A stretch of 30,712 nucleotides of DNA from a virus. The stretch is from IMG/VR virus record IMGVR_UViG_3300001533_001534, positions 1 through 30,712 of that record. One strand, 5' to 3'. Under the pieces are notes generated by a model, which was not told where the DNA came from, did no database searches, and saw nothing but the letters and a program-made list of their open reading frames with translations. Shown piece after piece: positions 1 through 30,712 of this stretch; within the stretch, counting starts at the first letter, position 1, and each line of letters starts with the position of its first letter. The position numbers and the translations under genes were made by a program.

Positions 1-2
1 CG

Positions 3-41
3 CAAACCACAAAGCTGCGTGAAATGCTGGAAATCAATTAA
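3..41 (+). CDS. 3' end of an upstream gene (partial)
   Basis: An open frame enters from the left edge and ends at TAA 39-41, encoding the C-terminus QTTKLREMLEIN. The next ribosome site (AAGGAG) follows after a few bases, which is the usual spacing between genes here. Too little is present to name a function. Confidence 0.45.
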   Translation, partial: QTTKLREMLEIN

Positions 42-56
42 CAGAAGGAGAATGAT

Positions 57-378
57 ATGAGAGTAATGACACAATTGGTTGCGCTGGTTGCCTGCTGACG
101 TTACCGATTTTGCAAACGGCGCGTCTGAATGGTGGGAAGGCGAGGATAATGACGCTGTCGACGGTACGCCGCATTTGGCGTATTTGCTAGCCAACCCGGC
201 TATCATAGTCGACGCAGACGTACACGGTACGCTTATCGACGATCGTGCCTACAAGGGCGTGCCGGCCTACGCCGAGCTTAACGACGAGCTGACTAAACAC
301 GTCGCAAGACTTAAGGAAATGTACAAGGATCGGGACCCTGTACACTACAGCGCACTAAGCCACGGACTAGAACGTTAA
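57..378 (+). CDS. Small acidic protein, reading frame shifted near its start
   Basis: A good ribosome site (GAAGGAG, ~46-52) precedes ATG 57, but that frame reads MRVMTQLVALVAC and stops at 96-98. The coding-like frame (99 codons if begun at TTG 79, which has no ribosome site) is one base away. Skipping one base near position 81 would give MRVMTQLVRWLPADVTDF and run on to the TAA at 376-378. The product is acidic and tryptophan-rich near its N-terminus (SEWWEGEDNDAVDG), and no family is recognised. The break may be a sequencing error, a real mutation or a +1 frameshift; the sequence alone does not decide. Confidence 0.5.
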
Positions 379-627
379 CTGGAATACAGGCTACAGACAC
401 CTGGTCTATACCATATCTGTTTAGCCGTATTCCTAGTCTAGTCGAGGCTAGCTATCAAAAACGCACGTGTTTAACTAGAATTATAGCCGCTTTTAGCGCC
501 TTTATCTAGTTCAGAGCATTGCACAACTACCTGAAGACTAGAGAGATATGACTAAAGTTTTTCTAGTGGTCCTAGTTGTTGTTTCTTAGTGATTTAACTA
601 GAATTCCTAGTCCGGTTTGACTAGGAA
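367..627. repeat. CTAG-rich intergenic region with an exact 13-bp repeat
   Basis: The 260-bp gap between two genes holds eleven CTAG tetramers between about 430 and 625, plus one at the end of the preceding gene. The 13-mer TTTAACTAGAATT occurs exactly at 470-482 and at 593-605. The stretch is also much more AT-rich than the genes and has no credible ORF. It ends in the AGGAAAGGAG ribosome site of the next gene. Protein binding or phage-specific promoter function is inference. Confidence 0.6.
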
Positions 628-638
628 AGGAGACTAAA

Positions 639-887
639 ATGAAGCTTCAAGAATTAAAGGCGACCTGCCTCGCCGCGGCCGAGGATCACCCGTCAAAAAG
701 GGGCCAGATCCTGGACCTTTACTATACCGCCGAGGACGATTCGAAGAATGGCGACGAGTCATTCGAGTGCTCGCTCGCGGCAATCGCGCTTGATGAACTC
801 GTAGAGGACGCCGAACTCGACGAGATCATCGGCACCGAGGATTACCTCAACGACACGGGCGAGGAGGATGACAACGATGACGAGTGA
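639..887 (+). CDS. Hypothetical acidic protein, 82 aa
   Basis: ATG 639 follows a strong AGGAAAGGAG site. The product begins MKLQELKATCLAAAEDHP, looks helical, and ends in a very acidic tail (GEEDDNDDE) with no basic residue in its last 20 or so positions. No family is recognised. Its last codons overlap the start of the next gene, so the two are probably translationally coupled. The highly negative C-terminus would suit a protein that contacts basic partners or mimics nucleic acid, but that is inference. Confidence 0.7.
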   Translation: MKLQELKATCLAAAEDHPSKRGQILDLYYTAEDDSKNGDESFECSLAAIALDELVEDAELDEIIGTEDYLNDTGEEDDNDDE

Positions 888-1704
888 GCCTGTCCGCATC
901 GACACCTATTGCCCGATTTTCCCGGGCTTCTACGGGACCATGTTCGAAGGTTCCGAGCACGCGGAAGCTGACGCGATCGCGAGTGTCTTCAGCTGCGCCG
1001 GTGTAGAGCTCAGCGAACGAGCGCTTTGCGATATCGCCAACGACAGCCGGTGCGTGGATTGGGATTATAGCCGGTACCACCGCGATTACACCGAACGCAT
1101 CGTATCGGCGGTATCGCACGAATTGGCTGACCTCGGCGTAAAGCTGGAGTTCCAGACGCTGGCGTCGCCGCGGGAGTACAACTTCCGTAACGATGTCGGC
1201 AACGTGGTTGCCGTAATTGAAAATCCAGAAGCCTTCAGGATGGGTCTGCTGGCGTTCCTGCTTGACCACGACGACGAGTTCAAGGCGTACATCCGCAAGC
1301 GGTTTACGTCAGGCCCCGGGTTCATCTCGTTCCACGATAACGACCACAGCGTATGGCTGGAGGAGCTCAGGAACTGGAATCCTGCGACAGACGGGTACGA
1401 TTCGACACGGTTCGGAACGCTGCTCGAGTTCTACCTGCTGGAAGAGGAGGAGTTCGACGAGTGGGCCTTGTTTCACACCGTCGAAGCGCCGGAACTGCTC
1501 GAATACTGCTCAGGCCCTCTGCTAGAGGCCGCTAACGATCCGCACGAGGACTGGCTCGTAGCGTGCAGGCAGTTTGACAAGTATGCCGAGGAGAAGCACG
1601 CGACCAACTTCAGGGCCGTCCTCGAGCAGCAAAAGGGCCACGAGGAGGCGCTGGTGGAGATGATCAGGACCTGGTGTAATAAACGAAAAGCGGGGAAGAA
1701 GTAA
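877..1704 (+). CDS. Conserved-looking phage protein of unknown function, 275 aa
   Basis: The open frame could start at ATG 868, but the GAGGAGG ribosome site (861-867) directly abuts that codon and sits 9 bases before ATG 877, so 877 is preferred. The N-terminal block TYCPIFPGFYGTMFEG resembles a motif I associate with uncharacterised phage early proteins; I cannot name a function. The protein is acidic, with many aromatic residues in the middle and a basic end (NKRKAGKK). It overlaps the preceding gene by 11 bases. No transmembrane segment or catalytic motif is visible. Confidence 0.75.
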   Translation: MTSEPVRIDTYCPIFPGFYGTMFEGSEHAEADAIASVFSCAGVELSERALCDIANDSRCVDWDYSRYHRDYTERIVSAVSHELADLGVKLEFQTLASPREYNFRNDVGNVVAVIENPEAFRMGLLAFLLDHDDEFKAYIRKRFTSGPGFISFHDNDHSVWLEELRNWNPATDGYDSTRFGTLLEFYLLEEEEFDEWALFHTVEAPELLEYCSGPLLEAANDPHEDWLVACRQFDKYAEEKHATNFRAVLEQQKGHEEALVEMIRTWCNKRKAGKK

Positions 1705-1859
1705 ACGAACCCTACGGGCTCGGATGGGAATAACAACGCGCGCAAGAAGGGCATTTAACGGCCCTAATTCTAGTCGAGGATTCAACTCGCGTCCATATAC
1801 GTCTTAGAGGCTTGCGAACTAGCCTGGACTAACCTGGACTTAGATTAAAGGAGCTCAGT

Positions 1860-1978
1860 ATGGTTACCATACTCGAATTGAAGCGCTGGTAGACACAGTC
1901 GCCAAAAACACGCCGGATAGTCTGGCAGGTATAGACGACGGGGAGGGGGCTGACAGTGCGCGCTATCTCGAAGACTAA
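1860..1978 (+). pseudogene. Small ORF with a disrupted 5' frame
   Basis: AAAGGAG lies a few bases before ATG 1860, but that frame stops after ten codons (MVTILELKRW). A coding-like frame covers the same DNA: it reads IEALVDTVAKNTP and then DSLAGIDDGEGADSARYLED before TAA 1976-1978, yet has no ATG, GTG or TTG start upstream. One indel near 1870-1880 would join the ATG to it, giving about 39 residues. No family is recognised. It resembles the broken gene at 57-378 in layout. Confidence 0.4.
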
Positions 1979-2054
1979 CGAAGCCTACTACGAGATAGGC
2001 GGCATACCGGAGGAGAACGATGGCGACGACGAAGAAAAAGAAGGTAGTCCCTAA
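1956..2054 (+). CDS. Possible 32-aa acidic microprotein
   Basis: GTG 1956 lies 8-10 bases after a GGGGAGGGGG run and opens a 32-codon frame beginning MRAISKTNEAYYEIGG and ending in an acidic stretch (NDGDDEEKEGSP). It overlaps the tail of the preceding broken ORF and the first 35 bases of the HNH-like gene in another frame. The overlap explains its acidic end, since the same bases encode the lysine-rich start of the next protein, so it may be a chance frame. Confidence 0.25.
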   Translation: MRAISKTNEAYYEIGGIPEENDGDDEEKEGSP

Positions 2055-2448
2055 GGCGACGCGCATACGCCGCCTGGCAAAGAAGTGCCATGAGGCCTGG
2101 AGCCTAGTGGTCAGACTAAGGGACAAGACATGCAGGCGGTGCGGTGCCGAGGGCAACTTAGCCGCGCATCACTGGATCGTTTCGAAAGCGCGCAGTCGCC
2201 AGGACCGGTTCAACCCGGCCAACGGCTGTGCACTCGACTACGGGTGTCACATTCGTGTGATCCACAACGAGGCGAGCTACGCCAACGCGGTAGCTCTTTA
2301 TAACAAGATGCTGGAGACAGTACCGGAGCAGGAAATACTGGACGTACTGGCGCGAGCGGGGCAGGACAGCCCGGAGTTTACTGAAGAAGGACTGACGGAG
2401 ACGTTGGCCAACCTAGAGAAGATGGCAGCGGAGCTGCAACAACACTAG
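2020..2448 (+). CDS. HNH-family nuclease-like protein
   Basis: The 142-aa product has a basic N-terminus (KKKKVVPKATRIRR) and then the order of elements expected of a small HNH nuclease. These are a CxxC pair (CRRCG), AHHWIVSKAR with the first His pair, an Asn (NPANGCAL), a second Cys pair (C...GCH) and a final HN in RVIHN. That pattern matches the Zn-stabilised beta-beta-alpha-metal fold used by phage HNH enzymes and NinG-like proteins, which nick or cut DNA. The C-terminal third is a helical acidic tail. GGAGGAG precedes ATG 2020. It may be a free-standing homing or processing nuclease; activity is not proven. Confidence 0.7.
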   Translation: MATTKKKKVVPKATRIRRLAKKCHEAWSLVVRLRDKTCRRCGAEGNLAAHHWIVSKARSRQDRFNPANGCALDYGCHIRVIHNEASYANAVALYNKMLETVPEQEILDVLARAGQDSPEFTEEGLTETLANLEKMAAELQQH

Positions 2449-2479
2449 GCATAACGATTTAATGTGATACGGTTCGGCA

Positions 2480-2522
2480 GGGCGGGGCTTGGCAGGGCAG
2501 GGCTGGGTGAGGACGGGTAGGG
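2480..2522 (+). other. G-run tract with G-quadruplex potential
   Basis: Seven runs of three or more G occur in 43 bases, at 2480-2482, 2484-2487, 2495-2497, 2500-2502, 2505-2507, 2515-2517 and 2520-2522, with every spacer seven bases or shorter. This meets the simple sequence rule for an intramolecular G-quadruplex on the coding strand and its RNA. It lies just after the HNH-like gene and just before a terminator-like hairpin. Confidence 0.5.
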
Positions 2523-2529
2523 TCCGGCG

Positions 2530-2562
2530 ACCCTCCCGCTTTCGGGCGGGAGGGTGCTGCTT
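2530..2562 (+). terminator. Terminator-like hairpin after the HNH-like gene
   Basis: ACCCTCCCGC (2530-2539) and GCGGGAGGGT (2546-2555) form a perfect 10-bp stem with a 6-base loop. The following bases are only weakly T-rich (GCTGCTTT), so termination may be inefficient or depend on other factors. Confidence 0.5.
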
Positions 2563-2649
2563 TACCGGTGTTCCGTGCCGGACACAAATTAAAGCTGTAA
2601 ACGAGGAATTAGCGGCTGTAGGATAAAGAAAGGTGACAAGCCCCGGATA

Positions 2650-2823
2650 TTGCCGCAGTGGCAGGATCCGGGAGACGACGAGTTCGAGTGGGAGGCTAGC
2701 GAAGACGAGGACGGCGGACGCGTGATGGTACGCGGCCTGCTGCCGAACTTCCCTATCCACCCTACGTTTCGCTTGAATAGCAGCACGTTAGAAATAGTAA
2801 CAAAACAACAACAGGAGGAGTAG
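2650..2823 (+). CDS. Hypothetical 57-aa acidic protein with uncertain start
   Basis: A coding-like frame ends at TAG 2821-2823, one base before the next ATG. It contains LPQWQDPGDDEFEWEASEDE and, further on, GLLPNFPIHPTF. The only standard start is TTG 2650, about 16 bases beyond the apparent ribosome site AGAAAGG, which is too far for comfort. The frame is open upstream through an ATAAAGAAAGG sequence. Either the start codon is unusual or the 5' end is altered. No family is recognised. Confidence 0.45.
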   Translation: MPQWQDPGDDEFEWEASEDEDGGRVMVRGLLPNFPIHPTFRLNSSTLEIVTKQQQEE

Positions 2824-2824
2824 A

Positions 2825-3325
2825 ATGACCCCACGAACATTGACGAAATCATCCCAGGCCAAGCGCTGCGGGCGGCCTGCCAAGGCCAAGGAGAAGACCC
2901 TGGCAGACGTGCTGACAGATCCGTCCGAGAAGCTGGCGGCCGACGACGCGCGGGCAGCGGCAGCCCGGAAAGACGCGGTTATTTACGCCGAGATGCACCG
3001 CATCAAGGCTGCCAACGAGGTGCGCGAGGCCGAACGTATCAAACGCGAGACCGCTGCCATGGCGCCGATTGTACGAGCGGCTGAGGCCATCGCCAGACTT
3101 CCTCGCGCGTGCGGCGTATTTGCGACCAGGGGCAACCGCGTGCGGATTACAGTACCGGGCGGGAAACTTGTCGAGCTGTCGTATTCCGACGACGACAAGG
3201 AGCGACCGATCAAGTTGTACTCGGATTATTACGTTTACCAGGTTATGGCGCCGATGGACGTGAGTACCGCGCTTGATTGGCTTATGCGCACCGCGATTGA
3301 CTTCGGTGTAGGGTTGCCGGAATAA
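2825..3325 (+). CDS. Hypothetical protein, 166 aa, helical N-terminal half
   Basis: ATG 2825 follows ACAGGAGGAG. Residues 1-30 are basic (KRCGRPAKAKEK). Residues ~30-95 are Ala/Glu/Arg-rich and probably a long helix or coiled coil. The last ~70 residues look globular (ATRGNRVRITVPGGKLVELSY followed by SDDDKERPIK and an aromatic YSDYYVYQV block). There is no recognised family. The stop codon overlaps the next start as TAATG, so the two are coupled. Confidence 0.7.
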   Translation: MTPRTLTKSSQAKRCGRPAKAKEKTLADVLTDPSEKLAADDARAAAARKDAVIYAEMHRIKAANEVREAERIKRETAAMAPIVRAAEAIARLPRACGVFATRGNRVRITVPGGKLVELSYSDDDKERPIKLYSDYYVYQVMAPMDVSTALDWLMRTAIDFGVGLPE

Positions 3326-3495
3326 TGCGGTTCTACTGTAAACAGCACAAGATGCGCGTTCGCGACTTCGAGTCGTGTTCGTTGCGCGGCGCGCGTATTG
3401 TTCTGTGCAAAGTCAGGAAGCGGTACCCGTACGCTAAACTGTTCACTGAAGACGGGGCAGATGTATCTAAAAAGAAAAAAGGAGAATCATTATGA
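3325..3495 (+). CDS. Small basic Cys/His protein, 56 aa
   Basis: The start ATG 3325 shares a base with the preceding TAA, and the stop TGA 3493-3495 overlaps the next ATG. Both junctions indicate a real operon member. The product begins MRFYCKQHKMRVRDFESCSL, has a further Cys at position ~27, and ends lysine-rich (VSKKKKGESL). The C-x2-H...C...C spacing could bind zinc, but it is not a known finger pattern. The AAAAAGGAG inside its 3' end also serves as the next gene's ribosome site. Confidence 0.65.
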   Translation: MRFYCKQHKMRVRDFESCSLRGARIVLCKVRKRYPYAKLFTEDGADVSKKKKGESL

Positions 3496-3698
3496 GCGAG
3501 GAAGCAAAGACGGGGCGCACGTTGGGTATTATCAGTCTGATCGCATGGCTGCTGCCGATTGTCGGCATTCCGGTGGCGATCATAGGCATTTTCAAGTCAA
3601 GCGGAGGCAGAAGCCCCGGCGGGTTGTCGATGTCGATTATCGGGCTGGTGCTCGGCATTATCAACGCGATCGTAGGTACGATTATGGCGATGGCGTGA
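3492..3698 (+). CDS. Small two-helix membrane protein (DUF4190-like)
   Basis: The 68-aa product has a short charged N-terminus and two hydrophobic helices, ~11-33 (GIISLIAWLLPIVGIPVAII) and ~45-66 (SMSIIGLVLGIINAIVGTI). They are joined by a Gly/Ser loop with GGRSPGG. This arrangement is typical of DUF4190-type small inner-membrane proteins of unknown function. It is the only clear integral-membrane hairpin in this part of the window. A role in modifying the host envelope, or as a holin-like protein, is possible but not supported by nearby lysis genes. Confidence 0.65.
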   Translation: MSEEAKTGRTLGIISLIAWLLPIVGIPVAIIGIFKSSGGRSPGGLSMSIIGLVLGIINAIVGTIMAMA

Positions 3699-3814
3699 TG
3701 CCGAAGAAGAACCTGTAACCAACAAGAGTCGAGAAACCGGGAGCCGACGTTAAACAAAACGGCCCGGGGGTACGCCTACCACCAAACAGGGGCAAACTTT
3801 ACGAAAGGATAGAT

Positions 3815-4558
3815 ATGAGCGAGAACGCACAACAGAAAGCAAAGCGCCTTCGCGCCGAACTGGCGCTTGCCAAGAAGGAAAGCGAGGGCGCATCCCTGCA
3901 GGAAGCCACCGAGCTTCTCGAGGGCAGAGCGTATGTGTTCAACGGCTATGCGCACCACGCCGTGGCTGTGTCGATCGTGCTGTACAGCGGCGTGAAACGC
4001 GACGCCTTCGGCCTGCTTAGCGCAACGGAGCAGAGCCTGTGCGCCGTGAAATACGAAAAGCCGCTCGGGTACGAGATCCGCCGCAACAAGCTGCGGTACG
4101 CACGTACATTTGCCTCAGCGGGCGTGCTACTAATGGACAGCGTCGGCGAGATGCCAAAGTCTGAGTTCGAGAAGGCCTGGCGTGGTGCGGCCAATCTCGG
4201 CGCCTGCGTGTTCAGGTGGCTGTCTACCGTGTCGGCGGTTAATATCCGCAATACGGAGCCGTATGACCCGGGCAGCGTGCTGCGCGACACAGAAAGCGAG
4301 ATCGACGACATCGACATACCAGTGTTGCATCTCGAGCCGTGTGATTACCGAATGCTTCCGGCGCGGTTCCAGCTGCCGGGGCGCCGGTATATCCTTACGC
4401 CTGCCAGCATACAGGCGGGGCTGGCCGCGCTGCGCGACGAGGAACAGGGTCTGGCGCGGGGCAGTCACTTGTACCAGGTGTGCGACATGGGTTACGTCCC
4501 CGGCATGGCATGGCGGATCGCCAGACTTAGGGCGGCGTTGCAGGCGAAGCTGCCATGA
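3815..4558 (+). CDS. Hypothetical protein, 247 aa
   Basis: ATG 3815 follows a GAAAGGATAG site. The N-terminus is a predicted helix (QKAKRLRAELALAKKESEG). The middle is mixed alpha/beta (AYVFNGYAHHAVAVSIVLYS). The C-terminal third holds LPARFQLPGRRYILTPASIQ and ends in an Ala/Arg-rich helix. No motif or family is recognised and no membrane segment is visible. The stop overlaps the next gene as ATGA. Confidence 0.7.
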   Translation: MSENAQQKAKRLRAELALAKKESEGASLQEATELLEGRAYVFNGYAHHAVAVSIVLYSGVKRDAFGLLSATEQSLCAVKYEKPLGYEIRRNKLRYARTFASAGVLLMDSVGEMPKSEFEKAWRGAANLGACVFRWLSTVSAVNIRNTEPYDPGSVLRDTESEIDDIDIPVLHLEPCDYRMLPARFQLPGRRYILTPASIQAGLAALRDEEQGLARGSHLYQVCDMGYVPGMAWRIARLRAALQAKLP

Positions 4559-4773
4559 GCGCACCAGATAAACCCGTAGCCGATTTCGTGGCCCGCGTGC
4601 GCGCGCTTCCGACGACCAGCACAGGCCGGTTTGTCGGCAACGCGCACGCGGGGATGCAGGTATGGACACGGGACCTGATAGATAAAGAAAGGCGACCATA
4701 CGAAAGAACGGACACGGCAACGACTGATGAGGATGTACAACGGCTGCGGCCCGATGTTCCTGTGCAGGGCTGA
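4555..4773 (+). CDS. Hypothetical protein, 72 aa
   Basis: ATG 4555 overlaps the preceding stop (ATGA), which favours translation. Residues 1-45 (PVADFVARVRALPTTSTGRF onward) look like a normal protein. From about residue 46 the frame overlaps a second coding-like frame and becomes less convincing. No family is recognised. Confidence 0.5.
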   Translation: MSAPDKPVADFVARVRALPTTSTGRFVGNAHAGMQVWTRDLIDKERRPYERTDTATTDEDVQRLRPDVPVQG

Positions 4774-4915
4774 CTGGCCGGAACGGTTGTTTAGCGCAAT
4801 GGTGGCTGACCTGGTCGACGACTGCAACGTTCTGGCGCCTGTCGAGCTGTACGAGCAGGCGGACCGTATAGCCCGTCAATTCATGCGAGAGCGCGGTCAC
4901 ATCCTAGGCGCTTGA
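4727..4915 (+). CDS. Hypothetical protein, 62 aa, start uncertain
   Basis: The frame reads MRMYNGCGPMFLCRADWPER and ends QADRIARQFMRERGHILGA at TGA 4913-4915. It is helical with an acidic centre (ADLVDDCNVLAPVELYEQ). The frame stays open upstream to 4682 and looks coding there (KKGDHTKERTRQRL), but has no standard start before CTG 4724/ATG 4727. The good AGAAAGG site at ~4686-4692 lies too far from ATG 4727. Its stop codon is embedded in the TTGACA box of the following promoter. Confidence 0.5.
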   Translation: MRMYNGCGPMFLCRADWPERLFSAMVADLVDDCNVLAPVELYEQADRIARQFMRERGHILGA

Positions 4916-4950
4916 CAATATTGCGGCGATTGGATAGGTTAATCGCCGCA
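4912..4950 (+). promoter_or_regulatory. tRNA-operon promoter with overlapping palindrome
   Basis: TTGACA (4912-4917) is followed after 17 bases by TAGGTT (4935-4940), a consensus -35 with a weak -10. A perfect 10-bp inverted repeat, TGCGGCGATT (4922-4931) and AATCGCCGCA (4941-4950), flanks the -10 and ends two bases before tRNA-Tyr. It could be an operator over the promoter or, if transcription starts further upstream, a leader hairpin. Confidence 0.5.
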
Positions 4951-4952
4951 TG

Positions 4953-5040
4953 GTGGACGTAGTTCCGTATGGAGCGGAGGCAGGCTGTAAACCTGCTGTC
5001 TTAACAGGCCCGGGTGGTTCGATTCCACTTGTCCACACCA
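4953..5040 (+). tRNA. tRNA-Tyr (anticodon GTA)
   Basis: GTGGACG pairs with TGTCCAC over 7 bp (one G-U), followed by A and an encoded CCA (5038-5040). The anticodon stem GCAGG/CCTGC encloses CTGTAAA, giving anticodon GTA. A long variable arm fits a class II tRNA-Tyr. The T arm is GGTGG-TTCGATT-CCACT. The D arm is slightly irregular but has GG in its loop. This is the first gene of the RNA island. Confidence 0.88.
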
Positions 5041-5053
5041 TTATACGATTATC

Positions 5054-5123
5054 GCGGGTTGATGTAATTGGAAGCATACTAGGCTCATAACCTGGAAGTT
5101 AGGTTCGACTCCTAGCCCGCTAC
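5054..5123 (+). tRNA. tRNA-Met-like (anticodon CAT)
   Basis: The acceptor GCGGGTT can pair with AGCCCGC. The anticodon arm CTAGG-CTCATAA-CCTGG gives CAT, and the T loop is TTCGACT. The T-stem and acceptor cannot both be drawn at full length without sharing bases, and the variable region is only about three bases. It may therefore have lost a base or be slightly degenerate. No CCA is encoded. CAT could be elongator Met or a lysidine-modified Ile tRNA. Confidence 0.72.
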
Positions 5124-5126
5124 AAC

Positions 5127-5180
5127 TTAATAGATAGCGCAAATGCGTTATACTATATTAGTAAGCAGAGATGTGCTTAC
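5127..5180 (+). promoter_or_regulatory. Putative promoter and leader hairpin of the tmRNA
   Basis: An AT-rich stretch contains TATACT (5149-5154), 16 bases after a weak TTAATA (5127-5132). A perfect 7-bp hairpin follows, GTAAGCA (5161-5167) and TGCTTAC (5174-5180), 26 bases before the mature tmRNA 5' end. The hairpin could be an operator or part of the trimmed 5' leader. Confidence 0.4.
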
Positions 5181-5205
5181 TATCGAAGATTTTTAGATAT
5201 TGAAA

Positions 5206-5589
5206 GGGAGTGATACAGCTTCGACGTGGCAGTCTGTAGTTTGTGTAGCGTGTAGAGGTTGATCGGTTGGCCTCTTTAAAAGCCGGTTAAAAAGTCAATT
5301 GATAACACAATTGCATTCCCGGGTGCCGCGGCTTATGCCGCGGCTGCTTAACAGCACCCGCGTGAGCCCGTGTCTGCAGCCCTAAGCTGCGGTGCTTGCG
5401 TAATCAACAGGGCAAGAACCTCCTGGCAGCCTGGAGTGAAAGCGGCTGGAAAGCTATCGTTACCCGCAAGGGTGCTTTCAGGATAACACGATTGCAGCCT
5501 GTCGACGGCGAAGATAATAGCCGACTACACACGTAGACACATAAACTGCTTTGTTGCGGACGCGGGGGCAGCACCCGCCACTTCCACCA
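5206..5589 (+). ncRNA. ssrA: Phage-encoded one-piece tmRNA
   Basis: tmRNA rescues stalled ribosomes by acting as tRNA-Ala and then as mRNA for a degradation tag. The 5' end GGGAGTG pairs with CACTTCC over 7 bp, followed by A and encoded CCA (5587-5589). The conserved TTCGACG follows the 5' end at ~5220-5226. GGTTGGCCTC with AAAGCCGG matches the conserved block before the tag of bacterial tmRNA. GCGGACGCGGG precedes the 3' end as in known tmRNAs. A tag frame ends GAAAYAAAA at TAA 5349-5351. It starts at TCA 5295 or ATT 5298; the exact resume codon is unclear. The region before 5500 is rich in pseudoknot-type repeats (GGGTGC with GCACCC). It is unusual in having GGCAGCA in the T loop. Confidence 0.85.
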
Positions 5590-5596
5590 TTTGGTT

Positions 5597-5741
5597 GCGG
5601 CTTCTCCTTAAAGCCGCTGGTGGAGTCGACGATCAGAACGCGAGTACCGATCGTCCCCTATGCCGGCGCGCAGGGCAGTCTGCGCGTCAGCCGCCGAGTG
5701 GATCTGGCAGGATCCTGTACTCGGCGGCTTTAACCATTTTT
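5597..5741 (+). ncRNA. Cluster of four hairpins downstream of the tmRNA, unknown RNA or terminator array
   Basis: Four successive perfect stems fill 145 bases. They are GCGGCTT/AAGCCGC (5597-5603, 5611-5617), GACGATC/GATCGTC (5628-5634, 5649-5655), CGCGCAG/CTGCGCG (5667-5673, 5680-5686) and AGCCGCCGAGT/ACTCGGCGGCT (5689-5699, 5719-5729). The last encloses a nested GGATC/GATCC and is followed by TTTAACCATTTTT, which suits termination. TCCACCA at the tmRNA 3' end (5583-5589) is also complementary to TGGTGGA (5618-5624), which would extend the first hairpin. No known RNA family is recognised and no protein frame is convincing here. Confidence 0.5.
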
Positions 5742-5806
5742 GAAGAGATCCAGGTCATCGAGGGGGGCTCGTCACTAAGACGTGGCGCAGGGGGCGGATA
5801 CCTTCC

Positions 5807-6056
5807 ATGGCAAACAAAGCCTAATCGGGCGCACTCGTGCGGATTACCTGAAAAAGCATTGCGCGGCCTAGCGACCTGGGCCTGGATCTCTTCTCTTTAA
5901 AGCCTGCCCGCGACCACAGCTGGCCGGACGCCGTACGGCGCTGGTATACTGGTGCCCGGAGTGCGGGGGGCGCTGCGCAGGTCACAGACGTGCGGGTCGT
6001 ATGATAACGAGGAGTGGCGCATACCGAAGCGCAATGGCGCTAAGACGAGTAAGTAG
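5807..6056 (+). pseudogene. Broken small Zn-ribbon-like gene
   Basis: Fragments that look like one protein are spread over three frames. They are ATG 5807 MANKA, then LIGRTRADYLKKHCAA, then SDLGLDLFSLKPARDHSWPD, then YWCPECGG, and finally QTCGSYDNEEWRIPKR ending at TAG 6054-6056. Joined, they would give an ~80-aa protein with CPEC and a later Cys, similar to a zinc ribbon. At least three indels would be needed, so it is a pseudogene, badly sequenced, or a chance pattern. Confidence 0.3.
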
Positions 6057-6096
6057 GAATAACCGCGTACACAAACACAGAAGAAGGAGAGTTCAG

Positions 6097-6420
6097 ATGA
6101 AGACGATTAAACGTGGACCAAGTGAGATGAAGCGTGTGTCGGATGAACAGGCAATCGGGGTGAAACTAGGCGGCATATTTCTTATTCTCGCGGCGCTGCT
6201 GGCGTTCGCGACACTGCCGGAAGGCCGGGTGACAATGGACAACATCTCGGCACACGAGGTGGACTTGCCGACGCGCGTATTTGCCCGTGTAGGCCTGGCA
6301 CTTGCCGATCAGACCGTCACGCATCTGGGCGTAGTCAAGCTCGTGCGTATCGTCCTGGTTGACGGTACCGAGCTTCATGCCATCGGCGTCCCGTTCGTCG
6401 GGAGGTACTATGGCCTGTAG
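6097..6420 (+). CDS. Single-pass membrane protein, 107 aa
   Basis: The frame is open from 6001, but ATG 6097 has the clear ribosome site (GAAGGAGAG) and is preferred. After a basic N-terminus (MKTIKRGPSEMKRVSDEQ) comes one hydrophobic segment at ~22-42 (VKLGGIFLILAALLAFATLP). The ~65-residue C-terminal part looks like beta-rich soluble protein (VVKLVRIVLVDGTELHAIGV). By the positive-inside rule the N-terminus would be cytoplasmic. Function unknown. Its end overlaps the next gene by 11 bases. Confidence 0.65.
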   Translation: MKTIKRGPSEMKRVSDEQAIGVKLGGIFLILAALLAFATLPEGRVTMDNISAHEVDLPTRVFARVGLALADQTVTHLGVVKLVRIVLVDGTELHAIGVPFVGRYYGL

Positions 6421-7054
6421 ACTGTGTGTAAAGCGCGGAAAGCCGTGGGACGGCTCCGACCCCGTGTGCGCGTTCGAGTCCGGGGACACGGCGTCGCCGG
6501 ATAACTGGTGCTGCGCCACGCTCGCAGCACTGTGGGAGGTCGCTGCCGATAACGACAACGTCGTGTACGGCGATGATTGTACGTCGGCGCTTATACCGAT
6601 CCACGGCACCGGCGACCGGTTCATCGTGCTAAGCCGCTACAGGCAGTGGGGGCAGACCGACTGCGCTCGTGTTATAACAGGCGACGGTAGTATAGTCGAC
6701 CTGGCGCTTGAGACAGCCGAGTCAGTGGCCGGCGACGTGGTCGAGGAGCCGCCCGAGGTCTCATACGCCGATCAGATCCCTGGCAGTGTTGCCGGTGCTA
6801 CCGCGCGGCTGGGCTTCGCTATAAACCACGGGCTGCCTAAGATGTCGGACTACACGAAGGACGAGTTCATGTTCATATGGTGCGCTGTCGTATATCTCAA
6901 CCCGGAGCGACATCCGGACGACTGCGACGAGTGGCCGGAAGACACACAGAAGATAGCCATAGAGGCTTTCCGGCGACGCAACATAGGGGAGCTATCCGAT
7001 GACGAGCTGTATCCGGCAGCGGTAATACACGCAAGGTTGAAGGTGGACAAGTGA
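6410..7054 (+). CDS. Cys-rich N-terminal protein, 214 aa
   Basis: The frame opens earlier, but ATG 6410 has GGGAGG six bases upstream and begins a convincing domain with C3-x2-C6, then VCAFESGD and NWCCATL within the first ~45 residues. This cysteine set could form a zinc-binding site. The middle includes YGDDCTSALIPIHG and an aromatic FIWCAVVYLNPERHP block. The C-terminus is helical and charged. No family is recognised with certainty. Its stop overlaps the GTG start of the next gene. Confidence 0.7.
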   Translation: MACRLCVKRGKPWDGSDPVCAFESGDTASPDNWCCATLAALWEVAADNDNVVYGDDCTSALIPIHGTGDRFIVLSRYRQWGQTDCARVITGDGSIVDLALETAESVAGDVVEEPPEVSYADQIPGSVAGATARLGFAINHGLPKMSDYTKDEFMFIWCAVVYLNPERHPDDCDEWPEDTQKIAIEAFRRRNIGELSDDELYPAAVIHARLKVDK

Positions 7055-7305
7055 GCAGCGAACTGGACACGTTCCTGAATAACTGCGCCGAAGGCCGGCT
7101 TGCCGACGGCGCGCACCTCAGCCACACGCGGGAGGTTGTCGCGGACTTGAGACGCAAGATAGCCGCCAAGCCGGGGTATGATCCGCGCGATGTCACGATC
7201 CGGTATCTGATGGCGCGCGTCATTGACCATGACCTCAGGCTCATGGCGGTGGAGCGATTACTCGGCGACCTTGGCACTATAGCCGCGGCCGCCTCCAATA
7301 GGTAA
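7051..7305 (+). CDS. Hypothetical helical protein, 84 aa
   Basis: GTG 7051 overlaps the preceding TGA as GTGA, the usual coupling in this genome. The product (LDTFLNNCAEGRLADGAHLS through IRYLMARVIDHDLRLMAVER) appears all-helical and amphipathic, with no membrane segment. No family is recognised. Confidence 0.65.
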   Translation: MSSELDTFLNNCAEGRLADGAHLSHTREVVADLRRKIAAKPGYDPRDVTIRYLMARVIDHDLRLMAVERLLGDLGTIAAAASNR

Positions 7306-7320
7306 AAAGAAAGGCAATAT

Positions 7321-7389
7321 ATGCATAGGTCAATACTGTTCCTCGGCGCGCTGGAATTGTATGTTAAACACACACAGGGGGATCAATGA
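7321..7389 (+). CDS. Possible 22-aa leader or microprotein
   Basis: AAAAAGAAAGG lies 7 bases before ATG 7321. The frame reads MHRSILFLGALELYVKHTQG then DQ and stops at TGA 7387-7389, overlapping the next start as ATGA. The strong ribosome site and coupling favour translation. It may serve as a leader that loads ribosomes for the next gene. Confidence 0.4.
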   Translation: MHRSILFLGALELYVKHTQGDQ

Positions 7390-7793
7390 ACACAATGTAT
7401 CGCTTCAACATTAAGATTACCGGGCACGCCCCGGTAGCCCGTGCGGCTATCGAGGACGCATTGAACAGGGTGTGGCCCCTGGACTTCGACTGCGATGAAA
7501 ACGGCGAGATCGAGGGCGTCGGCGACGACGTGCTGTGCGGCTCGATGGACGAGCACGCTATGGTCGACGATTTCGCCGCGGCCGTCTGGCGTGCGAACGG
7601 CGGTCCGTGCGAGATCGACGTCACGGCGACGTGCCTGGAGGATCTGCCGCACGAACGGTACTCCCGCGACGACGAGGATTACTACGACTGGAGGGCGAAG
7701 CGCGAGCTGCGCAAGGAGCTCGAGTCGAAGTATGGCAGGGTGCGGACAACCGAGGAAGCCACGGCTGACTTCGACTTCGTGGAGCACGCGTGA
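7386..7793 (+). CDS. Hypothetical acidic protein, 135 aa
   Basis: The first residues (MYRFNIKITGHAPVARAAIE) suggest a beta strand followed by a helix, as in a small alpha/beta fold. The middle is strongly acidic (FDCDENGEIEGVGDD, SRDDEDYYDW), and the C-terminus is a charged helix. No family is recognised. A rho-independent terminator follows 30 bases after the stop, so this ends the 6.1-7.8 kb operon. Confidence 0.65.
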   Translation: MNTMYRFNIKITGHAPVARAAIEDALNRVWPLDFDCDENGEIEGVGDDVLCGSMDEHAMVDDFAAAVWRANGGPCEIDVTATCLEDLPHERYSRDDEDYYDWRAKRELRKELESKYGRVRTTEEATADFDFVEHA

Positions 7794-7823
7794 ACGCGGA
7801 ACTGGTTCCGGTCCCGTCATCTA

Positions 7824-7862
7824 CCCGCACGCGCCTCAGCCAGGGCGTGTGCGGGTTTTCTT
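7824..7862 (+). terminator. Rho-independent terminator
   Basis: A 13-bp stem, CCCGCACGCGCCT (7824-7836) with GGGCGTGTGCGGG (7843-7855), contains two G-U pairs and a 6-base loop. TTTTCTT follows directly. This is the most convincing intrinsic terminator in the phage part. Confidence 0.85.
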
Positions 7863-7889
7863 ACATACTGGCTAAGAGAGGAGACCGAT

Positions 7890-8399
7890 ATGCCTGTACT
7901 AAAAGAGGAGGTGCTGGTGTCATTCACCAGCACGCTGCTCGCCTACATGCGGGGCGAGCTGACTGGCGACGACCTGAACTGCGGCAAGTTCTGGTTCAAC
8001 TGTACGCGGGAGCACGTCTTTAGTGACGCTGCCCCGTACGAGGTTACGTGGCTACGCCCGTACGACGAGCGCCCGGCGTGTGTGCGTTCCAAGGTACCTA
8101 TAGAGGCCCTGACGCAGGAGGAGCGCGAGAAGCTCACCCTGTTCCGTCTCGTCATACAGGAAGCGGAGTACCACGGCCGGGTGTCGTGGCGCTGCGACAG
8201 GAAGCGTAAGCGACCGGAAATGAAAGAGCAGGAACCGGCGACGCTGAAGAAGTTCGTGCGTCCGGGAGGCCACGAGAACTGCAAGGTGTCCAGCTGCATC
8301 GCCGATGGCAGCTGTGGCGCATGTTCGTGTCCGGTGTGTAACCCGACACACGACCAGGAAAACGACTGGGATGCCTTCGCAAGGGCGTCTCATTCATAA
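7890..8399 (+). CDS. Hypothetical protein with Cys-rich C-terminus, 169 aa
   Basis: ATG 7890 follows AGAGGAGACC. The N-terminal ~110 residues look globular (WFNCTREHVFSDAAPYEVTW), then a charged linker (DRKRKRPEMKEQEP). Residues ~128-152 are Cys-rich (ENCKVSSCIADGSCGACSCP then VCN), which could hold one or two metal ions. No named zinc-finger family fits. It stands alone between two terminator-like hairpins. Confidence 0.7.
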   Translation: MPVLKEEVLVSFTSTLLAYMRGELTGDDLNCGKFWFNCTREHVFSDAAPYEVTWLRPYDERPACVRSKVPIEALTQEEREKLTLFRLVIQEAEYHGRVSWRCDRKRKRPEMKEQEPATLKKFVRPGGHENCKVSSCIADGSCGACSCPVCNPTHDQENDWDAFARASHS

Positions 8400-8408
8400 A
8401 CCATTAAC

Positions 8409-8436
8409 AGAAAAGGGGACCACCACCCTTTTTCTT
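8409..8436 (+). terminator. Terminator-like hairpin
   Basis: AGAAAAGGG pairs with CCCTTTTTCT around a short loop, with one bulged T. The T-run on one side and A-run on the other would let it work in either direction. It lies directly after the preceding stop codon. Confidence 0.5.
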
Positions 8437-8490
8437 AGCTATCAGGTATTCAGGCTTGTCGCTGCAGATCGCCCGTAGTAGGCTGTAAAT

Positions 8491-8913
8491 ATGAAGACTT
8501 TGCCTGTAACAAGCGGTAAGCTACGTGTGACCTTCCGGCTGTATCCCACGGCGGCGGCGGTGCGACGTGCCGTGCGGCGCGTACTGCCTGGCGAGAAAGT
8601 CGCCACCAACTCTATCGGCTATCATCTGGGACGGGGCAAGGTCTCCAACATCTTCCTGGCCGAGCAAGGCCGGCTATGGTACGAGTGCGGGCTTCACGAG
8701 TGCGTGCACAGCGCGGAGTACTTGGCGGCGTACTGCCCTAAAGGCGTTCACGAGTCGGAGTTCATGGCATATTTCGCCGACGGGCTGTACAGTATGCTGG
8801 TGCGCTGGGCCATGGCCGGATTCCCGAAGGATACGTCGGCCATCAACTTCGAGCCGTCGATGTCGAAGCTGCGACAGGCCGTGGACCCCGACAACTCCAG
8901 CGAAACAAACTGA
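8491..8913 (+). CDS. HExxH-motif protein, putative small metallopeptidase
   Basis: This 140-aa protein contains H69-E70-C71-V72-H73 in GLHECVHSAEYLAAYC, followed about 20 residues later by VHESEFMAYFADGLYSML. In small zincins the HExxH helix supplies two zinc ligands and a catalytic Glu, and a later Glu on a second helix can be the third ligand. The layout here (HExxH ... E with an AY/F...L helix) fits a minimal gluzincin-like core. The N-terminal half is basic (AAAVRRAVRRVLPGEK). Activity and substrate are unknown, and the motif can occur by chance. A TTGACG box begins just after its stop. Confidence 0.55.
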   Translation: MKTLPVTSGKLRVTFRLYPTAAAVRRAVRRVLPGEKVATNSIGYHLGRGKVSNIFLAEQGRLWYECGLHECVHSAEYLAAYCPKGVHESEFMAYFADGLYSMLVRWAMAGFPKDTSAINFEPSMSKLRQAVDPDNSSETN

Positions 8914-8958
8914 TTGACGTCGCCGCCGCATTATGGCAACCTGACCACGATTAGGTTG
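8914..8958 (+). promoter_or_regulatory. Putative regulatory region with TTGACG box and inverted repeat
   Basis: TTGACG (8914-8919) directly follows the stop codon. At 17 bases there is no good -10, and TATGGC at 12 bases is too close, so the promoter call is weak. CAACCT (8937-8942) and AGGTTG (8953-8958) form a 6-bp inverted repeat just before the next gene. Confidence 0.35.
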
Positions 8959-8986
8959 CGCACATGTCTATAACAGGAGATTTCAT

Positions 8987-9409
8987 ATGAACGCTGTATC
9001 CTACGCTGTCGCTATCGGCGGCACCTCGTCCGTCGTCGCCCCGTGCCGGGCGGTCGCGACTATCCGCAAGTTCGCCGCGGGCGCATATTCCAAGGGCGAT
9101 CTGTTCCGGTCGTCGAACGGGCTGCACTACCTCGTGCTTACGGCAGACACATATAACACCGAGCCTACGCACCGTACCGGGCTAGTAGCTGGCCTGCTTG
9201 CCACGCCGCACAAGACGCGCAAATCGATCGTGATCCATAACGACGGTAGCGTGACAGCGTACCTGGCGTTCAGTGAGGCTGCTGCTGTTGCCGCAGGTAT
9301 CCCGCTGTCGGCGGACGCGAGCATTTCGCTCGCCTGGACGCAGGCTGGCGTGAATGCTATTACAGATGGCGCCGCGGGCTCGCTGCGCGTTGCCGAAATC
9401 TTTGAGTAA
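8987..9409 (+). CDS. Putative virion surface or decoration protein, 140 aa
   Basis: ATG 8987 follows AACAGGAG. The product is Ala/Gly/Thr/Ser-rich with alternating beta-type segments (YAVAIGGTSSVVAPCRAVAT, KSIVIHNDGSVTAYLAF, SLRVAEIFE), almost no acidic clusters, and no membrane helix. This composition is common in phage head-decoration or fibre-associated proteins, but I recognise no specific family. It is a single gene with its own upstream regulatory sequence, consistent with high expression. Confidence 0.6.
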   Translation: MNAVSYAVAIGGTSSVVAPCRAVATIRKFAAGAYSKGDLFRSSNGLHYLVLTADTYNTEPTHRTGLVAGLLATPHKTRKSIVIHNDGSVTAYLAFSEAAAVAAGIPLSADASISLAWTQAGVNAITDGAAGSLRVAEIFE

Positions 9410-9423
9410 GGCAAGGGTCAAGC

Positions 9424-9582
9424 ATGAAGAAGCTCGCTATACTTCTTGCAGCGCTGCAGTACGACGCCAAGGCAGCCGACATGCTGGGGCTCGCGTTCGA
9501 GGAGCTTTCCGAGATCGCAGGCGACGGGACCACATGGACGTTCCTCGAGACAGTAGGCGATTTAATTCCGGCAGGTGAATGA
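9424..9582 (+). CDS. Hypothetical protein, 52 aa
   Basis: ATG 9424 begins MKKLAILLAALQYDAKAADM and the frame ends at TGA 9580-9582, overlapping the next ATG (ATGATG). The N-terminus is Lys-Lys followed by a short hydrophobic run, like a weak signal or anchor, although AALQYDAKAADM turns polar quickly. The rest is acidic (FEELSEIAGDGTTWTFLET). No family is recognised. Confidence 0.6.
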   Translation: MKKLAILLAALQYDAKAADMLGLAFEELSEIAGDGTTWTFLETVGDLIPAGE

Positions 9583-9920
9583 TGGGAAGCAGATGGATAA
9601 AAGACGCGATCGGGATATACCGAGACTGGCGCGAACAGCGCGCCAAGCAGCGTAAAGCCGATATGGAAGACGAGCTGCTCGATAAGCGCAGACAGGCCGA
9701 TGTCCACAACTTGATTGCCAGGGCTATTGTACTTCGCGACAGCATGGCCGAACTTAAGCGGCAACTTAACGAGCTCGACAGGCGATACGCCGCTGGCGAG
9801 GTAACACCGTATAGCGCGTTGCCCGGGCTGGCGGACATCCGCACAGACCTCGGTAACGCGGAAAGCTATCTTAGCGTAGCGCTGGCCCGGCTTCGTAATC
9901 TTAGACAACTAGGTGCTTGA
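9579..9920 (+). CDS. Coiled-coil protein, 113 aa
   Basis: The product is highly charged and helical throughout. Residues ~12-65 (YRDWREQRAKQRKADMEDEL and VLRDSMAELKRQLNELDRRY) have the heptad spacing of a coiled coil, and a second helix (LGNAESYLSVALARLRNLRQ) closes the protein. This fits a scaffold, chaperone or dimerising small virion-assembly protein, but no family is recognised. Its start overlaps the previous gene and its stop lies inside the TTGACA box of the following promoter. Confidence 0.65.
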   Translation: MMGSRWIKDAIGIYRDWREQRAKQRKADMEDELLDKRRQADVHNLIARAIVLRDSMAELKRQLNELDRRYAAGEVTPYSALPGLADIRTDLGNAESYLSVALARLRNLRQLGA

Positions 9921-9944
9921 CATTCTAGTCAGTCGCTGTAATAC
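9917..9944 (+). promoter_or_regulatory. Putative sigma70-type promoter
   Basis: TTGACA (9917-9922) and TAATAC (9939-9944) are 16 bases apart. The -35 overlaps the preceding stop codon TGA (9918-9920). Two CTAG tetramers lie within and just after it. It would drive the 9996 gene and possibly the portal operon. Confidence 0.6.
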
Positions 9945-9995
9945 TGCAATCGTTTTCTAGTGTATCTGTAGCCAACAAACAAGGAGAGCAACACC

Positions 9996-10331
9996 ATGGC
10001 CAACGAACAAATGAGTCAGGAAGATTTCGCAGTAGTCAAGCTTGCGGCCGCCGAGCGGTATCGTGAGCGCAACATCCGGCCCGAGACGGCCAGCTACCTG
10101 TTCGACCGTACGCTGTGCAAGCAGGCAGGCAAGGACCAGCGTGGCAAGCGCGACGGCAGCGGGCCGTACAAAGGCAGCGCGGAAGCACAAACCGACGGTA
10201 AAGGCAAGCGCAAAGCAAAGGGCGAGCCGTGCCCGGCAGAGGAGAAAGCGGCTGCAAAGCAGCCTGACATGAACAAGATCACTAAGCTGGCAGCAGCGTT
10301 GAAGCGCACTATTCCAGCCGAGAAGGCGTAG
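9996..10331 (+). CDS. Lysine-rich hypothetical protein, 111 aa
   Basis: ATG 9996 follows AAGGAGAGC. Residues 1-45 look folded (MSQEDFAVVKLAAAERYRER). Residues ~46-90 are a low-complexity Lys/Gly/Ala region (KDQRGKRDGSGPYKGSAEAQ and DGKGKRKAKG), and the C-terminus is a short basic helix. The basic disordered part would suit nucleic-acid contact. No family is recognised. It is the first gene after the promoter at 9917. Confidence 0.65.
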   Translation: MANEQMSQEDFAVVKLAAAERYRERNIRPETASYLFDRTLCKQAGKDQRGKRDGSGPYKGSAEAQTDGKGKRKAKGEPCPAEEKAAAKQPDMNKITKLAAALKRTIPAEKA

Positions 10332-10396
10332 CGCGAGGGGCGTTACGGTACTAGGGGCGGATAACACAAACAAGAGAAGAGGGAGGGAACACTATC

Positions 10397-11182
10397 ATGC
10401 GCGTCAGAAACAAGAAATCCTACATGCTGGGTTTATCGTATGCGGGGCCTAAGAAAGGCTATATGCTACGACCTGGAGGACTAAGCCCGGAGCTTCCGGC
10501 CGACAGGTTCTACCACCCGCAGCTGCAACTGGACTGGAAACGCGGTATGATCGATGTGCTGCTGTCCGAGATGGATCGCGCCGCGCTAGGCTCGGCGGTA
10601 GCCATGTTCAAGACGGACAACCAGGTGCAGGTCAAGGACGACGAGGTTCGTCCGGTTCGAGAGGCTCCTAAGCCTACTACGCCCACTAAGCAGACTATCG
10701 TCGCGGCGATGGAGTCAAAGCTGGCTGTTGCACCTGCGGCGACATCGGAGAAGCTTGCCGAGCCAGAAGAAGTACCGCCGGAAGGCGAGCCGGTCGAGCC
10801 CTACGCCTCCTCTGGCGACGACGCCGCCGGCCCTGATCCTGACGGGGTCGAACCTGTAGAGGACGGAGCCGAGGGTCCCGAGCTGTGCCAGCAGCCGACG
10901 TGCAAGCACGCTGACGTAAAGGTGCAGTACGACGAGCGAGTCGATTTCTTCCTGTGCCAGTACTGCCGCCAGCAGGTGACGCGACGCTATAAGAAAATCA
11001 GCAAGGATATGCCTGACGCGGCTGACATGGCAATCTATCAGAAGATCTCTACTGATATGAACCTTGGTTACGCCCCGCAGCCTGCCGACGAGCCGGAGCC
11101 TGGCGCCGAGATCATTGACGACGACGATGCGCCGGAACAGTTCGGCTACGGGCTGAGTCTGTCTGACCTCAACAAGCAGTAA
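10397..11182 (+). CDS. Hypothetical protein with acidic linker and Cys4 site, 261 aa
   Basis: A GAGGGAGGG site precedes ATG 10397. The N-terminal ~65 residues are basic and Tyr-rich (SYMLGLSYAGPKKGYMLRPG). A long Pro/Glu/Ala linker (~80-165) follows. A four-Cys element near residues 169-198 (CQQPTCKHADVKVQY, then FFLCQYCRQQVTRRY) resembles a zinc ribbon. The tail is acidic (GAEIIDDDDAPEQFGYG). Because it lies upstream of the portal in the same direction, a role in capsid assembly or packaging is possible, but no family is recognised. Confidence 0.65.
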   Translation: MRVRNKKSYMLGLSYAGPKKGYMLRPGGLSPELPADRFYHPQLQLDWKRGMIDVLLSEMDRAALGSAVAMFKTDNQVQVKDDEVRPVREAPKPTTPTKQTIVAAMESKLAVAPAATSEKLAEPEEVPPEGEPVEPYASSGDDAAGPDPDGVEPVEDGAEGPELCQQPTCKHADVKVQYDERVDFFLCQYCRQQVTRRYKKISKDMPDAADMAIYQKISTDMNLGYAPQPADEPEPGAEIIDDDDAPEQFGYGLSLSDLNKQ

Positions 11183-11196
11183 AGGGGGCAGTCTAC

Positions 11197-11727
11197 ATGT
11201 CAGCCACACCATCAACGGCGTCAATATACGCTGTAATCGATCCTAGCGACGACCCGTCCGTGGTGTCGCGACCTCCTGCGCCCAGGAAGCCGGTTAGAAA
11301 GACCGCAGACACCTCGGCAGCACAGACTCCCGCCATTGCGCAAGCGGTGGCGGAGTCTGACGCGTTGTTGGCGCAGGCCGCGGCAGTACCGCGGCCTGCA
11401 GAGCCTATACCGGCACCGACGACACCGGCGGCCTATCCGTACGCGCCAGTCGAGAAACAGGTCAAGTATACCCGTGTCCAGTTCATTACGGACATCGGCG
11501 TCTACTCTGTACCGGCGCGGTCAGTGGCAGTGAGCGACTACGGTGTCATGGTAGAGCTGCCGGCCAGCGACGACATGGCCAGCTTCGTACCGGCTGTCGG
11601 GACGAAACTGTCAATAGGCAGCACCAGCGGTCGGTACAAGTGCTACTACCCGGGTACCGAGTTTGACCGGCCCGGCTCGAAAGTGCTTGTCTTTATAAGA
11701 ACGGAGGACCATGATGGAAAAGAATAA
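11197..11727 (+). CDS. Hypothetical protein with Pro/Ala linker and beta domain, 176 aa
   Basis: The N-terminal ~90 residues are low-complexity Ala/Pro/Thr (VSRPPAPRKPVRKTADTSAA, PRPAEPIPAPTTPAAYPYAP). The C-terminal ~85 are beta-rich (YTRVQFITDIGVYSVPARSV, YGVMVELPASDDM, KVLVFIRTED). It has the look of a tethered small domain displayed on, or attached to, a virion component. No family is recognised. The end overlaps the next small gene. Confidence 0.65.
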   Translation: MSATPSTASIYAVIDPSDDPSVVSRPPAPRKPVRKTADTSAAQTPAIAQAVAESDALLAQAAAVPRPAEPIPAPTTPAAYPYAPVEKQVKYTRVQFITDIGVYSVPARSVAVSDYGVMVELPASDDMASFVPAVGTKLSIGSTSGRYKCYYPGTEFDRPGSKVLVFIRTEDHDGKE

Positions 11728-11884
11728 CGTGATTGCCGAAGACCGCACACCGGGATTTACCAAATCAGCCGAGCCGGACATGTACGACGAAGCCAAGGCG
11801 GCGTTTGACGCACCTGCAGTCGACAACAAGGCTGGCGACGGTTGCAAGTGCGCAGAATGCAAGTGCGGTAAGCATAAGGAGTAG
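11714..11884 (+). CDS. Small protein with metallothionein-like CxCxxCxC tail, 56 aa
   Basis: GGAGG (11703-11707) lies 6 bases before ATG 11714; an in-frame ATG at 11711 is too close. The product is acidic and disordered until its end, which reads GCKCAECKCGKHKE. The CxCxxCxC pattern is the type of thiol cluster that binds Zn or Cd in metallothioneins, though those proteins have many more Cys. It may alternatively be a short metal-binding tail. It sits two bases before the portal gene. Confidence 0.65.
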   Translation: MEKNNVIAEDRTPGFTKSAEPDMYDEAKAAFDAPAVDNKAGDGCKCAECKCGKHKE

Positions 11885-11886
11885 AT

Positions 11887-13869
11887 ATGTCGACACAGGC
11901 CGCGATGGTGCCGTACGGGGTACAAGGCGAGTACAGCGGTGTTACCGCTTCAGGCGCCGGTAAGTTCCCCAACCCGTTCTTCGACATTGCCAGCGAGTAT
12001 ATGCCGACGGACCTGAAGCAGATCTTCGAGTTCGCCGAGTACATCTACATGAACAACGGCACCTACCGATCCGCGGCTCGACGCGTGTCGCGTTACTTCC
12101 TTACAGAAATCATACTGGACGGGGAGTCGGAAGACGAGCGCGAGGATTACGAGGATTTCATCAACAACCAGCTGCACCTACTGACGCAGCTGGCTGAGAT
12201 GGGCGACGAAATGCTCGTCTACGGTAACGTGTTCATATCCATCTACTTCCCGTTCGACAGGTTTCTGGTGTGCCCTGGCTGCGGTACCCATTACCACGTC
12301 GATACGGTAAGCTACAAGTGGGATTTCAAGGCGCTGACGTTTACAGCAGAGTGCGGCAAATGCGCATATAACGGTGTGTTTAAACGCAAGGACGTCCGGT
12401 CGCTCGATCGCAAGCGCGTCAAGCTGATACGTTGGAACCCGAAGCAGGTCAGGCTGCGGGTGCATGACATTTCCGGGCGCGTGGAATACTACTACGAGCC
12501 TGACGCCAACTTCGTCAACAAGCTTAAGGAAGGCAACCGGTTCTTCCTTAACGATACGCCCTGGAGCATGATCAAATGCTGCTCGCAGACCGGCGATAAC
12601 AAGACGCCGCTGTACAAGTTCGACGACGACCAGATCTACCATATGAAGGAAGCCACGCTGGCAGGTCTGCCAGTCAAGGGCTGGGGCATCCCGCCTGTGC
12701 TGCCTAACTTCAAACTGGCCTACTACATTCAGCTGCTGCGCCGTTACGACGAGGCTGTTGCGCTAGACTACATAGTGCCGTTCCGCGTACTTTACCCGGA
12801 CGGCGGCTCACCGGCCGGGGCGAACACCGACCCGCTCATGGGTATTTCCATGGACGTGTTCATGGGCCACATGCAGAATATGGTAAAGGCAAAGCGCAAG
12901 AACATGACCGACATCCAGATCGCGCCGTTCAAGGTCGGGTATCAAATGCTTGGCGGCGAGGCCAAAATGCTGACGCCGAAAGATTTGATCGCGTACGCGG
13001 TCGACGAGCTGCTTAACGCCGTCGGGTTTCCTGCGCAGCTGTACAAGGGTGATCTCACTATACAGGCGGCCCCGATGGCGCTGCGCCTGTTCGAGAAGAC
13101 CTGGAGCAGTCTCGTGGACGGCTACGCCGACGTCCTTAGCTGGACGCTTACCAAGGTGTCGAAGTACTTCGGCTGGGGCGATATGGACGGAAGTCTTGCC
13201 AGCGTCACCCTTGCCGACGATCTCGAGCGCAAGGCGCTCAACTTCCAGGCGGCTGCCGGTATGGATATTTCCAAGAACACGGCGTTCCGCCCGCTCGGTA
13301 TCGATTACATGGCCGAGCAGCGCAAGGTCATCGAGGAGCAGCGCGAAATCATGGAGCTCCAGCAGGAGGCCATGGAAGAGCAGGAAGCCGCGCAGCTGCA
13401 GCAAGGTGCAGGTGGCGGAGGAGCGCAGGGCGGGGCAGCCCCGGGCGGGCAGGCCGGCGCTACACCGGGCGACGTGCACGAGCAGGCCAAGGAGCTGGCA
13501 TACCAGCTGGTTGTCCAGACGCCGGAGACCGCGCGCCGTGGCGAGCTGATCAAGATCAAGCACTCCAATCCCACGTTGCACGCGCTCGTGTCGCAAGAGA
13601 TGGACAACCTGCGCCAGCAGATGGCAAGCCAGGGACGGCAGATGGTGCTGCAGCAGGAGCAGCAGAAAACAGCCGGGCACGTCCCGCGTGGCGTACGCGT
13701 AGCGGGCGCCGGCGAGATTCCAAGCCCGCTGGCCCTCGGCCTGCTGATTAACAGCCAGGCCATGGACATCGATCGCAAATACATGCGCAAGGTGGCCCGC
13801 GACATCGACATACCGGGAGTACGGTCCGCGTTCCGGTTCATCCGCGACAAGCAGCTCGGGCTGAGATAA
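11887..13869 (+). CDS. Phage portal-like protein with zinc-ribbon insertion, 660 aa
   Basis: A portal is the dodecameric ring at one capsid vertex through which DNA enters and leaves. The product has portal-like features: an early helical segment (FEFAEYIYMNNGTYRSAARR), a middle reading KGWGIPPVLPNFKLAYYIQ, and a stem-like part (LLNAVGFPAQLYKGDLTIQA). A helical, Gln/Glu-rich C-terminus (~480-560) has a Gly-rich break. Cys129, Cys132, Cys156 and Cys159 form a CxxC-x23-CxxC site, suggesting a zinc ribbon between strands. The length fits large tailed-phage portals. The family assignment is by pattern, so it is likely rather than certain. Confidence 0.7.
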   Translation: MSTQAAMVPYGVQGEYSGVTASGAGKFPNPFFDIASEYMPTDLKQIFEFAEYIYMNNGTYRSAARRVSRYFLTEIILDGESEDEREDYEDFINNQLHLLTQLAEMGDEMLVYGNVFISIYFPFDRFLVCPGCGTHYHVDTVSYKWDFKALTFTAECGKCAYNGVFKRKDVRSLDRKRVKLIRWNPKQVRLRVHDISGRVEYYYEPDANFVNKLKEGNRFFLNDTPWSMIKCCSQTGDNKTPLYKFDDDQIYHMKEATLAGLPVKGWGIPPVLPNFKLAYYIQLLRRYDEAVALDYIVPFRVLYPDGGSPAGANTDPLMGISMDVFMGHMQNMVKAKRKNMTDIQIAPFKVGYQMLGGEAKMLTPKDLIAYAVDELLNAVGFPAQLYKGDLTIQAAPMALRLFEKTWSSLVDGYADVLSWTLTKVSKYFGWGDMDGSLASVTLADDLERKALNFQAAAGMDISKNTAFRPLGIDYMAEQRKVIEEQREIMELQQEAMEEQEAAQLQQGAGGGGAQGGAAPGGQAGATPGDVHEQAKELAYQLVVQTPETARRGELIKIKHSNPTLHALVSQEMDNLRQQMASQGRQMVLQQEQQKTAGHVPRGVRVAGAGEIPSPLALGLLINSQAMDIDRKYMRKVARDIDIPGVRSAFRFIRDKQLGLR

Positions 13870-13876
13870 AAAAGAG

Positions 13877-13905
13877 TTGCATAAGGCACGCGTGTAGCCT
13901 ATATT
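13877..13905 (+). promoter_or_regulatory. Putative promoter for the 14.0-kb operon
   Basis: TTGCAT (13877-13882) and TATATT (13900-13905) are 17 bases apart in the 153-bp gap after the portal gene. No terminator hairpin is evident between the portal stop and this promoter. Confidence 0.55.
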
Positions 13906-14022
13906 TACTTCGTGGTGGCGAAATGCCGCGCACAGTGTATCGTCGGCAGTCCGGTAACCGCCTTGTCTTGTTCTCTTCTCCAGGGTGGTTGCCGGCTGCC
14001 GCTATTCCAGGAGTTTTGAAAA

Positions 14023-15198
14023 ATGAGCGACACCACCGCAGGTCCTGCCTTCCGGCTTAACAGCAGAAAACCGACACCGGGAGAGACATTACCGTATTCC
14101 GCGCGGCTTGCCGCTCTGGGCGTATTGCTTGGTTTGGCACCATCAGCGTACAGGCGGCTGCGGTACGGCAAGCGCGAAAGCGGTAATACGGCAGGGCGTA
14201 CCGCACTTGAAGCAGGCGCAGGCGCAGCGTTGCTTGGCGTGCTGCCCTGGCTGGCGCGAGGCAGGTTCGAGTACTCGGTTCCGGGTACGATACCACCTGC
14301 GCCGCGACCGGGCGAGACGCAGGACGAGTTCAATGATCGCACCCGGATAAAGAACTGGGGCGACGTCGATGACAGGCTGTTTATTCCCAGGGCCGACAAG
14401 GACGCGGCGTTTCGTAAAGTCGCACAAGCCGCCGCGCGTTATCGTAACCCGCGTAGACCTCCGCGGCGCACGATGTGGCAGGTCCATGCCGAGAATCAGG
14501 CGGCGCGCGAAAGCCGGCCTGTGCAAAGCGTGTACGACGAGGCGCTTAACAACATGAAGCAGGTACGCAACATGGGGATAGCCAGCGTAGGCGGCGGTGC
14601 GTTGGCGGGAGGCGCGTTGGCAGCCCCTGCGGCCGCCCTGATCGCGTTGAAGACTACCGGCAAGCTAGGATTAAAAGGCATGAACGCCATGTACAAGTTA
14701 TATGGTGCTGATCAGCTGCGGCAGGCCGCGGCTAATGACATGCAGGCGAGGCAGCTGGCCGGGTCGGGGCACCCGCAAGACGCGCTTATGGCGCACCATT
14801 TACGCTCGCAGGCCTGGGGTAACCTAGGTGCCGGTGCTATTGCCCTGACGCCGTACGGCATGGTCGCCAGAGGACTGGGTGCCATACCTGGCGTCACGCG
14901 GGCCGCGACTAAGCTGCCAGCTGCTGTACGCACCCTGTATCCGTACATCAGTCCTGCGCCATCGTATGCCGGTGTAGCTTTATCACAGCTGCACAGCCAG
15001 CGGCACGGCGACATAGCCGATAAGATCGACCGTATGCCAGAAGCCGAGTTCATGCGTAGAATGGTCGAGGCCGATCCGAACCGCAACAAGACGGCGCCGG
15101 CAGGGGCAGCCACGCAGCCCGCTGCTGTGCCGTATACGTCACAGCAGCTTGTCGGGCCGACTCTCGACAGCCTGGCGGCGCAGCGAGGAGGTAGATAG
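14023..15198 (+). CDS. Ala/Gly-rich hydrophobic protein, probably virion-associated, 391 aa
   Basis: CAGGAG precedes ATG 14023. A first hydrophobic stretch lies near residues 25-45 (YSARLAALGVLLGLAPSAYR). A longer one lies near 180-215 (SVGGGALAGGALAAPAAALI), and a third near 265-290 (GNLGAGAIALTPYGMVARGL). Charged helices separate them. Several Gly/Ala-rich helices in a long protein beside the portal suggest an inner-virion or DNA-ejection protein that meets the host membrane, but there is no family match. The stop is directly followed by the next ATG. Confidence 0.6.
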   Translation: MSDTTAGPAFRLNSRKPTPGETLPYSARLAALGVLLGLAPSAYRRLRYGKRESGNTAGRTALEAGAGAALLGVLPWLARGRFEYSVPGTIPPAPRPGETQDEFNDRTRIKNWGDVDDRLFIPRADKDAAFRKVAQAAARYRNPRRPPRRTMWQVHAENQAARESRPVQSVYDEALNNMKQVRNMGIASVGGGALAGGALAAPAAALIALKTTGKLGLKGMNAMYKLYGADQLRQAAANDMQARQLAGSGHPQDALMAHHLRSQAWGNLGAGAIALTPYGMVARGLGAIPGVTRAATKLPAAVRTLYPYISPAPSYAGVALSQLHSQRHGDIADKIDRMPEAEFMRRMVEADPNRNKTAPAGAATQPAAVPYTSQQLVGPTLDSLAAQRGGR

Positions 15199-15567
15199 AT
15201 GGCACGCTTCAAGAAACAGGCATACTCTGCTGTAATGAACCCTGGCTTGCGCGGCGTAACGCTTGGCGATCTGATTCGCGAAGTGCGTAACGATGTCGCT
15301 GTATCGGGTATGGATAAAACCCGCCTTTTGTCGCAGATCGATACCGCCACCGGCGGCGCGTCGCCTTCTACGCCGTTGTCGGCATTCGCCGCCGGTGGTA
15401 TAGGCGCACTCGTCGCTAACCTTGCTGGCAAGTATTTCGGACTGTCGACGACTGCGCGGGCATTGGTAACCGCGGCAGGTTTCGGGTTAGGCAATAAACT
15501 CAACAACGCGTTCGGACCGCCGGCACAGGAGCGCAGAAACACGCAAGGCTGGCAGTTCTACGGTTGA
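15199..15567 (+). CDS. Small hydrophobic protein, 122 aa
   Basis: ATG 15199 begins immediately after the preceding stop, with GCGAGGAGG upstream. The N-terminus is basic (MARFKKQAYSAVMNPG). A hydrophobic Ala/Gly-rich region spans ~60-102 (LSAFAAGGIGALVANLAG and ARALVTAAGFGLGN). The polar end is NAFGPPAQERRNTQGWQFYG. It shares its general style with the preceding and following genes. No family is recognised. Its stop lies within a TTGACA box. Confidence 0.6.
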   Translation: MARFKKQAYSAVMNPGLRGVTLGDLIREVRNDVAVSGMDKTRLLSQIDTATGGASPSTPLSAFAAGGIGALVANLAGKYFGLSTTARALVTAAGFGLGNKLNNAFGPPAQERRNTQGWQFYG

Positions 15568-15592
15568 CAGCGCCACGTGTTTATGATCTGAT
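15564..15592 (+). promoter_or_regulatory. Putative promoter overlapping a stop codon
   Basis: TTGACA (15564-15569) contains the stop TGA 15565-15567. TCTGAT (15587-15592) lies 17 bases downstream and matches the -10 consensus at four of six positions. The gene at 15618 follows with an AGGAGG ribosome site. Confidence 0.5.
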
Positions 15593-15617
15593 TACACACG
15601 AATAGGAGGAGATCGAT

Positions 15618-15953
15618 ATGGCTATCAAGGACACTTTAACACCAGACGAGCGCTACGCTGTAATGAAGTACGTAGTCGAGACTGTCGCCGACGATATGGT
15701 TAAGTCGGCTAAGTCGGCGCAGTCGCTAGGTACCGCAGCCGGGCTGGTTGGAAAAGGCGCAATGGGTATTTTACAAGCCGCTGCCGCGTTGTCGGTCGTG
15801 GCCGGCGTACCTATCGGCGTCGCATGGCACGCGCTTGATTCCGGCAGCAAGATCACGCGCAACAAGGAACGCGACTCGCTGGCAAGCATACGCTACTATA
15901 ACAACGCTGCCAAAACGATCGAGAACCAGTTGGCAAGAAAAGGAGCCATGTGA
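15618..15953 (+). CDS. Small hydrophobic protein, 111 aa
   Basis: ATG 15618 follows TAGGAGGAG. After a helical N-terminus (DERYAVMKYVVETVADDM) a hydrophobic region spans ~42-72 (GTAAGLVGKGAMGILQAAAA then LSVVAGVPIGVAWHAL). The C-terminus is basic and helical (TRNKERDSLASIRYYNNAAK). It is probably membrane-interacting. The stop overlaps the next GTG start (GTGA). Confidence 0.6.
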   Translation: MAIKDTLTPDERYAVMKYVVETVADDMVKSAKSAQSLGTAAGLVGKGAMGILQAAAALSVVAGVPIGVAWHALDSGSKITRNKERDSLASIRYYNNAAKTIENQLARKGAM

Positions 15954-16360
15954 ACGACATTTTCTCAGACGCAAGAGGGACGTCCATGTTCGAATCAATG
16001 ACGCAATCCCCGGTGGGCGGATATCCGGAGGAAGGCTTCGCGATGACGGGCGGGCCAGGGTGTGCTATCCCCGGCAAAAGCGTGAAGTCCGAGCTCGTGC
16101 GTATTGTATCGAAAACGTACGACCTGGGAAAACCAGGCGATAACGAGGCTTACGAATCCGACCGGCGCATGCTGATGGAGTGCGTGCCAAAGCGCACGTG
16201 TTCCGTGTTAGCCATGGAGCCGCTGCGGTTTACGGAATCCGACGACCGCCCGCGCTACATCGCGTATTTGCAGTGGGCTGAATTTAAACTGACAGAGATA
16301 CAGATCGAGACTACACCGGTAGGGGCACCGTCGTCGTCCAAGCCGGAACAGGAGAGTTAA
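15950..16360 (+). CDS. Hypothetical protein, 136 aa
   Basis: GTG 15950 has AAAGGAG just upstream and overlaps the preceding TGA. Translation begins MNDIFSDARGTSMFESMTQS. The central part is charged (YDLGKPGDNEAYESDRRMLM), then mixed beta (TCSVLAMEPLRFTES, YIAYLQWAEFKLTEI), and the tail is Ser/Pro-rich. No hydrophobic helix is present, unlike its neighbours. No family is recognised. Confidence 0.65.
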   Translation: MNDIFSDARGTSMFESMTQSPVGGYPEEGFAMTGGPGCAIPGKSVKSELVRIVSKTYDLGKPGDNEAYESDRRMLMECVPKRTCSVLAMEPLRFTESDDRPRYIAYLQWAEFKLTEIQIETTPVGAPSSSKPEQES

Positions 16361-16361
16361 C

Positions 16362-17918
16362 ATGGCAAATGAAATACGCATAGGTAACGGAACGCTGCAT
16401 CTTGATCGTATCGCGGAGCTGTTGAACACTCCTGTAGCTAAGGGGCTGTACGGCGGCGCCGGGCTTGGCGCGCTTATGGCGTTGCTGAAGAACAACGCGC
16501 TTGACAAGAAAGTAAGCGATATTTACGCGGATGAAAAGACTGACAAGGACACAATGGTGCTGCGCATACCGAGACGAACTGGCGACAAGCGCGCCGCTGC
16601 GTCAACGCCTAAGCGCGACGGTTCCGGCACCAGCACAAAAGAGCTGAAGAAGACCTCGTACCGCGCTGCGTTCAAGCCTGGGCCCGCACCTAGGAGTGTC
16701 GTCAAGGACCACGAGCTGGCTGACCCGCGCAATGTCAAGAAAGCGGACGTGGAGAAGTCGGCACTGCCTCGTCAGTTCCAGGAGGCGCTGCATGTGCTTG
16801 CCGTGTTAGGTGCCGGCGGGGTCGGCTATAAGGCTGTGACCGCGCTTCATGACAAGATTGTGGACAAGCGTCTCAAGGCGGACGAGGAAGCTGCCCGACG
16901 GGCGTTCATGTCATCGCTCATGCCGAAACGGGCAAGTGACGAAATGGAAAAAGAGGCACTGTCGGCAGGCGGCACCATGGCGCTGCTTATGCTGCTGCTG
17001 GGCGGCGGGTCGGCGTATGTTACCCGCGACATCCTTAACGCACGTCGAGACCGTCTTGCTGGCAAGTCATACGATCCGCCGCCGCCAATCAACCGGATCG
17101 TGTTCAAATCGGAAGACGCGGACGAAGACGACGAAGGCACGGAGCTCACGCAGGACCAGTTCAAGGCGGCGTTCGTCATAAAGCTAGCCGAGGTCAGCGG
17201 CGTCGGAGCCGATATCATCACAGACGACATGCTGCAGTACTGTCCCGAGTTCCAGAAAGTCGCGCAGGCTACAGACCAGCCAGGCGGTCGCCAACAGTTC
17301 TATGACTGGATCAAAGGCACGGCCGGACATATAGCCAACGCGATGCCGGGCCTCACGAACAGCCTTATCATGGCAGGCGTGAAGCGCTGGCCGCAGCTGC
17401 TTAAGATGATACCGACGCCGAAAAAAGGTATCGACCCGCGTACCTGGGTGAGCCCGTATACCAGGTATATGGCGGCAAGGAACACAGGCGGCCAGGGCTT
17501 TGCCGATCGCAGGATCAAAAGCATGCTTGAAGGGCCTGAAGGCGACAAGTACCGCAGCATGGCTGTTGGCAAAGGGTTAGACCTGGTCGGACGGGGCGTG
17601 AGAAACTTCGGTACCAACACGATGACCGGGCTTAAGGGGTTGTTCATGGACCCGAAGGAGGCTGCGTTTCCCGGGCTAAGCGCTAGCATCGCCGGCAGCT
17701 ACCTTGCCACGAAGCTTGACGACAACGACGACGACGCCGCCGCCGAGCAGGCGCTTGTGCTACCCCGTAAGCGCGCTCGCGATACCCGTGAAATCAAGCG
17801 GCTTATCGCCGGTCTTGAGATCGAAGGCAAAGGGCCAGACGCCGAGGCGTACGTCGAGGAGAACCGGGCGCGCATTAAAGCCGCTATCCGCCGATTGATG
17901 GAACAAGAACAGATATAG
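16362..17918 (+). CDS. Large hypothetical protein with hydrophobic segments, 518 aa
   Basis: ATG 16362 follows CAGGAG. Hydrophobic segments lie near residues 27-42 (GLYGGAGLGALMALL), 143-163 (LHVLAVLGAGGVGYKAVTAL) and 204-222 (GGTMALLMLLLGGGSAYV). They are separated by charged or disordered linkers, one Pro-rich (DPPPPINRI) and one very acidic (FKSEDADEDDEGTEL). The C-terminal ~230 residues look globular and soluble. Together with 14023-15567 it forms a group of Ala/Gly-rich proteins between the portal and the polymerase, most simply explained as internal virion proteins. No family is recognised. Confidence 0.65.
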   Translation: MANEIRIGNGTLHLDRIAELLNTPVAKGLYGGAGLGALMALLKNNALDKKVSDIYADEKTDKDTMVLRIPRRTGDKRAAASTPKRDGSGTSTKELKKTSYRAAFKPGPAPRSVVKDHELADPRNVKKADVEKSALPRQFQEALHVLAVLGAGGVGYKAVTALHDKIVDKRLKADEEAARRAFMSSLMPKRASDEMEKEALSAGGTMALLMLLLGGGSAYVTRDILNARRDRLAGKSYDPPPPINRIVFKSEDADEDDEGTELTQDQFKAAFVIKLAEVSGVGADIITDDMLQYCPEFQKVAQATDQPGGRQQFYDWIKGTAGHIANAMPGLTNSLIMAGVKRWPQLLKMIPTPKKGIDPRTWVSPYTRYMAARNTGGQGFADRRIKSMLEGPEGDKYRSMAVGKGLDLVGRGVRNFGTNTMTGLKGLFMDPKEAAFPGLSASIAGSYLATKLDDNDDDAAAEQALVLPRKRARDTREIKRLIAGLEIEGKGPDAEAYVEENRARIKAAIRRLMEQEQI

Positions 17919-17931
17919 TCAGGGGTGTAGT

Positions 17932-20900
17932 ATGCCGACGCCTGTGTTGCCCGATAATATGCGCCCGTTTGACGACATGCGGACGGCGCGCAAGTGGCTT
18001 CGTGACGGTACTCTAGACGCGTTGTCTCGAAAGTTCCCTATCGAGGACGACGAGTACAGACTGGAGCTTGCCGATCTGTCTGTGGACGGGCCCGAGGAGT
18101 TCGGCCTGGCCCGGCAGAAGAAAGCCCTGATGCGCGACGACCAGCTTCGGATTCCCATAAAGGGAACCTGGCGCCTCGTCCACAAGCCGACGTCTGAAGT
18201 GCTCGACAGCAAGCAGACCACGGTAATGCACCTGCCCTACGTATCCGATCGCGGCACTATCATCAACGGTGGTAACGAGTACAGCTCGATCAGCCAAATG
18301 CGACTGCGCCCAGGTGTATACGCGCGGCGTAAGAAAAGCGGCGAAGTCGAGGCCATGTACAATATCAAGCCCGGCACAGGCAAGACGTTCCGCACGTACC
18401 TTGAGCCATCGACCGGCGTACTTAAGGCGCATATAGGCCAGGCAAACCTGCCTCTCTATCCGCTCATGAAAGTGATCGGCGCGACTGACGAGGAAATGCA
18501 GCAGGCATGGGGCCAGGATATCTGGTCGATCAACCGCGCGGCCAACGCCAAGGGCGTAATGCAGAAGTATTACGAGCGGCTGGTCCGAAACCGGTTGCCG
18601 GAAGCCTCCGAGCAGGACCAGGCCGACGCCGTGCGCGCTGCCATGGAAGCTGCTGTCATGGACCCTGACGTAAATGCCAGGACCCTGGGACTCGAGAAAG
18701 CCGACAAGCTCACGCCGGCGCTTATGCTCCGCTCTTCGGCCAAGCTGCTTGCCATCAACCGCGGTGACGAAACCGAGGACGACCGTGACAACCCGCAGTT
18801 CAGCGACGTCTACTCGATCGAGGACCACATTGCCGAGCGCGTCGAGAAAGACGCCGGACAGCTTGCCAGGAATCTGCTTTGGAAAGCACGCCGGGACAAA
18901 AGCCTGAAACGCGTCCACCCGGGCGCATTAACGCCTTACGTCCAGTCGTATCTACTCGGCTCCAGGCTGGCCATGCCGCTGGAGGAAACCAACCCGCTGT
19001 CGCTGCTCGAGCAGCTGAACCGTGTTACCAAGCTCGGCGAAGGCGGCATATCCTCCGCTGACAGCGTTACAGACGAGGCGCGCAACGTTAATCCGGGCCA
19101 GCTAGGGTTCCTGGATCCGATCATGGGACCTGAGTGCTATGACGGCGAGACAGAGGTTATGACCGCGCGAGGATGGACACGGTGGCCTGATGTTAATCCA
19201 GGCGACAAGTTCCTGTGTCTTATTGACGGCGAGCACGACTACTGCGACCCTGTACGCCTGGTATCGTCAAAGTACAACGGTTTCATGGTGTCGGTCATGG
19301 GCGCAGGTATCGACTTGCGTATAACCCCCGGCCACAGGTGCTACATACGACCCGTAGGGATAGCCGGGTTCGACTTTGTACAAGCCTACGCGCTGGAGTG
19401 TGAAGATACAGCGCCTTGCGAGTGGCTGTGCAGTGACGACGAGGGCTGTGTCGACGCACCGGTTACGCTCACGCGTCTGAACTACGGCAGCGAGAAGTAT
19501 ACCGGTACCGTGTATTGCGCCACTGTACCCGGTAGCCTGTTGCTTGTCCGCCGTAACGGAAGCAGACCGGTGTGGTCCGGCAACAGCGAGGCTATCGGTG
19601 TTGATACGCGCGTAGCCTACAAGACTTTCAAGGGGCGCGACAAGAAGCTGTACGGCGAGTTTCTTGATAAAGCCGGCAAGCCTGTTTTCATGACGCCTGG
19701 TGACGTGGCCGGCAAGACGATAGCATTCCCGGGACAGATGGCGACGCCCGGTGACATGGCGGTGGCGTCAGTCAACGGGGAAATCAAGGAAGTGCCCAAG
19801 GATAGCGTCGATATCTCTGTGCCGTCGTTTGCTCACATGATGAGCGCCAACGTCAATCTCAACCCGATGCCCACCGCGCTGCAGGCCGCCCGGCAGTTCT
19901 ACGGCGCGAAGTTCTGGGGCCAGTACATGCCGCAGACCCATGGCGAGGCGCCGCTGGTCGCATCGAAGATGCCGGACTCGGATCTGTCTACCGGACAGTA
20001 TTACGGGCGCCGTATCGGCGCGCTTACAACCAACGAGCCAGGCACGGTGACGCGCGTGACCGGCGACAAGGTCGTTGTCACGACAGAGTCGGGCGAGAAG
20101 AAGGAATACGATCTCGTTAAGGACTTCGCGTTTAATCGCATGACTGGCGTGTCGTACCGCTCCGCCGTCGAGAAAGGCCAGAAGCTGGCTGTCGGCGACG
20201 TCGTGGCGCGATCTAATTTCATTGACGACACAGACGAGATCCGGCTTGGCAAGAATCTGAATGTGGCGGTGATCCCGTATAGGGGTCACGGGATAGAAGA
20301 TGGTGTAGTGATCTCGGAGTCCGCCGCGCGCAAGATGGCCACTGACCGGCTATTCGGATTCGATAAGGAAGCACGCAACGGCGTCAAGCTGGGCCGCAAC
20401 AAGTACGCCTCGCTGTTCCCGGACCGGTTCTCTCAAACGCAGCTCGCTAATCTCGACGACGACGGCATTGTCAAGCCAGGTACTATCCTGAAAAAGGGCG
20501 ACCCGATCGTGCTGGCGACAGGGCCGAAGCTATTGACGGCAGAGGATGTCCAGCTAGGCAAGTTGCACAAGGCGCTTCGCAATGCGCACAAGGACATGGC
20601 CGAGACGTGGGAGCACGACTACGAAGGCCGCGTCACTGACGCTGTCCGGACCCGGTCCGGGGCCAAAGTCAACGTGGCCGCGTCCGTGCCTATGCAGGTT
20701 GCCGATAAGACCAGTTCACGGCAAGGCTTAAAAGGTGTTATCGCGTGCTACGACGACAAGACCGAGGTGTTCACAGATCACGGCTGGGTGCCGTGGACTA
20801 AGCTCACGATGGAGTACCGCTTGGCCTGTCTGATTGAAGGCAGGGCGTGCTTCCGTTACCCCGAGAAGCTGGTAGCCTACGACTACGAGGGAGAAATGAT

Positions 20901-23900
20901 ACATGCCGAGCACGAACAGCTTGACTACTGCGTGACTCCAGAACACCGGATGTGGTGCCGTATCGAGCCCTATAGGGGGTGTGAGGCGGAGTACCGCGTA
21001 CGTACCGCGGATGATGTCTACGGTAAATCGGTTGCCCACCTGTGTGCTGCCGAATATGACTGGGACCCGTCCTTAGGGCCGGAGTTCGACCTACGGGGTT
21101 ACGTGGACTACGACCCGGACCGCGAGCGTAAGAAGTCAGAGGTATTGTTTGACATCGTGGATGTCGGTGCCTTCCTTGGGTGGTACATCGCCGAGGGTAA
21201 CGTGGCGTCTTACGAGGGACACGGTACAGGCCGTGGCGGGAACCATGTAACGAGCTATAAGATACAGCTAGGTCAATCTAAGTCCGCCAACCCGGGCAAG
21301 TGCGACGAGATTGCCGCGTTACTGACCAGGATGGGTTTCGGGTGGCTGTATCATGGTAGCCAGTTTACGTTCAGCAGTAAGCCCTGGCACATGCTCTTAT
21401 CGCCCATGGGACTCTGCAAACAGAAGCGGATTCCGGGGTGGGCGTGGGGTATGCCGCGTCCGGCGCTGGAAGCTATGTTTCGGGCTTTGATTGACGGGGA
21501 TGGTAACAGGTCGCGTAGGCGTACTGTGCGCGACAGCCTAAGCTACACGAGTACGTCTTACGGCCTATGCGAGGATGTGGAGCGCCTCGCGACGTTACTC
21601 GGGTATAATGCTAAGATATCCCGGCACGCGCCTAATGGTTATGCTACGCAGTGGTTTGTGGCGTGCAAGGCGTCCTGCGAGTTGGGACAGACTAGCGCGC
21701 GCTTTGTACGCGAGCCCTACAGGGGCACTGTGTATTGCGCACAGGTGCCTGGCGGTCTTGTCTACGTACGCCGGGGAAAGCGCCCTATGTGGTGCGGGAA
21801 TAGTATCATCCCGGACGACAAGATGCCGCGTAATGCCGCTACCGACGAGCCGTATGACGTTCTGCTTAACCCGATGACTATTCTCAGCCGTGTCGCCGCC
21901 GCCGCCCTCATCGAGATGCAGCTCGGCAAAGTAGCCGCCAAGACCGGTAAGCGGTTTGTGCTGCCGCAAGAGGCTCCGGAGGAAGGCTGGAACGCCTGGG
22001 CGCTGCAGCAACTCAAGGACGCCAAAGTCGACGAGAAGGATGCTGTGTTTGATCCGGGGCTCGGCCGCGCGCTGCGTAAGCCGGTCGCCACAGGCAAGCT
22101 GTACATGTCAGCGTTCCACCATCTGGCTGAGAAGAAGCTGTCTGCCCGCGGCGGGTTTGAAGGCGGATTCACGCAAGACGAGTTGCCAGCCAAGGGCGGC
22201 GGCGACGCCGCGCAGGCCAAACGCATGAGCGGCATGGATCAGCTGCAGATGCTCAGCCACGGTGCCAAGGACGTCATGCGCGACGCGCTCGCCATACGGG
22301 GCGCCAAGAACGAGAACTACTTCAAGGCATTGCGTCTTGGCGTGCCGTTGCCGGAACCCGAGACACCATTCATCTACGATAAGTTCATGTCGCTGCTCAA
22401 GGCCGGCGGTATGAACATAGAGCAGAAGGGACACATACTAAGCCTGCTCCCGATGACGGATAATGATGTCGACAGCTTGTCTCGCGGACCCATACGTAGC
22501 GCGGCTATGCTCGACCGCAACATGATGCCGATTCCGGGCGGCTTGTTCGACCCGGGTCGCACCGGTGGCGCCGCCGGCAAAAACTGGTCGCACATCGAGT
22601 TGTCCGAACCGCTGCCGAACCCTGTGTTCGAGGAGCCGATACGACGGCTGCTCGGGCTGCGTGTAAAAGACTATGGGGATGTCATTGCCGGCCGCCAGGA
22701 GTTAAACGGCGCTACAGGTGGCGCGGCTATACGTGACGCGCTGGCGTCGATCGATATAGACGGAGAGATAGACAGGCAGAGAGCATTGGCCAAGTCACAG
22801 CGTGGCGCGAACCGTGATAACGCTATCAAGGCGTTAGGCTACCTCGCGTCTGCCAGGAAGACCGGCGTCAACCCGGCTAGCTGGGTAATGACCAAGGTGC
22901 CTGTATTGCCACCTGTTTTCCGCCCGGTCAGTAAAGCCGGTGATACGACGATAACAGCGGACTTGAACGACCTGTACCGCGACATGATCGAGGTAAACAA
23001 CGCGATCCCGGCGCTGCGGAAAGATTTGCCCGATAGCGCTATCGCCGATGAGCGCGAGGCACTTTACAGCTCTCTGAAGGCCGTCATAGGTCTAGGCGAC
23101 TCTATAACCCCGGAAGGTCGGTCGATGCGGCTCAAGGGCGCGATACGCCAGGTAGTCGGCGACAACCCCAAGCGCGGGCTCATGCAGTCCAAGGTGCTTA
23201 GCAAGCCGGTCGGCATGGTCGGTCGCGGCGTCATCTCGCCCGACCCTACTCTCGATATGGACCAGGTCGGCATACCCGAGGACGGCGCGTGGAAAGTGTA
23301 CAAGGATTTGGTCATCCGGCGGCTGGTGAAGAGCAACTACCCGGTACACAAGGCGCTCGAGATGATCGAACGCCGGGAGCCGCAGGCGAAGAGCGCGCTG
23401 CTCGACGAGATGGCGGCACGTCCGGTTATCATGGACCGCGCACCGACGTGGCACAAGTTCAACCTTATGGCGTTCCGGCCTGTGCTTACCGAAGGCCACT
23501 CGATCAAGATGCCACCGTTACCGCTTAAGGGCTTTACCGCGGATTTCGATGGAAATTGCTTAGATTTCGACACGGAAATTTATCTTGCAATATCAAAGTC
23601 TGCCTTGTATAGTACTCCTGAAGGTCGGGAATGGTTCTCGACTTTTCAACAGGAGAACACAGCTATGGCAACAGGTAACGAGACTGGCACTATTCGGGTA
23701 AATGACCGTACAGAGCACGTCATAAAGATCGGTAAATTCCCGAGAGTCAGACAACCTGTAAAGGATCGCAATGGGGCCGACGTTTACGCGGTGCCACCTG
23801 GCGTTTCTGTATTGAGTTACGATCACGTATCTGGCCGGTCGTGCTGGCTGCCGGTAGACAGGTTCACAGAGGAACACGGCTGCCCGTGTGTCGAGGTCAC

Positions 23901-25299
23901 AGCCGGGCGTAGCCGCAAGGCTGTAATAAGCGACAACGAAAGCCTAGCCGTGTTTGATCCGGCTACGGGTAACCTGGTAAAGCGTGCTCCGCGCGAGGCG
24001 CTGGGTTGCGCAGTGCCGGTAGTGTGGAAAGATGCTACTTACGGCGACGAGTTCGATTCGGATATCGGCTGGTGGTACGGCGTGCTGGTTGGCGATGGCT
24101 GGGTGCGGGATAACATGGTAGGCTACTCGAAGCTGGACGACGGTTGTCGCGCACGGTTTGAGAAGCTTGCCCGAAGCAAGATTCACGAGAACTTCACTTG
24201 CCACGAGTACCGCGATCAGGCGGGAGAGAACAAGCCCAAGTACGGCAAGTCTGTCAAAATACATTTAAACGGAAAAGACTTGCCTAGTCGCGTGTTCAAT
24301 ATCTACGACGGCGGTAAAGGTGCGCTGTACAAGAAGCTGCCTGACGAGCTTTTGTCGCGCGGTTCTGAACAGTGCCTGCTTGGTTTGTTCATGGGTTTGC
24401 TTGATGGCGATTCGAGCGTGACGTGGAATACGACGCTGGCCAGGCCCCGTCTTGCGCTGCGGTTCAATACGTCAAGCCCTGCGCTGGTGCGTACGTACGG
24501 GACGCTGTTCCGCAAGCTCGGTATACGCTACTCGGTGACAACTACGCCGGCTAAAGGCACAAGCGCCGAGTCGTACGTTGTGTGTCCGAGTGTCATCGAC
24601 ACCTACGTGCTCCTAAAGTCGACCGACCTTCGGCCTGTACGTGCAAATGTGGTTGAAGTTCTGGACGCGTTCATGGCTGTGGGGCCTGGCGCGGATGACA
24701 AGGATCTGATCCCCGTTGAACGCGCCTTTGCCGAGGACGTCGCGACTATCGCGTTACGCATGCAGAAGATGTCGTTATACACGATTCTTCGGCGTGCTGC
24801 GACCAAAACGCTGATTACGCGTCCGGTTGTCAACCAGGCACTTGAATTCGCCCGCGCGAACGTGCCCGACGCTGCGCACATTGAGACACTGGCTGCCCGT
24901 GCCGCGCGGAAAGACGTGTTCTGGGAAGCGATAACCGATGTCACCGACGCCGGAAAGCGTGACGTGTACGACTTCGAGGTCCCAGGAACCAAAGTGTTCG
25001 CGCTGCACAACGGCCTGGTGGTCTACGATACCATGAACTTCCACGTCCCGGTCGACGACAAGGCGGTAAAACAGGCGTACGAGAAAATGCTCCCGAGCAA
25101 GAACCTCTTCAGCCTGACTGACCTCGAATCTCCTAGACACGTACCGCAGCAGGAGCTATCACTGGGACTGTATCTTATGACACGCCCACCAAAGAAAGGT
25201 GTGCACGCCAAAGTGTTCAGGACGGCGGCGGAGGCGAAGCTCGCTTACCGGCGTGGCGAAATCGATGCAAATGACCCTGTAGAGATATTGGAGGCGTAG
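17932..25299 (+). CDS. Fused RNA polymerase beta/beta'(N) subunit with three inteins, 2455 codons
   Basis: Removing the three inteins leaves ~1462 residues that follow cellular RNA polymerase order. Beta: RGTIINGGNEYSSISQMRLR (INGTERVIVSQ region), then EARNVNPGQLGFLDPIMGPE (rifampicin-region equivalent), EAPLVASKM, IPYRGHGIEDGVVISE, DKTSSRQGLKG, DDKMP, and the C-terminal MSAFHHLAEKKLSARGG. Beta' follows without a break: LPVLPPVFRP, DLNDLYRDMIEVNN, GMVGRGVISPDP, the ADFDG metal-binding loop (residues ~1870-1874) and HVPVDD. It ends after LGLYLMTRPPKK, so bridge helix and trigger loop must come from another gene. Phage multisubunit polymerases are commonly split; this is a different arrangement, with a beta/beta' fusion. 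Position among virion genes suggests it may be packaged. Confidence 0.88.
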   Translation: MPTPVLPDNMRPFDDMRTARKWLRDGTLDALSRKFPIEDDEYRLELADLSVDGPEEFGLARQKKALMRDDQLRIPIKGTWRLVHKPTSEVLDSKQTTVMHLPYVSDRGTIINGGNEYSSISQMRLRPGVYARRKKSGEVEAMYNIKPGTGKTFRTYLEPSTGVLKAHIGQANLPLYPLMKVIGATDEEMQQAWGQDIWSINRAANAKGVMQKYYERLVRNRLPEASEQDQADAVRAAMEAAVMDPDVNARTLGLEKADKLTPALMLRSSAKLLAINRGDETEDDRDNPQFSDVYSIEDHIAERVEKDAGQLARNLLWKARRDKSLKRVHPGALTPYVQSYLLGSRLAMPLEETNPLSLLEQLNRVTKLGEGGISSADSVTDEARNVNPGQLGFLDPIMGPECYDGETEVMTARGWTRWPDVNPGDKFLCLIDGEHDYCDPVRLVSSKYNGFMVSVMGAGIDLRITPGHRCYIRPVGIAGFDFVQAYALECEDTAPCEWLCSDDEGCVDAPVTLTRLNYGSEKYTGTVYCATVPGSLLLVRRNGSRPVWSGNSEAIGVDTRVAYKTFKGRDKKLYGEFLDKAGKPVFMTPGDVAGKTIAFPGQMATPGDMAVASVNGEIKEVPKDSVDISVPSFAHMMSANVNLNPMPTALQAARQFYGAKFWGQYMPQTHGEAPLVASKMPDSDLSTGQYYGRRIGALTTNEPGTVTRVTGDKVVVTTESGEKKEYDLVKDFAFNRMTGVSYRSAVEKGQKLAVGDVVARSNFIDDTDEIRLGKNLNVAVIPYRGHGIEDGVVISESAARKMATDRLFGFDKEARNGVKLGRNKYASLFPDRFSQTQLANLDDDGIVKPGTILKKGDPIVLATGPKLLTAEDVQLGKLHKALRNAHKDMAETWEHDYEGRVTDAVRTRSGAKVNVAASVPMQVADKTSSRQGLKGVIACYDDKTEVFTDHGWVPWTKLTMEYRLACLIEGRACFRYPEKLVAYDYEGEMIHAEHEQLDYCVTPEHRMWCRIEPYRGCEAEYRVRTADDVYGKSVAHLCAAEYDWDPSLGPEFDLRGYVDYDPDRERKKSEVLFDIVDVGAFLGWYIAEGNVASYEGHGTGRGGNHVTSYKIQLGQSKSANPGKCDEIAALLTRMGFGWLYHGSQFTFSSKPWHMLLSPMGLCKQKRIPGWAWGMPRPALEAMFRALIDGDGNRSRRRTVRDSLSYTSTSYGLCEDVERLATLLGYNAKISRHAPNGYATQWFVACKASCELGQTSARFVREPYRGTVYCAQVPGGLVYVRRGKRPMWCGNSIIPDDKMPRNAATDEPYDVLLNPMTILSRVAAAALIEMQLGKVAAKTGKRFVLPQEAPEEGWNAWALQQLKDAKVDEKDAVFDPGLGRALRKPVATGKLYMSAFHHLAEKKLSARGGFEGGFTQDELPAKGGGDAAQAKRMSGMDQLQMLSHGAKDVMRDALAIRGAKNENYFKALRLGVPLPEPETPFIYDKFMSLLKAGGMNIEQKGHILSLLPMTDNDVDSLSRGPIRSAAMLDRNMMPIPGGLFDPGRTGGAAGKNWSHIELSEPLPNPVFEEPIRRLLGLRVKDYGDVIAGRQELNGATGGAAIRDALASIDIDGEIDRQRALAKSQRGANRDNAIKALGYLASARKTGVNPASWVMTKVPVLPPVFRPVSKAGDTTITADLNDLYRDMIEVNNAIPALRKDLPDSAIADEREALYSSLKAVIGLGDSITPEGRSMRLKGAIRQVVGDNPKRGLMQSKVLSKPVGMVGRGVISPDPTLDMDQVGIPEDGAWKVYKDLVIRRLVKSNYPVHKALEMIERREPQAKSALLDEMAARPVIMDRAPTWHKFNLMAFRPVLTEGHSIKMPPLPLKGFTADFDGNCLDFDTEIYLAISKSALYSTPEGREWFSTFQQENTAMATGNETGTIRVNDRTEHVIKIGKFPRVRQPVKDRNGADVYAVPPGVSVLSYDHVSGRSCWLPVDRFTEEHGCPCVEVTAGRSRKAVISDNESLAVFDPATGNLVKRAPREALGCAVPVVWKDATYGDEFDSDIGWWYGVLVGDGWVRDNMVGYSKLDDGCRARFEKLARSKIHENFTCHEYRDQAGENKPKYGKSVKIHLNGKDLPSRVFNIYDGGKGALYKKLPDELLSRGSEQCLLGLFMGLLDGDSSVTWNTTLARPRLALRFNTSSPALVRTYGTLFRKLGIRYSVTTTPAKGTSAESYVVCPSVIDTYVLLKSTDLRPVRANVVEVLDAFMAVGPGADDKDLIPVERAFAEDVATIALRMQKMSLYTILRRAATKTLITRPVVNQALEFARANVPDAAHIETLAARAARKDVFWEAITDVTDAGKRDVYDFEVPGTKVFALHNGLVVYDTMNFHVPVDDKAVKQAYEKMLPSKNLFSLTDLESPRHVPQQELSLGLYLMTRPPKKGVHAKVFRTAAEAKLAYRRGEIDANDPVEILEA
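19135..19584 (+). other. Intein 1 (mini-intein, residues 402-551) in the beta part
   Basis: Inteins excise themselves and join the flanking protein. This one starts at Cys402 (CYDGETEVMTARGW), has the TxxH motif in LRITPGHRCYIRP, and ends YCATVPGSLLLVRR...VWSGN before Ser552. At 150 residues it has only the splicing domain and no endonuclease. The usual penultimate His is Gly. It interrupts the conserved stretch DPIMGPE|SEAIGVD, equivalent to the ETPEG region of beta. Confidence 0.88.
20746..21801 (+). other. Intein 2 (residues 939-1290) with LAGLIDADG endonuclease
   Basis: It starts at Cys939 (CYDDKTEVFTDHGW), has TxxH in CVTPEHRMW, and ends VYVRRGKRPMWCGN before Ser1291. The inserted DOD-type homing endonuclease shows both helices, GAFLGWYIAEGNV and FRALIDGDGNR. 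It interrupts GLKGVIA|SIIPDDKMP, equivalent to the catalytic-lysine region (GRHGNKG...DMP) of beta. As in intein 1, the penultimate residue is Gly rather than His. Confidence 0.9.
23557..25029 (+). other. Intein 3 (residues 1876-2366) in the catalytic DFDGD loop
   Basis: It starts at Cys1876 (CLDFDTEIYLA) and its C-terminal block reads DVYDFEVPGTKVFALHNGLV...VYD before Thr2367. The DOD endonuclease helices are IGWWYGVLVGDGWV and LGLFMGLLDGDSSV. The last intein residue is Asp instead of Asn, and the residue before Cys1876 is Asn. The mature loop would therefore read ADFDGN-TMNFHVP rather than ADFDGD-TMNFHVP, unless the splice point differs. Confidence 0.85.
23585..23667 (+). promoter_or_regulatory. 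Internal promoter-like and ribosome-site-like sequence inside intein 3
   Basis: TTGCAA (23585-23590), a 17-base spacer and TATAGT (23608-23613) are followed by AGGAG (23651-23655) and an in-frame ATG at 23665 (Met1912). The stretch is clearly more AT-rich than its surroundings, and the protein encoded there (ALYSTPEGREWFSTFQQENT) reads like translated leader sequence. It could allow separate expression of the endonuclease part. Confidence 0.4.
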
Positions 25300-25301
25300 T
25301 T

Positions 25302-26009
25302 ATGACACGCGAACAGACACTACAGCAGGCTTACAGTCGCGGCTTCGAAAAGGCGGCACAGGAAGCGTCAGATACCTGGCGACAGCAGGCGGCGTCACGA
25401 GACTGGTCGGGCGACTTGTCGCTGGCGAATGACTATCTTGCCCGCAAGGGCGGAGACGGGAAGCCGCTGTTTGGCGCAGGAGCCACCGGACAGCACTTTG
25501 TAAACGCGGCCAGCAACACGCTTGCGACTACCGGCAAGCATATACCGGTGCCAGTAGCCCTGGCCGCTGGACAAGTCGAGTCTAGCCTGGGTAAGTCACT
25601 CAAATCTAAAAACAACCTGTTCAACGTCGGTAACCACGACGACGGCCGTAAGCGTGATTTCAAGACCATGCAGGACGGAATCAACGCGTATTTCAGTACT
25701 GTCGCCAAGGACTACCTGCCGCAGCATAACGGAGACATGGAGGCGCTGCTGGACGCCGGCTTCAAGAACTACGCCGGCAGCCCGTACGCCTCGGCAACGA
25801 ACTATGCGGACCAGGTACGAAGCCAGCGCGATTTCATAACAAACGGCACATGGCGCGCGAAGGCACCAGTCACGACGCCCAAGGCTGTCACGACGCCAGT
25901 AGCCCGCCCTGGCTTCCAGAAAGCAACGCGAGACGCGGCAATAGGCGGGCACCAGGCATACCTGAAAGAGCTGCTTAATGCGAAGCGGTTGCACGACATC
26001 GAAAGGTAG
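25302..26009 (+). CDS. GH73-like muramidase/glucosaminidase, 235 aa
   Basis: The enzyme would cut the glycan strands of peptidoglycan during infection. After an N-terminal tag (LQQAYSRGFEKAAQ) the catalytic region reads PVALAAGQVESSLGKSLKSK followed by NNLFNVGNHDDG. Glu93 in the VESSLG helix is the expected catalytic acid. Near the end, NYAGSPYASATNYADQVRSQ is the typical closing motif of FlgJ/GH73 and related lysozyme-fold enzymes. No signal peptide is present. The tag is shared with the next large gene. Its place right after the polymerase and virion genes favours a virion-borne wall hydrolase over a lysis endolysin. Confidence 0.75.
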   Translation: MTREQTLQQAYSRGFEKAAQEASDTWRQQAASRDWSGDLSLANDYLARKGGDGKPLFGAGATGQHFVNAASNTLATTGKHIPVPVALAAGQVESSLGKSLKSKNNLFNVGNHDDGRKRDFKTMQDGINAYFSTVAKDYLPQHNGDMEALLDAGFKNYAGSPYASATNYADQVRSQRDFITNGTWRAKAPVTTPKAVTTPVARPGFQKATRDAAIGGHQAYLKELLNAKRLHDIER

Positions 26010-26015
26010 ACAATC

Positions 26016-26222
26016 ATGGACACACACTTCTACGACACAGTATGGGACCGACTCGAGCGGTGTAACCCGGCGCTGAAGCGCGCCTCGCGTATCAGCATAC
26101 ACCCAGACGAACTCAAACGCATAGCCAAGCGGTGCTACGACGAAGGCTGCAAACACACGCGGGAGCAGTACGGAACCAAACCAGGTGACATGCCGGACTT
26201 CATGAAAGGGCTGTTCAGATGA
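26016..26222 (+). CDS. Hypothetical protein, 68 aa
   Basis: ATG 26016 follows GAAAGGTAG, and the stop overlaps the next start (ATGA). The product (YDTVWDRLERCNPALKRASR through ELKRIAKRCYDEGCKHTREQ) is helical with three Cys and two internal His, possibly metal-binding but without a known pattern. No family is recognised. Confidence 0.6.
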   Translation: MDTHFYDTVWDRLERCNPALKRASRISIHPDELKRIAKRCYDEGCKHTREQYGTKPGDMPDFMKGLFR

Positions 26223-29200
26223 CACGGGAAGAGATACTACAGGCAGCGTACGCACGCGGCTTCGATAAAGCCGCCGCCTACCGCCGCGGCTTCGAGAAGG
26301 CTGCCCAGCTAACCGACAACCCGTGGTACGGTAAAGGTAATCTACCCGGCGCCGACCGGGTCGAGATAAATCAGCCGTTGCGTCACCGCGTGGTGAACTT
26401 CTTCCGCCCCAACACCTACGTCCCGCGCCCAGAGGACATAACGATCCATATGTCACCCAGATTCGGCAACCCCTACCGCAGCGAGGATGTAAACCGCGTG
26501 CTTGACGAGGGCTACCATGTCAAGTCCACCCCCGCCGCGGCCATAGCCAGCCAGTACCCCGACGACGCCACATTCCGGCAGGAAGTCGCGGATGCCAACG
26601 CGTACCGCGCAACGCGTCCGGATCTTTTCGGGCCGGATCGGCATTTGCCAGGGCAGCTGACGGATAAACGTCTCTCGGCCGTGACCATGGTAACCGATAA
26701 ACCCGGCAGATTACCGACGCACGCGGCACGCCGGCATGCTGCGAACCACAGTGGGGTCGGATTTTATTCGAATACCGGTCGCGCCGTGTTTATGCACCCG
26801 AATAACGCATACGCGGGTACATTTCTGCACGAGATGCGGCACGGTTTACACAACGCGCAACCACACAATCGGATGTATGACAGCGATCCCCGGTGGGGCG
26901 ACAAACCCAAAGAGATGGAAGCCGAGGGCGGTAGCTACATGGCTACGGCGCGCGGTATGGGCTTCCCGCGGTCTGTCGACACCGGGAAGGCAATTGTGGG
27001 TAGCCGGGATGGCCTGGTTCCTCTGGAGCAGCAGCAGGCCTACAGCCGGGCGATGGAGGACTATAATACCGCCAACGCGGCACGCACCGCGCGCAGGGAC
27101 GCTTTTTGGGAGCAGTCTAAAGAGTACGACAAGCTGCCGTTCTTTCAAAAGCTGCGTACACCTCAGCCAGAATTCCCGCATGAGCCGTTTCCGGAGATGC
27201 CGTCCCGGCCGAAACCAATACCGTACCCGGAAGGGCTCGGAAAACATCTAGACCTAACCCCCGGAAATAAACCACGGGAACAGTGGGAACGCGAGTTTGC
27301 CGATCGTTTGCCGGGCTTCGTACAGAACCAGACCCGTAACGACCAGCTCGAGGCAGCTTACGCACGCGGGTTCGAGAAGGCAGGGCAGGCATACGACGCC
27401 GTCACGCGTGCCGCGCCTAAGGTACCGCAGCCGGCACGCGCTGCTCTGGCGGCTAGTAGTGCTGCAAAACCGTACTGGGAGCGTATAGACCCGTGGAGCC
27501 CTAGATATTTTGCTTCTGACGCTGATAGGGCGCCCGGAACTGTTGGATCACGCGGAACGTTCAACCATACGCGTTTTCTTGAGGACATATACGGCGGGGA
27601 GAACAACCTGCGCAAAGAAGTAGGGGCTGCCGGAGAATACGCAAAATCACACGAGATACCTGTTGATTACAGTAGGATGTTATCCGGCTACACGCAGCCG
27701 ATGGCTATGGAACACGGCGCCGGAGGTTCATACGATCCCGCTAACAACACTATAGCAATTCCGGGAACTGGTCACACCCCAAGTCCAGCCGAGTTCAGCA
27801 TGAGGCCACGCGACGGAATTGCCGAAGAAGGACACAACAGCGAGCGTAGTCAGCAGCAAACGGCCGGGCACGAGCTGGCTCACGCTATGTACGACCCTAT
27901 TAAAAGTCCTCGCTTGTATTATCGTCCTCGCGGAGGGCTTGCTCGCTGGGTCTCGGATCAGTATAGCGACGTACTATCAACTAACCCCGAGGCGTATGCG
28001 AGACTAAGCGAGCTGTATGACCAGTACAAAGGCCACCCGCAAGTAGCGATGCCAGAACGTATACCTGCTCATGCTGCGAAGAATCGCTCGGCCGGTGACC
28101 AAGAAGAGCTACATGCTAAAGAGTTTGGTAGGCTTCAGGAGCTGAACGCTTACATAACACCTGGAAGTTCTCCGTCACACCAGCTTGGAGGTTCGACATA
28201 CCCGGAAAAAGAGCCAGCTGAATTCACACCCGCTGCGTCGGCGCTACAACATTATGCGTACAACATAACCGGCCAGCGTATAACGTCCCCAGAACAGTAC
28301 GCGGAGTTTATTGCAGGTCTGGAATCGCCGGAACGGTTTAAGCAATTACCGTCAGAAGTCCAGCGGCTAGTTACATACCGTAATGTTATGCGCGATCAAG
28401 ATCCGTCTGGTAAACGGCTTGCGATGTTTGACTCCGTGCTGGGTCGGATGATGGGGGCAATAGTGACTAACGATAGCGTAGGGCGCAACGACCAGCTCAA
28501 GGCTGCGCAGAGCAGCTTGAAACCGGAGGTCGACCCAGTCGCCACGGCATCCGGCGCGCTTATGGTAAATGAACTTATGAGCAAGCCGCGGTACACTAAG
28601 GCAAGCGCAAAGACGCCGTGGGCGGCCCGGCATATGGCCAAGTACCAGCCGATAACCAGCGGCGCGTTAAGAAGCCGTGTTCTTCCCTTCGTCGGACGCG
28701 CTGCCGGGACGGCCAGCCTATTGGCCGAGCCGGTTGCCAGTTACGCAGGTGCAATAGCCGGAGGCGGGAACATGGCTGACGCTAGTGACGCGTTCCTTGG
28801 CGGCGTGGATAATGGCGGCCCGGAGGAGGTAGCCGGTATGTACGAGCTAGAAAAAGCCTACCGCCGCGGTTTCGAAAAAGGCGCAAGTAGCGCAACTGAC
28901 GCCCTACAGGCGGGCAGGGAGGTCTACCCTAACGTTGTGCGAGGTGTGACTGCGGGCGGACTGATGGACACCGCTAAAGGCGTACTGCGACCGTTTAACT
29001 ACAGAGGCGGGAGTCCGTTGTCTCCGCTGTGGAAACGCCACGAACTTGCGCACTGGTCAAAAGGTACTGGCCTCGTACCTAGCCTTTCCGAGGAGATGCG
29101 CGCCGGGTTCGCGTCTGGATCAAAGTATAATCTAGCCGGTAGTGTTAGCAGGTCCCCGATACGAGGTGTGACCGAATCGTTGTATCAAGCAGCCAGGCAC

Positions 29201-29580
29201 CCGCACTACCTTGGTAACACGGCCAGCGGTAGAGCGCTTGCTTCGAAGCCTGTGCAGGCGTTGGCAAGCGGTGTCCGCGGGGCCGGAAACGCGCTAGGAA
29301 ATATACACGCGGGCCTTCGCATGTACGCCGGACAGGCGAAAAATATCGCCAAGCAGGTCGTACCCTATGCCGCCGCAGGCGCGGCCAAGACCTACGGGAC
29401 TGCGGCGCTCACCGCTGCCAAGCCGGTCGCCGCAGCCGCCGGTAAATTTGTAGCCCTGCCTGCGGCAGCCGCCGCAACCGGAGCAGGTATCGGCTACGGC
29501 GCACGCCGTTTATCGAACCACCTTAGCGGCGGCCTGTACGACAAAGGCATGAACGCAGCCGGTGGCTGGCTGGCGGACCA
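26219..29580 (+). CDS. Large multidomain virion-type protein with two HExxH motifs (3' end lost at junction)
   Basis: The open frame runs to 29800 (1193 aa), but residues ~1116-1193 belong to IspE, so the phage protein is truncated here. It starts with two tandem tags (AYARGFDKAAAYRRGFEKAA); further copies occur at ~residue 381 (AAYARGFEKAG) and ~881 (KAYRRGFEKGA). The first module has FLHEMRHGLH with His204-Glu205 and His208, followed by EMEAEGGSYMATAR. The second has GHELAHAMYD with His551-Glu552 and His555. Both look like zincin metallopeptidase sites. The third part is Ala/Gly-rich and hydrophobic near its end. Met874 (28838) has GGAGGAGGT 7 bases upstream, so a shorter product may also be made. 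Confidence 0.65.
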
Positions 29581-29585
29581 GAGGA
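29560..29585. other. Junction between phage and bacterial DNA
   Basis: Left of here, codon use and the RGFEKAA-type protein are phage-like. From about R1122 onward the frame reads RNDLEAPALLNAPAIG, the C-terminal part of bacterial IspE, and the DNA becomes clearly more GC-rich. The exact crossover cannot be fixed because GWLADQ could belong to either side. No att-like repeat or integrase is visible. Confidence 0.75.
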
Positions 29586-29800
29586 ATGATCTGGAAGCCC
29601 CGGCCCTGTTGAATGCCCCCGCCATCGGCACGGCGCTGGACGCGGTGCGGGCCGAGGGTCAGGCGCGGCTGGTGCGGATGTCCGGCTCGGGCGCCACGGT
29701 GTTTGGCCTTTACGAGGATGCGGCCGCCGCAGCCCGGGCGGCAGAGGCGCTGGCCGGCGCAAATCCCCACTGGTGGGTACGGCAGGCGCATCTCGGCTGA
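29582..29800 (+). pseudogene. ispE: 3' fragment of ispE (4-diphosphocytidyl-2-C-methyl-D-erythritol kinase)
   Basis: IspE phosphorylates CDP-ME in the MEP isoprenoid pathway and is normally essential. About 72 C-terminal residues are present: NDLEAPALLNAPAIGTALDA, then the GHMP-kinase glycine motif RMSGSGATVFGLYEDA, and the closing ANPHWWVRQAHLG. The N-terminal ~three-quarters, including the ATP-binding loop, is replaced by phage sequence in the same frame. A CCCCT/AGGGG hairpin follows the stop. Confidence 0.85.
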
Positions 29801-29962
29801 TTTTCGCCACACCCCTGCCGCGTGAGGGGCCATTTCGGGGCATTTGCCGCCAAGCTGAAACCCCATCCAACATGAATGGATTGTCATGCTCGAGAGGTCA
29901 CTCTTGTGGAGTCTCACGTCGGTCCCTCCCTGAATCGGCGTAACCGAACAATGGAGTTTGCC

Positions 29963-30649
29963 ATGTTGAAGACAGCCATGATGTCGGCGGTTGCCACCGT
30001 CGCCCTGACCGCCGCCGGGCCGGCCCTGGCCCAGGAAACCACGCCGCCCACGACCCCGCCTGCCCAGACGATGCAGGCGACGCCGCAGGAGGCCGCTCAG
30101 GCTCCGTCTGTGACCGAGGTACTGCAGGCCGACGGACGCTTCACGATCCTGCTGGCCGCGCTGGAACAGGCCGAGCTGACCAGCGTCCTGGAAGACCAGG
30201 CCGCCGTGTCGATCTTTGCCCCCACCGATGACGCCTTTGCCGCCCTGCCCGAGGCGGACCGGGCGCGACTGATGGACCCGGCCAATATCGTCGAGCTGCG
30301 CGAGCTGCTGCTGTATCATGTGATCGCGGCCGATGTGGCCTCTGAACAGATCGTGGGGATGCGCGGGGGCGTTCCGACCGCTGCCGGCGCCGAGGTCCAG
30401 TTCGACGGCACCGGGGATGCCATCCGCGTCGATGCGGCCACGGTGGTCGAGGGCGATATCCAGACCGCCAATGGCGCCGTCTTTGCCATTGATGCCGTTC
30501 TGAACCCGGCAACGTCCCAGGCCGCCATGGGCGACGCGGAAGCGGTCCAGCCGACCGAACCGGTCGAGTCGACGCCGCCGACCCTTCCGGAAGACCCGGT
30601 CGATGAGGCGATGGAGCCGAATGCCCCCCTGCCGACGACTCCGGAATAG
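29963..30649 (+). CDS. Secreted fasciclin (FAS1) domain protein, 228 aa
   Basis: The frame is open from 29876, but GGAG lies six bases before ATG 29963, which also starts a good signal peptide (MLKTAMMSAVATVALTAAGP then ALAQE, likely cut after ALA). A short Pro/Thr linker leads to one FAS1 domain at ~55-190. It shows VTEVLQADGRFTILLAALEQ, the H1-box IFAPTDDAFAALP, the YHV motif (LLLYHVI), and the closing NGAVFAIDAVLNP. The C-terminus is an acidic Pro-rich tail. FAS1 proteins act in adhesion or at the cell surface; the exact role is unknown. Composition matches the ispE fragment, so it is bacterial. Confidence 0.9.
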   Translation: MLKTAMMSAVATVALTAAGPALAQETTPPTTPPAQTMQATPQEAAQAPSVTEVLQADGRFTILLAALEQAELTSVLEDQAAVSIFAPTDDAFAALPEADRARLMDPANIVELRELLLYHVIAADVASEQIVGMRGGVPTAAGAEVQFDGTGDAIRVDAATVVEGDIQTANGAVFAIDAVLNPATSQAAMGDAEAVQPTEPVESTPPTLPEDPVDEAMEPNAPLPTTPE

Positions 30650-30669
30650 GCCCCGCCGTCGGATCGATG

Positions 30670-30698
30670 AATGGCCCTGGCGTTGTCCGGGGCCATTT
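30670..30698 (+). terminator. Terminator-like hairpin after the fasciclin gene
   Basis: AATGGCCC (30670-30677) and GGGCCATT (30690-30697) form a perfect 8-bp stem with a 12-base loop shortly after the stop codon. It is followed by TGCGTTTG, only weakly T-rich. Confidence 0.5.
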
Positions 30699-30712
30699 GC
30701 GTTTGCCGCTTA

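Follow-up and report, generated by a model that had tools for sequence, protein, structure and literature searches.

The stretch of viral DNA analysed here (the window: a 30,712-base IMG/VR virus record, a tailed-phage fragment) encodes a complete one-piece tmRNA that, to judge from its sequence, is very probably functional. The sole uncommon part of this molecule is its elbow, which is of the two-piece type and had been overlooked in an earlier note on this DNA.

A full-length one-piece tmRNA gene

With cmscan, positions 5206-5589 of the plus strand matched the standard tmRNA model RF00023 over its full length (model positions 1-374) at 109.5 bits (E 3.4e-42), above the curated gathering score of 47 bits. 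The earlier note had placed a tmRNA at identical coordinates and had proposed Infernal with Rfam models as a check; the significant match bears it out. The permuted models RF01849 and RF04321 matched nowhere in the window. Nor does the gene have a permuted order with an intervening segment, as its 5' acceptor strand precedes the T-arm, at a distance of 353 nt. Since the acceptor strands pair at 7 of 7 positions in this arrangement and there is no match to a permuted model, a permuted gene mistaken for a one-piece gene is ruled out. The features of the gene and of the RNA array in which it lies are as follows.

4953-5040, plus strand: tRNA-Tyr (GTA), upstream in the RNA gene array, ordinary T-loop TTCGATT (ARAGORN, sequence)
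5052-5123, plus strand: tRNA-Met (CAT), ordinary T-loop TTCGACT (ARAGORN; RF00005)
5206-5589, plus strand: ssrA (tmRNA gene), one-piece order, 384 nt (RF00023, full length)
5206-5212, plus strand: acceptor stem, 5' strand GGGAGTG, 7/7 pairs (sequence)
5213-5225, plus strand: D-loop ATACAGCTTCGAC, with A5217-G5218 in place of the standard GG (alignment, sequence)
5254-5290, plus strand: pseudoknot PK1, AGAGG 5254-5258 / CCTCT 5271-5275 and ATCGGTT 5262-5268 / AGCCGGT 5281-5287 (stem list; hairpin aligned to RF00023)
5301-5351, plus strand: tag frame with resume codon GAT, DNTIAFPGAAAYAAAA and stop TAA at 5349-5351 (translation; resume position by model alignment)
5320-5360, plus strand: helix 5 over the tag end, CGGGTGC 5320-5326 / GCACCCG 5354-5360, with inner hairpin GCCGCGGC / GCCGCGGC (stem list)
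5360-5413, plus strand: PK2, GCGTGAGC 5360-5367 / GCTTGCGT 5394-5401, loop GCCCT 5379-5383 / AGGGC 5409-5413 (single-sequence pairing)
5420-5448, plus strand: PK3, CTCC 5420-5423 / GGAG 5433-5436 and CAGCC 5427-5431 / GGCTG 5444-5448 (sequence; second stem in stem list)
5449-5492, plus strand: PK4, GAAAGC 5449-5454 / GCTTTC 5474-5479 and ATCGT 5456-5460 / ACGAT 5488-5492 (stem list)
5562-5578, plus strand: T-arm, GCGGG - loop GGCAGCA (5567-5573) - CCCGC, a permuted-type loop and not TTCRANY (sequence)
5579-5589, plus strand: acceptor stem, 3' strand CACTTCC (5579-5585), and encoded ACCA (5586-5589) (sequence, Rfam alignment)

Several of these elements had already been recognised in the earlier note and stand: the acceptor stem with its encoded CCA, a TTCGACG element (TTCGAC at 5220-5225), a GGTTGGCCTC...AAAGCCGG block, which corresponds to PK1, and a tag frame ending in AYAAAA. 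The acceptor stem carries the G3-U70 alanine identity pair (G5208-U5583). The tag has 16 codons and reads DNTIAFPGAAAYAAAA followed by a stop, with the small hydrophobic end expected of a tag. Complementary stems for PK1-PK4 follow one another in the expected order, as pairing in one sequence without covariation, and the minimum free energy of the tmRNA strand lies 2.5 sd below that of shuffled sequences, in a type of folding that cannot show pseudoknots. A scan for a promoter or terminator gave no convincing site.

The canonical elbow, a T-loop UUCRANY with a GG D-loop, is absent; it is typical of the family and not formally defining. The window tmRNA instead has the permuted-type elbow, GGCRG with AG, a criterion drawn empirically from this analysis. 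ARAGORN, the other check proposed in the earlier note, missed the gene and reported only the tRNA-Tyr and tRNA-Met in front of it, apparently because the T-loop is GGCAGCA and not TTCRANY.

A coupled elbow and its distribution

Binding of SmpB requires contacts to both the D- and the T-loop (PMC3968760), and T-loop guanines have been described in two-part tmRNAs, two in the Reclinomonas mitochondrion and one in Caulobacter (PMC1168896). In the sequences collected here the two loops go together: a TTCRA T-loop was accompanied by a GG D-loop in all 19 cellular one-piece tmRNAs and in 43 of 48 viral ones among the matches listed, and GGCRG by AG in 119 of 121 viral permuted, 7 of 7 viral one-piece and, in a first sample, 29 of 29 alphaproteobacterial permuted tmRNAs; the T-loop types were mostly set by the search patterns, the D-loop was left free in all but one search, and the sequences are related by descent and are not independent events. 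A wider sample of alphaproteobacterial permuted tmRNAs had GGCRG with AG in 46 of 48, that is, in all 46 GGCRG cases; the other two, Brevundimonas among them, combine a TGCGAT T-loop with AG. The coupling is not absolute, as a possible viral one-piece tmRNA in contig L570 (minus strand, at about 3483 from the reverse-complement start) combines an AG D-loop with the T-loop TTCGATG.

Among 398 Pseudomonadota genomes, a strict pattern for a one-piece tmRNA with GGCRG matched none and a relaxed pattern matched once, in unrelated coding-like sequence; the one-piece form with TTCRA was found in 95 of the same genomes. That the elbow might be common to ordinary alphaproteobacterial one-piece tmRNAs is rejected, because the standard-form tmRNAs found in 4 of 289 genomes filed as Alphaproteobacteria (L161-L164) have TTC T-loops. 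These four genomes may be early-branching lineages or misbinned contigs.

In viral contigs, a narrow pattern (GACTANNCANGTAG with GGCAG) had no match, and a relaxed one yielded further one-piece GGCRG members. Three further viral groups score above the Rfam cut-off: L322/L343/L542, whose group also includes L292, L346 and L353 (86-91 bits for the members scored); L357, a 194-kb contig (89.6 bits); and L546/L547, contigs of 198 and 204 kb (101 and 96 bits). Two weaker candidates, L110 (38 bits) and L591, fall under the cut-off. The groups are 38-53% identical to one another and to the window gene, and their tags include ANNNNHFEQRLAA, ANDNATALVAQAA and VNNIRSAFAPRMSFAGMAA. Canonical one-piece tmRNAs are more numerous in viral contigs, with at least 120 pattern matches, and the listed ones with a recognisable 5' end number 48. 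T-arm look-alikes in four other viral contigs (L137, L142, L144 and L148) were rejected, having neither a one-piece nor a permuted tmRNA body by the criteria used. As separate observations, L144 and L148 contain tRNA genes assigned by ARAGORN to tRNA-Pyl (anticodon CTA), which may be amber suppressors, and L110 has a ROOL RNA at 3315-3881 (276.5 bits) alongside its weak tmRNA candidate and five tRNA genes.

In several unrelated viruses, both elbow loops have changed as a unit in a molecule that is otherwise standard. Neutral drift of the elbow, which would be compatible with a functional tmRNA and would say nothing of the host, strikes us as rather unlikely. Viral tmRNAs do diverge fast, as the low identity between groups attests, and L570 has a mixed elbow; however, the T-loop and D-loop changes co-occur in all viral groups found, just as in the permuted families, and both tRNAs of the same array retain ordinary T-loops.

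ARAGORN found none of eight one-piece GGCRG tmRNAs (five of the eight being one close group), whereas it detected all 20 canonical cellular tmRNAs and, of 30 permuted ones, 25. We infer that the T-loop is the cause of these misses. Two published phage surveys relied on ARAGORN (PMC9004378, PMC7162821), and since it missed all eight tested contigs, phage tmRNA has probably been under-counted.

Phage setting of the gene

That the tmRNA is phage-encoded, as the earlier note had it, is upheld by the surrounding genes. The portal protein (660 aa, 11887-13869) shares 31% identity with its counterpart in Salmonella phage Arash, and an ORF at 17932-25299 encodes a fused beta/beta-prime RNA polymerase related to the enzymes of large phages. 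This polymerase contains three intein-like insertions (at about aa 402-545, 939-1291 and 1878-2365), the second with a LAGLIDADG domain and the third inside the catalytic DFDG motif; all are missing in the relative described next. Among viral contigs the closest, L003/G001 (126.7 kb), has a portal 69% identical and shares with the window a region that runs from about 9.9 to 25.3 kb. Neither a tmRNA nor SmpB was found in it, so that the tmRNA counts as an accessory gene that varies between relatives. The search for an SmpB homologue that the earlier note had recommended likewise found none in the window, which covers only 30.7 kb of a larger virus, or in the checked contigs of the other one-piece GGCRG viruses (up to 204 kb). 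As SmpB is not encoded, that of the host is presumably used.

As to the host, the phages with named hosts that are nearest by portal protein infect gammaproteobacteria. Over its final 1.1 kb (29567-30712) the window is alphaproteobacterial, 83% identical to ispE-fasciclin DNA of a Brevundimonas MAG (L014), and GC climbs from 0.58 to 0.68 at this end. Here a phage ORF is joined, in frame, to the C-terminal part of ispE, and a fasciclin-domain gene comes next. The Brevundimonas-like end is most likely an assembly join rather than a host link; it may also be a provirus border. A Brevundimonas host with a matching elbow is rejected, the Brevundimonas T-loop being TGCGATT and not GGCRG.

Bacterial DNA at the contig end bears on another reading, by which the gene is a host tmRNA that was picked up through transduction or at an ssrA integration site and is carried passively, unused. 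tmRNA genes often serve as integration sites, and 72 of the 120 listed viral matches with a canonical T-loop lack a recognisable 5' end, as fragments at att sites would. Nevertheless, we regard capture as improbable: the gene is full length with every helix intact, its form is absent from the 398 Pseudomonadota genomes sampled, no integrase was recognised in the window, and 24 kb separate the gene from the bacterial stretch. Moreover, a nucleotide search of phage records returned no similar DNA beyond a single 41-base match, to the 3' end of an Erythrobacter phage tmRNA.

Proposed function and relation to known systems

As far as sequence can tell, the body of the molecule points to ordinary trans-translation in which the tag is specific to the phage. 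The RNA would be cut from a transcript that also holds the tRNA-Tyr and tRNA-Met, receive alanine from the host AlaRS, and be bound by host SmpB and EF-Tu. It would then enter ribosomes stalled on broken mRNA, which are expected to be common as host mRNA decays during infection. Translation would resume at GAU 5301, adding the tag (A)DNTIAFPGAAAYAAAA and releasing the ribosome, and the Ala-Ala end would direct the tagged product to host proteases. For the window tmRNA, the roles put forward in the earlier note, to keep ribosomes available or to send stalled products to proteases, are plausible. That the RNA is instead a decoy tying up SmpB to block host trans-translation is very improbable: such a role has been proposed for mycobacteriophage DS6A, whose tmRNA consists of the tRNA-like domain only and a short mimic of which inhibits host tmRNA in E. 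coli (PMC4131195, PMC11915505), and here too host SmpB would be the protein bound, as none is encoded, but a decoy would have no need of the complete mRNA-like part (16-codon tag, stop and four pseudoknots), and tag frames ending in Ala-Ala are kept in other viral members as well.

Elsewhere the elbow of the window tmRNA belongs to two-piece tmRNAs, and the most economical explanation would be a fit to a host lineage with two-piece tmRNA. We give about an even chance to such a fit of the phage RNA to the SmpB and ribosome machinery of that lineage (alphaproteobacteria or similar), its body having been kept single-chain and four-pseudoknot. More tentatively, single-chain tmRNAs with a two-piece elbow may form a class that recurs in viruses and is restricted to them; these RNAs would replace the two-piece tmRNA of the host, being fitted to the same SmpB and giving the phage a tag of its own, and would have been overlooked because the usual finder is blind to them. 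Ribosome rescue in infection is poorly understood, and phage tmRNAs represent a natural part-swapping experiment; with the elbow swapped, one can test if SmpB reads this part and if phages adapt it to two-piece hosts.

Phage tmRNAs as such are already known. The remark in the earlier note that few phages carry one agrees with the 2.3% (402 of 18,146 phage genomes) reported in PMC9004378, and both one- and two-piece phage forms are established (PMC4131195, PMC9004378, PMC7162821, PMC11915505). For a one-piece phage tmRNA with a two-piece elbow, we found no report in the open-licence literature. The window tmRNA resembles the standard one-piece form (RF00023) in gene order, the G3-U70 acceptor stem, CCA, PK1-PK4, the position of the tag frame in helix 5 and the GACTA...GTAG helix-2 strand; it differs in its T-loop (GGCAGCA and not TTCRANY), in its D-loop (AG and not GG) and in being invisible to ARAGORN. 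With the permuted tmRNAs (RF01849, RF01850 and RF04321) it shares the elbow, GGCRG T-loop and AG D-loop. Unlike in these, its 5' half precedes its 3' half and four pseudoknots are present, the alphaproteobacterial PK4 being reduced to a helix (PMC1168896).

Among phages, the mycobacteriophage Bxz1 group, Bacillus phage G, OM43 phage Melnitz and Erythrobacter phage vB_EliS-L02 likewise carry a tmRNA gene, often beside tRNAs (PMC4131195, PMC9004378). Melnitz and vB_EliS-L02 have the two-piece form (PMC9004378), whereas that of the window is one-piece. In the record of vB_EliS-L02 (L002), we observed the permuted alphaproteobacterial tmRNA at 14929-15337, unannotated, behind more than 30 tRNA genes. 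Finally, the 're-permuted' mitochondrial tmRNA of Jakoba libera also combines a one-piece gene with a two-piece-type lineage (PMC11915505). That molecule is mitochondrial, and mitochondrial tmRNAs appear to be without a tag frame (PMC11915505), whereas the window tmRNA has a tag; its four pseudoknots, moreover, argue against a simple re-joining of a two-piece gene.

Follow-up and report, generated by a model that had tools for sequence, protein, structure and literature searches.

The window, by which we mean the whole 30,712-nt stretch of viral DNA analysed here, contains an open reading frame at 17932-25299 on the plus strand that runs from an ATG to a stop codon without any internal stop. 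It encodes a precursor of 2455 residues, in which the RNA polymerase (RNAP) subunit β, the N-terminal part of β′ (β′N) and three inteins are fused in one chain. The features of this gene and an upstream neighbour are as follows, with slashes marking the intein boundaries.

11887-13869 (+): upstream gene of 660 aa, a candidate portal gene by position and size, with 57% identity to its positional counterpart in L005
17932-25299 (+): fused RNAP β::β′N precursor with three inteins, 2455 aa, identified by its frame, Pfam, NCBIfam and a PDB profile
17932-22471 (+, right limit approximate): β-like extein segments, split by inteins 1 and 2 (PDB β profile, Rpb2_3, Rpb2_6)
19135-19584 (+): intein 1, a mini-intein of 150 aa (residues 402-551), MGPE/CYDGETEV...WSGN/SEAIG, in the conserved β segment GPE/SEAIG
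20746-21801 (+): intein 2, 352 aa with a LAGLIDADG endonuclease (residues 939-1290), GVIA/CYDDKTEV...WCGN/SIIPDD, after GLKGVIA of β
22471-25296 (+, left limit approximate): rpoC1-like N-terminal part of β′ to just past the catalytic barrel, split by intein 3 (PDB profile, Rpb1_1, Rpb1_2)
23542-23556 (+): catalytic loop DFDGN (GAT TTC GAT GGA AAT), with AAT at 23554-23556 in the position of the third Asp, as compared with relatives
23557-25029 (+): intein 3, 491 aa with a LAGLIDADG endonuclease (residues 1876-2366), DFDGN/CLDFDTEI...VVYD/TMNFHVP, in the catalytic loop
25030-25296 (+): C-terminal extein TMNFHVP...EILEA downstream of the catalytic loop, from the translation

Removal of the three inteins leaves an extein of 1462 residues. 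Pfam analysis of the full ORF revealed the β domains Rpb2_3 and Rpb2_6 followed by the β′ domains Rpb1_1 and Rpb1_2, in addition to LAGLIDADG_3 and Intein_splicing, and among NCBIfam families the whole ORF is matched best by PRK09603, which comprises natural β/β′ fusions (E 2.7e-68). A profile of four exteins compared against the PDB matched β chains at positions 22-1012 and then β′ chains at 1087-1458; the latter segment corresponds to residues 166-539 of B. subtilis β′, or to most of cyanobacterial RpoC1. The structural model of an intein-free relative, L003 (residues 264-1463), also matches RNAP β chains with an E value of about 1e-33, at a pLDDT of only 64. The β and β′ domains are thus both recognisable and in order, as in RNAPs of the multisubunit, double-psi barrel type. 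A previous reading from sequence alone had placed a stop-free frame and three inteins with exactly these boundaries at conserved polymerase segments, and had predicted that the extein would match β and then β′; all of this agrees with our analysis. Its proposal of a fusion of β with N-terminal β′ holds for the order and the joining, with the limit that β′ is present only up to the catalytic double-psi barrel, as the chain, like that of Salmonella phage Arash, ends shortly past the metal-binding triad. The same reading compared the enzyme with polymerases of the phiKZ type, in which β is divided among separate polypeptides; it is not a fused form of that type, and β of the window is continuous except for the inteins, is joined to β′ and lies much nearer to cellular β/β′.

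Vibrio phage D69 and phage Arash (gp206) each have a single protein that matches the 1462-aa extein, with 98% coverage and ~30% identity; the matches in Vibrio phages D181 and D148 extend over nearly the same span, but come from interrupted genes. At the DNA level, the window has no similarity to known phages. Scans of viral contigs with alignments yielded 67 and 80 loci; among bacterial and archaeal genomes, the β′N alignment matched only one short Balneolaceae MAG contig. Surveys of ORFs and HMM matches distinguished three layouts: β (~1130 aa) and β′N (~385 aa) as separate chains; β::β′N fused, with ~1450-1530 aa excluding inserts; and a single chain β::β′N::β′C of ~2030-2120 aa, exemplified by L126 (2028 aa), which has Rpb1_5 near its end. 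The two-piece layout with fused β::β′N accounts for 64 of the 101 non-redundant loci. The fusion, once thought unusual, is therefore the usual condition in this family of phage RNAPs, found in isolates (Arash and D69) and in many viral contigs when phage proteins were searched for it.

On an unrooted tree of the 101 non-redundant RNAPs (quick search, LG+G4), the three layouts require 3 changes, one of which rests on L156, cut by its contig end, versus 33.9 for shuffled labels; the layout is thus an inherited trait. The three-piece form makes up one clade (support 87) and the single-chain form another, with the fused two-piece form everywhere else. The window groups with L079 and with L077, which is 63% identical along the whole extein and has no inteins. 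Multisubunit RNAPs of jumbo phages have been described as several chains, and here a large phage lineage joins β to the catalytic half of β′; the sister clades, one with β and β′N apart and one fully joined, provide naturally occurring chain cuts with which to test the importance of individual RNAP joints. Another natural cut lies inside β in L084 (5626-10086), where a TAA with an immediate in-frame ATG divides the fused gene. In the β part of L105, L106, L112 and L117, insertions of 320-420 aa near HMM positions 214-246 lack intein ends and represent extra domains.

Arash Gp206/Gp216 (OQ632216) and Vibrio phages D69, D181 and D148 share the same β::β′N fusion over 97-98% of the extein. Arash encodes β′C in a gene of its own, and its virions contain large amounts of Gp206 and Gp216; the window differs from these phages in sequence, at ~30% identity. 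Compared to the three inteins of the window, the Arash and Vibrio relatives have none, and D181 carries a group I intron instead. The Arash authors named Gp206 ‘beta’ and Gp216 ‘beta prime’, with no mention of a fusion (PMC10585845). The mReC RNAPs (Weinheimer and Aylward 2020, PMC7481178) likewise belong to Caudovirales, can be aligned with cellular β and β′ and were mined from IMG/VR. Fusion is mentioned in that study only for crAssphage and inteins are not mentioned (PMC7481178); its filter requires NADxDGD in the COG0086 match, which the TADFDGN of the window fails.

The cellular fusions PRK09603 and PRK14844 also have β and then β′ in one chain, but they carry the whole of β′, whereas that of the window stops after the catalytic barrel, as in its family outside the single-chain clade. 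This cut is at a place common to cyanobacterial RpoC1/RpoC2 and the virion and non-virion RNAPs of phiKZ/AR9 jumbo phages, which are likewise β/β′-like phage enzymes (PMC7598289). The phiKZ/AR9 enzymes differ in having β in two to three chains, unfused to β′, and two RNAPs per genome (PMC7598289), compared to one in the family of the window. The RNAP of crAss-like phages resembles that of the window in bearing two barrels in one chain, and is extremely divergent from cellular RNAP (PMC7886860). In the zeta group, the RNAP genes are interrupted even inside the DxDxD motif; these interruptions are described as stops and frameshifts, with inteins named for TerL, whereas those of the window are inteins (PMC7886860). 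Among eukaryotic and archaeal RNAPs, inteins occur near the active site in second-largest subunits, and archaeal A′ and A″ also carry inteins; all these hosts are cellular or eukaryotic viruses, in contrast to the phage gene of the window (PMC1635734). Inteins near RNAP active sites, one-chain two-barrel phage RNAPs and phage RNAPs alignable with cellular ones were thus already known (PMC1635734, PMC7886860, PMC7481178). In the open-licence papers searched, we found no account of the β::β′N fusion or its one- and three-chain relatives, nor of inteins in the RNAP catalytic loop.

Inteins 1 and 2 show all the features of class 1 inteins that were examined: a Cys at position 1, a block B with TPGH and TPEH, respectively, and a GN/S end. 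Intein 1 has no endonuclease, whereas its allelic counterparts in L004 and L005 are full length; further alleles occur in L079 and others. L079 shares sites 1 and 3 with the window, and its middle intein is displaced from site 2 by about 11 residues in the upstream direction. Across the family, insertions with intein ends occupy about a dozen sites of the gene (near HMM positions 348, 374, 401, 512, 589, 778, 787, 789, 815, 925, 937 and 1373), which are empty in the intein-free relatives L003 and L077. Three inteins in one polymerase gene, regarded as unusual at first, are not the maximum, as L109 carries four. Group I introns are also present in the fused gene of D181 and, at nearly the same place as each other, in those of L009 (7455-7735) and L051 (10458-10739). 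The gene is therefore a hot spot for both kinds of element, including inteins placed against the catalytic aspartates.

Intein 3 is inserted between the third residue of the metal-binding triad, the third catalytic Asp in relatives, and the next residue. No relative emerged when intein 3 was used as the only query, but an alignment of two intein sequences did reveal relatives, and homologues sit at the same site in six other phages (L158, L157, L079, L076, L154 and L088). Foldseek comparison of its AlphaFold model (pLDDT 67) gave the TliVMA intein, PI-PfuI and PI-SceI as top matches, consistent with a HINT fold combined with a LAGLIDADG endonuclease. Intein 3 lacks both the block B His of class 1 (SDNES, compared to SEDHS in L158) and the terminal Asn, ending in Asp. 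The block B His is described as the most conserved intein residue, and inteins ending in Asp can splice (PMC4031507), so intein 3 may still splice.

The ends of these loop inteins vary: C...D/T in the window and L158, S...HN/T in L154, and a start with Gln or Tyr, a block B His replaced by Asp and an SN/T end in L076, L157, L079 and L088. The last four resemble class 2 in having Ser before the last Asn, but have Thr at +1, and possibly represent a new splicing subclass. The loop intein of L088 is split: ORF1 (2716-9987) stops 54 residues into the intein, and ORF2 (9959-12061) encodes the rest of it, including the LAGLIDADG endonuclease, together with the C-extein, and starts at its own ATG with a ribosome-binding site after its own stop. 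L090, from another sample, is identical base for base. A frameshift was considered and found unlikely, because the sequence is the same in two samples and ORF2 has its own stop-SD-ATG start. As judged from the sequence, L088 and L090 would carry a natural split intein whose active site could be completed only by trans-splicing. Where inteins, including this split one, adjoin the catalytic aspartates, polymerase activity would depend directly on splicing, which may explain why automatic annotation misses these enzymes. Altogether, the odd part of this gene is the intein in its catalytic loop, and not the fusion.

The sequence-only reading took the intein sites as marks of essential motifs; intein 3 lies in the catalytic loop, but the loop sequence itself, DFDGN, had been overlooked. 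Replacements in the catalytic triad inactivate cellular RNAP. The DxDGD motif was kept in 101 of 101 relatives scored, whereas the window extein, with canonical splice boundaries and provided the base is correct, departs from it. Once spliced, the product would read DFDGN, which counts against a working polymerase. Among the other loop-intein alleles, five keep DxDGD, and L154, a single-chain RNAP (5710-13170), has DFNGD (AAC) instead of DFDGD. The triad is changed in 2/7 intein-bearing alleles versus 0/90 without the intein (Fisher p 0.0045, a post hoc test that ignores kinship).

One explanation, which we regard as possible though rather doubtful, is that AAT at 23554-23556 arose through an error in sequencing or assembly, or represents a minority variant, the true motif being DFDGD. 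The window is a single contig in which one base, GAT to AAT, suffices, and L158 has DFDGD with an intein of the same C...D/T type; against this, L154 also has a loop intein and bears a D-to-N change at another position of the triad, giving the skew of the alleles noted above. It is less likely that the polymerase is dead or dying, a declining gene in which DFDGN and the decay of intein 3 (the lost block B His and the terminal Asp) go together. All 2455 codons have stayed open despite three inteins, and the polymerase motifs outside the catalytic loop are intact. Moreover, one catalytic β′ locus was found per record in the 12 records searched, and a dead copy would hardly persist for long in a phage that has no other RNAP. 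Very improbable, in our judgement, is a functional DFDGD made only by maturation, either through conversion of Asn to Asp or through an unknown splice that keeps an Asp from the far end of the intein. A shifted splice, GGA/AAT...TAC/GAT ACC, would leave DGDTM, but we know of no intein chemistry that supports it. A related idea, that the terminal Asp of intein 3 and the upstream Asn have changed places as compared with L076, was abandoned, as L158 keeps DFDGD with C...D/T.

That assembly created the fusion, in whole or in part, is hardly credible, even though the right contig end is probably bacterial, because the same boundary recurs in isolates and tens of independent contigs and L077 is similar along the whole extein, which answers the one objection of this kind raised beforehand. 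At that end (about 29579-30649), ORF 26219-29800 finishes as the C-terminus of an IspE-like GHMP kinase and is followed by a fasciclin gene; this is probably bacterial DNA, joined by chimeric assembly or at a real junction, and the contig is therefore not fully clean.

We found no β′C gene within the window, as the contig ends or is chimeric where β′C would lie. In relatives, β′C is a separate gene of ~615-650 aa, located 2-5 kb downstream of the fused gene where positions were compared. PF04998 is present in 9 of the 10 records searched, among them that of the single-chain L126, and is missing only from the L088 record; a separate β′C gene was accordingly found in 8 of 9 two-piece records tested, again except L088.

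Taking these results together, we propose that the product of the gene is very probably a precursor, which loses its inteins to give the large subunit of a two-piece phage RNAP that is packaged in the virion for early transcription. One chain would provide essentially all of β and β′ up to the catalytic barrel, and a second gene product of ~615-650 aa the rest of β′ from the bridge helix and trigger loop onwards. The three inteins would excise themselves after translation, and the resulting ~1462-aa chain would pair with β′C. We infer that splicing, this pairing, packaging and activity despite DFDGN apply to the window. The inteins may be mobile parasites, kept where imprecise loss would break the polymerase. 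In Arash, the only phage of this type for which packaging is known, Gp206 ranks first among the virion proteins detected, with 3516 spectra, 128 unique peptides and 100% coverage, and is accompanied by Gp216 (β′C, 1210 spectra) and a sigma factor (467 spectra) (PMC10585845). Its authors consider that Gp206 may serve early transcription or be a carry-over from abundant expression (PMC10585845). The natural interpretation is an RNAP carried in the virion for early transcription, and by homology the enzyme of the window may likewise travel in the virion and act with a phage sigma factor on early genes. The Arash portal gene lies two places upstream of gp206.

Elsewhere, the window carries a phage-encoded tmRNA at 5206-5589 on the plus strand (Rfam RF00023, E 9.3e-42; ARAGORN gave no call), adjoined by tRNA-Tyr (4953-5040) and tRNA-Met (5052-5123). 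A motif resembling AYxRGFEKAA or AFAAGFCKAAEAxGVDP recurs in the ORFs at 25302-26009 and 26219-29800 and in L006 (at 1929, 19316 and 20211), with 4 matches in the window versus 0.15 expected, and is perhaps a targeting tag.

Follow-up and report, generated by a model that had tools for sequence, protein, structure and literature searches.

A phage RNA polymerase intein family that carries Asn where a catalytic Asp is expected and may convert it to Asp during splicing

The window, meaning the whole 30,712-nucleotide stretch of viral DNA analysed here, encodes on its plus strand (17932..25299) a phage multisubunit-type RNA polymerase polypeptide of 2455 aa, in which β is fused to the N-terminal part of β′ and which is interrupted by three inteins; the product matches Pfam Rpb2_6, Rpb1_1, and Rpb1_2 and NCBIfam rpoB and rpoC. 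Intein 1 (residues 402–551, window 19135–19584) and intein 2 (residues 939–1290, window 20746–21801; with a LAGLIDADG domain) have ordinary ends, each starting with Cys1 and finishing in Gly-Asn followed by Ser. Intein 3, of LAGLIDADG type, runs from Cys1 to Asp491 (491 aa; residues 1876–2366; 23557..25029, plus strand), as delimited by homology to ten loop inteins. A Fasciclin-domain protein (Pfam PF02469; window 29876–30649) adjoins the polymerase genes.

Intein 3 interrupts the catalytic Mg loop of β′, a motif that is common to all multisubunit RNA polymerases and needed for catalysis (PMC4982682). The N-extein ends in ADFDGN (23539..23556, plus strand), the third metal-binding Asp being replaced by Asn1875 (codon AAT, 23554–23556), so that the loop encoded before splicing is DFDGN, as opposed to the DxDGD of multisubunit-type β′. 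The intein ends in VVYD, with penultimate Tyr490 and terminal Asp491 (25024..25029), the latter being Asp2366 of the precursor (codon GAT, 25027–25029). Thr2367 (25030..25032), the putative +1 nucleophile, opens the C-extein, the remainder of which, MNFHVP..., contains the end of the catalytic loop and the end of the subunit (25033..25299). The loop as encoded across intein 3 is thus ADFDGN/CLDFDTEI...GLVVYD/TMNF, and both atypical residues are as the original prediction had described them.

Relatives were gathered by DNA scans of viral contigs for ADFDGN-Cys and ADFDGD-Cys, by a polymerase profile scan, and by intein profile scans; a search with the window intein sequence alone returned no close relatives, and an alignment-based search was needed. 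The set comprises 66 distinct intein-free polymerases and 35 distinct complete loop inteins, together with one intein cut off by the contig end (L020). The comparison with intein-free homologues that had been proposed at the outset was informative: the third loop Asp is present in 66/66, among them a polymerase 56–58% identical to that of the window whose loop reads ADHDGD-TMNF (L002), and the conflict between canonical excision, which would leave ADFDGN-TMNF, and the metal-binding Asp is therefore real. The residue following this Asp varies in the 66 intein-free loops (Ala in 42, Thr in 13, Gln in 10, and Ser in 1).

The arrangement DxDGN/C...(W/Y)D/T occurs in eleven divergent phage RNA polymerase β′ loops from separate assemblies, ten with complete inteins and one truncated; besides the window, these are ten distinct polymerase genes from other metagenome assemblies (nine complete and L020). 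Among isolated phages no relative of this intein was found. The loop inteins fall into three types, which share one insertion site and are homologous. Type III (n = 10 complete: the window, L129, L130, L133, L134, L136, L137, L138, L139, and L140; plus L020) has Asn(-1), Cys1, block B Glu, F:4 Asp, terminal Trp/Tyr-Asp, and Thr+1 in 10/10. Type II (n = 4, at loci L038/L167, L046/L169, L166/L168, and L170) has Asp(-1), Cys or Ser at position 1, block B His (Asn in L170), terminal Asp, and Thr or Ser at +1. Type I (n = 21) has Asp(-1), any of A, C, D, E, F, K, L, Q, or Y at position 1, block B Asp, F:4 Asp, terminal Ser-Asn, and Thr+1. The description of the locus as an Asp/Asn exchange stands in that Asn(-1) and a terminal Asp are both present; a literal exchange of one for the other was rejected, as type II has Asp on both sides.

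An AlphaFold model of intein 3 (mean pLDDT 83, pTM 0.81) matches solved intein-endonucleases, the best being TliVMA (7qss, E 2.1e-20) and another PI-PfuI (1dq3), and the model places intein 3 among the LAGLIDADG intein-endonucleases, with a predicted Hint splicing domain into which a LAGLIDADG domain is inserted. In terms of class, Cys1 (Cys1876; 23557..23559), the putative residue-1 nucleophile, is found in the window and throughout type III, and Thr2367 agrees with the Cys, Ser, or Thr expected at +1 in class 1. Class 1 block B has Thr or Ser at B:7 and His at B:10; in intein 3, where block B was located by alignment as SDNESL (23929..23946), Ser125 fits B:7 and Glu128 (23938–23940) takes the place of the usual His, B:10 being Glu in 10/10 type III inteins. 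These block B residues are highly conserved but not strictly defining, some active inteins being without them (PMC7664689). A class 2 assignment (no residue-1 nucleophile, Cys+1) was rejected on the basis of Cys1 and Thr+1, and a class 3 assignment (Trp-Cys-Thr motif with Cys at F:4, no residue-1 nucleophile) on the basis of Cys1 and of Asp472 at F:4 (in VYDF; 24970..24972). The type III set of Cys1, Ser B:7, Glu B:10, Asp F:4, Asp G:7, and Thr+1 fits a class 1 intein with an altered N-terminal catalytic site.

Intein 3 shares Cys1, the terminal Asp, a hydroxyl or thiol residue at +1, and F:4 Asp with the class 1 inteins that end in Asp, whereas block B Glu for His, penultimate Tyr or Trp, and an invariant Asn(-1) replacing an essential host Asp set its clade apart. 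A Carboxydothermus intein is reportedly the example of such an Asp-ended class 1 intein given by Amitai in 2004. Archaeal PolD (DP2) inteins likewise combine an atypical last residue with a large subunit of a replication or transcription polymerase, but differ in host enzyme, and we know of no Asn-for-Asp exchange in their host motif. The P. abyssi Pol II intein ends in Gln, and the inteins with C-terminal Asp form a described class accepted as splicing-competent (PMC4031507). Asp-ended inteins and inteins without the block B His are thus already known (PMC4031507, PMC7664689); searches of the open-access literature turned up neither a family of loop inteins in phage RNA polymerases, nor an invariant Asn(-1) linked to an intein, nor a conversion of Asn to Asp in the course of splicing.

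The ownership of Asn(-1) was addressed with two trees. On a polymerase tree of 101 sequences, computed with the -1 and +1 columns left out, the 10 Asn rows need 10 changes, at least 8 of which are forced by well-supported branches, and random placement gives 9.7. On the intein tree, type III is a single clade with support of 100/100. Ten changes for ten rows on one tree and one clade on the other show, at the level of phylogeny, that Asn(-1) belongs to the intein and not to the polymerase. Type III inteins are only 24–49% identical among themselves, and none has reverted to Asp, which is one transition away. A pattern search on block B and the nuclease, blind to the -1 residue, recovered four new type III members (L130, L134, L138, and L140), all with Asn (4/4), and the sampling of type III is therefore not merely circular; the DNA scan for ADFDGD-Cys found, among polymerase inteins, only members with block B His. 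Each type is a clade, and the intein tree has a single joint change of Glu128 and Asn(-1); the association of the two residues is therefore not statistically independent, and the joint change is probably one event that should be counted once. In one case (L138, about 3324–4136) a 266-aa type III intein without an endonuclease domain lies in a phiKZ-like RNA polymerase, sampled intein-free relatives of which have Asp, which shows that the intein has crossed between very distant polymerases.

The residue at +1 bears on the splicing register. Thr or Ser is found there in 35/35 intein-bearing genes versus 14/66 intein-free genes (Fisher p 8e-16 with relatedness ignored and with 34/34 intein-bearing genes in the test, L138 being left out). 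Independent pairs give 5.3 in the same direction and 0 in the opposite one, with a median sign-test p of 0.06. Together with Cys or Ser at position 1, the 35/35 count favours the canonical register, in which Thr2367 would be the +1 nucleophile and Asp2366 the last intein residue.

That the Asn follows the intein suggests that either the cell undoes the change chemically or the polymerase works without that Asp. We tentatively prefer the former, with splicing in the canonical register and deamidation of Asn(-1) to Asp by the intein, and give this reading a probability of about 0.43. Splicing would most likely proceed in the ordinary register, Cys1...Asp491/Thr+1, with a terminal Asp in place of Asn, and the intein itself would most likely hydrolyse the side chain of Asn(-1), either ahead of splicing or in its course, such that the mature polymerase regains DFDGD-TMNF. 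The chemistry of type III probably depends on Asn(-1), so that the Asn codon moves with the intein into each new polymerase. Spontaneous deamidation of Asn-Thr or Asn-Cys takes longer than a phage infection allows, and this reading therefore has to assume catalysis; to our knowledge, intein-directed deamidation of a -1 residue is without precedent. Candidate catalysts are Cys1 and Glu128. The latter sits next to the -1/1 bond, on which the block B His that it replaces (B:10) acts in class 1 inteins (PMC4031507).

Intein 3 may, at somewhat less than even odds, represent a class of inteins that edit their host, arriving with Asn for a catalytic Asp and converting it to Asp while splicing. If so, protein splicing would be coupled to amino-acid conversion, and the host enzyme could not be active until the intein had acted. 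All multisubunit RNA polymerases have in common the motif to which the third Asp of DFDGD belongs, and here a mobile element swaps this Asp for Asn in eleven polymerases; either the element carries out a post-translational repair of a new kind, or the demands on the triad are looser than had been believed, and both would be surprising.

The original prediction had named three alternatives, namely that Asn is tolerated, that the polymerase is dead, or that splicing is not canonical, and these are the right ones to weigh. The main rival to deamidation, somewhat unlikely in our judgement, is that splicing is canonical and Asn stays, and that the polymerase is functional, though perhaps slow, with an Asp-Asp-Asn metal triad, in which the side-chain oxygen of Asn can bind Mg. 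This needs no new chemistry; inteins with a terminal Asp are known (PMC4031507), and Asn is carried by eleven lineages. However, homologues with a plain Asn, sought as a potential refutation of the conflict, were found neither among the 66 intein-free relatives (0/66, though Asn is one transition away) nor in a scan for intein-free DFDGN, the Asp version of which matches 40/66 intein-free loci. Nor was a compensating extein change seen: across the 266 + 70 residues examined, nothing else is strictly linked to type III. The columns with a strong link are -1 and then +1, and the others are weaker and as expected from shared ancestry and multiple testing. In E. coli RNA polymerase, substitution of any triad Asp was reportedly deleterious (work of Sosunov, 2005).

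A shift in register, with Asn1875...Tyr2365 as the excised piece and Asp2366 entering the product as the third metal ligand, would account for the movement of Asn with the intein and for the invariance of the terminal Asp in types II and III; in both types DGD would always result. This proposal, the non-canonical option of the original prediction, is conceivable but weak, and we regard it as improbable. The Thr/Ser at +1 and the invariant Cys/Ser1 of types II and III fit the canonical nucleophile positions, in which Asp2366 closes the intein. For an N-S shift at Cys1 only the carbonyl of Asn1875 is available, and cleavage of the Tyr/Trp-Asp bond would be needed without Asn cyclisation, making two unusual cleavages in all. 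The type I inteins, with Asp before the intein and a terminal Asn, share the insertion point of intein 3 and are clearly in the canonical register.

It is likewise improbable that intein 3 no longer splices or that the polymerase is dead or deliberately silent, although the block B His and the penultimate His are lost and one gene holds three inteins. The splicing residues are invariant over deep divergence, including in the two members with a reduced or no endonuclease (L138 and L139). The first two loop Asp residues and the Gly are kept in all type III polymerases examined, as are the extein catalytic residues, and Asn has arisen at least 8 times on the polymerase tree. Median tip length is 0.54 in type III and type I polymerases alike. 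A second β′N copy was sought in contigs of 146–188 kb, and each holds a single copy, with two exceptions in the count: a gene that is divided by another intein, and a further match, short and weak, in the L169 contig. The polymerase of the L138 contig is too divergent for the β′N profile, which has no match there. Misreading or misassembly of codons 1875 and 2366 is refuted in practice, since ten more genes, all distinct and from other assemblies, show the same state.

The loop inteins place three sets of catalytic residues at one site and include 21 without a conserved residue-1 nucleophile, and the family would be useful for testing how mechanisms of protein splicing evolve. The type I inteins (L141, L142, L155, L174, and 17 others) fit none of classes 1–3 and may constitute a separate class, in which Asp(-1) is perhaps used. 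Like class 2 inteins of the Mja KlbA type, they are without a residue-1 nucleophile and have Ser before the terminal Asn and F:4 Asp; class 2, however, has Ala1, Cys+1, and block B His, whereas type I has any residue at position 1, Thr+1, and block B Asp, and intein 3 itself has Cys1. One loop before a type I intein reads MDFNGD, the middle Asp of the catalytic triad being Asn (L148). In two contigs the type I loop intein is frameshifted after about 60 codons (L057/L058, from about 5455, and L158/L159).
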